From Eutreptiella sp. 'Long Island Sound 2002' (lineage: Eukaryota > Euglenozoa > Euglenophyceae > Eutreptiales > Eutreptiaceae): a stretch of DNA of 64,000 nt. Positions within the stretch are counted from its first letter, which is position 1. Each line of letters starts with the position of its first letter. Location of the stretch: positions 42,533,228 through 42,597,227 of the forward strand of contig OZ038378.1 of NCBI GenBank assembly GCA_964036045.1, read 5' to 3'. Below the pieces are notes generated by a model that had not been told where the DNA came from, did not search any database, and saw only the letters and a list, made by a program, of their open reading frames with translations. The translations under genes and the position numbers were made by a program. This document shows positions 1-64,000 of the stretch, one piece after another.

Positions 1-987
1 AACCAGCCAAAACCAAGCCAGGAACAGCGGCCCACTGGGAAGAGAAACACCGAAACATGCAGACACACACCACGAAAAAGAAAAAAAGAGCCAGCAGCCC
101 AGCCCGGAAGGAGGGGGGGGGGGGACAGGGACCACCACGCCCCGGACAGGGACACCCAGCAACCGGCACCACAAAGCCAAAAAAAAACAAAAAAAAAGAA
201 AAGCGCAAAAAACACACCCCGAAAACCCAGCCAAGAAAGGCGGGGCACAGCCGAGACCCGGGCCCAGCACGCACGCCCACATCACACACCGGAACCTGAA
301 ACGGCGGGGGGCAAGCAGCGCGCGCACGAAACCACACACGTCCCATAAGCAGACTGAAACCTAAGCCAAACCACAAACACCACAAACAGCAGGCACTAGA
401 GGGACAACACCACAAACCGTGCCCAAACACACCCACCCAAGACCCCAGGCGGGACAGGTGGGGTTGACAAGACCCACACCCAACCACAAACCGGGCCCAA
501 ACACAAACCCCGTCACCCAAAACAAGGACAGGGGGGATCACCTACCGCCGACACCCACCAGGCAAAAAAGGCCAAGATGGGCCAAGGGGCCCGCCAGCGC
601 GCCTGATAACAGGGCGGGGCACCCCGACCGGGACCCAGGCCCAGCCAAGTGGCACCACTCACTTCAAAGGCCCCGGGGCACATCTGCAGCAACATCGTCA
701 CCAAGGGCCACCAGCATCGCCGTATCGCGACACCCTAGCCCGGCAGCCCGGCCAGGGACCACTACCCGCATAAATCCATGCCGCACAGGGACCACCTTTC
801 ACGCAGGGCCAGAGAGCGGGGCACGACAAGCACCATCAGCACGCCATCGCCGCGCCCGACCCCTACCCCCTGATGCCCCAATGAAACAGCGACCCCCGGC
901 CAGCTCCATGACCACCACGCCCCAGCGCAGCCGGCTCCTACAGGCCACCCATCCCATGCGGCGCACCGGACCGCACCAAAACATCAT
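1..987. other. C/A-rich anonymous sequence, no gene recognised
   Basis: The plus strand is rich in C and A (CCACC-type runs) with A-tracts and one 13-G run near 113-125. Several overlapping ORFs exist (for example 57-299 and 419-1159 plus) but all are low-complexity Pro/Thr/His/Arg products with no motif I know. I treat this as non-coding or repeat-derived sequence. Confidence 0.4.
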
Positions 988-2088
988 GTGTACCACCGGA
1001 ACACCTACCACCACCACCAGCCCTGTCCACCGTTCCCACCGGCGCCGTGGTACCACACACAGCCGGCACACCCTCACCACCAGCACCAAACAGTCCAGCA
1101 CCACCTGCCGCCCCCACTGCACGGGCTCGCAACGTTCGGGCCACCATGCGCCCGCGTAGACCCGCGGGGGGCCGTGTACAAGCACCAACAGTATCAGGGC
1201 CTACACAGAGCGCCCCACCACCACCAGCAGCCCCCTCGGCCGCAACCGCTACCTGCGAGCACGGTCTGGCAGCAGCTGCCTGATGCCTACGGACCACACT
1301 GCCACTCGGATGCACAGGCAATCACCTCCCACCTCGACACCGCGGCCAGCCGGGGGCCGCGAGACCCGCACGATACGCACAAACAACACCCACAAGACCC
1401 GGCGGGACGCCCAGACTCCCATGCGGCACAGCGCCCGTCCCCGCCAGCCCCGCCAGTAGCAGTGCCAACCCCACACCACCCCCCCCCCCCGCCCCCCCCC
1501 CGGAACCGGCCCAGTGACACACCAGAGGGAGACCGCCACCAACCCCCACCACCCCAAGCCCCCACCCACACACACCACCACAAACCCCCCCTCCCGCGTC
1601 CACCGAGGGAAACCCCATCACCAGACCGCGGACGCGACAACGACGACCGCCCTCCCCCGCCGGCACCACCCCTCTCGCCACACGCTGCGCCACCAGCCGC
1701 CGCACTGGCCGAGCCCTACACCCTCCAGAACCGCGCAGCAATACGGCAGCACCTCCGGGGTCTCCGAGACCAGGAGGTGCTACGCCTCAACACCTCGGGC
1801 ACCACCCAACGTATCCGGGCGGCCACCCTCATCCAGGCGGTCACCCTGGGGATGGGCGTTCGAGACTTACTTCTCTACGCCTATCTCCGGGCGGCCCGAT
1901 ACGAGCGCCCCCCGCTTCCAACCCCTGACGGGGAGAGCCCGACCCCCAAAAGGCGACAGCATCTCGGTGCCCCCCATCGACTCGGGGCGACACCTTATTG
2001 GACACCACGAGCCGGGGCGGGTGGCCACAAACGGCTGCGCCCGCTACCAAGAGCCCAACATGGCCCATCCTGCTTTCGGATTAAATAG
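988..2088 (+). CDS. unrecognised Pro/His-rich ORF, 366 aa
   Basis: This is an open frame whose first two thirds are almost pure Pro/His/Gln/Arg low complexity, including a 7-Pro run encoded by long C-tracts near 1480-1500. The last ~130 residues are more balanced, with segments such as QNRAAIRQHLRGLRD and GVRDLLLYAYLRAARY that could be helical. I recognise no domain. The frame lies just upstream of a retrotransposon LTR candidate, so it may be a gene end, a retroelement fragment, or chance openness of C-rich DNA, which rarely makes stop codons. Overlapping frames (1514-2095 plus; 1249-1741 minus) are equally open, which lowers confidence. Confidence 0.2.
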   Translation: MYHRNTYHHHQPCPPFPPAPWYHTQPAHPHHQHQTVQHHLPPPLHGLATFGPPCARVDPRGAVYKHQQYQGLHRAPHHHQQPPRPQPLPASTVWQQLPDAYGPHCHSDAQAITSHLDTAASRGPRDPHDTHKQHPQDPAGRPDSHAAQRPSPPAPPVAVPTPHHPPPPPPPRNRPSDTPEGDRHQPPPPQAPTHTHHHKPPLPRPPRETPSPDRGRDNDDRPPPPAPPLSPHAAPPAAALAEPYTLQNRAAIRQHLRGLRDQEVLRLNTSGTTQRIRAATLIQAVTLGMGVRDLLLYAYLRAARYERPPLPTPDGESPTPKRRQHLGAPHRLGATPYWTPRAGAGGHKRLRPLPRAQHGPSCFRIK

Positions 2089-2095
2089 CCCGTGA

Positions 2096-4795
2096 GGGCA
2101 TCCTCTTTGCTCCCCGATGGGCACCCGTACGACGTCCCTGACCTATCTACCTTCTTCCGCTGAGAAACCAAGCTTTCCCTTGTGTGCCGTTGTTGCAGAG
2201 TGACGATTCCTGACATCGTCTGTTCATTGCCCTGAGTGGCATCAGTCAGGCAGGAATTCCAACAATTTTATGTCCGTACACGAATTTCATCAGAATTCGA
2301 TCATGGTCTAACAGGCGACCACAGGCGCCTGTTGTCGCAGTCGCAAATGACGGCGTCCCCGGTGCTGCGGCTCTGATAAGCCAAATTTGTAAAGTGAATT
2401 TTTGAGAACTTAGCGGCGCAACACCCTTCGAGTGTTCCGCAATTTTCGCCTCTAATTTTTGACATAAGTCGTCGATTATCTCATGAAGAAAAATCTCGAA
2501 ACGCGCTATAATCCCCCAAGTTCAATGAGAAGGGATTCACGCGTTCAAGCCACCTAGGGCGACCTAATGTGCCTCAGAGGCACTATCGATGAGAGTTTGC
2601 CCCTATCACCCACGTATTGAGGCCATTGGGTCCCAACCCAACATGCCCAAAGGGTTGTAAATTTTGGGTATTTTCCAAAACTTGGGCATTCACATGTACT
2701 TGGCGCCCAAGTACATGTGGAAGAATGTTGAGTAGGTGTAATCTCCCTCTTTGCATGCCTTAACACCCGTGTCATATCACTTTCCTTCCACGGACTGTGC
2801 ATATATGGCCATTATAACCCACTTGGCCACATTTTGTGCTTGCATGCCAAAAATCGACTTTCCGAAATGAGGTCGATTTCCAACCAAAGCACTTGCATGT
2901 GTGTTAAAGGACCAAGGTTACATAAGAATATAGGCATACTTTGGTCCTAGGCCCTTAGGTTGGGTATATAAGGCCTGGGCAGGGTTGTTGCGCAAAAATG
3001 GGTCATTTCGTGTGCCCATTTGGCGGGTGTGGCTTTCCAAGATGGACCCGCCAATGGACACCAAATTAGGTGGAGCTCTTCTTCTAAAGACAAACCAACA
3101 CCCCAAAGCCTAACCTCCACTTAATGACCCATGGAGAGCACACCTGAAGCCATGCGCTACAAGCAAGGTGTGCTATTTGCATTTTTCCATTTTTCCAGGT
3201 GCCCACTTGCGGAGCGCCGCAAGTAACCTTCCATGGCACCCCAAGTGGACCCCAAGTGGGGAGTCAAGAGCCCATGGTACGCAAACATAGTGTGTGAATG
3301 AAATTGCCGGTTACTCAATTCAAGCAGGAGATATTGTAATATAATTGTGGAAAATTCAAGTGCATTCTGCGTGTATTTTCATCAATTTTACCATTTTTAG
3401 GCCGTCGTGATGTCAAGTGGAGATCTTATATCTCAATGTTGCGCTCACCTGACATCATGATCCAAGTATGTCTCACGAGTAAACACTTTGGTGTCCAACA
3501 TGTCTTAGTTCCATGCAATACTTCCCCCTGGGCTTAGCACAGCAAGGCCACCATGTGGGCGATTTGGGTCAATCCAAAATCATGGGCTCACTTGGCGACC
3601 CTGCCATTCCCAAATCGAGGGGGTTTGGTCAACGCCCAAAAAAGGTATGTTGGAGACAAAGGACTTGATTCCATTTCTAGGGCATACCCCAGTCCAAGTC
3701 AGACATGTGCTCCACCCTGAGTGTGCGCTTTATTGGCCATTTTCTGCCCTTACCTATATTTTTGGTCTGACGTGCACTATGTTCAGCCCCCTGTGCACGC
3801 CGGACGCATGGACCAATGGGCCATACATCGTACGTAGCTTATGCGCATTGATCCCCACGAGTCACATACCATGAAGGTGAACCGAAGCGCCCACTCACAA
3901 GGAGCTATGCCAAGGTGAGTGTGGACAATTTTGCCATTTTGGCCTTGTGGGTACAATTCTGCCTATCGCGATGCAACGGCCCATGGAGATCTTTCGAACT
4001 AAAGTACCTGTGGGCCCACATTGGTCTCCGATGGGGTCCCACGCCGAACGTTCAGTCCCTCCTCCAAGCCATCATGGAGGAATACCCTTGGAGATACTTT
4101 CATTTTTGGCTCATTTTTGGCCATGCCAAAACACTCCTTTTTGGGACCCCAATTTCAGCCCCCCATTGTGGTCAATTGGCGGCCCCATATCTTTATGCCC
4201 ATGGAAAGCCCGGACCCAATTCGGAGTGCTACACTTAGATATGAGTCTTAGGTCCTGCCTCCTATCCCGTGAGCCATGGGCCCCGCCTTGGCTGCCCGAG
4301 GCACTAATGGGAGATACCGCAACTTTACTTATTCTTGCCATTTTCTGGGGTCCTTAGTGCACCCTTGTCAACGCCCCCTCGGATGCACCATTGGTGAATG
4401 TTGGAGGCCTACGTTCTGAGTGCCCATTGCTCCCTTGCTTTCGCTGTGGGATGATGTGTCAAGTCCATTAGGACATGTTAGTGCAAAAACAAATTTGCTG
4501 AATTTGTGTGTTTTGAGGGCACTTCCCGACTCTATATCCCCATACCCAATGGAGAGCGGAAACTGCCCATTTGCATGTAGGTCAGGTATGAGGTCTTGTC
4601 CTCATATTTGTCCATTGTTTTTCCCTTCCTTTCAGCGGATGTCTATTTCTTATTTGTATTATTGTTGATACTTGGATTGACATTCAAGTGTGGACTTCTT
4701 GCTCTTGTTGCATTGCAGTGTCGTGGTGTTGGTCCAAGGGTGACTAGGACGAGGTCATCCTTCCCTTACGAAGAAAGGAGTCGAGGGGATAAAGT
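2096..4795 (+). repeat. candidate 5' LTR of retrotransposon B
   Basis: No protein-coding signal is visible across 2.7 kb. The base composition is balanced, like the proven LTRs of element A, and unlike the GC-rich coding parts. It ends immediately before a primer-binding site (4796) followed by B gag. It shares the 13-mer TTCCGCAATTTTC (2435-2447) with the LTRs of element A (minus strand 16211-16223 and 27032-27044), at a comparable distance from the LTR start. No second LTR of B exists in the window, so the left boundary is a guess and the call rests on position. Confidence 0.4.
2965..2971 (+). promoter_or_regulatory. TATA-box-like motif in candidate B LTR
   Basis: A TATATAA core lies in a GC-flanked context (GGGTATATAAGGCC) inside the candidate LTR. 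This is where a Pol II start for the element could lie. No transcript data are available; the assignment is inference. Confidence 0.3.
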
Positions 4796-4810
4796 TGGTA
4801 GCAGGGGCAG
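4796..4810 (+). other. primer-binding site of B (tRNA-iMet type)
   Basis: TGGTAGCAGGGG matches the complement of the 3' end of initiator tRNA-Met (TGGTAGCAGAGG) at 11 of 12 positions. It lies 408 bp upstream of B gag. Elements A and C have perfect 12-nt versions of the same site. Confidence 0.55.
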
Positions 4811-5203
4811 TTTCTTGCTCCTCTAGCACCAAGAGTACAAGAGGAGCTCAGGAACGACCTGCAGAGCAGAAGGACAACAAGAAGAACAACAACAACATCC
4901 ATCATCATGGACGACTCCAACCAACCAACACTTGAGGAACTGAACGTCATTGGCGAGATGGGACCAACACCACTGAGGGCACGCGTCCATCCCATGGGTG
5001 GGCATCTGTCAGACTCATCTTCCGAGAAGCATATGCCCAGTCCAATGCTGAGGTTGAGCTACAGCAACCCGCAGGCTGCCGCTGCGTTGGTAGGGCCTAC
5101 ATACAGGCCCCTGACTACGCAGCCGTAACCAGCGAACGAACCGCAGAGGGAAAAAGGCTTCAGCAGGTCAACCTGGGCCCAGGCAGACCCCAACCGAAGC
5201 TGA

Positions 5204-6010
5204 ATGATGGATGCCGTCGAGTGGACGGCGATTGATGGCAGCCGAGTGCGCCGAGTACGGGTTGTGGACTTCCAGATGGACGCCTTCCTGGCAATGGCCC
5301 AACTACTGGACCTGACGGAGACCTTCGCTGTATATCGGACCACCATGGAGGAGACCACCAATGACACCATCATGACCATCCATCAGCTACGCCAGCTGAC
5401 GGATTTGCATTGGTCGGAAGGACATCAACTTCATCTCCGAGTTGCCGAACTGAAGGACCAGATGGAGAAGGTAATGCGTCAGGTGGAGACGCTATCTGGG
5501 GCCCAAGTCCCTCGACGCGCTGGCCTGGGCATACGGAACGACTTTAGGGAGATTCAACTGGATGTCCTGAAGTTCGGTCTGGCCGCCCTGGAGCAGGAGA
5601 TCGCCGGTTTTTCCAAGGCACAAGGGGATCACGTACAAGGCGTGGGAGAAGTTCAGGCTGGAGTGCAGTGCATAAAGGCCAAGGCGGACCAAGCCGATGA
5701 AGGGGTCAGAGTGGCGTCCAATCAGCTGAAAATGATCAGCAACCAGATGGACCGAACCGCCGCTAGCGTAGTGGCACAAGCGGAACAACTCCAGCTGCAG
5801 ATGGAGGGGATCAAGGCCATAGAGACTCGGTTGAGTCGACTGGAGGCCTTCGGTGCCACCAACGAAACAGCGGAGAACGCTGATCCGAGCCAGGTCAATG
5901 TGTTGCTGGAGTCCCTGACCAGACTTGAACAGGAACAAGCTCAGTACAAGGGGGCCACCACCAAGACACAGCGGCGCCAGGAAAAACTGAAGAAGACTCC
6001 AGAGGACTGA
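5204..6010 (+). CDS. gag: B gag, N-terminal coiled-coil part (268 aa)
   Basis: First substantial ORF after the PBS. From about residue 45 the protein is largely heptad-like and rich in Gln, Glu, Lys and Leu, with long helical stretches (residues ~50-110 and ~130-250). This is typical of the self-assembling N-terminal region of gag in large gypsy elements. No capsid motif is recognisable, so the gag label comes from position between the PBS and the zinc knuckles. The frame closes at 6010. A second helical ORF (6094-6393) continues in another frame, so gag is interrupted by a frameshift or by stops. The start codon is not certain; two ATGs are adjacent at 5204 and 5207. Confidence 0.55.
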   Translation: MMDAVEWTAIDGSRVRRVRVVDFQMDAFLAMAQLLDLTETFAVYRTTMEETTNDTIMTIHQLRQLTDLHWSEGHQLHLRVAELKDQMEKVMRQVETLSGAQVPRRAGLGIRNDFREIQLDVLKFGLAALEQEIAGFSKAQGDHVQGVGEVQAGVQCIKAKADQADEGVRVASNQLKMISNQMDRTAASVVAQAEQLQLQMEGIKAIETRLSRLEAFGATNETAENADPSQVNVLLESLTRLEQEQAQYKGATTKTQRRQEKLKKTPED

Positions 6011-6093
6011 AGACTCGAGACCAAGGTGGCCAGAAAGAGGCGGGTGGCGGCCAACGCTGTGGGAAAAAAAAGATAGAAGCGCGGGTACAAGCC

Positions 6094-7192
6094 TTGGAGA
6101 ACATGGCGAAGAAAACTGATGGCCCGAAAACATCTTCAGCCCCAGGGCTGCCCGAAGGCTTTGACCGGAATGCCGTAGCTCATCTGGCAGGGGAGCTAGG
6201 GCAAGTCAAGTTGTATTTGGAGGGGCAAATAAGGACACTCGGGCACAATATGGACGCCCTGAGGGCCCAACTGCAGGAGGAAGGAGGTTATTACCCTGAC
6301 AGAGCAAAACGGCCCCAAAAAGACCTTTTGGGGGATATTTCCCCGAACCCTCAGGGGTGTTCGAGGCATGGCCAAGCAACGGGACCGGCGTGATGGTCTC
6401 CATTATGAGACGCCTCGATACGATGGATTCTCAGACCATCAGGTACCAACCCATGATGGCATGCCACTGAGGGGAAAACTGAGACCCGAATGCCAATTTC
6501 AAGCATTGTCGGGGAATCGATCTCCGGTTTTTTGATGACCAGGGTGAGTTTGAACCCGGGGAAATTGAACATTTCCCCCAGGGCAAAAACCAGCCCAAAA
6601 TCAAACCCATTATGGGTCCATTGAGAGGCTTTGCGTTTTCAGAGGTGCCTACGCACTCAGGGCCACCACTAGCCCCACCACGTGGATGTGTATCGCGCTG
6701 GAGGTGGAATCCCGTGGTATGGCCCGGGGGTGTATAACACCATGGCCACACCGTTACTGGACCGCCCTGCCCTGAAGGATGTAGAGGTCCGGGACGTCGT
6801 TCCCACGGGGGATCCCGACAGGGCGAAGGCAGAGGATTGGGTTGTGTCCTATGTGAGGTAGGAACGAGACGTGGGGGTCGCGCTGGGCGAAGTAAAGGTT
6901 ATCAAAAAAAATTTTGGGGGCAATCCCGATCGACAAGAGGGTGATACGTAGGAACCTGAGCTATGCCCAAGTGAAAGGGGGTGTTTTGCGGGAACTCAAC
7001 CGCCGGGTGAACAGAAATGTCCCCGCCCATGCTTTCCATGGGCTAACCTATTCCTAAGAACTGTTCGGTAGGTGAGCTCTCCAACTTCATGGAGGATTTC
7101 TTTTCCTTGGGCAGTCAAGTACGAGAGGGGGTTACCTTTGGTCATGCCTGACAAAGGTTCTTGGACGCTTTGCTCCACCATGACGGCCTCAT
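6094..7192 (+). pseudogene. gag: B gag, central part, decayed
   Basis: A helical ORF (6094-6393) rich in Glu, Leu and Gln continues the coiled-coil character. It is followed by 800 bp in which no frame stays open for more than about 100 codons. Position between gag N-terminus and zinc knuckles implies that this was the capsid region. No single frame can be followed through. Confidence 0.45.
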
Positions 7193-7788
7193 TTGAAAAT
7201 TTATAATGAGGAGAACAAGCCGGGAGGACTTGAATTCACCTACCTCACCTTGTACTTTTTCTGCCAAGTGGAACTCAGACAGAAAGACGCTGTCAAGCGT
7301 CATCAGGATCACCAGAAATGGCGATCGTTGCCCGTGGGTGAGCGCCCCAATGTGGCGTCTTTGAATTTCATGGGTGCCAAGCCCGTGCAGGAACAGCTGA
7401 ATGCAATTGGGGCATCCGAGGCTCTACCTAACGCGAATGACGCCGAGGCTTTTGAACCACCTGATGAGTGGGATGAATGGTATGTAAATACCATAGGACA
7501 ACCAGTCCTGAAGAAAGCCCTAAATGTCCTTTTTGTGGTTTTCCGGGGCATACGGAGGATAAATGTTGGAAGAAACATCCACACCTCTGAGAGCAGTTGA
7601 TTTTCAAACCCGGCAAGCCCAGGTCAGGAACAGGACCAGGAAATCCGACTCTCAAGGGCACGGGTTCGCCCAAGGAATGCTCTCATTGCAAGGAGACAGG
7701 CGACCTGGTGGATCAGTGCTGGAAGAAACACCCCTACCTCAAGGCTGAATTTGAAGCGAAGAGAGTGGCGAAAGGGACCAAGTCCTAG
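7193..7788 (+). pseudogene. gag: B gag nucleocapsid with two zinc knuckles
   Basis: The first knuckle lies at 7530-7571 and reads CPFCGFPGHTEDKC, a perfect C-x2-C-x4-H-x4-C retroviral-type zinc knuckle. It is not in the frame of the ORF at 7193-7600 but one frame over, so a frameshift lies before it, and a TGA follows 8 codons later. A second knuckle in ORF 7597-7788 (CSHCKETGDLVDQC) has the same spacing and the same following CWKKHP residues, but Asp stands where His is expected. These modules bind RNA during packaging. The second one would be impaired. Confidence 0.7.
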
Positions 7789-7809
7789 GGGCGTCAGCGG
7801 CCTGGTAAA

Positions 7810-8430
7810 GTGACGCCAGAATCGCATGTTAAGAAGCCACTTTTGAAAGTGGACTTCGTTTTGGGTCTAAAGCGAGCCCGTCTTTGTACCGTGCAACTCA
7901 CCGATGGTGAGCCGGTTAGGCTGAGGGAGCCCCGACCGGGCAATCCGAAACGACCGCAAAAAGGACTAATACTTTCAGGTGCATATACTATAGATAAGAC
8001 ACCTGGAAATGTTCTCCGGGATATCGCAACCCTTATGGATTCGGGATGTGAGGTATTGGCCGTTGCGGGGCGGGAAGTTTTTGATGCAACACACTATACG
8101 AATGCTCACTTTCCCATCCGCTTGGTTGGCGGCAGCAGGAACAGATTGGCTGGCGGAGGCCAAGTAGTGAAATGCAGCGTGTCATTGCCGGTTTGGCACG
8201 ACGGGAGGTATGTGACAGTGAAGTGTGTGCAAGTCACTGTCCATTTGGCCTCATTTGGGCCCAGAGTTATTCCAGGATACCCTCTCCTTGCCCGTTATGG
8301 CCTTACACTCGGTACCGCACGAGGTTCCCTCCTGTTTGATGACGTTCGCACGAGGAGCACATACCAGATGAGCCCTCAGCGGATGTTGAGGACCAGCACT
8401 CAGGTGTGGAGCCTGAAGTGCAGAACCTGA
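7810..8430 (+). pseudogene. PR: B aspartic protease (retropepsin)
   Basis: The 206-aa ORF holds LMDSGCEVLAV, the catalytic Asp motif in its D-S-G form (residues ~77-87). About 80 residues later comes a second retropepsin hallmark, VIPGYPLLARYGL, resembling the hydrophobic-hydrophobic-Gly motif that ends gypsy proteases. It lies directly after the zinc knuckles as expected for gag-pol order. The frame breaks near 8400, where the next segment (8406-9173) continues in a different frame. Confidence 0.65.
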
Positions 8431-9173
8431 TGGATCGGGATCAGTTGGCTGATTGTCATCCCATTTCTCAGGTGCAGAATCACAATCAGTTGACTGAATC
8501 CAGCCCCATTTTTCAGGTCCATGAGGTGTCAAATACACCCCATTTACAGAGTCAGGATCTGGATATAAACACTGATGATGCGGACCAGAGTGGGTTACAC
8601 CCCAAGACGGATCCCACGCCTGATGCAGTCATGGTGACACCAGAGCCAAATACCCGTGGAAAGGAAGAAAAGACCTGGGATTACTGCATAGACAAAGCCG
8701 CAGTGCTGGACTATCCAGAGGAAGATCATGCGAAGACGGAAGATGGCGATGATACCTCTCCGAATGGATCCAGCGACGGAGGGTGGTTGTGTTTCGACCG
8801 ACCCCTGGGATTCATGGTGAACTTCGGCTATTTGTGTGATTCTGAGGGCCGTATGGAGCTGTCCGTTGATTATGTGGGTCCAGACCCACTAAGCTGCCAG
8901 CGGCATGTACCTCAAGAGCAGCCCCCGGATGTGGAGGTGGATACATGGGATGAGTCCCAGGGCCTACCTGGTGACACCCTCATTCGGTCACCAGTTTTTG
9001 ACCATGGTGGAAATGAATGTCCAGGGCAACCAAGCCCATATTGTTTCCAGGAAAGCGCTCGGCGCGCTAAGGGAAAGGTTCTGAGGATTTGCAACCGCAA
9101 GGGCGGATCCAGATATGTGAGTGGTATAAAATGGTCTGCGATTGGGCCGGGGAAGAGTTCCTGCCGGAGCTGA
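8406..9173 (+). pseudogene. B pol linker between protease and RT, acidic
   Basis: A 255-aa open stretch rich in Asp, Glu, Gln and Pro, with repeated DQLADC/NQLTES-like phrases near its start. No catalytic motif is visible. It overlaps the end of the protease ORF in another frame. Its place between PR and RT suggests a spacer region of Pol. What it did, if anything, is unknown. Confidence 0.4.
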
Positions 9174-9290
9174 ACCCCTTGCCCAAGTTTCAGGGATACC
9201 ATGCTTCCAAACAGAACCAGTCGTCGAACTACAGTAGGCAACAGCGGAAAGAAACGTATGTGAATGCTGACCCGTGACCAAAACAGTCGC

Positions 9291-9472
9291 CCCATGGGTT
9301 ATTTTGTCCCCTGGAGTGGCCACATGTTGTTTCTGCATCCCAAGGAGTCCAAGATTGCCGGCATAGTCAAAACATGTCGATGGGATGGCGCGAGGGGAGG
9401 AATAACTGTCCCGGTCAGGACCAAGGACACTTGGTTCCGGTCATTGGGGGAGGTAACCGTCAATTGGTTGGA
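9291..9472 (+). repeat. left copy of ~180-bp direct repeat
   Basis: This segment recurs at 10332-10511 with roughly 85-90% identity by eye; shared stretches include CATCCCAAGGAGTCCAAGA and GATGGGATGGCGCGAGGGGA. The two copies flank about 860 bp of unrelated DNA. See the findings for interpretations. Confidence 0.8.
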
Positions 9473-10170
9473 CCTTGGGTCCCCGTTGAGGCTCGCTCTT
9501 GAGGCGGCGTGGATGAAGACGGATTTATGGCGTCTTGGGTAGGCCTTGGGCCGTTGTTTCTCGAGTTTTCGTTTTTTGGCGAGCTAGTTGGAGAGGAAAT
9601 TTTAGATAGGAAGGAAGAAGTGGGAGTTAGAAGTACGAGATCGGTGTGTGACATGGTCGGAGTGACAACTGAGGTTGCATCGCTAGTGTCAAAGTTGATA
9701 GAAAACCGGAGCGCGGGCATGGCCTCGGGTTTGGAACTAGGCGATAAAAGCGTGTTTTGTGGCGAAGAAGAATCGGATATTGGTGATGAGAGAGGCGGTG
9801 AAGTTCTACGGGCGGTTATGCCTTCTTGGCCTTGGCAGTCTCGTGCACCCGTGTCCAATTGGACATTTTGTTCCTTGGTGTGAGCGGTAGGAGAGTGCTT
9901 CTCTTTTGTGGGTACACGGTCCATTTTGACATGGAGAACATAGCAACGAGAGAGAAGGCACAATGTGATTGCAGTGTCAAGGAATGGAAGTCTCTGGTAG
10001 TTGTTTGAGTTCTGCGCGAGTTGGTAGGCAAAAACTAGCCAAAGAAAGCGGCTTATGAATTGAGCTTCCAAGGGTTGGCGTGAACTAATTTCAGAAGGCG
10101 TTTGAATTGGGATAGAGATGTGAAGCTTGAATCGTTGCCAATCCCGTACAAAGGAAGCACAATTGGCCAA
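9460..10170 (-). CDS. unrecognised 236-aa ORF inside the B insert
   Basis: This minus-strand ORF fills the DNA between the two 180-bp direct repeats. The N-terminal half contains a hydrophobic stretch (FISRFLWLVFAYQLA). The C-terminal half is Ser/Pro/Thr-rich and disorder-like. I recognise no domain. A shorter plus-strand ORF (9509-9883) overlaps it. It runs against the direction of B, so it may be captured DNA or chance openness. Confidence 0.25.
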   Translation of the reverse strand: MANCASFVRDWQRFKLHISIPIQTPSEISSRQPLEAQFISRFLWLVFAYQLAQNSNNYQRLPFLDTAITLCLLSRCYVLHVKMDRVPTKEKHSPTAHTKEQNVQLDTGARDCQGQEGITARRTSPPLSSPISDSSSPQNTLLSPSSKPEAMPALRFSINFDTSDATSVVTPTMSHTDLVLLTPTSSFLSKISSPTSSPKNENSRNNGPRPTQDAINPSSSTPPQERASTGTQGPTN

Positions 10171-10331
10171 GCACTGAACTTGGATGTGCGGTAGTCAACA
10201 GGACTCCGCTGAGCGGCAGATCACAGTGATGGGAATTGTATGGTAGGACAGGGGGTCCATTTCGGCATCGCCTGTTAATGACGATGTTCACATTTCTAAG
10301 GACAGGCACGCGCGCGACCAACAATGCTCCC

Positions 10332-10511
10332 CCCGTGGGTTATTTTGTACCCTGGAGTAACCACATTTGTTTTTGCATCCCAAGGAGTCCAAGACTGCCG
10401 GCAAAGTCAAAAAATGCCGATGGGATGGCGCGAGGGGAGTAATAATTGTCACGATCAGGACCAAGGAAACTTGTTTCTGGTCATTAGGGGGGGTAACCGT
10501 CAATTGGTGGG
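10332..10511 (+). repeat. right copy of ~180-bp direct repeat
   Basis: Partner of 9291-9472, offset 1040-1041 bp. After it, the pol linker continues (ORF 10367-10924), so the repeat straddles the rejoining point of B. Confidence 0.8.
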
Positions 10512-10924
10512 ACGAACCAATTTTTGGGGATGTCCATGGGGGACAACGTATGCAGGAGCCTGATACTCAGTATTGGTCCATAGCCTTCGACTGTTTGGGT
10601 GACCAGCAGGGAGGCGTGAACCGTACTGACTGGAAGCGCCATCCCAGGTATGATCCGGACTATGAGGGAGGGTTGGACGAGGTTTTTGGGACCCCGACGT
10701 CCAACAAAGGGCAAAATATTCATTCTCGTCGGCAAAGTTCTTACCTGTTTCAGAAAAGGCCCAAGGGTACGGACCGCAAACGATGGAGGCTCAAGTGCCA
10801 CAACTTGGCACTCCTCGGACAGGGCCCTGTGCTTACGTCAGACCCTGAGTTGGCCGAGGAGAGTCGTCCACTAAAGCCGGAACCCTTGGTCCAGCTCCAA
10901 GTTGAGGAGATGAATGCCCGTTAA
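10367..10924 (+). pseudogene. B pol linker, second part
   Basis: A 185-aa ORF begins inside the right 180-bp repeat and runs to just before the RT region. It is charged, with Arg/Lys-rich and Gln/Glu-rich segments, and contains no motif I can name. It closes with TAA at 10922-10924; the next ORF (10937) opens in a different frame. Confidence 0.35.
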
Positions 10925-10936
10925 AAAATCAGTCAG

Positions 10937-12228
10937 TTGCAGCTAGCTGAGATCGAGGCCCTGGACCAGTTTCAGGAGGCCTCAGCGAAACTAACCCCAA
11001 TCTGCGCCACTGATGGTTGGGGTGTGGTCCCCGACAAGAGTACACCCACAGGACAAGTCATCCAGGCGAAAACTGACCCACCTGCTTGGATGGTTCGCTC
11101 CTTCACCAAGGTGACCAAGCATGGCCCGTCGCTTGATAACCACGAATGGTCATTCAAAAAGGTTTCTCAGTGGCGCACCAAGGTGGATCCAATACTCAGA
11201 GAGCTCATACAGCTCATGGGATCCGACTTGACGCCCCCTACCGCTTTGTTTCAGGACAGAAAACGTAGTGTTAGCTCAGTGATCATAACTCATGGTGAGC
11301 TCCTTGGTGAGTTGGCCACCGAGCTTCGCAACTGCATCCAAGAGGACTTCGCAGATTCGGTATTCGACCCTACGGGGAACAAATACACAAAAGTCGAGGC
11401 CCATGCCTTGAAGCGAGGTCGAAAGTACCTGAGTTTCTGCAATTTCAATTTGAGGCCTGGCTCTCAACCCCGCCGATGCAACCCCATACGGGCTGTGGGA
11501 ATCAAGGAAGAGGAGATGAACAAAGAAATCAAAGCATTCCTTGATAAAGGATGAATTGTCCAATCCCACAGTGCCCTGGGGCGCGCAAGGGTTCTTGGTT
11601 CCAAGACCAGGAACAAACAAATGGAGATTGGTCATGGATTACGGGTACCTGAACTCGTGTCTAGAGGAACATGAGGTCCCACTACCGGTGATCCAAGACC
11701 TTCTCCAAGGGCAGGCTTGAAACCATCTCTCGACCCTTCTGGATCTGGAAGATGGCTTCCAGCAGATGCCCCTGTTGGAGGAGTGCAGGCATTTGACTGC
11801 CTTTTGCAGCCCGCAGGGACATTTGCGTGGGAGGTCCTGCCCATGGGGGTTTTATTGGGGCACAGGCTTCTCAGCACCTTGTGAGCTGGTGTGTTGGCCG
11901 CCTTAAACCCCATATCAGAGCCTACATAGATTTCAATTTAGTAGGCACGCGACCCATTTGCAGTGGCAAAGGGAAACTCCTCGATTCGCAAGCCATAATG
12001 GAACATTATAAACTCGTGCGCAAATCGTTCGGGGTATTGAAGGAGTGCCACCTGCAACTTAAAAAGGTAAAATATTTCCTTTTCTACACTCAGGTGAAGT
12101 ACGTTGGCCACATTTTGCATGAAGGCCAACGCTCTCCGGCACCTGGGAAGGTCGGCGCGGTGCCGCGAGTGGTCTGATTATATGATTCGGACGCCAAAGC
12201 AGATGAAGAGTTTCCTTGGCATCTGCAA
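10937..12228 (+). pseudogene. RT: B reverse transcriptase, copy 1, broken
   Basis: ORF 10937-11554 leads into RT and ends KEIKAFLDKG followed by TGA. The conserved RT blocks then appear in other frames: RLVMDYGYLN near 11626, LLDLEDGFQQMP near 11735, LPMGVLLGH near 11838. The catalytic box at 11923-11934 reads Y-I-D-F; the second Asp of the Y-x-D-D motif is lost, whereas copy 2 keeps YIDD at 53569-53580. Several stops and frameshifts separate these blocks. RT would have copied the element RNA into DNA; this copy cannot. Confidence 0.75.
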
Positions 12229-12878
12229 TTGGTATTCGCGTCACTGGCGGCGCCGCTCATGGATTTACTTGCCGAGAAGTTTAATTACCATCCTGAGGAA
12301 CGCACCAGTAAAGTCCCAGCGCATAAGCAAACCATCAGTTGGACTGATCTGATGCGTGAGAATTTCGAGAAGATCAAAACTTCCCTGTGTGAGGCTTGCA
12401 GCCTGTATATACCCAGTGACCAAGGCGAGTTTGCCATCCATACGGATGCGTCAGACCACGGCATTGGCGCTGTCCTGGAACAGAAGGATGACCAGGGAAA
12501 GTGGCGTCCCTGTGATTTTTCTCAGTCCAAAACTCGACGGCAGCCTAAAATACAACGCTGACAGAAAATGTCTTGGGGTATATGGGCAAGAGAGCATGGT
12601 CGGTAAGGGAAAAGGAGACTTACGCCCTGGTGTCCTGTCTTTTGAAGTTCAAAAGCTGGATATTAGGGCGCCACATCACTGTTCTCACTGACCATGACTC
12701 CCTGGAATCATGGTACAAAGAGGAGCTTTGTACCATGGCTGGTCTATTCGGATGTTGCGGCCGGTGGCATGAATTCCTCTCCCGGTATAATATTGTAGTT
12801 GTCTACGAACAGAGAGTGGAAAACGATGCCGCCGACGTGATGTCCCGCCTGGGCCTACCAAGCCGGATTGGGGGATGA
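12229..12878 (+). pseudogene. RH: B RNase H, copy 1, frameshifted
   Basis: ORF 12229-12561 carries HTDASDHGIGAVLEQ, the first catalytic Asp motif of gypsy RNase H. ORF 12573-12878 continues in a different frame with REKETYALVSCLLKFKSW, TDHDSLESW and ENDAADVMSR, the later conserved blocks. A 1-2 nt shift near 12530-12570 separates them. RNase H removes the RNA strand after reverse transcription. B copy 2 (53875-54523) has the same arrangement. Confidence 0.75.
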
Positions 12879-12996
12879 CACGACTCTTCACGGTTCGGAC
12901 GCTGATTTCGAAGGGGTAACCTAGTGGGAGGCCTCTGAGTGCAAAAAAGAGCAACAGCTCATCGCAGGAAACCAGTATCCCCGCAAAATCCTGGAG

Positions 12997-14262
12997 GTGA
13001 GAGCCCCTAAGGGACGTCCCTCACCACCTGACATGCAGGAACAGCGGGAGCGCGATAGTTTACTGTTGCAGGTCAACAGGTTGCATAAAGTTGTACATTA
13101 TGAAAGCAGTTCGCTCCTGGACGACCCCGCAGTGGATGCTGTCCAAAGCGTGTCTGACCACTGTGAACGGTGTTGCCCCTTTCCGCCGTGCTTCAGCCAG
13201 GTGACTATGAGCCTCGAGGAGGACTCCTCGTCTGAAGCGGAATCCAGTGTAGGCCCTGATGAGGCCATCTGGAATGTGTTGGATGGGACGGATGATGTGT
13301 CCCCTCTGTGCTACAGTGAGGGGGACCATACCTTGGTTGTCGCTAGCCTCTTTCGGAACTTCACTGAGGTCGAAGTGCCGCCTGAGACCAAAATACTGTA
13401 CGGGGACTGGATGCCCCACTACAGGGCGGACAGAACGTACAAACGACCCCCGGATAGGGGTCTGGAGAATCAGGTCTCCATGGATGGATACCTCTGGGCC
13501 AAGATACCACAGAGCAGTCATCCCCACATTTGTCGGGATAGTAAAATTTGTGCCCCGCAGTCCATTGTGTCTCAGGTCATCCAGGCGGTACATGCATGTG
13601 CCCACCCCGGTCGGGCAAAGACCCTGGAGCTATTTCTACGGCGTTTTCACGCTGACATGCCCTATGCCCGGCCGCGGGAATCAGTGAATGAGGCATTGTC
13701 GGACTGTGTGGTTTGCGCACAAGCAGAAAGCTAGACGCGGCCCACATCCTGACTCCTGCAAACTGTTTCTCGTACCCTGGTTTCCTTTCAGCTCAATGGC
13801 CATAGACTTCCTGGATTTACCTGAAGTCCGTAGCCAGTCAACCAAGACCAAAATTTGTGCCAACTATGCCATGGTCATTATCAGTCGGTTGACAGGATAT
13901 GTGAAGGCCATACCCTGCTGTAAGGCGTGGCTCACCAGTTGTAAGGCTGCTGAGCTCTTCCTGCATAGGTGTGGAATTTTCATGTCCTTACCCAGAGAAA
14001 TTCAAGCTGACAATCAGTCGATCATCAGCAGCACCTTTTTCAATGCGCTTTGCAATCCTGCCGGCATTGAACAGGCCAAGTCTATTGTATATAGTCCTCA
14101 GTCCAATGACAGGGCTGAGAGGGCTGTGCAGAGTAGGATCAATACTCTGCGGCAGGACCTCCTCAGCAGAAAGATGAGGTGGCTGGAGGCGTTGCCACTG
14201 GCTCTTTGAGGTCTCAATGACCTCCCTGGGGCAGTAGCACCCTACTCGCCCCACCGGCTGGT
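12997..14262 (+). pseudogene. INT: B integrase, copy 1, 5' part (interrupted by A)
   Basis: ORF 12997-13734 runs through the tether and the zinc-binding region (HACAHPGRAK for H-x3-H, DCVVC for C-x2-C). An extra base near 13728 shifts the frame. ORF 13688-14209 continues with the catalytic core: MAIDFLDLPE, QADNQS and NDRAERAV, giving D, D-35-E. A TGA at 14207-14209 is shared with copy 2. The gene is then cut at 14262 by element A and resumes at 27442. Confidence 0.8.
14258..14262. repeat. target-site duplication of element A (left)
   Basis: CTGGT is present here and at 27442-27446. The uninterrupted copy at about 55905 has it once. One base may belong to the LTR, so the duplication is 4 or 5 bp. 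Confidence 0.85.
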
Positions 14263-16619
14263 AAAGAAGGTCCCTACCAGGACCGGCCCCCGCTGTGCCC
14301 CTTCCGCCTGTCACCCCTGCTGACTTGCTCCTGATCAACGATTGCATTTCTCAAAATCCTCAAAGTCCAGGGTCCAAAATCCAAAATATAGAAAATAAAA
14401 ATCCTCCTTCAACCCTGAATAGCAACCAGATCCAACAAATACAGCAATAACCCAATTCACAATCCAAATCAGGCTGCGGACTTCCGTTCAGCACATCGAT
14501 GGTCTCACGATGGCGGGTATGTACAAGAATTGCACCAAGGAGAAAACCCTGAAATTGGCATATGAACACAAATAAAGCAACGTTGGGGAAAGAGGTAAAC
14601 ATACACATTCACAGCCATAAACCCCTCATTCCCTGGACTCAAGACCTTCCCTTGACTCACCAACATATTGCCCTGAACCAGGTCAAATGAGATGGCTGAA
14701 TGCCATGTGTCACAAGTCACTACAAAAACCCCAGAAATGTGTTCACTCCTAAGCCTATAAATCCTAGCCCAATAGGGGAGGTGGCGTGTCATGGCCTAGA
14801 GTGGCACTCAGGACCATGCCCTAGCCTGACATAACCTTGGTTGGACTTCGAGTCGAATGGGCTTGGAGAACTGCCCCGTGAAGATGACCTCACAACTTAA
14901 CAAAATCAGGCACAACACACCATAGTACCCAATATTCCCTCTCAAAAATGCATACAGCAAATACCCAAATGCTCCATGCATGTGTCAAACCGGATAGTAA
15001 AATACAAGGGTCATATAAACCGAAGGTCCATGCTCAAGAATATCCCATCTCTGGTACCGAAACTTCTCCGGTTATGTACATGGCATGCTTCACAAGTCAG
15101 CTCATGAGTTTGAGACATAATTTTGTGAGGCCTCGTGTGCCAAGCCAAAGTGACCACGTGATCTGGCGTATGGTGAGGTGCAACACCGAAGCATATGCCA
15201 CCACTTAAGCAACATACGATAGTTCACGGATCTCTAGGCACCTTACTGTTAGCCGACCAGTTGAGCACATAAAACACAAAAATGAGCAAAAATTGAGGTC
15301 AAAAACATGAAAATATGTCCAAATACAAAGTTGTCATGATAGTATACCTCTATGCTCACCCATGACCTCCGCACATGGTTCGATATACAAATGATTGCAA
15401 CCATTTGCCAACAATTCCCCCACCTGGATCCCCAATCGGGCGCATGGAGATACCTTCGCCACCCATATCTACATGCCCCATGAAAATGGGAGTGCACTCA
15501 TGGATCTCTTTGCCAAACATACCATGAGCAATACATACGCGGTAGACTTGGTCTAGCGCTTTGAATTCCACAATTCTGACATGGGCAAAACCCTTGTCAC
15601 GTATGGCTCACCATCTCCTCGGCCACACGAAGATATATAACATGGGCGTGAGCATATCAAGACATATACCATGCATATAAATCATACCCTCAAAAGTGGC
15701 TCCCACCATGATATGCCATGTCCCTCCATGGACATAACTTCACGTTAAAAATGTGTAGGAACCCAAGGAAAGTATCTATGCAACACCAACACTCATGCAG
15801 TACACTCGAAAGTCGCTTTAAAATATTCGGTTGCACGGTCCAAGAGTTATATATCACTTTATACCCTCTTGACCATTATCCCTTGTTACACCGGGCATGT
15901 GTACACACCAAAGACATTTGATGCTTCCTGAATTAAGTTGAGACCAAGGCGTTTGCAATGCAACCTTCCTTATTCTCTTTCCTCAGACTCGCGCGTAGAT
16001 ATGGCCCTTCAAAGTAGTCCCACGATTCACTTTTGTTTCCCTTATATCTCCAAGTCAAATGGGTGGCAAGTATAAGGGAAACCTGATTCGGGCATAGGGA
16101 AAAGAGTATGACCACTCGAAGAAGGTCAAATCAAGTGCGGCGATGTCGAAGTTGAAAATCCGATTTCGACATCGCGAAAAATTCAGATTAAAATTTCGAG
16201 TGCTTATTTAGAAAATTGCGGAAGCAACGAACCCTTTACTGATGAAATCCGACCCTTCATCGGGGTTTCCGCCAAAATATCTGGAAAAAACAGTTAACCA
16301 ATCGGTTAACGCAAAATCGCGAGCCAACTGACAGTCGCCGATACATTGACCATCAGAACGAAGGGCTGAAAAATTACGGAAACATTATGATACTAAAACC
16401 CTGTTGATTCCTGATATTCTGATACATAAATCTCCGCTGGCGGCGCCTCGGTACTGAATATGGCCGCTCGTAGCCGGAATGGCCAAACCTATCACACTAT
16501 CACATCGGGTGAGTTCAGGTGGACGGGAGAGTATGATATCAGCCAATGGCGGCTTGCCGGCACATAGATACACACCCCAAGTGACCCCAAGATGGCCACG
16601 GGGGTCCGAACCGGCTTCA
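14263..16619 (-). repeat. 3' LTR of element A
   Basis: 2357 bp, collinear with 25083-27441. On the minus strand it begins TGAAGCC next to the polypurine tract. No long ORF is convincing. It holds three inverted repeats near its U3 start: CGATGTCGAA/TTCGACATCG at 16141-16174, GTTAACC/GGTTAAC at 16293-16310, and GATGAA/TTCATC near 16240-16260. A TATAAAG-like box lies on the minus strand around 15857-15865. Confidence 0.95.
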
Positions 16620-16634
16620 CCCCCCTTCTCAGAG
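16620..16634 (-). other. polypurine tract of element A
   Basis: Read on the minus strand this is CTCTGAGAAGGGGGG, directly abutting the TGAAGCC start of the 3' LTR. This is the standard position for priming plus-strand DNA synthesis. Confidence 0.85.
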
Positions 16635-17014
16635 CGTTGTTACCGCTCGGAAGTCATTGAAGAGAGGACGGGAGGACCCCAATGGGCTCCCACCCCCCCC
16701 CCCGATGTCCCAAGGACACATGGAGGCCCCACACACGTCGTAGACGTCCCCCCACGCCCCAAAGGAGGGGTGACGACACAGAAAATCGGTGCCCTACGCC
16801 ATATCCGGTCTCCTCTTGATCTACAACATGGACCAAGGGGATCAAAGATAGAGAAACGTCGTCGGTCGACCTAAATAAGTATACCACATTGAAAAAAATA
16901 TTTGGAGATCGAGTGAAGGAGGTATATGGCCAATCAAGGCCGAAAAATCCCCGGATGAACGCCCTCAGCCGTCTCCTCAATCACAGAAACAAACAAAATG
17001 CCAAGGGGGATCCA
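16635..17014 (-). other. 3' untranslated region of element A
   Basis: About 380 bp between the stop of the integrase/chromodomain frame and the polypurine tract. No ORF of note. Confidence 0.6.
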
Positions 17015-18850
17015 TTACGGTGCTACAGCAGCAATCAAATGGACCAACACGTCCTTGACATCCAAAGAAATATTCTTTTTCTTCAGGTAGTCCATCCAAA
17101 CCGTGGTGTACCTCGGCACAAAACTGCTCGGAGGCTCCCACGAATCCCTGGATGCGGGGAAACCCTTCCAACAGACTTTAAAAAGCCTACCCCCAGGCGT
17201 CCCCGGGTCCGGCTTGTCCGCCAGGATCTTCTCAGCGGTGAAGTCGTCGTCCTCACCCTCGTCGTCCGAGTCCACATCGCCGGCCGTGAACTCGAAGGTG
17301 ACGGGACGTCCGCTGGGGTCTGGTGCTCGGGGACGAAGCTGGGTATGGTCGCGGTCCAGGATCTTGTTTTCCCCCACACGAACCGCGTACACGTCCTGCC
17401 CGACCTTCCGCACGATCACCCCCGGCACATACCAAGACGCCTGCCGATGCCTGGACAGGACATCCTTGTGGTGCCGCTCCACCCACACGGTGTCTTGGAG
17501 AGCATACTTCTGGACCTTCCCTTGCTTGAAATACTTGGCCCTCTTGTCATGCTCGTCCTGAAGTGCCTTGCACACTTCGGCCGCCGTGTCGTCCGCTTCA
17601 GCCATCATGGCATTCGCATCCCGGGCCACTTTGCCATGGTTCATCCACGGGAGAGTGCGTGACACTCGATCCCGTAGGAACAGGATGCGATGGGGCGACA
17701 GTCCAGTGGGCCCCGGAAGGTCGTGATACGCTTGGAGTACCCTCCACAGCGAGTTGTACCAATTCCGGCACGGTTCGTCGATGTGCAGCTGGCGGAACTT
17801 CTTGAACATCTGCCGCCCGGCCACCTCAGCCCGGCCATTCGACCGGCTGTGGTATGCCACGGTCTTGGCGTGCCGAATCCCCATGTGCTTGCACATCATC
17901 TTGAACCACGTCCCCACGAATTGACTGCCCCGATCGCTGCAGATGACAGCTCGGACATCGAAAATCGTCAGCCAATCCCTGATCATGGCATTAGCGACGG
18001 TCTTGGCCTGCAGCCCCACTCCATGCTTGTCTCTTTTGTCCTTCTTCTTGGACTTCTTGCCAGGGACCGCCACGATATACCCACTGTGCCTATCCACCGC
18101 CAGGATGACACAGTCGTAGGTCTCTCCTTCCACGGTGACCTCAGGCATGGCGAATACATCCATGGCCACGGACCGCATAGGGGTTTCCGGTATAGCCGTA
18201 TACACCGGGTTGCCCGCTGTGGAGTGGTTGGGGCTCTTCGTGGCCCGACACACGGCACAGTCGCTGCAGTACCTATCCAGGATGGCGTAGTACCCCGGAG
18301 GGAACTTGAAACGCCACTCCAGGTCCTGCTGCATCTTGTCTCGGCCAGAGTGCATGAGCTGGGCGTTGTGCCAATGGTCAATGAGCTCCTCCACTCGGTT
18401 CTCGGACACCAGCAGCTTGTCCTTGAGGAACAACTTGTCCCCATCCTCGGTCAAGCCCTCAGGCCACTCGTCGTCCGACGGGGCGCTCAGGGCGTTCCAA
18501 TACTTGCTCCAGTGCTCGGATGCCGCATAGTCATCCGACCAGTCCCCTGTGAGCACCGACCTGACTAGCTCTACAGGGGCCACCATCCATTGCTCGAGGG
18601 TTTTCTCTCGAATAGCTTGGACGCGGGCACCCCGGAACTTGGCCAGGTCCGCACGGTTTGCCATCACCACAAAGCACTTGACCCCAACGTGCTCCATGAC
18701 CTTCTCCATCTCGATGATGCGCTTGGCCTCCTCGGTCTCCTCGGCGTCGCCATGGCTGGATATGTCCATCCACGCCTTGCCCGCGGGGTAAGCCCAGCGA
18801 CTGAGGCAATCTGCCACAGTGTTGTCCTTCCCCGGGACGTACACGACGCT
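17015..18850 (-). pseudogene. INT: A integrase with C-terminal chromodomain
   Basis: One open frame to the stop at 17015. It begins with the RNase H-integrase connection (VVYVPGKDNTVADCLSRW) and continues with a zinc-binding region (HNAQLMHSGRDK, YCSDCAVC). The catalytic core has AMDVFAMPE, ICSDRGSQF and NGRAEVAGR, with exactly 35 residues between the second Asp and the Glu. A basic tail with DTVWVERHHKDVLS and an acidic stretch follow, then a chromodomain-like segment (EKILADKP, LFKVCWKGF, DSWEPPSSF). Integrase inserts the cDNA; the chromodomain can direct it to marked chromatin. This part is intact but joined to RNase H by a frame-breaking deletion of about 11 bp near 18850, judged against C. 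Confidence 0.9.
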
Positions 18851-20820
18851 TGGCGAACGTGTCGAGCCATCGGGCCCTCCTAGCCGCTGGTCCTGACGGG
18901 GTGTCGACATGCTCCTTGTGCCAGCTCTGAAGGGACTGGCGGTCCGTGCAAACCACCACCGGCTGCAGTCCGATGTGGCCAGACCACTTCCGGAGCGCAC
19001 ATACAATGGCGTATATCTCTTTCTCTCTCGCGGTCCATGTTCGGCGTTGGCCCTCGGCCAGGATCCTGCTCCAAAACGCCACGGGAACATGAGTCCCGTC
19101 GTCCCGGACTTGCTCGAGGACTGCACCCACGGCATAGTCCGAGGCGTCTGTCCTTAGCACGAATCCCTTGTCCGGGTCCACCAAGAACAGCCCCAACTGC
19201 CCCAGGAGTCGCTCCTTTAGGCCGTTGAACGCATCCTCAGCCTCAGGGGTCCAGGCAAGCTTCTTCTTGCTCCCCTTCCGGCCATCGAACTTGCCCACTT
19301 GCAGCATCTTGTGCAGCGGCCCCGACAGTTCTGCATACATCCGGACATAGCCCGAATAGTAGTTGCAGAACCCCATGAAGGATCGGAGTTCGCTGATGGT
19401 CTGGGGCTTCTCCCAGTGGTGCAGGGACGCCAGCTTCCCAGGCATGGGACGGCGTTGCCCGTGACCAACCACGTGACCCGCGAACTCCACTTCCTTCACG
19501 AAGAGTGAGGCTTTGGTGGGCTTGCACACCATGTTGTGCTTGTCCAACTCGCTGAGCACTCGGCGCAGATCCTTCTCATGCGCGTCGATGACCTCATCCT
19601 CATTCCTGTTCTCCGTGCCGGACCCGATGATGATGTCATCGACGAAGGGGTCGGCACAGTCCCGGACAGGACCGAGTGGGTCCGCCATCCTGCGCTGGAA
19701 AGCGGCGTTGCCATTCTTGGCGCCCATGGGCACCACTTTCCACTGCATGGGCCCCAGCGGCGTCGACATCGCTGTGCAGGGCCTGGAGTCCGGGTGTAGC
19801 GGCATCTGGTGATAACCGTGTTTCAGGTCCAACACCGTGAAAATCCGCTTTTTCTGTTGTTTTTGGAGGATGGAGTCGATCAGGGGGAGCGAGTACGAGT
19901 CGTGCTCGGTCTGCTCGTTCAAACCTCTGTAATCAACCACCAACCTCCACTCGCCCTTCTCCTTCTTAGGCACGATGAAGGCTGGGCTGGCCCACTCACT
20001 GTCGGAGGGTTCGATCCATCCCCGCTCAATGAACTCGGCCAACAACTTCTTCATGGCCTCGGCCCGATCGCCCTGAAGTTGGTACTCCTGATGACGATAG
20101 ATCTTGGGGTTCGTCTTCAGCTTGATCTTCGCTGTGCCAAACCTCCCACGATCTGGAGGGTTCTTGTTGGCGACGCCACTGAATAGCCGCGGATAGGCTT
20201 TGATCAGCCTCTCCTTCAGCTCGGCGACCTTCGGGTTCTCCTGGGCCTCTTCAGCCGCTTGCTTCGGTATCGATACAACCGAACACACTGCGGTATAGGC
20301 CTCTTCCGGGTCCGAATCCGACTTCTCCTCGTCCGATATGCCGTCTTCATCGTCGTGGGGTGCACTTCCCACCGATAATCTTCGAAAAGTTGCGGCCTCG
20401 GGCTGGTGACTGTCGCTATCGACACCCATTCTTGGAAAATCCCATGTTGGTGGGTCCGACCCAACCGGACCATCGTATTGGTCCGCGATGTGATCCATGA
20501 CCCTCGCCACGAACTCATCCTTCTCGTACTTGCCGGTGACCAACATCTTGTCATCCCACCAATGCGGAGATTTGACCATGGCCCGCCTCTTCTTGGCTGC
20601 CACACGGTCGTGCATCCCCATTCGCATGTAGTTGACGACGTCGTCGATCTCGGAGTGGGACAGGATGTCAATGCCATCCACTGGCTGATCTGTCCCCTCC
20701 TTGGGCTCAAACATGACCTCCGTGGGCACTGCCTCCACCCTACGGATGAGTGCTTCATCACCCGTGGGCTGGGCTCGCGCCCCATCCACCAGGAAAGCCT
20801 TGGTACCCCACGCTTGACCC
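18851..20820 (-). pseudogene. RT: A reverse transcriptase and RNase H
   Basis: Open frame with all RT blocks: EWRLVVDYRGLNEQ, TVLDLKHGYHQMPL, VVPMGAKNGNAAF, catalytic FVDDII (FVDD at 19635-19646), and the thumb and connection. RNase H follows with RTDASDYAVGAVLE, AREKEIYAIVCALRKW and CTDRQSLQSW. The domain order and motifs are typical Ty3/gypsy. The frame starts after a G/C homopolymer (20821-20827), where one base is missing relative to the C homologue. It ends in the deletion near 18850. RT and RNase H themselves look complete. Confidence 0.9.
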
Positions 20821-22069
20821 GGGGGGGCATTGATACACCCTTGGCGTCGATGAACAGCTCGTCCTCTGGCCCGAATGACATCTCGTTCAGGGTGATGGAG
20901 TCCAGCGTCGACTTGAGCCCCTCCAGCGGACATGGGGTGGATCCTATGCCGGTTATGACCAGGATCCCCTTCGCCCTATCCGCGATGATCTTCTCCACCG
21001 TACGTCTGGTATTGTCCAGGGAGCCATGCCAATACATGGTTCCCCACTCCTTCAAACCCCAATGCCTGTGTCAGGCTGAGTCTCCTCGATGCCAATGCCT
21101 CCTACACTTCCGCAGAAGTGGGGCATCCCGGGAAGCGAAGACGTCCGTCTCGGGCGCTTCGGCTCCCAACGTCTGGATCATCCTATTGTACACCTGCGGC
21201 GCCATTCCATACTCCGTGAGCTGAACTCCGCGGTCTCCTCTGGACTTGGCACCCACAGCTTGCACCGCTCGGACGATCCGATCCTCTTCCTCAGCATTCC
21301 ATTGGGATGGTCCGCATGCATAGTCCGTGGACAGCCATGTAAGTCATTCAACATCCTCCCGGACCAGCGTTGCACGATGGGGAAGGGCTCCAATGGCGTT
21401 TGCCACCATGAAGTCATACCCCATGATCATATCCCAATCGGTAATGTCGGCCACATAGAAGTTCCCAGATAGAGTGCTTCCCTTCGCCTGATCAGGGCGG
21501 ATCAAGCGCTCATGCTCCCTTAATTCCATACTGATGGTGGCCTCATGGGTGCCGCCACCCGTAATCTCTCCGTTGGCGACCCTCAGGCGGACCTGTCTCC
21601 GGCTGGGCTGCAGGAGTTTCTCCTTGAACAACCCTCTCCGGACCAGGCTCACCTGGGCACCCGTATCCACTAACACATCCACCACCTTCTTCTCTCGTCC
21701 GCACCGTACTCGCACTTTCAAGTGCAACTGCCACTCGTCGCCATGAGGTGTACGGACGACTCTCACGGCATGCAACTCTAGCACGTCCGGGTGCATCAGG
21801 ACTTCAAGGGTATGGTCACGGATGGTGTAGATCTTGGGTTGGTCCTGCCCGTCCACGGGGCTCTTTGTGGTCGCTCCTTCCTTCTTGCCATGTCCCGTAC
21901 CCACATGTACTTCCCTTGACAGGGCGCTCCAGGGGTTGGGAGTGGCAAAGCTCAGTGGTTTTGGCTCTTCTGGAGCCTTCTTCGGCACCCGATGTGCCTT
22001 CCCTTTCTCTGGGTTTCCACTGATTTTCGGGGGAGAGACCTCTGAGGTCCCACTCCCGTGGGGGCTCCT
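20821..22069 (-). pseudogene. PR: A protease and protease-RT linker, two in-frame TGA codons
   Basis: The frame continues directly from gag after its UAG. It contains VDVLVDTGAQVSLV, the retropepsin DTG motif, and DWDMIMGYDFMV, the distal conserved segment. TGA codons stand at 21344-21346 (C has Arg) and 21071-21073 (C has Trp). The conserved linker FASRDAPLLRKC...HWHRGDSA and KIIADRAKGILVITG follow. A homopolymer frameshift at 20821-20827 ends the frame. No ATG is needed if readthrough of the gag UAG supplies Pol; the only candidate start nearby is a GTG at 21988. Confidence 0.8.
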
Positions 22070-22072
22070 CTA
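22049..22072 (-). promoter_or_regulatory. gag UAG with downstream stem-loop, readthrough candidate (A)
   Basis: Gag ends in TAG (22070-22072). Seven bases later comes CCCAC-GGGA-GTGGG, a perfect 5-bp stem (arms 22058-22062 and 22049-22053). The frame stays open past the stop into protease. The same stop, spacer length and stem occur in both C copies. Confidence 0.6.
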
Positions 22073-24694
22073 GACTTGGCTTCCCCCAGCTCCTTCCAGC
22101 TGCGATCCGCCAGGACTTTGTCCACCACGTTGCTGGGCTTTGAGTTCCTCCAACGTCCTCAACATGTCCTCAGCAACCTCCTCGATAGACCTCACTCGTC
22201 GGTCTTGGCCAGGTCCACCACCATAGCCTCTTCCTCCGCTTTTTCCTTGGCCTTTGCCTTGGCCTTTTCCCCCGTCTCCGCCTTTCGCCTTCCAATCGGA
22301 AATACGCTGCTCCTTGGGCTTCTTCTCGGGGTGGGCGGCGAAGTAGGCCTTCTCGTCCGCCTCATACACCTTGCACTGACGGTGGTCGTGTGCATGGTTG
22401 TTTCCCTTGCCATAACAGACCCAGCACCCGTCGTGCTGAGACCTGTACTCCCGGAACGAGAGCGGTGGGTTCCCGGTCCTCCTTGGCGCTCTGCTCTTAT
22501 TGGGTCCCACCTGGCTCCATCTGGACCGATCCTGCCCATGGTTCCTCACATTGTGCGCCACAAACGCGAAGAAGTGGGCCTCCTCATGATCCTCCCGGGA
22601 CCCGGTCCAGTGGTCTTGGCCACTTCCACTACCATCCTCCGCGGAGTTGGCCGTGTCTTCCTGGATCTCCCGATGATGGCGGTCTTCTCGGTGGCCTCGT
22701 TGTCCATGACCATGTCGATCCTGCACGTGGGCCTCGTTCTTTGCATTGAGCTTCAACTCCACTGTGATGTACTTCACGATCTCGTCAAGGCTCATGCCGG
22801 CGAAGAGGACTTGCATCCTCAGCGGCTCCCCGCGCCTCCACTCCACGTTGTTGAGGCGCAGCAACCTTTGCCCCATGCAGTCTCCAAACACCTCCACGTA
22901 CACGGCGTTCTTCAGTCCCAACATCCGGTTGGGTTCGCCCAGGTTCCTCCAGAAGAACTCCATGATACCCGCATGGGTATCCTCCGCCGCCATGATCCTC
23001 ACCGCCACCCGCTTCTTGGCGCGCTTCCTCTCCTCGTCCTCCACTCTTCTTTTCCAGTTGCCGGGGAGGACGTCCTTCAGGAGGTGGCGGATCTCGCTGG
23101 CCTCCTTCCAGTCCTCCACCAGCTTGAGGCATCTGCGGTACTTCCGCAGATACCGGTTCCACTCCCGGACCCGCAACTCACCGCGGTCCAGCGGCAGCGG
23201 AATGGACCACAAGTCCTCCAGCTTTTGGTTCGGAGCGTCCACCCGCTCCTCATCCTCCAACCACTGGAGGCAGGCCTGCTCCGTCCTGATCAGTCCTTCC
23301 CGCAGCTCCTCCTTCAGGTCCTGCGCCAGCCGGTGTGGGAATGTCCGGCATACCCACTTATCCCGCGGCGCTCCCCGCATCTCGCCGACGACCTCCTCGG
23401 CAAAGTCCTCCCAACCCAGGATGAAGTCATCCAGGTTGGAGGGGTTGCCATCGTAGTAGGGGATTTTGATTCCCCTGAGGTCGTCAATCCTGATGGCGTC
23501 TCCGACGTCTCCAGACACCACTCCACCGAGACGGATACCACCTGTGGCCGGGGGGTGTGAGTACACTCCCCGTACATCCCTCTCCTCCATGGAGTGCGGT
23601 CCAGTTGGGCCTGAACCCATGGGGTTTGGAATGCGGGAATGATTTGCTCCATCGGCCGTCCATATCCCCGTATTGGGGTCCTTCGCCCACAGGTTTCCGC
23701 CTGGATGACCTCGACCATGTCCGTCAGCGCTTCCCATGGTTCGCCCCTGCATGGGCTGGCTCTCGATCTTCTCTTCCGCATAAACTACCATATTCGTCGT
23801 GATCGGTACATCCTGGGCGGCATGGGACATCTGTACCGTCAGGCTCCTCGGGTCCGTGGTTACGTGCCCTTTCCGCATGGACCCAGCCGGTGCCGTGTGT
23901 TCCCCGAGCATTGTGGATTCGCTGAACATGGGAACAAACGGCAGCGCACCCGGGTCAACACGCGGAGGCGCGTAGGGTGCCTGTGCAGGGCCGCCCATGG
24001 GTTTATCCATGGCGCTCCTGAGGGTCTTAACCCGCTCCACCAGCTCTGCCGCGGCCGGCTTTGCCGGGAGCTCTGGACCCGAGGCGAGGGGCTGTAGCTC
24101 CTCTAGCCTCTTCAGGCGTCCGGACATGTCCTCCACCAGGTGGAGGAGGCTGTCCACCACTCGCTGCTGCTTCTCCAGAGCCAGCTCCAGATTCTCCCGG
24201 TACCGGTCCCGTTCCGCTCGCAGCTCCTCCATGTCTTTCTCCGCGGCCGACTGGTCGTCCAGGATCCCCGCGACATCCTCCTCTAGACCGTCCTTGGCGT
24301 TGTCCAGGCGGTCAAGGCGATGCACGATGGCGTCCATCCCCATCTTCGGGTACTTGCCCATGAGGAAGGACACGTGCTCGCAGTGGCACGCAGCGTGCTT
24401 TCTGCCCGATTCAGCGCATCCCGCGGTTCCCGGCACCTCAGACTCATCGCCCATGGGCGTATCGCCTATGGCGTCCGTCTCGGGTCCCTGGTGCCGGGGC
24501 ACAGGTGCCGTCCGGGCCCTGGCCGGCCTCTCCAAGCCCTCGGCGTCGTGCTTCAGGGCGGGCTCGGGGGCCGTATGCGCCCTGGCGATCAGCGCGGACA
24601 TCTCCGACTCCGAAGGTGGCTCGTAGGCTCTCCGATAGCCCTCGGGGTGCCCCTCGGATTCCCACAGCCTGATCTGGCTGGGGTCCGTGTCCAT
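22070..24694 (-). CDS. gag: A gag polyprotein, intact, 874 aa
   Basis: Structural protein of the element particle. The N-terminal region has a conserved ACHCEHVSFLMGKYP block (residues ~101-115), shared with C as HCHCRHVDFLFGRYP. A long coiled coil follows at ~120-200. The capsid-like part starts near IRIDDLRGIKIPYYDGNP (~385), with DDFILGWEDFAEEV, and ends near VKYITVELKLNAKNE. The nucleocapsid-like part has CWVCYGKGNNHAHDHRQC, a lengthened zinc knuckle that fits C-x2-C-x8-H-x4-C, then a Gly/Lys-rich basic tail and a last short helix. At 874 aa it is long for gypsy gag. The start was chosen because residues right after it align with the start of C gag. It ends in UAG with protease following in frame. 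Confidence 0.9.
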   Translation of the reverse strand: MDTDPSQIRLWESEGHPEGYRRAYEPPSESEMSALIARAHTAPEPALKHDAEGLERPARARTAPVPRHQGPETDAIGDTPMGDESEVPGTAGCAESGRKHAACHCEHVSFLMGKYPKMGMDAIVHRLDRLDNAKDGLEEDVAGILDDQSAAEKDMEELRAERDRYRENLELALEKQQRVVDSLLHLVEDMSGRLKRLEELQPLASGPELPAKPAAAELVERVKTLRSAMDKPMGGPAQAPYAPPRVDPGALPFVPMFSESTMLGEHTAPAGSMRKGHVTTDPRSLTVQMSHAAQDVPITTNMVVYAEEKIESQPMQGRTMGSADGHGRGHPGGNLWAKDPNTGIWTADGANHSRIPNPMGSGPTGPHSMEERDVRGVYSHPPATGGIRLGGVVSGDVGDAIRIDDLRGIKIPYYDGNPSNLDDFILGWEDFAEEVVGEMRGAPRDKWVCRTFPHRLAQDLKEELREGLIRTEQACLQWLEDEERVDAPNQKLEDLWSIPLPLDRGELRVREWNRYLRKYRRCLKLVEDWKEASEIRHLLKDVLPGNWKRRVEDEERKRAKKRVAVRIMAAEDTHAGIMEFFWRNLGEPNRMLGLKNAVYVEVFGDCMGQRLLRLNNVEWRRGEPLRMQVLFAGMSLDEIVKYITVELKLNAKNEAHVQDRHGHGQRGHREDRHHREIQEDTANSAEDGSGSGQDHWTGSREDHEEAHFFAFVAHNVRNHGQDRSRWSQVGPNKSRAPRRTGNPPLSFREYRSQHDGCWVCYGKGNNHAHDHRQCKVYEADEKAYFAAHPEKKPKEQRISDWKAKGGDGGKGQGKGQGKSGGRGYGGGPGQDRRVRSIEEVAEDMLRTLEELKAQQRGGQSPGGSQLEGAGGSQV

Positions 24695-25070
24695 AGCCCC
24701 GGCGTCCTCTGCCGCGGGCTTGGGTGACCCGCGCTTCCGGTAGCGCCGGGCCCGTCCTCCACTGCTGCCTGAATGGCAGGCCCCATCAGAGTCCTCCGCG
24801 GCGGAGCGGAGGTTGCATGCCTTTCAGCAGCGACGCTCACATATGGAGACCAGGTCCTCCATGTCACGTCCTCCTCTTCCCGAATGTCGTTCTTCTCTTC
24901 GGGCTTCAACTTCCGGAGTTCGCCATGCTCTTGAACGTCTCCGCTCTTCTATGGCTCCAATCTCCGGCGTGGTCTCCACCGAGTCCACAATACGCACCCG
25001 AGGCGTACTTGGGCAGGGCTCATAAGGGCCCAAGTCCCCGGGTCGGCGGTAGGTAGGGGCAGCAGGTAAG
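24695..25070 (-). other. 5' leader of element A
   Basis: About 376 bp between PBS and gag ATG, the usual place for packaging and dimerisation signals. No ORF in the sense direction is convincing. Confidence 0.5.
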
Positions 25071-25082
25071 CCTCTGCTACCA
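25071..25082 (-). other. primer-binding site of element A (tRNA-iMet)
   Basis: On the minus strand TGGTAGCAGAGG, complementary to the last 12 bases of a canonical eukaryotic initiator tRNA-Met including CCA. It abuts the inner end of the 5' LTR. Confidence 0.85.
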
Positions 25083-27441
25083 TAAAGAGGGTCCCTACCA
25101 GGACCGGCCCCCGCTGTGCCCCTTCCGCCTGTCACCCCTGCTGACTTGCTCCTGATCAACGACTGCATTTCTCAAAATCCTCAAAGTCCAGGGTCCAAAA
25201 TCCAAAATATAGAAAATAAAATCCTCCTTCAACCCTGAATAGCAACCAGATCCAACAAATACAGCAATAACCCAATTCACAATCCAAATCAGGCTGCGGG
25301 CTTCCGTTCAGCACATCGATGGTCTCACGATGGCGGGCATGTACAAGAATTGCACCAAGGAAGAAAGCCCCGAAATTGGCATATGAACACAAATAAAGCA
25401 AAGTTGGGGAAAGAGGTAAACATACACATTCACAGCCATAAACCCCTCATTCCCTGGACTCAAGACCTTCCCTTGACTCACCAACATATTGCCCTGAGCC
25501 AGGTCAAATGAGATGGCTGAATGCCATGTGTCACAAGTCACTACATAAACCCCAGAAATGTGTTCACTCCCAAGCCTATAAATCCTAGCCCAAAAAAGGG
25601 AGGTGGCGTGTCATGGCCTAGAGTGGCACTCAGGACCATGCCCTATCCTGACATAACCTTGGTTGGACTTGGGATCAAATGGGCTTGGAGAACTGCCCCA
25701 TGAAGATGACCTCACAACTTAACAAAATCAGGCACAACACACCATAGTGCCCAATATTCAATTATATACTCAAAAATGCATACGGCAAATACCCAAATGC
25801 TCCATGCATGTGTCAAACCGGATAGTAAAATACAAGGGTGCTATAGACCGAAGGTCCATGCCCAAGAATATCCCATCATTGGCTCCGAAACCTCTCCGGT
25901 TATGTACATGGCATGCTTCACAAGTCAGCTCATGAGTTTCAGACCTGAGGCCTCGTGTGCCAAGCCAAAGTGACCACGTGATCTGCCGTATGGTGAGGTG
26001 CAACACCGAAGCATATGCCAACATATAAGCAACATACCATAGTTCACAGATCTCTAGGCACTTTACTGTTAGCCGACCAGTTGAGCACATAAAACACAAA
26101 AATGAGCGAAAATTGAGGTCAGAAACATGAAAATATGTCCAAATACAAAGTTGTCATGATAGTATATCTCTACGCTCACCCATGATCTCCGCACATGGTT
26201 CGATATACAAATGATTGAAACCATTTGCGAACAATTCCCCGAGCTTGGATCCCCAATCGGGCGCATGGAGATACCTTCGCCACCCATATCTACATGCCCC
26301 ATGAAAATGGGAGTGCACTCATGGATCTCTTTGCCAAACATACCATGAGCAATACATACGCGGTAGACTTGGTCTAGCGCTTTGAATTCCACAATTGAGA
26401 CATGGGCAATACCCTTGTCACGTATGGCTCACCATCTCCTCGGCCACACAAAGATATATAACATGGGCGTGAGCATATCAAGACATATACCATGCATATA
26501 AAACATACCCCCAAAAGTGGCTCCCACCATGATATACCATGTCCCTCCATGGACATAACTTCACGTTGAAATTGCGTAGGAACCCAAAGAAAGTATCTAT
26601 GCAACCCCAACACTCATGCGGTACACTCGAAAGTCGCATTAAAATATTCGGTTGCACGGTCCAAGACTTATATATCACTTTATACCCTCTTGACCATTAT
26701 CCCTTGTTACACCAGGCATGTGTACACACCAAAGGCATTTGATGCTTCCTGAATTAAGTTGAGACCAAGGCGTTTGCAACGCAACCTTCCTTATTCTCTT
26801 TCCTCACACTCGCGCGTAGATATGGCCTTTCAAAGTGGTCCCACGATTCACTTTTGTTTCCCTTATATCTCCAAGTCAAAAGGGTGGCAAGTATAAGGGA
26901 AACCTGATTGGGGCATAGGGAAAAGAGTATGACCACTCGAAGAAGGTCAAATCAAGTGCGGCGATGTCGAAGTCGAAAATCCGATTTCGACATCGCGAAA
27001 AATTCAGATTAAAATTTCGAGTGCTTTTTTAGAAAATTGCGGAAGCAACGAACCCTTTACTGATGAAATCTGACCCTTTCATCAGGGTTTCCGCCAAAAT
27101 ATCTGGAAATAACAGTTAACCAATCGGTTAACGCAAAATCGCGAGCCAACTGACAGTCGCCGATACATTGACCATCAGAACGAAAGGCTGAAAAATTACG
27201 GAAACATTATGATAGTAAAACCCTGTTGATTCCTGATATTCTGATATATAAATCTCCGCTGGCGGCGCCTCGGTACTGAATATGGCCGCTCGTAGCCGGA
27301 ATGGCCAATCCTATCACACTATCACATCGGGTTAGTTCAGGTGGACGGGAGAGTATGATATCAGCCAATGGCGGCTTGCCGGCACATAGATACACACCCC
27401 AAGTGACCCCAAGATGGCCACGGGGGTCCGAACCGGCTTCA
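25083..27441 (-). repeat. 5' LTR of element A
   Basis: Collinear with 14263-16619, with scattered substitutions and a few indels. It carries the same inverted repeats (26962-26995 and 27115-27132) and TATA-like box. Transcription of A would start here and run towards lower coordinates. Confidence 0.95.
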
Positions 27442-27446
27442 CTGGT
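27442..27446. repeat. target-site duplication of element A (right)
   Basis: CTGGT, partner of 14258-14262. Confidence 0.85.
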
Positions 27447-27904
27447 GTTTGGTCGTGACCCCCCAGGGATGGGCGACCTACCCTCTGGTAGTGGACAGTG
27501 AGGGTTGTGAGGACGCCACCCAGTTTTGTAAGAGGGTGGCTGCAGAAAGGGAGTTAGTACAAGAAGAGCTGGAGGCAATACACGAAAAACAGTTGGACGA
27601 GTTCCTAAAAAAACACCCTCCCTCTGTTTTCGTTGCCGCCGACCGGGTATGGGTCCAGAATCGAGATGAAGAACGGGAAAAGCTCGGTAGAGTATGGCAG
27701 GGACCCGCTGAGATCATTGACAAGATCTCTGACTCCGTTTACCGGGTTAACCACAATGGGGTGGAGCAGGACTCATCAGTCAAACGGCTGAAGCCCTTTG
27801 TGAAGCTCCATGACGGACGTCAGCCCCCATCGCTTTACTACGCTGAGCGTCGTGAGATTCACGACGATTCGTACATGGTGGAGCGGGTGGACAAGCATGA
27901 ATAG
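27447..27904 (+). pseudogene. INT: B integrase C-terminal part (GP(Y/F)-like), copy 1
   Basis: Continuation of integrase B after the nested element. VFVAADRVWVQNRDEEREKL, RVWQGPAEIIDKISDSVYRV and SSVKRLKPF match the GP(Y/F) module of gypsy integrases, which packs on DNA next to the catalytic core. The tail DDSYMVERVDKHE resembles the first strand of a chromodomain but ends in TAG; copy 2 has the same TAG. The reading frame relative to the 5' part is interrupted by the shared TGA and by A. Confidence 0.75.
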
Positions 27905-28004
27905 CGTGGAACAGGGGCCACCAGCCTCGAAAAACCTGCCCGCCAACTTTTCCTGGTGCCAAGCCTTGGTGATATGTTAGATTTCGCGATCATGCCCGCC
28001 TGGA

Positions 28005-28274
28005 ATGGCACCCCGCCGCCAGTTTTCTCCACGTAATCAACAGTACTGGATGAAATATAATAGGCAGCATGGACTCCACGTGGACCTCAGTCATTTTAAT
28101 GTGCAAAGGGTACAGGTGGATAATTTTCCATTTAAATGGCGAGTGGGAGTCAACCTGCTTTGCTCTCGGCCGCCTGAGCCTGAGCCTGAGCCTCAGTCTG
28201 AGCCTCAGGGGGGGTCCTTGGTTGATACCCTCCGGAATCTGTGGAATGCAGGACCCTCTCAAGGAAATGGTTAA
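28005..28274 (+). CDS. small ORF downstream of B integrase, unrecognised
   Basis: An 89-aa ORF starting MAPRRQFSPRNQQYW, with a basic N-terminus and a PEPEPEPQSEPQ stretch encoded by a GAGCCT-type microsatellite (28165-28205). Copy 2 keeps the same start (56466) but shifts frame halfway and continues in the frame of 56603-56803. Conservation of the start in both copies is expected from the duplication and does not show selection. It may be the 3' end of Pol, a third ORF, or untranslated DNA. Confidence 0.3.
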   Translation: MAPRRQFSPRNQQYWMKYNRQHGLHVDLSHFNVQRVQVDNFPFKWRVGVNLLCSRPPEPEPEPQSEPQGGSLVDTLRNLWNAGPSQGNG

Positions 28275-28545
28275 CCAGTTCCGGCTGCAAATGGTGGTGA
28301 ATCGCCGTTCCTGTCGCTGTACCCGGACACTATCCTGATGTAATAGTGAGTTCACGCCACCCAGGACTGTGCCTACTTCCGCCGACGCTGTTTTTTACCT
28401 GCTTGCTGACTGACTGATCTGAAACCAAACGCTGTTTTCTTTTTTTTCACCCACTGTTGCACGTGGACCCTCCCGAGATTCGGCAGTGGGAAGCAACCTT
28501 TTGTACAGCCTTTCAGGTTAGTTGTGAAGCCAGTTTGGATCCTAT

Positions 28546-28785
28546 TTGGCTGCACTCCATCCTACACTTCACCGATTTCAGCGATTTCAGCAGTTTTCGG
28601 GTATAAATTCAGGGGAATTTTTATTACTTATAAGTCACAGGATGGCAAATTTTACATTTCTAGTTCAGACCAGGCCTGCTGTCTGTGCGTGTGTCCTTCT
28701 CGTGTTCCTGTTGGTGTGCGTGTGCTCTGTGTTCTTTAATGCCGGCCGATCGTTTGAAAATTCCTCCCAACGGGTGTCAATATAG
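28546..28785 (+). CDS. small ORF with a hydrophobic segment, unrecognised
   Basis: 79 aa with a strong membrane-like stretch (AVCACVLLVFLLVCVCSVFF, residues ~47-66). Copy 2 (57006-57245) keeps the ORF and the hydrophobic stretch despite several amino-acid changes. It lies between the end of B pol and the C LTR, where some gypsy elements carry an extra ORF. No envelope motif is seen. An overlapping ORF in another frame (28524-28739) is also conserved, so chance openness is a real alternative. Confidence 0.25.
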   Translation: MAALHPTLHRFQRFQQFSGINSGEFLLLISHRMANFTFLVQTRPAVCACVLLVFLLVCVCSVFFNAGRSFENSSQRVSI

Positions 28786-28829
28786 TGTTAGTCCTATCCT
28801 GTTACGGAAATGGAAACGAATCGAAAGCT

Positions 28830-31189
28830 AGGGCGACTCCAGTGGAAGATAGGAGGCCCGAATTCAAGTCTCGCTAAACCCTGGTGTGGTTCGATCCGCC
28901 CACACCGGCTGTCGTTCACCGACTGGTACACGTTAATGGGCGCATCTGCTTCGGCAGTGCCACGCCTACGTGTATCAGGGATCACGAGTCCCTGGAAGCT
29001 GGAGGAGTCCTAGTGGAAGTGAAGTGGAAGTGGATGTGGCTGAGATAGGCGCAGCGGAAGGGATAAAAATTACTCGGTCGTTGCTCCGCAAGGCAAAGCA
29101 ATTCCTCGTTCCTTGGCTTATCATTTGTTTGCCTTGCATGTGTCATGACAACTTGATCTCCCATGGATTCAAAGAGGCTGAATCTTTGGTGATTGTGTGT
29201 GTTGAACATGTTGTGTGCATCTGCAATGGGTGAACATGCTAAAGGTGAAGAATTGCACTTATGACCTGGTTGTGAACCTCTCTTTGGCCGTCTTACTCCG
29301 GTGACCTTCGGTGGATTCATATCATTGGTCAAACATGGTTGGTGATCCACTATCCTTCTCTTGGCAGCAAGCAATAGGGCATGAGTTCACTTAATTTGGC
29401 AATTGGATATAGGGACAATTGTCGGTCAAGGTTGGGGATTCTCACTCCAAGTGCATGCCTGCTCTCCTGAGTCATGGCTAGGCGAGACTCTCCCTCCATA
29501 TGCGTGCTCTTGGGATTGGGTTTTGGTGAGGTTCGCTCCTGGGACATGGATTGGTTTGGCTCTCCCTCCTGGGCCATGGATTGGTTAGGTTCCCCCTCCT
29601 GGGTCATGAATTGGTTAGGTTCTCTCTCCGGGCATGGATTCGGGTGGGACCATCTCCCTCAAGGCTTGGATTGGGCTGGGACCATCTCTCTTCGAGGCAG
29701 GACTACTTCTCTTTGGGATGGGACAATCTCACATGGATGTGCTCTCATTGGACCCGGGATACCTCTCTTTGTGCACTCACTCTGCGGGCCGGGTCTGAGT
29801 CTCTACATGTGACCCGGGGCATGTGGTTTTCCAATTTTCTTACCCAATCTCTCTCCAAGTAGCATGCATTGAATTCATTCGGTGTCACACGAACATGCAA
29901 ATAGGCAATATTGATTTCACTTGTTCATGTGTGGATGGTTTCTAATGCACATGACGATTGTTGTTGCCTATGCCATCGGGTCCCAAGCAATTAGGCACCA
30001 ACTGATGGGACCGAGTGGCATGTCCAAGGATGTGAGTGCATGAGACATATGTTGTGTGTTGGCTTTTCTACTCATGTCTTTGGATCGCGACACTCTAACC
30101 GTGGGCAGCCCAGCAATTGGTATGTAGCACACACTAAATATGTGAGGTTTGGCCGGCTGGCCTTTCTTGATGTCTTCTTTGCAAGCAGCAAGTAAACCCG
30201 TCAAGCCTATTCACCGGCTGGCCATGGTGTGTGACATTGCTGAGTGACCGGCATCCGGCGTCCAGTGTGGAGTACCGAAGCATTGCCATCATGACAATAT
30301 ATATGTCACACATGCCGGGTGACAAATAGTGTTTGCCATTGCCGTGAGGTCACTCTCCCGACTCATATTTACTGATCTTCATTGCAAGTTCTTCATATGT
30401 ACACATTCGTGACTCACGAGGGTGGGCAAGTCATGTATGTGGCCATACCGTACTTTGTGTTCATGGAGGCCATGGTGTCATGGTTGAGCAACGGTGGGAA
30501 CATTCCTTATGTTTGGAACCCATGTTGTTTACTCCATTCTACCTTCTTATCGGCAGGGCTAAGGATGGGCCATGTGTGCCCAAGCTTCGCGAGGAATCCA
30601 ATGATGCCATTGTGTTTTATATGCTTTTCTTTGTTTGTTGCCATACACTTAATGGACCGTTTCGATGTCATTGTGTCATGCAAGATCGTTCGTGAACCAA
30701 TGAGTCTTCTCAATCCGTTGTATCAGGACTGTGTGGGAGTGGCGTCATACGTCCATAACAGAACGCTGAGTTCGAGTGTGCATGGGGTAAAAATCGATTC
30801 TTGGAGTAGGGATGCAACATCGTCTTCGATAATTGCATATCTTGTTCCAAGGCTTCATCTGCATTTCTACCTCTCAACTCCTCTGCCCGACATTGTCATT
30901 GTTTTTTCCCTTCTCCATGACTTTCATGTATTGATGGACCCAAGTGGCTCCGTCCTGAAAACTTCCCTCAATTTGAATTGGTGGGTCACGTATTTGTATT
31001 TCCATTGCCAAGGGTTGCCAAGGGGTGTGTTTGTGGGACGTTTTTGCAATTTGGAAATTGGTGATTGGTGAGCATGGAAGCATTGGTGAGATCTAGGACA
31101 ATGGCTGTCACGGGGAAGAGGGTGGAAAGATCGGGAATAGGCGGTAGAGACCGCACAAGGGCAGGGGCTGGTCCTACGGACCTTCATTA
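28830..31189 (+). repeat. 5' LTR of retrotransposon C, copy 1 (left edge approximate)
   Basis: Non-coding, CA/TG-rich sequence ending immediately before a perfect tRNA-iMet PBS. Its last ~50 bp (GGTCCTACGGACC and neighbours) resemble the end of the A LTR (GGTCCTGGTAGGGACC). The left edge is set by analogy with the 2.36-kb A LTR; no second C LTR is available to confirm it. The ORF at 30382-31071 is conserved in copy 2 but looks like chance openness in LTR sequence. Confidence 0.6.
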
Positions 31190-31201
31190 TGGTAGCAGAG
31201 G
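31190..31201 (+). other. primer-binding site of C, copy 1
   Basis: TGGTAGCAGAGG, identical to that of A. Confidence 0.85.
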
Positions 31202-31529
31202 TTTACCTGCCGCCTACCGCCACCTGGGGAGCTTGGGCCCTCATGAGCCCTGCCCAAGTGGACCCCGGGTAACCATCAATGACACCATCCGGGAGTCGGT
31301 GGTTGAAGCCCGAGAGGAAGGAAGGCATTCGGGAAGAAGAGTGGGTACCGTTGACGACATGGAGGACATCGTCTCTTTTTGTGAAGGCGTATGCCGAAAA
31401 CGATGCCATCTCTGAGGACCCGCGGAAGCATCGGACCAGGAGGTCACGAGCTGCAGCAGCGGCTCAAAGCCCCTGCGCTACCGCAAACGCGGTTCGCCAA
31501 AACCGTCAAAGAAGGATGAGGAATCAGCA

Positions 31530-34154
31530 ATGGAAATGACGGGGAGCCCTGTCCGCCGGATGTTCAGTGCTCCGTGGGACTCCGAGGGATATCATACTTG
31601 TTACCCTTCGGATGGTGCCGGCGCAGAGCCAGATTTCCCGGCGAGGCGATCACACAACGCCCCAAATCCTGAATTCGATCATGATGGAGAACGGGAAACG
31701 TTGCCGCGAAGGTCGGCAACAACAGGAGTCCCAAGGCATACCGAGCTCGGTATGTTGGGAGCGGAGGCAGGAAGGAGGGACGGTGACGGGACGGGCGACT
31801 CCGTGATGGGCGGAGGAGAGGAGCGGGGAGCTTCGGGAGGTCTGCCGCAGGATGGCCGGGACCGGGAAGAAGATGGTCGACATCCACACGAGGACGCCAA
31901 GGAAGTGGCGTGCGGGGACGGGGCGCGTGAAGATCACTGCCATTGCCGACATGTGGACTTCCTCTTCGGGAGGTATCCCTGGCCGGGCAAATATGCCAGT
32001 ATTCAAAGGATCGACAAGCTGGACGACACCACGGGTGGAATTCTTGAGGACCAGGCCATCTTCGACAACACTCTAAAGAGTATCCGATCACATCAAGAGG
32101 ACTACGAGGCCAAGCTGGAGACAATGTCGGTACAGCAGCAAGGAATGGTGGACAAAATGATCAAGTACCTGGAGAATGTCGAGGACAGGATGAAGAAGTT
32201 CGAGAGGGGTGCAGGAGTCCCGGCACCAGGTCCCGATCTACCACAGGATCGTGCCCCGGAATCTTTGGTGAGGCGGTTGATGACATTGAGGACAGCCGTC
32301 GAAGGAGTGGCGCCCATGGAGGGTCCCATGGAATCGGCCCCATACGGTCCGCCACGGGTTGACCCCTCATTGTTGAGGCACATCCCACTTTTCTCGGCCA
32401 GTGTCATGTTGGGAGAGAAGACGCCGGAAAAAGGCTCAGGGATTGGTACGCCCCATTGTGATACCCGTGAAAGAACAGTTGAGATTGACATGAGCAGCCC
32501 GCCAGCCGCTGAGACGTTCGATGCTTGTGCAGCGTATGAGCGCCGGGTTGCTGAAATGGACTCGGAAATACGTGGAGGATGAGGTGGGGAATCATGGGTG
32601 CAAGATCCGCGGTCGGGTATATGGGCCATGGTCGGTCCGAGCATGGAAGAAGACAAATCTGGACCGCGGGAAGACATGGAGATCCAAGGAGTTTACTCCC
32701 AATCCCCGGGCAACGGGAATGGTGGAAGTATCCGGCTTGGGGGCGTCATTGCTTCGAATGTTGGGGACACTGTACGCATCGAAGACCTCCGTGGTGTGAA
32801 AATACCCCATTACGACGCCAACCCCGCCAACTTGGACAATTTCATCCTAGATTAGAAAGACTTTGATGAGGAAGTTGTTGGTGAGATGCGGTTCGGATTG
32901 GATGCTTGAGACAAGTGGGCATGTCGTACTTTCCCACACAGTTTGGCCCCGGAGTTGAAGGCGGATTTGCGTGACGCAATTTGGGAGAAGAGGATCCGTA
33001 CGGAGGGGCAGCGTTTGGACTGGTTTGAGCAAGAAGAAAGGGTGGATACCCCCAACCAAAGGCTTGATGACTTTGAACGTGGGGAGCTGCGGTTGAGGGA
33101 GTGGAGGGGATATTATCGAAAGTACCGCCGACTTCTAAAGCAAGTTGAGGATTGGTCGGAATCGGGTGAGATTTGCCACCTCTTGCAGGATGTCCTTCCA
33201 GCCTATTGGAAGAAGCGGGTGGAAGACGAGGAGAAGAAGCGGGCAAAGAAACGTATGGCAGTACGCATCATGTCGCTGGAGGGGCAGCACCCGGGCATTA
33301 CGGAATATTTCTGACGGAACCTCGAAGCGCCGGAGCGGATGATCTCGTTGAAGAATTCCGTGTACATGGAGGTGTTTGATGAGACCGCGGGGGCACGTCT
33401 CCTTCAACTCAACAATGTCGAATGAAAACGCGGTTAAAAACTAAAATTGCAGATGATACCCACGCAAATGAGCCTGGACTCAATCATCCAGTACGAGAGC
33501 GTCGAATTGAAGCTCAACTGCAAAAATGAAGCGCATATTAAAGACCGTCACAATAATGGGAACCATGATGGCTGTGAAGATCCACATCATCGAGAGGTCC
33601 TAGATGATCGCGGCGGGAGTTCGGAATATGCCGTAAGCGAGAGTATGACCCGGGAAGATCATGAGGAAGCGCATTCCTTTGCGTTTGTGGCGCACAACAC
33701 GAAGGAGCATGGGTAAGACAAGTCGAAGTGGAGGAGAGCACCACCCAGTGGAGGAATGGGGAAACCGCCGCGGAGGATCGGCAATCCGCCGCTCTCCTTC
33801 AAGGAATACCGGCGGGAACATGACGGTTGCTGGATCTGTTATGGGAAGAACCTGCCACACAAACACGATCATAAGACGTGCAAGATCTACGCGGAGGACA
33901 AGAAGGCTTTTTTCCAAGCCGACCCCGAGAAGGTGCCCAAAGAGAAGCGTATAGAGGCTTGGAAGCGTGGGCAAAGTGCCTGTGGACGCTCGGGAGGACA
34001 AGGGCATGGCGGTGACCGCCGAATTCGACAAATCCAGGAAGTGGCTGACTCGTTAATGCGGGGCATGGAAGCGCTCCAGGCCGTGCAGAACGAGAGAAGT
34101 GCCCTATGGCCGGGTGATTCGCAGCAAGACGGGGCTGCGGTGGACCGAACTTAG
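31530..34154 (+). pseudogene. gag: C gag, copy 1, decayed homologue of A gag
   Basis: Aligns with A gag along its length. The first 350 codons are open: WDSEGY at the start, HCHCRHVDFLFGRYP, then a coiled coil and VDPSLLRHIPLFSASVMLGE. In-frame stops then appear at 32580 (TGA), 32853 (TAG), about 32908 (TGA), 33313 (TGA) and 33423 (TGA); two of these replace Trp codons of A. A 24-bp deletion near 33069 removes eight residues that copy 2 keeps. The zinc knuckle CWICYGKNLPHKHDHKTC has the same unusual spacing as in A. It ends in TAG followed in frame by protease. Confidence 0.85.
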
Positions 34155-34175
34155 AGAAGCCCCCACGGGAGTGGG
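34152..34175 (+). promoter_or_regulatory. gag UAG with downstream stem-loop, readthrough candidate (C copy 1)
   Basis: TAG at 34152-34154, 7-nt spacer, stem arms CCCAC (34162-34166) and GTGGG (34171-34175). Same layout as A. Confidence 0.55.
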
Positions 34176-34823
34176 ACACCAGAGGACTCTCCTCCGAAAA
34201 TCAGCGGAATCCAATCGAAGAAGGCATCTACGGTGCCGAAGAAGGTTCCGAAGGAGCCAAAGCCACTGAGTTCAACCAGTGCTAATCCATGGGACGCCCC
34301 GCGAAGGGAAGTACAAGTGGATACTGGCAGCTGGGACAAGAAGGTTGGAGAGACCACGGAGGGTCCCTTGGATGGGCAGAACCAACCCAAAATCCATGAG
34401 ATACGCGATCACACGTTGGATGTCCTTATGCACCCGTCCGTGCTAGAGTTGCATGCTGTGAGAGTCGTCCGTACACCACATGGCAATGAGCGGCAATTGC
34501 ACTCGAAGGTGCGGGTGATGTGTGGACGGAAGGAGGTGATCACGGATGCCTTGGTGGATACTGGGGCCCAGGTAAGCTTGGTGCAGAATGGACTGTTTCC
34601 GGACACATGTCTGAAGAGCAGTGACCGAGCAGTGCGCCTCAAGGTTGCAAACGGCGAGATCATGGGTGGAGGAGCCGGTGAGGCCGAACTCGGCCTGGAA
34701 ATTTGGGAGCCTGACCGATTGGATCGACCGGACTAAGCTAAACGCTTGCTGCTCCATGGAAAATTCTACGAGGCAAATCTCTCCGATTGGGATATCATAA
34801 TCGGCTATGATTTCATAGTCAGC
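34155..34823 (+). pseudogene. PR: C protease, 5' part (interrupted by satellite element)
   Basis: In frame with gag after the UAG. VTDALVDTGAQVSLV is the retropepsin active site, and DWDIIIGYDFIV is the distal segment. A TAA at 34734-34736 breaks the frame first. The gene is then cut at 34823 by the 9.55-kb element. After the element, codons resume at 44384 exactly where the A protease predicts. Confidence 0.85.
34817..34823. repeat. 7-bp target-site duplication (left) of satellite element
   Basis: AGTCAGC here and at 44377-44383. Counting one copy only, the flanking C protease codons line up without gap with those of element A, which supports a true target duplication. Confidence 0.85.
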
Positions 34824-34855
34824 CATATATCGCACGAGGTCGCCCCCCCCTACCT
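34824..34855 (+). repeat. left terminal inverted repeat
   Basis: Partner of 44345-44376. Just inside, CCCTACCT and AGGTAGAGGG form a local fold-back. Confidence 0.8.
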
Positions 34856-35054
34856 TGGAGGTAGAGGGGGGGTAGGGGGGGGTAGGGGGGGGGTGGGGCG
34901 GGGTAGGGGGGGGTGGGGGGGGGTAGGGGGGGGGTAGAGGGGGGTAGGGGGGGGTAGGGGGGGTGGGGGGGGGTAGGAGGGGGGAGGTAGGGGGGGGGGT
35001 AGGAGGGGGGAGGTAGGGGGGGGTCGAGAAGGTAGGGGGGGGTTTGGGGGGGAA
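34856..35054 (+). repeat. G-tract block (GTAGGGGGGG-like)
   Basis: Irregular repeats of GTAG plus 6-10 G, all G on the plus strand. Strong G-quadruplex potential. Similar blocks lie at 35404-35537 and 44265-44344. Confidence 0.9.
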
Positions 35055-35335
35055 GGTGGTGCACACACAAGGCGGAACACACAAAAGGCGGCCTGTTGCC
35101 ACCGCAGGAGTCTTGTCATTTAAGGGGCCACAGGCAAGGCGGTGCACAGAGAAGGCGGTGCACACACAAGGCGGAACACACAAAAGGCGGTCTGTGGCCA
35201 CCGCAGGAGTCTTGTTATTTAAGGGGCCACAGGCAAGGCGGTACACACAGAAGGGGGTGCACACACAAGGCAGAACACACAAAAGGCGGAACACACAAAA
35301 GGCGGTCTCTAGCCACTGCAGGAGTCATGTTATTT
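35055..35335 (+). repeat. 99-bp tandem repeat, about three copies
   Basis: The landmark GCACACACAAGG recurs at 35061, 35160 and 35259, exactly 99 bp apart. Each unit contains GCAGGAGTC and TTATTTA(A)GGGG. The third has a small internal duplication. The unit length is a multiple of three, so a frame (35044-35337) stays open, but no known protein is encoded. Confidence 0.9.
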
Positions 35336-35846
35336 AGGGGGGCTGCGGGGGCTGGCCCCCGCGTCGAGCGAAGCGAGCCGTCTGTCGAGCGAAGCGAGCC
35401 GAAGGTAGGGGGGGGAGGTAGGGGGGGGCAGGTAGGGGGGGGAGGTAGGGGGGGGGGTTAGCGGGGGGGGTAGGGGGGGGAAGGGGGGGGTAGGGGGGGG
35501 ATAGGGGGGGGTAGGGGGAGGTAGGGGGGGGGTAGGTTCAGGTTCAGGTTCAGGACGACCTGCCCGAGGCTCCAGCACAGCCGGAGGGGGACCCAGAAAA
35601 CGAGGGGCTCCCAACCGCCACAAGGCGGCTTACTCGGTCCCGCCTGGAAAGGTCGAAGCGGGCGGCCCGTGGCGGCACCCCGAGCCACCGGGGGCCGACA
35701 CTTGCCGAGTTTCGGGGGGGGGGGTCCGCATGTGGTGTGGGCTGGGGCGCGAGGGCTAGGGGGGCTCAACTGCGCAGGGGCGTCAGTGTGCCGCTGGCGT
35801 CGGCCTGGACGGTGTCGGTGAGGGTGCTGCCGGCAAGGCATAACAG
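35336..35846 (+). other. GC-rich spacer with hairpin, short repeats and unique DNA
   Basis: Contains a perfect hairpin GCGGGGG-CTGG-CCCCCGC (35346-35363), two copies of TCGAGCGAAGCGAGCCG, a G-tract block (35404-35537), three GGTTCA hexamers near 35535-35553, and about 290 bp of unique GC-rich DNA to the satellite. No convincing gene. Confidence 0.7.
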
Positions 35847-38800
35847 GGCGCAGACTGGGGCTGCGCAGGAGCGCAGACTGGGGCTGCGCAGGGGCGCAGA
35901 CTGGGGCTGCGCATGGGCGCAGGCTGGGGATGCGCAGGGGCGCAGACTGGGGCTGCGCAGGAGCGCAGACTGGGGCTGCGCCGGGGCGCAGACTGGGGCC
36001 GCGCAGGGGCGCAGACTGGGGCTGCGCAGGGGCGCAGACTGGGGCTGCGCATGGGCGCAGACTGGGGCTGCGCAGGGGCGCAGACTGGGGCTGCGCAGGA
36101 GCGCAGACTGGGGCTGCGCAGGGGCGCAGACTGGGGCTGCGCAGGGGCGCGGAATGGGGCCGTGCAGGGGCGCAGACTGGGGCTGCGCATGGGCGCAGAC
36201 TGGGGCTGCGCAGGGGCGCAGACTGGGGCTGCGCAGGTGCGCAGACTGGGGCTGCGCAGGGGCGCAGACTGGGGCTGCGCAGGGGCGCAGACTGGGGCTG
36301 CGCAGGGGCGCAGACTGGGGCTGCGCAGGGGCGCAGACTGGGGCTGCGCAGGAGCGCAGACTGGGGCTGCGCAGGAGCGCAGACAGGGGCTGCGCAGGGG
36401 CGCAGACTGGGGCTGCGCAGGCGCGCAGACTGGGGCTGCGCAGGCGCGCAGACTGGGGCTGCGCAGGGGCGCTGACTGGGGCTGCGCAGGGGCGCTGACT
36501 GGGGCTGCGCAGGGGCGCAGACTGGGGCTGCGCAGGGGCGCAGACTGGGGCTGCGCAGGGGCGCAGACTGGGGCTGCGCAGGGGCGCAGACTGGGGCTGC
36601 GCAGGGGCGCAGACTGGGGCTGCGCATGGGCGCAGACTGGGGCCGCGCAGGGGCGCAGACTGGGGCTGTGCAGGCGGGCAGACTGGGGCTGCGCAGGGGC
36701 GCAGACTGGGGCTGCGCAGGGGCGCAGACTGGGGCTGCGCAGGGGCGCAGACTGGGGCTGCGCAGGGGCGCAGACTGGGGCTGCGCAGGGGCGCAGACTG
36801 GGGCTGCGCATGAGCGCAGACTGGGGCTGCGCAGGGGCGCAGACTGGGGCTGCGCATGGGCGCAGACTGGGGCTGCGCAGGGGCGCAGACTGGGGCTGCA
36901 CAGGGGCGCAGACTGGGGCTGCGCAGAGGCGCAGACTGGGGCTGCGCAGGGGCGCAGACTGGGGCTGCGCATGCGCGCAGACTGGGGCTGCGCAGGGGCG
37001 CAGACTGGGGCTGCGCAGGGGCGCAGACTGGGGCTGCGCAGGGGCGCAGACTGGGGCTGCGCAGGAGCGCGGACTGGGGCTGCGCATGGGCGCAGACTGG
37101 AGCTGCGCAGGGGCGCAGACTGGGGCTGCACATGCGCGCAGACTGGGGCTGCGCATGCGCGCAGACTGGGGCTGCGCAGGGGCGCAGACTGGGGCTGCGC
37201 ATGGGCGCTGACTGGGGCTGCGCAAGGGCGCTGACTGGGGCTGCGCAGAGGCGCAGACTGGGGCTGCGCAGGGGCGCAGACTGGGGCTGCGCAGGGGCGC
37301 AGACTGGGGCTGCGCAGGGGCGCAGACTGGGGCTGCGCAGGGGCGCAGACTGGGGCTGCGCAGGGGCGCAGACTGGGGCTGCGCAGGGGCGCAGACTGGG
37401 GCTGCGCAGGGGCGCAGACTGGGGCTGCGCAGGGGCGCAGACTGGGGCTGCGCATGAGCGCAGACTGGGGCTGTGCAGGGGCGCAGACTGGGGCTGCGCA
37501 TGGGCGCAGACTGGGGCTGCGCAGTGGCACAGACTGGGGCTGTGCAGGGGCGCAGACTGGGGCTGCGCAGGGGCGCAGACTGGGGCTGCGCAGGGGCGCA
37601 GACTGGGGCTGCGCATGGGCGCAGACTGGGGCTGCGCAGGGGCGCAGACTGGAGCTGCGCAGGGGCGCAGACTGGGGCTGCGCATGCGCGCAGACTGGGG
37701 CTGCGCAGTGGCACAGACCGGGGCTGCACATGCGAGCAGACTGGGGCTGCGCAGGAGCGCAGACTGGGGCTGCGCAGGGGCGCAGACTGGGGCTGTGCAG
37801 GAGCGCAGACTGGGGCTGCGCAGGGGCGCAGACTGGGGCTGTGCAGGAGCGCAGACTGGGGCTGCGCAGGGGCGCAGACTGGGGCTGCGCAGGGGCGCAG
37901 ACTGGGGCTGCGCAGGGGCGCAGACTGGGGCTGTGCAGGAGCGCAGACTGGGGCTGCGCAGGGGCGCAGACCTGGGGCTGCGCAGGGGCGCAGACTGGGG
38001 CTGCGCAGGGGCGCAGACTGGGGCTGCGCAGGGGCGCAGACTGGGGCTGCGCATGCGCGCAGACTGGGGCTGCGCATGGGCGCAGACTGGGGCTGCGCAG
38101 GGGGGCAGACTGGGGCTGCGCAGGGGCGCAGAGTGGGGCTGCGCAGGGGCGCAGACTGGGGCTGCGCAGGGGCGCAGACTAGAGCTGCGCATGAGCGCAG
38201 ACTGGGGCTGCGCAGGGGCGCAGACTGGGGCTGCGCATGGGCGCAGACTGGGGCTGCGCAGGGGCGCAGACTGGGGCTGCGCAGGGGCGCAGACTGGAGC
38301 TGCGCAGGGGCGCAGACTGGGGCTGCGCATGCGCGCAGACTGGGGCTGCGCAGTGGCACAGACCGGGGCTGCACATGCGAGCAGACTGGGGCTGCGCAGG
38401 AGCGCAGACTGGGGCTGCGCAGGGGCGCAGACTGGGGCTGTGCAGGAGCGCAGACTGGGGCTGCGCAGGGGCGCAGACTGGGGCTGTGCAGGAGCGCAGA
38501 CTGGGGCTGCGCAGGGGCGCAGACTGGGACTGCTCATGGGCGCAGACTGGGGCTGCGCAGGGGCGCAGACTGGGGCTGCGCAGGAGCGCAGACTGGGGCT
38601 GCGCAGGGGCGCAGACTGGGGCTGCGCAGGGGCGCAGACTGGGGCTGCGCAGGGGCGCAGACTGGGGCTGCGCAGGGGCGCAGACTGGGGCTGCGCATGC
38701 GCGCAGACTGGGGCTGCGCATGGGCGCAGACTGGGGCTGCGCAGGGGGGCAGACTGGGGCTGCGCAGGGGCGCAGACTGGGGCTGCACAGGGGCGCAGAC

Positions 38801-41800
38801 TGGGGCTGCGCAGGGGCGCAGACTAGAGCTGCGCATGAGCGCAGACTGGGGCTGCGCAGGGGCGCAGACTGGGGCTGCGCATGGGCGCAGACTGGGGCTG
38901 CGCAGGGGCGCAGACCGGGGCTGCGCAGGGGCGCAGACTGGGGCTGCGCAGAGGCGCAGACTGGGGCCGCGCAGGGGCGCAGACTGGGGCTGCGCATGCG
39001 CGCAGACTGGGGCTGCGCAGGGGCGCAGACTGGGGCTGCGCAGGGGCGCAGACTGGGGCTGCGCAGGGGCGCAGACTGGGGCTGCGCAGGAGCGCAGACT
39101 GGGGCTGCGCATGGGCGCAGACTGGAGCTGCGCAGGGGCGCAGACTGGGGCTGCACATGCGCGCAGACTGGGGCTGCGCATGCGCGCAGACTGGGGCTGC
39201 GCAGGGGCGCAGACTGGGGCTGCGCATGGGCGCTGACTGGGGCTGCGCAAGGGCGCTGACTGGGGCTGCGCAGAGGCGCAGACTGGGGCTGTGCAGGGGC
39301 GCAGACTGGGGCTGCGCAGGGGCGCAGACTGGGGCTGCGCAGGGGCGCAGACTGGGGCTGCGCAGGGGCGCAGACTGGGGCTGCGCAGGGGCGCAGACTG
39401 GGGCTGCGCAGGGGCGCAGACTGGGGCTGCGCAGGGGCGCAGACTGGGGCTGCGCAGGGGCGCAGACTGGGGCTGCGCATGAGCGCAGACTGGGGCTGTG
39501 CAGGGGCGCAGACTGGGGCTGCGCATGGGCGCAGACTGGGGCTGCGCAGTGGCGCAGACTGGGGCTGTGCAGGGGCGCAGACTGGGGCTGCGCAGGGGCG
39601 CAGACTGGGGCTGCGCAGGGGCGCAGACTGGGGCTGCGCATGGGCGCAGACTGGGGCTGCGCAGGGGCGCAGACTGGAGCTGCGCAGGGGCGCAGACTGG
39701 GGCTGCGCATGCGCGCAGACTGGGGCTGCGCAGTGGCACAGACCGGGGCTGCACATGCGAGCAGACTGGGGCTGCGCAGGAGCGCAGACTGGGGCTGCGC
39801 AGGGGCGCAGACTGGGGCTGTGCAGGAGCGCAGACTGGGGCTGCGCAGGGGCGCAGACTGGGGCTGTGCAGGAGCGCAGACTGGGGCTGCGCAGGGGCGC
39901 AGACTGGGACTGCTCATGGGCGCAGACTGGGGCTGCGCAGGGGCGCAGACTGGGGCTGTGCAGGAGCGCAGACTGGGGCTGCGCAGGGGCGCAGACTGGG
40001 GCTGCGCAGGGGCGCAGACTGGGGCTGCGCAAGGGCGCAGACTGGGGCTGCGCAGGGGCGCAGACTGGAGCTGCGCATGCGCGCAGACTGGGGCTGCGCA
40101 TGGGCGCAGACTGGGGCTGCGCAGGGGGGCAGACTGGGGCTGCGCAGGGGCGCAGAGTGGGGCTGCGGAGGGGCGCAGACTGGGGCTGCGCAGGGGCGCA
40201 GACTAGAGCTGCGCATGAGCGCAGACTGGGGCTGCGCAGGGGCGCACACTGGGGCTGCGCATGGGCGCAGACTGGGGCTGCGCAGGGGCGCAGACTGGGG
40301 CTGCGCAGGGGCGCAGACTGGAGCTGCGCAGGGGCGCAGACTGGGGCTGCGCATGCGCGCAGACTGGGGCTGCGCAGTGGCACAGACCGGGGCTGCACAT
40401 GCGAGCAGACTGGGGCTGCGCAGGAGCGCAGACTGGGGCTGCGCAGGGGCGCAGACTGGGGCTGTGCAGGAGCGCAGACTGGGGCTGCGCAGGGGCGCAG
40501 ACTGGGGCTGTGCAGGAGCGCAGACTGGGGCTGCGCAGGGGCGCAGACTGGGACTGCTCATGGGCGCAGACTGGGGCTGCGCAGGGGCGCAGACTGGGGC
40601 TGCGCAGGAGCGCAGACTGGGGCTGCGCAGGGGCGCAGACTGGGGCTGCGCAGGGGCGCAGACTGGGGCTGCGCAGGGGCGCAGACTGGGGCTGCGCAGG
40701 GGCGCAGACTGGGGCTGCGCATGCGCGCAGACTGGGGCTGCGCATGGGCGCAGACTGGGGCTGCGCAGGGGGGCAGACTGGGGCTGCGCAGGGGCGCAGA
40801 CCCGGGCTGCACAGGGGCGCAGACTGGGGCTGCGCAGGGGCGCAGACTAGAGCTGCGCATGAGCGCAGACTGGGGCTGCGCAGGGGCGCAGACTGGGGCT
40901 GCGCATGGGCGCAGACTTGGGCTGCGCAGGGGCGCAGACTGGGGCTGCGCAGGGGCGCAGACTGGGGCTGCGCAGGGGCGCAGACCGGGGCTGCGCAGGG
41001 GCGCAGACTAGGGCTGCGCATGCGCGCAGACTGGGGCTGCGCATGAGCGCAGACTGGGGCTGCGCAGGGGCGCAGACTGGGGCTGCGCATGGGCGCAGAC
41101 TGGGGCTGCGCAGGGGCGCAGACTGGGGCTGTGCAGGGGCGCAGACTGGGGCTGCGCAGGGGCGGAGACTCGGGCTGCGCAGGGGCGCAGACTTGGGCTG
41201 CGCAGGGGCGCAGACTGGGGCTGCGCAGGGGCGCAGACTGGGGCTGCGCAGGGGCGCAGACTGGGGCTGCGCATGCGCGCAGACTTGGGCTGCGCAGTGG
41301 CGCAGACTGGGGCTGCACATGCGCGCAGACTGGGGCTGTGCAGGGGCGCAGACTGGGGCTGCGCAGGGGCGCAGACTCGGGCTGCGCAGGGGCGCAGACT
41401 GGGGCTGCGCAGGGGCGCAGACTGGGGCTGCGCATGGGCGCAGACTGGGGCTGTGCATGGGCGCAGACTGGGGCTGCGCAGGGGCGCAGACTGGGGCTGC
41501 GCATGCGCGCAGACTGGGGCTGCGCAGTGGCGCAGACTGGGGCTGCACATGCGCGCAGACTGGGGCTGCGCAGGGGCGCAGACTGGGGCTGCGCAAGAGC
41601 GCAGACTGGGGCTGCGCAGGGGCACAGACCGGGGGTGCGCAGGGGCGCAGACTGGGGCTGCGCAGGGGCGCAGACTGGGGCTGTGCAGGGGCGCAGACTG
41701 GGGCTGCGCAGGGGAGCAGACTGGGGCTGCGCAGGGGCGCAGACCGGGGCTGCGCAGGGGCGCAGACTGGGGCTGCGCATGGGCGCAGACTGGGGCTGCG

Positions 41801-43445
41801 CAGGGGCGCAGACTGGGGCTGCGCATGGGCGCAGACTGGGGCTGCGCAGGGGCGCAGACTGGGGCTGCGCAAGAGCGCAGACTGGGGCTGCGCAGGGGCA
41901 CAGACCGGGGGTGCGCAGGGGCGCAGACTGGGGCTGCGCAGGGGCGCAGACTGGGGCTGTGCAGGGGCGCAGACTGGGGCTGCGCAGGGGAGCAGACTGG
42001 GGCTGCGCAGGGGCGCAGACCGGGGCTGCGCAGGGGCGCAGACTGGGGCTGCGCATGGGCGTAGACTGGGGCCGCGCAGGGGCGCACACTGGGGCTGCGC
42101 AGGGGCGCAGTCTGGGGCTGCGCAGGGGCGCAGACTGGGGCTGCGCAGGGGCGCAGACTGGGGCTGTGCAGGGGCGCAGACTGGGGCTGCGCAGGGGCGC
42201 AGACTGGGGCTGCGCAGGGGCGCAGACCGGGGCTGCGTAGGGGCGCAGACTGGGGCTGCGCATGGGCGTAGACTGGGGCCGCGCAGGGGCGCACACTGGG
42301 GCTGCGCAGGGGCGCATGGGCGCAGACTGGGGCTGCGCATGGGCGCAGACTGGGGCTGCGCAGGGGCGCAGACTGGGGCTGCGCAAGGGCGCAGACTGGG
42401 GCTGCGCAGGGGCGCAGACTGGGGCTGCGCAGGGGCGCAGACTGGGGCTGCGCATGGGCGCAGACTGGGGCTGCGCAGGGGCGCAGACTGGGGCTCCGCA
42501 GGGGCGCAGACTGGGGCTGCGCAGGGGCGCAGACTGGGGCTGCGCAGGGGCGCAGACTGGGGCTGCGCATGGGCGCGGACTGGGGCTGCGCAGGAGCGCA
42601 TACTGGGGCTGCGCAGGGGCGCAGACTGGGGCTGCGCAGGGGCGCAGACTGGGGCTGCGCAGGAGCGCAGACTGGGGCTCCGCAGGGGCGCAGACTGGGG
42701 TTGCGCATGGGCGCAGACTGGGGCTGCGCATGGGCGCAGACTTGGGCTGCGCATGGGCGCAGACTGGGGCTGCGCAGGGGCGCAGACTGGGGCTGCGCAG
42801 GGGCGCAGACTGGGGCTGCGCATCGGCGCAGACTGGGGCTGCGCAGGGGCGCAGACTGGGGCTGCGCATGGGCGCAGACTGGGGCTGCGCAGGGGCGCAG
42901 ACTGGGGCTGCGCAGGGGCGCAGACTGGGGCTGCGCAGGGGCGCAGACTGGGGCTGCGCATGGGCGCAGACTGGGGCTGCGCAGGGGCGCAGGCTGGGGC
43001 TGCGCATGGGCGCAGACTGGGGTTGCGCAGGGGCGCAGACTGGGGCTGCGCATGGGCGCTGACTGGGGCTGCGCATGGGCGCAGACTGGGGCTGCGCAGG
43101 GGCGCAGACTGGAACTGCGCGGGGGCGCAGACTGGGGCTGCGCAGGGGCGCAGACTGGGGCTGCGCAGGGGCGCAGACTGGGGCTGCGCAGGGGCGCAGA
43201 CTGGGGCTGCGCAGGGGCGCAGACTGGGGCTGCGCATGGGCACAGACTGGGGCTGCGTAGGGGCGCAGACTGGGGCTGCGCAGGGGCGCAGACTGGGGCT
43301 GCGCATGCGCGCAGACTGGGGCTGCGCAGGGGCGCAGACTGGGGCTGCGCATGCGCGCAGACTGGGGCTGCGCAGGGGCGCAGACTGGGGCTGCGCAGGG
43401 GCGCAGACTGGGGCTGCGCAGGGGCGCAGACTGGGGCTGCGCAGG
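35847..43445 (+). repeat. 23-bp satellite array, about 330 monomers
   Basis: The monomer is CTGCGCAGGGGCGCAG plus ACTGGGG. CTGCGC and GCGCAG pair to make a 6-bp stem with an AGGG loop in every monomer. Common variants are GCATGGGCGC, GCAGGAGCGC and GCATGCGCGC. Since 23 is not a multiple of three and no frame has a stop, all six frames stay open for thousands of bases and give a 23-residue periodic pseudo-protein (69 bp = three monomers). Higher-order repeats of 12, 28 and 88 monomers are visible. Confidence 0.98.
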
Positions 43446-43590
43446 AGGGGGGGGGGGGGGGGCGCCTCACCACAGGCTTTTGGCGACCCCCCCAGGCGCC
43501 GGGCTCCTCACCAGGAGGTTATTGGGGCCCGGGCCAGCGTGTGCGCGAGGGCCTCACCACAGGCTCTTGGCCCCGCGTTGTCGGGGGGGG
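43446..43590 (+). repeat. ~145-bp module, first copy
   Basis: G-run followed by GGCGCCTCACCACAGG and TTGGCGACCCCCCCAGG, ending in GTTGTC and a G-run. Inside, CCTCACCACAGGCT occurs twice. Near-identical to 43854-43998. Confidence 0.9.
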
Positions 43591-43853
43591 CTGCGCAGGG
43601 CCGCAGACTGGGGCTGTGCAGGAGCGCAGACTGGGGCTGCGCAGGAGCGCAGACTGGGGCTGCGCAGGGGCGCAGACTGGGGCTGCGCAGGAGCGCAGAC
43701 TGGGGCTGCGCAGGGGCGCAGACTGGGGCTGCGCATGGGCGCAGACTGGGGCTGCGCAGGAGCGCAGACTGGGGCTGCGCAGGGGCGCAGACTGGGGCTG
43801 CGCAGGGGCGCAGACTGGGGCTGCGCAGGGGCGCAGACTGGGGCTGCGCAGGA
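43591..43853 (+). repeat. 23-bp satellite, second short array (~11 monomers)
   Basis: Same monomer and phase logic as the main array, lying between the two 145-bp modules. Confidence 0.95.
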
Positions 43854-43998
43854 GGGGGGGGGGGGCGCCTCACCACAGGCTTTTGGCGACCCCCCCAGGC
43901 GCCGGGCTCCGGGCCAGGAGGTTATTGGGGCCCGGGCCAGCGTGTGCGCGAGGGCCTCACCACAGGCTTTTGGCCCTGCGTTGTCGGGGGGGGGGCGC
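43854..43998 (+). repeat. ~145-bp module, second copy
   Basis: Partner of 43446-43590. The pattern satellite-module-satellite-module suggests a larger duplicated unit. Confidence 0.9.
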
Positions 43999-44344
43999 GC
44001 CGGGGGGCCGTTCAGGCTGGTTCCCCCCGGGGCTGGCTCAGTTGTGCATGGCCACAGGCCAGCAGAGGCTGTTTCTTACGGGGCTCATGTCGGTTCATGG
44101 CCCAGGGCGCACCGGGGAGGGTCCCAACTCTCGCCCCCGGAGGTTCTTGCTGGCTGTCCCTGGGGGGGGGGGGGGGGGGGGGCATGCGGTTTCGAGTGTT
44201 TTGGGAGGCGAGCTACCTCCCATGGCAAAACCCAGGCGGCCTCTTCGCGCTGGGGAACCTCCGCTGTAGGGGGGGGGGGGTAGGGGGGGGTAGGGGGGGT
44301 CAGGGGGGGTAGGGGGGGGTAGGGGGGGGGTAGGTAGGGGGGGG
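43999..44344 (+). other. unique GC-rich DNA and terminal G-tract block
   Basis: About 265 bp without repeat or gene, containing a 20-G run near 44163-44182, then GTAGGGG-type repeats up to the right TIR. Confidence 0.7.
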
Positions 44345-44376
44345 AGGTAGGGGGGGGCGACTTCGTGCATACTATC
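44345..44376 (-). repeat. right terminal inverted repeat
   Basis: Reverse complement of 34824-34855 at about 26 of 32 positions. Confidence 0.8.
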
Positions 44377-44383
44377 AGTCAGC
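44377..44383. repeat. 7-bp target-site duplication (right) of satellite element
   Basis: AGTCAGC, partner of 34817-34823. Confidence 0.85.
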
Positions 44384-47300
44384 AATTCAGCCGGAGCATT
44401 GCCACATCGTGCCACACTCATTGGTGAGGCAAACGAGAGGCTTCCATTGCTATCGACCAATTATGCCCCTTGTGGATCCCATTGGACCGGAGATGAGGAG
44501 GAGAAAATTGTTCGTGCCGTGAAAGCAGCGGCAATTAAGTCCAAGTGTGGCGATGGAGAGCACCCTCAGGAGTACGGTCTTTCCCGGGATGCTTATTGTC
44601 ACATGATGGAAGGTCAAGGTATGGACACACAATCAACGGATGTCTTTGCATCAAAAGAGGCTCCTAAGTTGCAGAAGTGCGCGAGCTACTGGCACAAGGG
44701 TGACTCGGCGTGGAACAAACACTGGGGCGCAGGAGAATGGGGCCATCAGTATGTACACGGAGCCCAACGGGATTCCGAATGAATCGTGAACAAAATTATC
44801 GCCGATAGAGCCAAAGGAGTCTTGGTGTTGACTGGACTGGGCTCAGGGGACGCCCGTGGCGAAGTTCTAAGATCCAAGATCAATTCCATCGCCTTGAACC
44901 AATTTGTGTTTGCGCCCGATGAGGAGATATTCATGGACGCTACGGGAACCTCTTTGCCGTCACCGGGACAGGCATGGTCAACCCACGCGTATTATGTGGA
45001 CGGTGCACAATGCCATCCCACGGGCGATGAGGCTTTAATCCGGAGGATACAAGCCGTGTGCATGAGGGTCATGTTCGAGGAGAGCAACGACCCCAAAGTG
45101 GAAGTCATGACCTTGTCAACTGACGAGATTGATCATGTTGTCCACTACATGAAGGATGGGATGCATGACCGTGTGGCAGCCACGCAGGCAAGAAGCCGGG
45201 TCAAATCTCCTCATTGATGGAACGATCAAAATTTGATTACGGGAAAATTCACCAAGAACGAGTTCGTGGCGAGGGTGATGGACCACATGGCCGATCAAGA
45301 TGAGCCTGTGGGTTCCAACCCACCCACGTGGAATTTTCCACGCTCAGGTATCGGATTAAAGCCTGACACCCCATTTAATATCCAAGAATTCAGAAAATTA
45401 TCGGCGGGGCGGCAGACCCTCGATGTTGAAGAGGGTATGACGGATGAGGAAATGTCAGAGGGCGATCCGGAGGAAAGCTATACGGCCATTCGGTCAGTGG
45501 TGACCGTGCCGACAGCTGCGGCCGAAGAAGCAAAGGAAAGTCCAAGACTGGATGAGCTGCAGAAAATATTGGTGAAGGGTTCTCCACTGTCCCTCAGCGG
45601 TGTGGCCAACAAAAATCCACCGAATCGAGGTCGATTCGGCACCGCAAGGATTAAATTGAAGCTCAACCCCAAAGTATTTTGGCATCGAGAATATCAGCTT
45701 CCAGGTGAGCGGGCAGAGGCCATGAAAAAGTTGTTGAAGGAATTCATCGAGCGCGGATAAATAGAACCTTCGGACAGTGAGTGGGCAAGCCCAGCATTTA
45801 TCCTTTCGAAGAAGGAGAAGGGCGAATGGCGGTCAGTGGTTGATTATGGAGGGTTGAATGAGCAAACGGAGCATGATTCGTACTCTCTCCCCTTAATCGA
45901 AACTATCCTACAAAAACAGGCCCGAAAGCGCATCTTCACGGTGTTAGACCTCAAACATGGTTATCACCAGATGCCGCTGCATGTGGACTCCAGGGCGTGT
46001 ACGGCGATGAGTACGCCACTCGGCCCCATGCAATGGAAAGTGGTGCCAATGGGAGCCAAGAATGGCAACGCAGTGTTCGAGCGCATGATGGAGGATCTGC
46101 TGGGACTTGTGCGGGATTGCGCCGACCGGTTTGTGGATGACATCATTATCGGGTCTGGCGAGGAGGACATGTCGGAGGATGAGTTGATCAAGGCCCACGA
46201 GAAAGACTTGAGACGAGTGCTCGACGTCCTTGATTGCCAGCAAATGGTATGCAAGCTGACGAAGGCATATTTATTTGTGACGGAAGTTGAGTTTGCGGGA
46301 CACGTGTTTGGTCATGGGCAACGCAGGCCGATGCCGGGCAAGTTGGCCGCCTTGAATCATTGGGAGCGACCCACCACCATCAGCGAGTTGCGTTCGTTCA
46401 TGGGATTCTGCAATTATTATTCGGGTTGCGTACGAATCTATGCCGAACTCTCGGGACCATTGCACAAAATGCTGCAGGTTGGGAATTTTGATGGGCGCAA
46501 GAAGAGCAAGAAAAAGCTAGCCTGGACAACGGAGGCGACAGAACCGTTCGAGACGCTCGGGAGAACTCTCCTGGGAAAGTTGGAGGGATTCGTTATCAAT
46601 CCGGACAAAGGATTTGTGCTCCGCACCAATGCATCTGCTTATGCCGTGGGAGCTGTCCTGGAGTAAGTCCGAGAGGATGGTTCCCATGTCCCAGTGGCCT
46701 TTTCGAGTAGAGTTTTGGCGGAGGGTCAACGCCGCACTTGGACTGCAAGAGAAAAGGAGACATATGCCATCATCTGTGCCTTGCGCAAGTGGTCCGGGCA
46801 TATTGGTTTGCAACCCATTGTCGTGTGCACCGACCATCAAAGTTTGCAGAGTTGGCACAAGGAGCACGTCGACACCCCCTCGGGTCTGGCAGCCCAACGC
46901 GCCCGGTGGCACGAGACGCTAGCCAAGTTTGACTTGAGCGTAGTGTATTTGCCCGGGAAGGACGACACTGTGGCCGATTGCCTCAGTCGTTGGGCATACC
47001 TAGCTGGGAAAGCATGGATGGTAATCTCTATGCATGGCGACGCCGAGGAGACTGCAGAGGCTAGGTGTATCATTGAGGGGGAGCGTCTGCTTGAAGAAGG
47101 CAAGCCCAAATGCCTTGTGGTGATGGGATCCTGCGCGGAGCTCGCCTAAGTCCGAGATGCCAAGATACAAGCGATGGGGGCGCAAATGAAGGAGGAGGAC
47201 ATGGTACGAGCCATTGAAGGAGTGCAATCGGTCTTGAGGGAGGATTGGTCCGAGGATTACGCAAATTCGGACCATTGGCTGAAGTATTGGAATGCGGTGA

Positions 47301-47572
47301 GTGCGCGATCGGACGATGAATGGCCGGAGGGATTGACAGAAGACGGGGACAAGCTCTTTCTTAAGGACCAGCTCTTGGTTGCGAAAAAACCGGCTGGAGG
47401 ACTTGATTGACCATTCGCACAACGCTCAATTGATGCATCCGGGACGGGATAAATTGCAGAAGGATTTGGAGTCGAGGTTTTTGTTCCTTTCGGATTATTA
47501 CGCAGTTTTGAACCGGTATTGCAAGGCCTGTGCGTTCTGCAGGGCCACCAAACATCCCAACCGGTCAACTGA
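44384..47572 (+). pseudogene. pol: C pol, 3' of the insertion: protease end, RT, RNase H, integrase start
   Basis: Homologous to A pol throughout. The protease tail GALPHRATL is followed by the linker DVFASKEAPKLQKC and KIIADRAKGVLVLTGLG. RT has VVDYGGLNEQTEHDSYSLPL, VLDLKHGYHQMPL and the catalytic FVDDII at 46130-46147. RNase H has RTNASAYAVGAVLE (the catalytic Asp of TDAS replaced by Asn) and AREKETYAIICALRKW. The integrase zinc region has HNAQLMHPGRDK and CKACAFC. In-frame stops at about 44780, 45215, 45758, 46664 and 47147, plus a frameshift near 47390, cut it into seven ORFs. Homology stops at about 47572, before the integrase catalytic core. Confidence 0.9.
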
Positions 47573-47873
47573 GTAAGTAAGTAAGGGCTGCCGCGTTCGC
47601 AGCCTCATCTGACATCTCCTTGCTTGTTTTACATGGTGGCCGCCTCTGGCGGGAAGGAGAGCTCTCCACCATCAGTTCACCTGGCGACCCCTGTCTCACC
47701 TTACGGCCGAGAACTTCAACCAGGTTCCCTTGGGGCCTGATCGGCGGTAGGTGTCTTTCAGTCGCTGCCCTCGCGGTCTCAGCTCCTTCCGGTCACCGAT
47801 CGAAGGATCCTCCGGCCTCCCCCCCCTAGCACAGCCTTTCGGGCGCCTGCAGGCGGGTTTCCTGTGGATAGCT
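47573..47873. other. junction and anonymous DNA after truncated C
   Basis: Starts with GTAA repeats (47573-47584) right at the end of C homology. No gene seen. Confidence 0.5.
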
Positions 47874-48737
47874 GAAGCGGTACCGTCGGGCCTCGCGGAG
47901 CGTGAGGCCTCCGACCCTTGAGACCCACGGGACACTGCGCTGAACTTGTTTCTTTGACCTCTGCCTTGCACTGATTTTCCCTTTCTTGATCCACTGTTTT
48001 GTCCGCCATTTTGCTATCACAGCTTGTCTTGGCCTTGCTTTGCTTTGACGTGAGAAAAACAAGATGCTGATCCCTTGCTTTGCTTTGACGTGCATGCAAA
48101 CACACAGAACGCCTTGATCGTCCAAGCCTTGCTGGTACCCAATGGCAAACACAGCGCATCAAATCCACAGGAGGTCTAACCTGTATCGAGGGTTTCTTTC
48201 AGTGAATCCATCATAGGCTGAGACCTTCCAGTTTTCAGCTTCCAAGTTGCTGAGCGCCTTGGCCAGTAGCCGTAGGCCCTCAACGAGGGCGCTCTTGCCA
48301 CGATGCTAAGCGCCGCTGGTGTATTTCACTACCTTTGGCCCTCAACGAGGGCGTTGCTTGCGTCCACGATGCCCTGGCATGCTGCCCCAGGACGAGGGAT
48401 GCAGCGTTCAGGCCAGTGTCGGCCTACAAATAATTCTGAGAACCTTGGACGGTCCTCCCATATGACACAAACCTGAACGTCAACGACAAACAGATTCCGT
48501 AACAAACAGAGTTAACATACACGACGCAAATCGCATATATCATGCTACAGAATTTAACTATATAGAAAATAAATGCCAAATAAAAACACGTAACGGCAGC
48601 TATCGGCTGCCTTCAGTCACTCTCCTGATGCAAAATTGCGTCATTTGCGTGACTTCGCGCTATGCGCCAGAAGCCTTCGCGCTGCTAAGCTCTGCCACAA
48701 AAATGCAAACGCAGGGATCGTTACCGATTCTGCTTCA
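47874..48737 (+). repeat. direct repeat D, left copy (864 bp)
   Basis: Recurs at 49095-50111. It contains GGCCTC/GAGGCC and GCCCTC-AAC-GAGGGC hairpins (48276-48290, 48338-48352) and a GGCAGC/GCTGCC hairpin near 48596-48612. A minus-strand ORF (47779-48168) is conserved in the other copy but has no known motif. Confidence 0.9.
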
Positions 48738-49094
48738 CGCCCCTCCTGAGAGCTTAGTCAGGTTGCCTGCCGCGAAGACGGGCTTCCCCAGCGTTACTTG
48801 GCGACTCTCGCTGAGACCTCGAAGGTTGAACGAAGGCCTGCATCGACGTTGTGCCCTCCGACGCATCATTGCTTCCGTGCAGCACAGATGCTGGTAATGT
48901 GCTGCTTTCTTCACCACGCGCTGTAACTGTGGACCATGGTCGGGAGCACCCATACTGTGTACACGCTGGCACGGGACGTGTACCCCTCAAAAGATTCGGG
49001 AATCTTCGGTTTTGTTGTCCACTCCACACGCGGCTGCTTGCAACACATGATCGGACGCGTCTAAGGCGGCTAGACGCATTTTCAGAATGTTTTT
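48738..49094. other. spacer between D repeats
   Basis: 357 bp, no gene or repeat recognised. Confidence 0.5.
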
Positions 49095-50111
49095 GAAGCG
49101 GTACTGTCGGGCCTCGCAGACCGTGAGGCCTTCGATCCTTGAGACCCACGGGACACTGCACTGAACTTGTCTCTTTGATCTCTGCCTTGCACTGATTTTC
49201 CCTTTATTGATCAACTGTTTTGTCTGCCATTTTGCTATCACAGCTTGTCTTGGCCTTGCTTTGCTTTGACGTGAGAAAAAAAAGATGCTGATCCCTTGCT
49301 TTGCTTTGACGTGAGAAAAGCAAGATGCCCATCCCTTGGTATTTCTGCATACTTTGCCGCCGCACTCTTGGTCCTCCCTTGCTTTCACGTGAGAAAAGCT
49401 GAACACCTTATGAGCTTTTTTGAACCACAGGTTGATTTTGATAATAAAATATCCTGCTGCTCGTTGCATGCAAACACACAGAACGCCTTGATCGTCCAAG
49501 CCTTGCTGGTACCCAATGGCAAACGCAGCGCACCAAATCCACAGGAGGTCTAACCTGTATCGAGGGTTTCTTTCAGTGAATCCATCATAGGCTGAGACCT
49601 TCCAGTTTTCGGCTTCCACGATGCTGAGCGCCTTGGCCAGTAGCCGTAGGCCCTCATCGAGGGCGCTGTTGCCACGATGCTAAGCGCCGCCGGTGTATTT
49701 CACTACCTTTGGCCCTCAACGAGGGCGTTGCTTGCGTCCACGATGCCCTTGCATGCTGCCCCAGGACGAGGGATGCAGCGTTCAGGCCAGTGTCGGCCTA
49801 CAAATAATTCTGAGAACCTTGGACGGTCCTCCCATATGACACAAACCTGATCGTCAACGACAAACAGATTCCGTAACAAACAGAGTTAACATACACGACG
49901 CAAATCGCATATATTATGCTACAGAATTTGACTATATAAAAAATAAATGCCAAATAAAAACACGTAACGGCAGCTATCGGCTGCCTTCAGTCACTCTCCT
50001 GATGCAAAATTGCGTCATTTGCGTGACTTTGCGCTATGTGCCAGAAGCCTTCGCGACGCTAAGCTCTGCTACAAAAATGCAAACGCAGGGATCGTTACCG
50101 ATTCTGCTTCA
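49095..50111 (+). repeat. direct repeat D, right copy (1017 bp)
   Basis: Same as 47874-48737 but with about 153 extra bp around 49315-49467. The extra part is bounded by short repeats of TTGCTTTGCTTTGACGTGAG, so the left copy may have lost it by slippage between them. The GCCCTC...GAGGGC hairpins recur at 49650-49664 (loop ATC) and 49712-49726 (loop AAC). Confidence 0.9.
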
Positions 50112-50877
50112 TAGCCCTCGCCGACAGCGGAGCATTTCTCTCTGTCAACCACATTCCACCACTCCCCATCCCCCACAGGTTGGAGTACCCACTCGGCTCC
50201 CGGATGCACTTGGGTGTCGTCCATCCGCGGCTGGTGGCCAGGGGGCAACCCTTTCCACGTTTCCCTAGGTCCCGCTCACGCGTGAACCTACGTGTACTTA
50301 GGCCATTGACCCGGGGACCTCAGGGTCAACCCTCACCCCTGCGGACACCTCACGGCCGTCCCGGAGTTCAGGGCATTTTCCCGACTTCCCGTGGCCAGGC
50401 TCCCCATGGTTGGCCCATGGTTCACCACTCCTTGGCCACTGGTTCTCCAATCCCACGGGGCTGTTGCTTGGCGCTTTCGGCCTCCCTTCCCATCCGATGT
50501 CCCGTTCCCCTTCGCCCCATACCGACACCGGCCCAATCCCCGCGTCCCGTGGATTTTCGTTCCCATGGGGCCGTTGTGTGGCCCGTGCCACACCCCTGTC
50601 CTAGCCCCGTGCCCCCATCCCATCCCTCGTCCCGTGTTCATACCCCACCGGGCCGCCAGCAACCCCGTGGCTCGGGCCCACAGCATCCTCATCCATCCAG
50701 GGACCGTTTTGTGCTCCTCGCACGGGTCGCTCCTATCCACTCCCCTTCCTCCGCGCACTCGGCGCATTCTCCTTCGCCCGTTCCTGCCCGGATCGTCTGG
50801 CCACTTTTCCCTTGTCATGGCACCTTTGGCCCACCCCTGTTTTGGCACGAGAACACAGTGTGTCCAGGCGGCTGTGG

Positions 50878-50913
50878 CCTAGTAGGGACGCCACTACACG
50901 TACCCCCACTAGG
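50878..50913 (+). other. hairpin motif, first copy
   Basis: Arms CCTAGTAGGG and CCCCACTAGG, nine of ten pairs. The surrounding GGCGGCTGTGG...ACACGTACCCC is shared with 51211-51246. Confidence 0.6.
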
Positions 50914-51210
50914 GCTTGGGGGGGAGTTGTGTTCTGTGTTCCGTATGCTTGCACCGCCTGCTGTCTTGCCGTCCTTGACGTCGTCTTGCATACCTCCTAG
51001 GGCACATTGCCCTTCTGATGTTTGTGCCTCGCCACTCATGGTCGAGGGTCCTTCTTTCTGCTGTACCCCCCATACCTGGCTCGGGCGTGCTGCTATGTGT
51101 GTGATCCGCGCCCTGGGTCATGCAGGGTGGGCAGCCCATGTGTTCCACCTGCGTTTGTGCACAAGAACACAGCGCATGTTGTGTTCTTTTTGTTTGGTTG
51201 GCGGCTGTGG

Positions 51211-51246
51211 CCTAGCAGGGACGCAACCACACGTACCCCTGCTAGG
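51211..51246 (+). other. hairpin motif, second copy
   Basis: Arms CCTAGCAGGG and CCCTGCTAGG, ten of ten pairs. The T-A pair of copy 1 is C-G here. Confidence 0.6.
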
Positions 51247-51533
51247 GCGTGGTTGAATGGAGTGCTCCGCTGTCGTGCCCGGCCTGCGTCGTGGTGTCCA
51301 TGTTGATGCCCTATTTGTTGTGTGTGTGTCTCCGCCCTTGATTCAGCTGGGTGGGCGGCTTCGGGTGCACCTCTGCACCCTACTCATCCCACCTGCGGAA
51401 CGAGAGTCTCATGCATGGTGGGGGTGCGGAGAGGCGTAGCTACCAGCACTCACGTCTGGCCTGCTATACTCGGTCAAGGGCCCGCCTCAGCGCGGCCTGT
51501 CAAGCCCTGCTGTTGTACAGACAGGCTGCCAGC

Positions 51534-53075
51534 CCCGGATTATCCTGTCCGGGGCGCCAGGCCGCCACTTGTCCCTGGATGATCCAGTCCGGGGGACGGC
51601 GGCTCCTGCTGCTTGTTCCGCTCCGAATGATCCAGTCCGGGGTTTCTTTTTTTTTTTCACCGGTTTTTGCTCGCGTCGTGCTTCGGCCATTCCTTCTTGC
51701 TTTGCCCCGGATGATCCAGTCCTGGGCACTTCTTGGCCTCGTCTCCACTTCGCTGCATTACCTCGGCCTCGTCCGGGTCTTCGCATCACTGCATCACCAC
51801 TGGCTCCTCCTCTTGGCTGCCACACTGCTTCTCCATGGTCTCGCACTCGTGGCTGCTGCTCACCTTCACCTTGGCCTCTGCCTCTTGTCTACCCCACTGC
51901 TTCAGCAGATGATCCAGTACGTGGGGTGTTGTGTCTCCTTCCTCCGACTTTTGTGGTCGTTTCGCTTGGGCCGCTCCTTTTTATTTTGCCCCGGATGATC
52001 CAGTCCTGGGCTCTCCTTGTCTTCGTCTGCTCTTGGCTGCTTGTGCTCGGCCTCGTGTTGGTCACCCCTACTCTGCATCTCCCCGGGCTCCTCCTCGTCG
52101 CTGCTCCGCTGCTTCTCCTCGGCCTCCTCCCCGCGGTTGCTCCACCTCATCCCCCCGTCCTCGTCCACTTGTGTGCATCACTGCGTCACCTTGGCCTTGT
52201 CCTCATCTTGACTTCTCCGCTTCTCCCCGACCTCGTCCTCCACTCTGCTTTGCTGCATCTCCACGGCCTCGTCCTCGTGGCCACTGCTGAGGCTCCCCGT
52301 GGCGCCTGCTGCTTGTTCTGCCCCGGATGTTCCAGTCCGGGGGGCGTCCGCCACCGCTGGTCCCTGGATGCTCCTTTCGGGGGGGCGGCGGTGCCTGCTG
52401 CTTGGCCCACCCCGGACGATCCAGTCCGTGGCGTTTGGCCGCCACTTGTCCTCAGTTGATCCTGTCCGGGAAGTGGCGGCCCCTGCTGCTTGTTCGGCCC
52501 CGGATGCTCCAGTCCGGGGGGTGTCGTGTCTCCTTCCTCCACCTTTTGTGGTCGTTTTACTTGGGTCACTCCTTCTTGTTTTGCCCCGGATGATCCAGTC
52601 CTGGGCTGTCCTTGTCTTCGTCTGCTCTTGGCTGCTTGTGCTCGGCCTCGTCTTGGTCACCCCTACTCTGCATCTCCTCGGGCTCCTCCTCGTTGCTGCT
52701 CCGCTGCTTCTCCTTGGCCTTGGCCCCTGCGGCTACTCCACCTCTTCCCCCTGTCCTCGTCCACATGTGTGCTTCACTGCGTCACCTTGGCCTTGTCCCC
52801 ATCTTGTTTTCTCCGCTTCTCCCCGGCCTCGTCCTCCACTCTGCTCCGCTGCTTCTCCACAGCCTCATCCTCGTGGCCTCTCCTGAGCTCCCTGTGGCGC
52901 CTGCTGCTTGTTCCACACCGGATGTTCCAGTCCGGATGGGGCGGTTCCTACTGCTTGGCCCAACCCGGACGATCCAGTCTGGGGCGTCTGGCCCCCACTT
53001 GTCCACAGATGCTCCAGTCCGGGGGGCGGCGGGCCCTGCTGCTTGTTCCGCCCCGGAGTTTCCAGTCCGGTGCGT
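51534..53075 (+). repeat. dispersed 22-bp hairpin array within larger repeats
   Basis: About 15 copies of CCCCGGA-TGATCCAG-TCCGGGG or close variants, for example 52321-52342 and 52498-52519 (perfect 7-bp arms). They are set irregularly in CT/TC-rich DNA that itself repeats in modules of about 0.55-0.6 kb starting near 51949, 52544 and 53086. Overlapping ORFs on both strands are low-complexity; minus frames repeat DWIIRG-like phrases. No gene is called. Confidence 0.8.
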
Positions 53076-53336
53076 CAGGACTCCCTTCTCCGCCTTTTGT
53101 CGTCGTTTCGCTTGGGTCGCTCCTTCTTGTCTTCGTCTTCTCTTGGCTGCTTGTGCACGGCCTCGTCTTGGTCACCCCTTCTCTGCATCTCCTCGGGGTC
53201 CTCCTGGTCGCTGCTCCGCTGCTTCTCCTCGGCCTCGTCCCCGCGGTTGCTCCACCTCATCCCCCCATCCTCGTCCACTTGTGTGCATCACCCCGTCACC
53301 TTGGCCTTGTCCTCATCTTGTCTTCTCCGTTTCTCC
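53076..53336 (+). repeat. last CT-rich module, cut at the B junction
   Basis: Third copy of the 0.5-0.6 kb module. Homology to it ends at CTTCTCCGTTTCTCC, and B sequence starts in the next bases. Confidence 0.7.
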
Positions 53337-53874
53337 ATCCAAGACCTTCTCCAAGGGCAGGCTTGAAACCATCTCTCGACCCTTCTGGATCTGGAAGATG
53401 GCTTCCAGCAGATGCCCCTGTTGGAGGAGTGCAGGCATTTGACCGCCTTTTGCACCCCGCCGGGACATTTGCGTGGAAGGTCCTGCCCATGGGGGTTCTG
53501 TTGGGGCACAGGCTTCTCAGCGCCTTGTGAGCTGGTGTGTTGGCCGCCTTAAACCCCATATCAGAGCCTACATAGATGACATTTTAGTAGGCACGCGACC
53601 CATTTGTAGTGGCAAAGGGAAACTCCTCGATTCGTAAGCCATAATGGAACATTATAAACTCGTGCGCAAATCGTTCGAGGTATTGAAGGAGTGCCACCTG
53701 CAACTTAAAAAGGAAAAATATTTCCTTTTCTACACTCAGGTGAAGTAAGTTGGCCACATTTTGCATGAAGGTGAACGCTCTCCGGCACCTGGGAAGGTCG
53801 GCGCGGTGTCCCGAGTGGTCTGATGATATGATTCGGACGCCAAAGCAGATGAAGAGTTTCCTTGGCATCTGCAA
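53337..53874 (+). pseudogene. RT: B reverse transcriptase, copy 2, 5'-truncated
   Basis: Begins at the IQDLLQGQ block and carries LLDLEDGFQQMP and the intact catalytic YIDDILVG (YIDD 53569-53580). Nonsense changes remain (TGA after LLQGQA; TAG and TAA after the active site). Confidence 0.75.
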
Positions 53875-54523
53875 TTGGTATTCCCGTCACTGGTGGCGCC
53901 GCTCATGGATTTACTTGCCGAGAAGTTTAATTACCATCCTGAGAAACGCACCAGTAAAGTCCCAGCGCATAAGCAAACCATCAGTTGGACTCATCTGATG
54001 CGTGAGAATTTCGAGAAGATCAAAACTTCCCTGTGTGAGGCTTGCAGCCTGTACATACCCAGTGACCAAGGCGAGTTCGCCATCCATACGGATGCGTCAG
54101 ACCACGGCATTGGCGCTGTCCTGGAACAGAAGGATGACCAGGGAAACTGGCGTCCCTGTGCTTTTTTCAGTCCAAAACTCGACGGCAGCCTAAAATACAA
54201 CGCTGACAGAAAATGTCTTGGGTTATATGGGCAAGAGAGCATGGTCGGTGAGGGAAAAGGAGACTTACGCCCTGGTGTCCTGTCTTTTGAAGTTCAAAAG
54301 CTGGATATCAGGGCGCCACATCACTGTTTTCACTGACCATGACTCCCTGGAATCATGGTACAAAGAGGAGCTTTGTACCATGGCTGGTCTATTCGGATAT
54401 TGCGGCCGGTGGCATGAATTCCTCTCCCGGTATAATATTGTAGTTGTCTACGAACAGAGAGTGGAAAACGATGCCGCCGACGTGATGTCCCGCCTGGGCC
54501 TACCCAGCCAGATTGGGGGATGA
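53875..54523 (+). pseudogene. RH: B RNase H, copy 2
   Basis: ORF 53875-54336 has HTDASDHGIGAVLEQ and runs 40 residues further than in copy 1. ORF 54218-54523 holds the later blocks (REKETYALVSCLLKFKSW, ENDAADVMSR) in another frame, so the frameshift here lies further downstream than in copy 1. Confidence 0.75.
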
Positions 54524-54711
54524 CGCGACCTTTCACGGTTCGGACGCCGATTTGGAAGGGGTAACCTAGTGGGAGGCCTCTGAGCGCAAAAAGGAGCAAC
54601 AGCTCATCGCAGGTAACCAGTATCCCCGCAAAATTCTGGAGGTGAGAGCCCCTAAGGGACGTCCCTCATCACCTGACATGCAGGAACAGCGGGAGCGCGA
54701 TAGACTTACTG

Positions 54712-55854
54712 TTGCAGGTCAACAGGTTGCATAAAATTGTACATTATGAAAGCAGTTCGCTCCTGGACGACCCCGCAGTGGATGCTGTCCAAAGCGTGTC
54801 TGACCACTGTGAACGGTGTTGCCCCTTTCCGCCGTGCTTCAGCCAGGTGACTATGAGCCTCGAGGAGGACTCCTCGTCTGAAGCGGAATCCAGTGTAGGC
54901 CCTGATGAGGCCATCTGGAATGTGTTGGATGGGACAGATGATGTGTCCCCTCTGTGCTACAGTGAGGGGGACCATACCTTGGTTGCCGCTAGCGTCTTTC
55001 GGAACTTCACTGAGGTCAAAGTGCCGCCTGAGACCAAAATACTGTACGGGGACTGGATGCCCCACTACAGGGCGGACAGAACGTACAAACGACCCCCGGA
55101 TAGGAGTCTGGAGAATCAGGTCTCCATGGATGGATACCTCTGGGCCAAGATACCACAGAGCAGTAATCCCGACATTTGTCGGGATAGTAAAATTTGTGCC
55201 CCGCAGTCCATTGTGTCTCAGGTCATCCAGGCGGTACATGCATGTGCCCACCCGGGTCGGGCAAAGACCCTGGAGCTATTTCTACGGCGTTTTCACGCTG
55301 ACATGCCCTATACCCGGCCGCGGGAATCAGTGAACGAGACATTGTCGGACTGTGTGGTTTGCGCACAAGCAAAAGCTAGACGCGGCCCACATCCTGACTC
55401 CTGCAAACTGTTTCTCGTACCCTCGTTTCCTTTCAGCTCAATGGCCACAGACTTCCTGGATTTACCTGAAGTCCGTAGCCAGTCAACCAAGACCAAAATT
55501 TGTGCCAACTATGCCATGGTCATTATCAGTCGGTTGACAGGATATGTAATGGCCATACCCTGCTGTAAGGCGGGGCTCACCAGTTGTAAGGCTGCTGAGC
55601 TCTTCCTGCATAGGTGTGGAATTTTTATGGCCTTACCCAGAGAAATTCAAGCTGACAATCAGTCGATCATCAGCAGCAGCTTTCTCAATGCGCTTTGCAA
55701 TCCTGCCGGCATTGAACAGGCCAAGTCTATTGTATATAGTCCTCAGTCCAATGACAGGGCTGAGAGGGCTGTGCAGAGTAGGATCAATACTCTGCGGCAG
55801 GACCTCCTCAGCAGAAAGATGAGGTGGCTGGAGGCGTTGCCACTGGCCCTTTGA
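54712..55854 (+). CDS. INT: B integrase, copy 2, longest intact form (380 aa)
   Basis: One uninterrupted frame through the H-x3-H / C-x2-C zinc region (HACAHPGRAK, DCVVCAQAK) and the catalytic core (MATDFLDLPE, QADNQS, NDRAERAV; D-35-E). The start at 54712 is only the first ATG after a 1-bp insertion near 54704; copy 1 is open about 25 codons further upstream. The terminal TGA (55852-55854) is shared with copy 1. The GP(Y/F)-like continuation follows after it in the same frame (55855-56365), so the TGA is probably a nonsense mutation in a longer integrase. Confidence 0.8.
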   Translation: MQVNRLHKIVHYESSSLLDDPAVDAVQSVSDHCERCCPFPPCFSQVTMSLEEDSSSEAESSVGPDEAIWNVLDGTDDVSPLCYSEGDHTLVAASVFRNFTEVKVPPETKILYGDWMPHYRADRTYKRPPDRSLENQVSMDGYLWAKIPQSSNPDICRDSKICAPQSIVSQVIQAVHACAHPGRAKTLELFLRRFHADMPYTRPRESVNETLSDCVVCAQAKARRGPHPDSCKLFLVPSFPFSSMATDFLDLPEVRSQSTKTKICANYAMVIISRLTGYVMAIPCCKAGLTSCKAAELFLHRCGIFMALPREIQADNQSIISSSFLNALCNPAGIEQAKSIVYSPQSNDRAERAVQSRINTLRQDLLSRKMRWLEALPLAL

Positions 55855-55857
55855 GGT

Positions 55858-56365
55858 CTCAATGACCTCCCTGGGGTAGTAGCACCCTACTCGCCCCACC
55901 GGCTGGTGTTTGGTCGTGACCCCTCAGGGATGGGCAACCTACCCTCTGGTAGTGGACAGTGAGGGTTGTGAGGACGCCACCCAGTTTTGTAAGAGGGTGG
56001 CTGCGGAAAGGGAGTTAGTACAAGAAAAGCTGGAGGCAATACACGAAAAACAGTTGGACAAGTTCCTAAAGGAACACCCTCCCTCTGTTTTCGTTGCCGC
56101 CGACCGGGTATGGGTCCAGAATCGAGATGAAGAACGGGAAAAGCTCGGTAGAGTATGGCAGGGACCCGCTGAGATCATTGACAAGATCTCTGACTCCGTT
56201 TACCGGGTTAACCACAATGGGGTGGAGCAGGACTCATCAGTCAAACGGCTGAAGCCCTTTGTGAAGCTCCATGACGGATGTCAGCCCCCACTGCATTACT
56301 ACGCGGAGCGTCGTGAGATTCACGACGATTCGTACGTGGTGGAGCGGGTGGACAAGCATGAATAG
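55858..56365 (+). pseudogene. INT: B integrase GP(Y/F)-like tail, copy 2 (empty site for A)
   Basis: Uninterrupted version of the site where A inserted in copy 1 (CCGGCTGGTGTTTGG near 55902-55916). Contains RVWQGPAEIIDKISD and SVKRLKPFV; ends in TAG as in copy 1. Confidence 0.8.
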
Positions 56366-56465
56366 CGTCGAACAGGAGCCAATGGCCGCGAAAAACGCGC
56401 CCGCCAACTTCTCCTGGTGCCAAACCTTGGTGGTATGTTAGATTTCGCGATCATGCCCGCCTGGA

Positions 56466-56681
56466 ATGGCACCCCGCCGCCAGTTTTCTCCACATAATCA
56501 ACAGTACTTGATGAAATGTAATAGGCAGCATGGACTCCACGTGGACCTCAGTCACTTTAATGTGCAAAGGGTACAGGTGAAAAATTTCCATTTAAATGGC
56601 GAGTGGGAGTCAACCTGCTTTGCTCTCGGCCGCCTGAGCTTGAGCCTGAGCCTCAGTCTGAGCCTCAGGGGGGGTCCTTGA
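56466..56681 (+). CDS. small ORF downstream of B integrase, copy 2
   Basis: Same start as 28005 (MAPRRQFSP), but a base change in the run near 56580 shifts the frame into a Leu/Ser repeat. The alternative frame 56603-56803 restores the PEPEPQSEPQ version. No function recognised. Confidence 0.25.
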   Translation: MAPRRQFSPHNQQYLMKCNRQHGLHVDLSHFNVQRVQVKNFHLNGEWESTCFALGRLSLSLSLSLSLRGGP

Positions 56682-57005
56682 TTTATACCCTCCGGAATCT
56701 GTGGAATGGAGGACCCTCTCAAGGAAATGGTGAACCAGATCCGCCTGCAAATGGTGGTGAATCGCCGTTCCTGTCGCTGTACCCGGACACTATCCTGATG
56801 TAATACTGAGTTCACCGGACCCAGGACTGTGCCTACTTCTGCCGACGCTGTTTTTTTCCTGCTTGCTGACTGACTGATCTGAAACCAAATGCTGTTTTCT
56901 ATTTTTTCACCCACTGTTGCACGTGGACCCTCCCGAGATTCGGCAGTGGGAAGCACCCTTTTGTACAGCCTTTCAGGTTAGTTGTGAAGCCAGTTTGGAT
57001 CCTTT

Positions 57006-57245
57006 TTGGCTGCACTCTATCCTACACTTCACCGATTTCAGCGACTTCAGCAGTTTTTGGGTATAAATTCAGGGGAATTTATATTACTCATAAGTCACAG
57101 GATGGCAAATTTTACATTTCTAGTTCAGACCAGGCCTGCTGTCTGTGCGCGTGCCCTTCTCCTGTTCCTGTTGGTGTGCGCGTGCTCTGTGTTCTTTAAT
57201 GCCGGCCGATCGTTTGAAAATTCCTCCCAACGGGTGTTAATATAG
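57006..57245 (+). CDS. small ORF with hydrophobic segment, copy 2
   Basis: Counterpart of 28546-28785, with the membrane-like stretch kept (ALLLFLLVCACSVFF). Confidence 0.25.
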   Translation: MAALYPTLHRFQRLQQFLGINSGEFILLISHRMANFTFLVQTRPAVCARALLLFLLVCACSVFFNAGRSFENSSQRVLI

Positions 57246-58627
57246 TGTTAGTCCTATCCTGTTACGGAAATGGAAACGAATCGGAAGCTAGGGCGACTCC
57301 AGTGGAGGATAGGAGGCCCGAATTCAAGTCTGGCTAAACCCTGGTGTGGTTCGATCCGCCCACACCGGCTGTCGTTCACGGACTGGTACACGTTAATGGG
57401 CGCATCTGCTTCGGCAGTGCCACGCCTACGTGTATCAGGGATCACGAGTCCCTGGAAGCTGGAGGAGTCCTAGTGGAAGTGAAGTGGAAGTGGATGTGGC
57501 TGAGATAGGCGCAGCGGAAGGGATAAAAATTACTCGGTCGTTGCTCCGCAAGGCAAAGCAATTCCTCGTTCCTTGGCTTATCATTTGTTTGCCTTGCATG
57601 TGTCATGACAACTTGATCTCCCATGGATTCAAAGAGGCTGAATCTTTGGTGATTGTGTGTGTTGAACATGTTGTGTGCATCTGCAATGGGTGAACATGCT
57701 AAAGGTGAGGAATTTCACTTATGACCTGGTTGTTAACCCCTCTTTGGCCGTCTTACTCCGATGACCTTCGGTGAATTCATATCATTGGTCAAAGATGGTT
57801 GGTGATCCACTATCCTTCTCTTGGCTGCAAGCAATGGGGCATGAGTTCACTTAATTTGGCAATTGGATACAGGGACAATTGTCGGTCGGGGTTGGGGATC
57901 CTCACTCCAAGTGCATGCCTGCTCTCCTGAGTCATGGCTAGGCGAGACTCTCCCTCCATATGCGTGCTCTTGGGATTGGGTTTTGGTGAGGTTCGCTCCT
58001 GGGACATGGATTGGTTAGGCTCTCCCTCCTGGGCCATGGATTGGTTAGGTTCTCCCTCCTGGGTCATGAATTGGTTAGGTTCTCCCTCCGGGCATGGATT
58101 GGGGTGGGACCATCTCTCTCAAGGCTTGGATTGGGGTGGGACCATCTCTCTTCGAGGCAGGACTACTTCTCTTTGGGATGGGACAGTCTCACATGGATGT
58201 GCTCTCATTGGACCCGGGATACCTCTCTTTGTGCACTCACTCTGCGGGCCGGGTCTAGGTCTCTAATGTGACCCGGGGCATGTGGTCTTCCAATTTTCTT
58301 ACCCAATCTCTCTCCAAGTAGCATGCATTGAATTGGTTCGGTGTCACACAAACATGCAAATAGGCAATATTGATTTCACTTGTTCATGTGTGGATGGTTT
58401 CTGATGCACATGACGATTGTGGTTGCCTATGCCATCGGGTCCCAAGCAATTAGGCACCAACTGATGGGACCGAGTGGCATGTCCAAGGATGTGAGTGCAT
58501 GAGACATATGTTGTGTGTTGGCTTTTCTACTCATGTCTTTGTATCGCGACACTCTAACCGTGGGCAGCCCAGCAATTGGTATGTAGCACACACTAAATAT
58601 GTGAGGTTTGGCCGGCTGGCCTTTCTT

Positions 58628-58670
58628 GATGTCTTCTTTGCAAGCAGCAAGTAAACCCGTCAAGCCTATT
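58628..58670 (+). repeat. 43-bp direct repeat, left flank of the 813-bp insertion
   Basis: Starts GATGTCTTCTTTGCAAG, ends CAAGCCTATT. Present once in copy 1 (near 30168-30210) and twice here (also 59484-59526). Confidence 0.95.
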
Positions 58671-59483
58671 TTTAAGACGTCACAAATTTCTCAGTGCGGA
58701 GCCAGTGATACTATCATACAAAGCCAGAAGCTAATGTACAAAGTCATGGACTCGCATAACCCACGGGCCCCAAAGGCGCCCAGCGGTGTCATGTCGGAGC
58801 GGCGGCGGTAACTGAGGGGCATTGGGGACCCGCTGGCAGGTGTAGGAATGAGTAGTTGAAGGGCAGCACGACTTCAGAGCCGCGCAGCTTGTATTGCATG
58901 CACCGAATACGTATGACATACGGAGGGAGGCACATAGGAGCGTTAAGGGTGCGGACACAGGGAGCGATGCATGGAACCGGAGGGGCGCCGTAGGCACCAT
59001 GGACGAAGTAAAAGACTTGAGAGAATGATGTGAGGGAGATGTCAAGGCGCTGCCTATAGCGTCTTAATTGCCGGGAGTTCCGAGGTGAAAAGGGGGTGGG
59101 TAAGCGGAAATTCTGTCGGTCTGGACCCTGAAGAAACGCATTTTGGGATGTCCCAGCGCTTGTGTGATGAGAATTGAGCTGATAATTGAATTCAGCACCC
59201 CCGAATTAGGGGGGGTGGATACCTGAAGTGCCCTGCCGGGCTCATGAGATGAAAAAACCCATTTTTGGCACCGTTTGAGGGGGGTGGATAAACGGAAATT
59301 CTGTCGGTCTGGACCCTGAAAAACGCATTTTAGGATGTCCCAGCGCTTGGTTGATGAGAATGAGCCTCACAATTAAATTCAGCACCCCCAAATTAGGGGG
59401 GGTGGGTACCTAAAGTGCCCTCCCGGGCTCACGAGGTGAAAAAACCAATTGTCGGCACCGTTTGGGGAAGGGGGTTTGGGGAG
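58671..59483. mobile_element. 813-bp insertion in C LTR copy 2, type unknown
   Basis: Absent from the collinear copy 1 and flanked by a perfect 43-bp duplication of the target. The left half has a minus-strand ORF (58731-59045, 104 aa, Ser/Cys/Pro-rich, no motif). The right half is a tandem pair of ~188-bp units (landmark CGGAAATTCTGTCGG at 59105 and 59293). Each unit contains CACCCCC...GGGGGTG, which can fold. No poly-A tail, TIR or reverse transcriptase is seen. Confidence 0.7.
59086..59463 (+). repeat. 188-bp tandem repeat, two copies
   Basis: Period 188 bp from landmarks at 59105 and 59293. Units differ by substitutions such as GAATTA/AAATTA in the hairpin loop. Confidence 0.85.
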
Positions 59484-59526
59484 GATGTCTTCTTTGCAAG
59501 CAGCAAGTAAACCCGTCAAGCCTATT
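59484..59526 (+). repeat. 43-bp direct repeat, right flank of the 813-bp insertion
   Basis: Identical to 58628-58670; the LTR continues directly after it. Confidence 0.95.
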
Positions 59527-60504
59527 CACCTGCTGGCCATGGTGTGTGACATTGCTGAGTGACGGGCATCCGGCGTCCGGTGTGGAGTACCGAAGCATTG
59601 CCATCATGACAATATATATGTCACACATGCCGGGTGACAAATAGTGTTTGCCATTGCCGTGAGGTCACTCTCCCGACTCATATTTACTGATCTTCATTGC
59701 AAGTTCTTCATATGTACACATTCGTGACTCACGAGGGTGGGCAAGTCATGTATGTGGCCATACCGTACTTTGTGTTCATGGAGGCCATGGTGTCATGGTT
59801 GAGCAACGATGGGAACATTCCTTATGTCTGGAACCCATGTTGTTTACTCCATTCTACCGTCTTACGGGCAGGGCTAAGGATGGGCTATGTGTGCCCAAGC
59901 TTCGCGAGGACTCCAATGATGCCATTGTGTTTTATCTGCTTTTCTTTGTTTGTTGCCATACACTTAATGGACCGTATCGATGTCATTGTGTCATGCATGA
60001 TCATTCGTGAACCAATGAGTCTTCTCAATCCGTTGTATCAGGATTGTGTGGGCGTGGTGTCATACGTTCATAACAGAACGCTGATTTGGAGTGTGCATGG
60101 TCTAAAAATTGATTCTTGGAGTAGGGATGCAACATCGTCTTCGATAATTGCATATCTTATTCCAAGGCTTCATCTCCATTTCTACCTCTCAACTCCTTTG
60201 CCCGACATTGTCATTGTTTTTTCCCTTCTCCATGACTTTCATGTATTGATGGACCCAAGTGGCTCCGTCCTGAAAACTTCCCTCAATTTGAATTGGTGGG
60301 TCACATATTTGTATTTCCATTGCCAAGGGTTGCCAAGGGGTGTGTTTGTGGGACATTTTTCGAATTTGGGAATTGGTGATTGGTGAGCATGGAAGCATTG
60401 GTGAGATCTAGGACAATGGCTGTCACGGGGAAGAGGGTGGAAAGATCGGGAATAGGCGGTAGAGACCGCACAAGGGCAGGGGTCGGTCCTACGGACCCTC
60501 ATTA

Positions 60505-60516
60505 TGGTAGCAGAGG
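60505..60516 (+). other. primer-binding site of C, copy 2
   Basis: TGGTAGCAGAGG, as in A and C copy 1. Confidence 0.85.
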
Positions 60517-60844
60517 TTTACCTGCCGCCTACCGCCACCCGGGGAGCTTGGGCCCTCATGAGCCCTGCCCAAGTGGACCCCGGGTAACCATCAATGACAC
60601 CATCCGAGAGTCGGTGGTTGAACCCCGAGAAGAAGGAAGGCATTCAGGAAGAAGAGTGGGTACTGTTGACGACATGGAGGACATCGTCTCTTTTTGTGAA
60701 GGCGTATGCCGAAAACGATGCCATCTCTGAGGACCCGCGGAAGAATCGGACCAGGAGGTCACGAGCTGCAGCAGCGGCTCAAAGCCCTGGCGCTACCGCA
60801 AACGCGGTTCGCCAAAACCGTCAAAGAAGAATGAGGAATCGGCA

Positions 60845-63462
60845 ATGGAAATGACGGGGAGCCCTGTCCGCCGGATGTTCAGTGCTCCGTGGGACTCCGA
60901 GGGATATCATACTTGTTACCCTCTGGATGGTGCCGGCGCAGAGCCAGATTTCCCGGCGGGGCGATCACACACCGCCCCAAATCCTGAACTTGATCATGAT
61001 GGAGAACGTTGCCGCGAAGGTCGGCAACAACAAGAGTCCCAAGGCATACCGCGTTCGGTATGTTGGGAGCGGAGGCAGGAAGAAGGGACGGTGACGGGAC
61101 GGGCGACTCCGTGATGGGCGGAGGAGAGGAGCGGGGAGCTTCGGGAGGTCCGCCGCAGGATGGCTGGCACCGGGAAGAAGATGGTCGACATCCACACGAG
61201 GACGCCAAGGAAGTGGCGTGCGGGGACGGGGCGCGTGAAGATCACTGCCATTGCCGACATGTGGACTTCCTCTTCGGGAGGTATCCCCGGCCGGGCAAAG
61301 ATGCCAGTATTCAAAGGATCGACAAGTTGGACGACACCACGGGTGGAATTCTTGAGGACCAGGCCATCTTCGACAACACTCTAAAGAGTATCCGATCACA
61401 TCAAGAGGACTACGAGGCCAAGCTGGAGACAATGCTGGTACAGCAGCAAGGAATGGTGGACAAAATGATCAATTACCTGGAGAATGTCGAGGACAGGATG
61501 AAGAAGTTGGAGAGGGGTGCAGGAGTCCCGGCACCAGGTCCCGATCTACCACAGGATCGTGCCCCGGAATCTTTGGTGAGGCGGTTGATGACATTGAGGA
61601 CAGCCGTCGAAGGAGTGGCGCCCATGGAGGGTCCCATGGAATCGGCCCCATACGGTCCGCCACGGGTTGACCCCTCATTGTTGAGGCACATCCCACTTTT
61701 CTCGGCCAGTGTCATGTTGGGAGAGAAGACGCCGGAAAAAGGCTCAGGGATTGGTACGCCCAATCATCATACCCGTGAAAGAACGGTTGAGATTGACATG
61801 AGCAGCCCGCCAGCCGCTGCGACGTTCGATGCTCGTGCAGCATATGAGCGCCGGGTTGCTGAAATGGACTCGGAAATACGTGGAGGATGAGGTGGGGAAT
61901 CATGGGTGCAAGATCCGCGGTCGGGTATATGGGCCATGGTCGGTCCGAGCATGGAATAAGCCAAATCTGGACCGCGGGAAGACATGGAGATCCAAGGAGT
62001 TTACTCCCACTCCCCGGGCAACGGGAGTGGTGGAGGTATCCGGCTTGGGGGCGTCATTGCTTCGAATGTTGGGGACGCTGTACGCATCGAAGACCTCCGT
62101 GATGTGAAAATACCCAATTACGACGCCAACCCCGCCAACTTGGACGATTTCATCCTAGATTGAAAAGACTTCGCTGAGGAAAAGTTGTTGAGATGCGGTT
62201 CGGATTGGATGCTTGAGACAAGTGGGCATGTCGTACTTTCCCACACAGTTTGGCCCCGGAGTTGAAGGCGGATTTGCGTGACGCAATTTGGGAGAAGAGA
62301 ATCCGTACGGAGGGGCAGCGTTTGGACTGGTCTGAGCAAGAAGAAAGGGTGGATACCCCCAACCAAAGGCTTGATGACTTATGCCCAATACCCCTCAACT
62401 TGGAACGTGGGGAGCTGCGGTTGAGGGAGTGGAGGGGATATCTTCGAAAGTACCGCCGACTTCTAAAGCAAGTTGAGCATTGGTCGGAATCGGGTGAGTT
62501 TCGCCACCTCTTGCGGGATGTCCTTCCAGCTTATTGGAAGAAGCGGGTGGAAGACGAGGAGAAGAAGCGGGCAAAAAAACGTATGGCAGTACGCATCATG
62601 TCGCTGGAGGGGCAGCACCCGGGCATTATGGAATATTTCCGACGGAACCTCGAAGCGCCGGAGCGGATGATCTCGTTGAAGAATTCCGTGTACGTGGAGG
62701 TGTTTGATGAGACCGCGGGGGCACGTCTCCTTCAACTCAACAATGTCGAGTGAAAACGCGGGGAAAAGCTGAAATTGCAGATGATACCCACGCAAATGAG
62801 CCTGGACTCAATCATCCAGTACGAGAGCGTCGAATTGAAGATCAACTGCAAAAATGAAGCGCATATTGAAGACTGTCACAATAATGGGAACCATGATGGC
62901 CGTGAAGATCCACATCATCGAGAGGTCCTAGATGATCGCCGTAAGCGAGAGTATGACCCGGGAAGATCATGAGGAAGCGCACCCCTTTGCGTTTGTGGCG
63001 CACAACACGAAGGAGCATGGGTAGGACAAGTCGAAGTGGAGGAGAGCACCACCCAGTGGAGGAATGGGGAAACCGCCGCGGAGGATCGGCAATCCGCCGC
63101 TCTCCTTCAAGGAATACCGGCGGGAACATGACGGATGCTGGATCTGTTATGGGAAGAACCTCCCACACAAACACGATCATAAGACGTGCAAGATCTACGC
63201 GGAGGACAAGAAGGCTTTTTTCCAAGCCCACCCCGAGAAGGTGCCCAAAGAGAAGCGTATAGAGGCTCGGAAGCGTGGGCAAAGTGCTGGTGGACGCTCG
63301 GGAGGACAGGGGCATGGCGGTGACCGCCGAATTCGACAAATCCAAGAAGTGGCTGATTCGTTAATGCGGGGCATGGAAGCGCTCCAGGCCTTGCAGAACG
63401 AGAGAAGTGCCCTATGGCCGGGTGATTCGCAGCAAGACGGGGCTGCGGTGGACCGAACTTAG
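60845..63462 (+). pseudogene. gag: C gag, copy 2, decayed
   Basis: Same protein as C gag copy 1. A 7-bp deletion near 61008 shifts the frame early (ORF 60845-61114 to ORF 61009-61890). Stops include TGA near 61888, TGA at 62160-62162 (Trp in A; TAG in copy 1) and TGA at 62751-62753. The eight residues deleted in copy 1 (LCPIPLNL) are present here. The zinc knuckle CWICYGKNLPHKHDHKTC is intact in ORF 63064-63462, which ends in the same TAG. Confidence 0.85.
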
Positions 63463-63483
63463 AGAAGCCCCCACGGGAGTGGG
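63460..63483 (+). promoter_or_regulatory. gag UAG with downstream stem-loop, readthrough candidate (C copy 2)
   Basis: TAG 63460-63462, 7-nt spacer, arms CCCAC (63470-63474) and GTGGG (63479-63483). Confidence 0.55.
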
Positions 63484-64000
63484 ACAGCAGAGGACTCTCC
63501 TCCGAAAATCAGCGGAATCCAATCGAAGAAGGCATCTACGGTGCCGAAGAAGGTTCCGAAGGAGCCAAAGCCACTGAGTTCAACCAGTGCTAATCCATGG
63601 GACGCCCCACCAAGGGAAGTACAAGTGGATACTAGCAGCTGGGACAAGAAGGTTGGAGAGACCACGGAGGGTCCCTTGGATGGGCAGAACCAACCCAAAA
63701 TCCATGAGATACGTGATCACACGTTGGAAGTCCTTATGCACCCGTCCGTGCTAGAGTTGCATGCTGTGAGAGTCGTCCGTACACCACATGGCAATGAGCG
63801 GCAATTGCACTTGAAGGTGCGGGTAATGTGTGGACGGAAGGAGGTGATCGCGGATGCTTTGGTGGATACTGGGGCCCAGGTAAGCTTGGTGCAGAATGGA
63901 CTGTTTCCGGACACATATCTGAAGAGCAGTGACCGAGCAGTGCGCCTCAAGGTTGCAAACGGCGAGATCATGGGTGGAGGAGCCCATGAAGCCGAACTTG
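63463..64000 (+). pseudogene. PR: C protease, copy 2, cut by window end
   Basis: In frame with gag after the UAG. VIADALVDTGAQVSLV is the retropepsin motif. The window ends before the position where the satellite element sits in copy 1, so its presence here cannot be judged. No stop is seen in the visible part. Confidence 0.8.

Follow-up and report, generated by a model that had tools for sequence, protein, structure and literature searches.

How long satellite arrays reach new places is an open question. In the window that we analysed (the whole stretch of 64,000 nucleotides from Eutreptiella sp. 'Long Island Sound 2002'), an array of 23-bp repeats lies between two terminal inverted repeats (TIRs), inside the protease of a retrotransposon. 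A sequence-only reading had taken this insert for a single 9.55-kb mobile element whose body is satellite DNA. The locus thus raises the question whether the array is the body of the TIR element or belongs to something else. Our results make it very probable that three layers are nested here: a Ty3/gypsy-type LTR retrotransposon (element B), a TIR transposon in its protease, and a satellite-bearing non-LTR retroelement in a G-tract of the TIR transposon (Table 1).

Table 1. Features of the nested locus, in positions of the window
Feature	Position	Strand	Basis or remark
Element B, protease-side part, Ty3/gypsy-type host	32778..34816	+	interrupted at 34816/34817; aligns to element A
Target site duplication AGTCAGC, 7 bp, left	34817..34823	+	
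Terminal inverted repeat, CATAT-type end	34824..34855	+	26/32 match
G-tract (GGTAGGGGGG)n of TIR element	34860..35056	+	also in family members
99-bp repeats, typical of TIR family	35052..35306	+	seen in other members
GCGGGGGCTGGCCCCCGC / CGAGCGAAGCGAGCC module, typical of TIR family	35340..35402	+	shared with other members
Second G-tract of TIR element, left of nested insertion	35403..35535	+	
Probable target duplication of nested retroelement, left, GTA(G)9TAG	35521..35535	+	sequence
Nested non-autonomous non-LTR retroelement, 8,730 bp	35536..44265	-	3' end 35536, 5' end 44265
3' module with (GGTTCA)n tail	35536..35848	-	98% identity to 3' end of LINE L056
Main 23-bp array, + strand consensus CAGACTGGGGCTGCGCAGGGGCG	35846..43438	-	TRF
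Partial duplicate of 5' module, between two arrays	43434..43600	-	167 columns, 95.8% to L056
Second, short 23-bp array	43598..43852	-	
5' module	43841..44265	-	95.6% identity to 5' end of LINE L056
Probable target duplication of nested retroelement, right, GTA(G)12TAG	44266..44283	+	sequence
Second G-tract of TIR element, right of nested insertion	44266..44344	+	
Terminal inverted repeat, GATAG-type end	44345..44376	-	26/32 match; family hits
Target site duplication AGTCAGC, 7 bp, right	44377..44383	+	
Element B continuation (RT, start of RNase H)	44384..47562	+	alignment to element A; RVT_1

The TIR transposon and its host

Element B was aligned with element A of the window. Up to 34819 it matches element A 21405-23488, and its part at 44885-47562 matches element A 18226-20899. 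For the aspartyl protease of element A, the Pfam match (5.2e-6) fell just under the cut-off, and an RVT_1 domain was found in element B at 45761-46666. No match to element B was found in phages. When the insert and one AGTCAGC were removed, the short flanks aligned gaplessly across the junction with the protease of element A. All six of the element-B paralogues that were read have an empty site, with 312-314 alignment columns across the junction (no gap column in five, one in the sixth), and of 40 paralogues scored, 38 stop matching at the insertion point. The interruption of the protease frame seen in the sequence-only reading was thus confirmed, as was the 7-bp duplication.

The insert covers 34824-44376 (9,553 bp) and is flanked by AGTCAGC on both sides. 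This 7-mer occurs 16 times in the window versus 9.4 expected and alone says little. The outer 32 positions of the imperfect TIRs pair at 26, and the next two at neither. With up to 3 mismatches, the end pattern was found at two places in the window, both being the ends of the insert; at least two hits were also obtained in 17 of 100 shuffles, so the window count alone is weak. Genome-wide, the pattern gave 1,524 hits (744+780) versus 32 (19+13) for the reversed-pattern control, and it is this excess that makes the ends strong evidence. Because the pattern with 3 mismatches also admits the other end type, the hits correspond to about 760-1,500 elements. In viral contigs, neither the TIR nor the satellite patterns gave any hit.

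From a list of 100 family loci we read the first 30, all of which lie on contig C1. Both end types were seen at 20 of them, and the other 10 had no second end in the sequence fetched. Other TIR-bounded copies were thus found, as the sequence-only reading had anticipated. Fifteen of the 20 members are only 110-1,483 bp long; these short members contain G/C tracts and 99-bp repeats, and the 23-bp array is absent from the stretches printed. A perfect 7-bp duplication flanks 12 of the 20 (11 independent events), one has 6/7, one (L013) a perfect 8 bp, and six have at most 5/7. The family is real and high-copy, an apparently non-autonomous class II transposon that makes 7-bp duplications.

The 7-bp length had been said to fit no obvious superfamily. 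Precedents do exist in Galileo of the P superfamily, a TIR transposon with 7-bp duplications (PMC2775673), and in Dada, with 6-7 bp (PMC3706591); neither fits further. The superfamily could therefore not be assigned from duplication length alone, as P and Dada both permit 7 bp. The Galileo consensus GTAGTAC (PMC2775673) matched none of the eleven 7-bp duplications compared here. Dada targets multicopy small-RNA genes, whereas this TIR copy sits in a retrotransposon protease. In agreement with the earlier account, no transposase was seen in the insert by eye in the translated non-satellite parts, nor by Pfam on three ORFs (0 families at E <= 0.1); Rfam on the insert gave 0 hits. Long open frames occur on both strands of the array; a 23-bp repeat is expected to give such frames, and they were rejected as coding capacity.

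A second insertion inside the transposon

TRF placed the 23-bp array at 35846-43852, some 340 units or about 84% of the insert, so the description of the insert as mostly satellite was correct. The array is part of a second element, a retroelement with its own ends, here called L053, which lies in a G-tract of the TIR element. The single element of the sequence-only reading is thus replaced by two nested ones, and the satellite is not the body of the TIR element. When 35541-44266 was removed from this copy (copy 1), a normal TIR-family end remained that could be aligned with copy 2, a tandem duplicate of the locus. Minus its cargo, the TIR element is ~0.82 kb. Its GCGGGGGCTGGCCCCCGC / CGAGCGAAGCGAGCC module is also present in copy 2, L017, L019, L031, L034 and L037. 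The inner target duplication lies in a G-run whose two sides differ (9 versus 12 G), and seen by itself this duplication could be due to chance.

Copy 2 has the same TIR insertion with a different cargo. The flanks of the two copies are about 96% identical, and both outer junctions agree. According to TRF, the copy 2 insertion lacks the 23-bp array, and Pfam on seven ORFs of its cargo gave 0 families. This cargo sits in a 99-bp repeat with an apparent 15-bp duplication TTAAGGGGCCACAGG, while that of copy 1 sits in the G-tract. Across TIR members, the cargo lies in a G/C-tract in 8 cases and in a 99-bp repeat in 3, a tally judged by eye after the data had been seen and excluding L014 (run of N), L016 (place undecided), and L027 and L039 (both degenerate).

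Ectopic gene conversion might instead have swapped cargo among TIR members that were already inserted, in which case the difference between copies 1 and 2 would not reflect separate retrotranspositions. The hundreds of TIR-family ends would allow this, as would the TIRs, G-tracts and 99-bp repeats that the members read have in common, and copies 1 and 2 do carry unlike cargo between closely similar flanks. However, the cargo sites differ and each has its own apparent duplication, which favours two fresh insertions. We therefore regard gene conversion as quite unlikely.

Dispersed copies and the putative partner LINE

The same 23-bp array was found in three complete copies at other loci, each with its own 14-15-bp target duplication: L055 (8,436 bp; ATCCCTACCGCAGG, within non-repeat sequence), L051 (7,824 bp, GTGGGAGGGGCTAGG) and L054 (5,181 bp, GGGTGGTGTTGGTGG). 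L051 and L054 lie within tandem repeats, where a 14-15-bp duplication carries less weight. All five two-ended copies, including the LINE L056 described below, have target duplications; two are in non-repeat sequence (L055 and L056), two in tandem repeats, and that of L053 in the G-run with its length difference. The arrays are 4.5-8 kb long (roughly 190 to 350 repeats) and make up 86-92% of the retroelement.

These copies bear on whether a single satellite-filled TIR transposon had expanded its body from a short internal repeat. Such an element would explain why the array is enclosed by intact TIRs and a clean 7-bp duplication, and it has a precedent in Tetris, for which internal tandem repeats are described as giving rise to satellites (PMC4079207). 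But L051, L054 and L055 carry the array and the same ends in printed flanks that are not these TIRs, copy 2 of the insertion holds other cargo, and the short members have 99-bp repeats instead of the array. This explanation is highly improbable. An assembly artefact that joined satellite to transposon ends is likewise highly improbable: assembly is difficult in long GC-rich arrays, but the same two end modules occur in four complete copies on four contigs, and the outer junctions agree in both tandem copies.

At all 12 fetched 3'-end loci (L053 included; the 12 best-scoring of 444 first-look candidates, with 40 listed), similarity ends at the tail and the flanks differ; those of L051, L052 and L060 are similar GGGGCA repeats. 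The 5' module gave 342 first-look candidates genome-wide, of which 40 were scored. At the same 12 best-scoring loci of 444, the mean G fraction was 0.54 in the 60 bp before the tail versus 0.38 farther out, where the stretches include the arrays themselves and runs of N. The retroelement has an apparent preference for G-rich landing sites, in varied repeats instead of one fixed site.

The order of variant units was then compared between loci. L051 and L055, on different contigs, agree in variant-unit type at 63 of 65 positions (counted from the printed strings), and the longest common subsequence of their non-consensus units is 37 versus a shuffled maximum of 20. Nine of ten copy pairs exceeded the maximum of 200 shuffles; the remaining pair, L051 and L053, only equalled it (16 versus 16). 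Aligning the arrays of L053 and L055 gave 236 unit pairs, 180 of them identical, with 102 and 91 units unaligned, and a score of 348 versus 266-298 in 6 shuffles. Heavy turnover between these two arrays is evident. Since the order of repeat variants is common to loci, the arrays were copied in array form and did not grow in place, and the massive expansion after insertion that had been proposed is unlikely as the main cause, though remodelling took place.

Both ends of the retroelement are those of a LINE. The complete, satellite-free copy L056 (8,711 bp, duplication TGTGTAGGTGGG) matches L053 at 98.1% over the 3' 313 bp and 95.6% over the 5' 425 bp; across the four array copies, identity is 96.2-98.1% at the 3' end and 95.6-97.4% at the 5' end. 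The long ORF of L061 contains Exo_endo_phos (endonuclease; E=1.3e-6, above Pfam's cut-off), and the RT and RNase H motifs of the LINE were recognised by eye only. Pfam found no reverse transcriptase in a 1,456-aa stretch of the L061 ORF, profile comparison of its putative RT region with the RT of the LTR element gave no match, and a PDB sequence search returned nothing; the predicted structure of this region was unusable (mean pLDDT 36.5). Pfam on nine further ORFs, eight belonging to cargos and the ninth to the LINE copy L058, detected RNase H in one (E=3.3e-13) and a sub-threshold zinc ribbon in another.

Tandem promoter monomers are present at the 5' end of mouse L1. The array here could likewise be the LINE's own promoter in an internally deleted LINE, with no new composite. 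The LINE 5' module lies directly beside it, and the array region contains a duplicate of part of this module. Against this, L056 has no 23-bp unit at up to 4 substitutions; L056 is the one complete LINE copy read, so LINE copies bearing the array may exist. We consider a promoter array rather unlikely.

Comparison with known systems and a possible route for satellites

The preferred reading, a satellite-bearing retroelement with LINE ends, resembles in plan SVA, one of the VNTR-composite retrotransposons of hominoids, and we do not claim membership in SVA. The SVA tail is poly-A, while here it is (GGTTCA)n. The flanking domains of SVA are described as Alu-like and SINE-R, while both flanks here are the 5' and 3' ends of one LINE. 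Like SVA and LAVA, the element is non-autonomous and non-LTR, has a central tandem array, presumably moves in trans with a LINE, and keeps its unit order in part with remodelling elsewhere (PMC4432496). The commonest ancestral units given for SVA are 39-40 bp versus 23 bp here, and VNTR composites are, according to the abstract, specific to hominoid primates (PMC4432496).

Mobile elements also spread tandem arrays through the genome of Crassostrea gigas, but these are described as Helentron-type DNA transposons with satellite-like arrays of mostly 160-180-bp monomers, 56% of the arrays having 2-3 monomers and the longest 29.3 (PMC7492417). The Tetris foldback transposon and the TIR-220 satellite likewise link a TIR element with internal tandem repeats to satellites; in the account given there, the repeats are within the TIRs and complete copies have 8-9 bp duplications, (PMC4079207), whereas the satellite of our locus is carried by a separate retroelement. 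Some known non-LTR elements insert specifically into repeated sequence, for example rRNA genes or microsatellites. They share repeated targets with our element, which enters varied G-rich repeats by apparent preference. SART and TRAS are non-LTR elements of telomeric repeats.

Defined ends, duplications, dispersed copies, shared LINE ends and conserved unit order were all observed. The dispersed copies with their own duplications, taken with the shared LINE ends and the unit order, indicate that satellites were seeded at new loci by retrotransposition of a LINE derivative; the seeding of satellites at new loci, though not this route, had been suggested by the sequence-only reading. The inner layer is composed of a LINE 5' end (~425 bp), some 340 23-bp units and the 3' end of the same LINE (~313 bp, with the GGTTCA tail). 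A satellite-bearing RNA may be made from a promoter in the LINE 5' region, and its 3' end may be recognised in trans by the LINE endonuclease and reverse transcriptase. Target-primed reverse transcription, probably from a nicked strand, would then insert a copy of the array at another site, often a G-rich one, and leave a 14-15-bp duplication. This trans use of the LINE would be much as hominoid SVA uses L1.

In conclusion, arrays of 4.5-8 kb at separate loci, carried in a retroelement with clean ends, provide a testable route of satellite seeding, and the body plan of SVA has apparently arisen a second time. It is possible, and we put it forward tentatively, that an SVA-like retroelement evolved independently here and that what moves is nearly pure minisatellite RNA, with the LINE machinery copying arrays preferentially into G-rich tandem repeats, the TIR G-tracts among them, so that satellites come to lie within other satellites. 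If so, the TIR G-tracts may act as landing pads, from which a DNA transposase could carry the satellites further.

Insertion, host elements and the tandem duplicate

The insertion at 34824-44376 is real. The sequence-only reading had described it as one 9.55-kb mobile element whose body is almost entirely satellite DNA, and its insertion hallmarks were all found again. The 32-bp imperfect terminal inverted repeats (TIRs) match at 26/32 positions, AGTCAGC stands on both sides of the unit, and the protease frame of LTR element B is interrupted, the short flanks of B aligning gaplessly to element A across the junction when the insert and one duplication are omitted. The satellite content is also high, the 23-bp array making up about 84% of the unit (TRF). 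No Pfam family was detected in three ORFs of the insert.

The insertion lies in nested LTR elements of the Ty3/gypsy type. Element A sits within B, and a 5-bp overlap fits a 5-bp target duplication. Its LTRs are 2.36 kb each and 95.7% identical, and its protease, integrase and chromodomain matches lie under Pfam's curated cut-offs. When paralogues of the insertion site were searched in the 2.28-Gb genome, the 40 scored of 795 candidates were the window locus, its tandem duplicate and 38 matching only as far as the insertion point. All six read out of those 38 were empty sites (312-314 columns aligned, at most one gap).

Coordinates of the features (window positions unless a locus is named)
Feature	Position	Placement	Remark
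LTR retrotransposon A	14262-27442	pol on minus strand	RT and RNase H matches strong (Pfam)
3' module of satellite element	35536-35848	left end	starts with GGTTCA repeats
23-bp array	35846-43852		TRF
Copy 2 TIR insertion	64132-79093	just past window end	duplication AGTCAGC
Copy 2 cargo	L009:757 to L010:4618		about 13.9 kb

The sequence from 53337 to 64000 and beyond is a tandem duplication of the 11691-53336 region, which recombination between LTRs might explain. The collinear flanks of the duplicate are 95.4-97.2% identical to the window locus, and element A is missing from it. The duplicate (copy 2) holds the same TIR insertion, but TRF found no 23-bp array in it; it carries 212-bp repeats and other DNA. 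When 35541-44266 was removed from the window insertion (copy 1), the rest of that end aligned to the module, G-tract and TIR of copy 2. The satellite therefore arrived later, into the G-tract, and the claim that it forms the body of the TIR family had to be abandoned.

The copy 2 cargo has TTTGAGG three times at one end and 212-bp tandem repeats toward the other, and its duplication, TTAAGGGGCCACAGG, is 15 bp long. Seven of its ORFs gave no Pfam domain. It looks like another non-LTR element.

In the order of events that we propose, the TIR element inserted in B and the region was then tandemly duplicated. Element A and the satellite retroelement later entered copy 1, and the other cargo copy 2. 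Alternatively, this last step, the gain of cargo by both copies, may be ectopic conversion from other members of the TIR family.

The TIR family

Other TIR-bounded copies do exist in the genome, as the sequence-only reading had asked. The end pattern TATGCACGAAGTCGCCCCCCCC (at most 3 mismatches) occurred 744+780 times in the whole genome versus 19+13 for the reversed control; this corresponds to ~760-1,500 elements, because the 3-mismatch pattern also accepts the other end type. The two ends of one element differ constantly (GATAGTATGCACG versus CATATATCGCACG).

Thirty TIR loci were fetched, and both ends were visible in 20 after 8 loci had been extended. These 20 members are 110-14,962 bp long (110-1,483 bp in 15). 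A perfect 7-bp duplication flanks 12 of them, thus 11 events with the window insertion and its duplicate counted once; the others showed a 6/7 match (one), a perfect 8 bp (L013) or at most 5/7 (six). The short members printed are made of C/G-tracts and 99-bp-type repeats, the latter being absent from the 110-bp L036, and wherever the interior of a member was shown it had the GCGGGGGCTGGCCCCCGC / CGAGCGAAGCGAGCC module. Near 1478-1501 of L025, the ends of two TIR elements seemingly meet, separated by almost no DNA. Two members have long open frames near the insertion point in which Pfam found no domain (L041:1750-3021 and L033:2079-3020); these are possibly LINE ORF1 proteins.

The satellite element and its source LINE

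When the genome was searched with 35545-35860, there were 444 first-look candidates, and with the 5' module 342; in both searches, the 40 that were scored stood at 96-100% identity. In 12/12 fetched loci, the window locus included, similarity ends at the GGTTCA tail, and the flanks beyond it differ (three sit in similar GGGGCA repeats). The 3' module leads directly into the 23-bp array in 5 of the 12, the array is joined after a longer 3' part in 4, with at least two other breakpoints, and the module continues as LINE body in 3.

Three array copies were read to the far end: L055 (8,436 bp), L051 (7,824 bp) and L054 (5,181 bp). They end, as does the window copy at 44265, with GGGGAACCTCCGC(T/G). 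In the printed flanks their target duplications are ATCCCTACCGCAGG, GTGGGAGGGGCTAGG and GGGTGGTGTTGGTGG, respectively, the last GG overlapping the tail. The L055 target is non-repeat sequence, and those of L051 and L054 are tandem repeats, where a duplication match is less telling. In the window copy, the left duplication reads GTA(G)9TAG and the right one GTA(G)12TAG, a match that is weak alone because it lies inside a G-tract. Paired hits of the two module searches suggest further copies of ~10.8 kb (L052) and ~10.2 kb (L057).

By eye, 10 of the 12 fetched 3' junctions are in tandem repeats rich in G (exceptions L055 and L056), whose G-rich strand runs into the tail, and cargo sits in the C/G-tract in 8 and in 99-bp repeats in 3 of 11 long or unclosed TIR members (copy 2 included), both counts being post hoc and from best-scoring or first-listed copies.

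L056, 8,711 bp long and with the duplication TGTGTAGGTGGG, is a complete LINE copy that lacks the array: even with up to 4 substitutions allowed, it contains no 23-bp unit. It matches the window element at both ends, at 98.1% over 313 bp (3') and at 95.6% over about 425 bp (5'); for the three other array copies the values are 96.2-98.1% and 97.2-97.4%, respectively. A related copy, L061, has a stop-free frame of 1,870 aa. In a 1,456-aa part of this frame, Pfam reported Exo_endo_phos at 1.3e-6, over the curated cut-off, and no RT; RT-like (GNQGD, YSDD) and RNase H-like motifs were seen by eye. Profile comparison with the LTR element's RT gave no match, nor did a PDB sequence search, and the predicted structure of the LINE RT region was unusable. 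Used as a protein query, the C-terminal part in L058 found 10 relatives, and precomputed Pfam domains were on record for none of them; among seven scanned, one had a weak Exo_endo_phos match (1.1e-4, under the cut-off).

The cargo of TIR members L026 and L028 opens with a shared sequence, TAGCGGAGTCCCC, that resembles AGCGGAGGTTCCCC, the satellite element's 5' end. From this resemblance, it is perhaps a related LINE family inserted in the same kind of tract.

Propagation of the array

Over the first 65 units past the 3' module, the unit types of L051 and L055, on different contigs (C22 and C6), agree except at two positions. Non-consensus units were compared between five loci by longest common subsequence: its length exceeded the maximum of 200 shuffles in 9/10 pairs, and equalled it for L051 and the window copy. 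The arrays were propagated as arrays. Compared over their full arrays, the window copy and L055 were collinear only in part, many units having been gained or lost, and the window array has internal duplications offset by 28 and 88 units. The picture is of a long array copied and then remodelled, a likeness to SVA, whose arrays are described in this way in PMC4432496.

Within 35846-43438, C-to-T at unit position 14 (23/280 units) and G-to-A at position 15 (11/280) are changes that CpG decay by methylation would give; the changes seen more often, at positions 18 and 20, are of another kind.

Among the titles listed from the open-licence literature, within the terms used, we found no such element under satellite dispersal by retrotransposition or VNTR composites outside primates. 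The sequence-only reading was right to ask how satellites are seeded at new loci, but it named the wrong carrier: the satellite is carried by a non-LTR retroelement built to SVA's plan, and the TIR transposon merely gave it a landing site.
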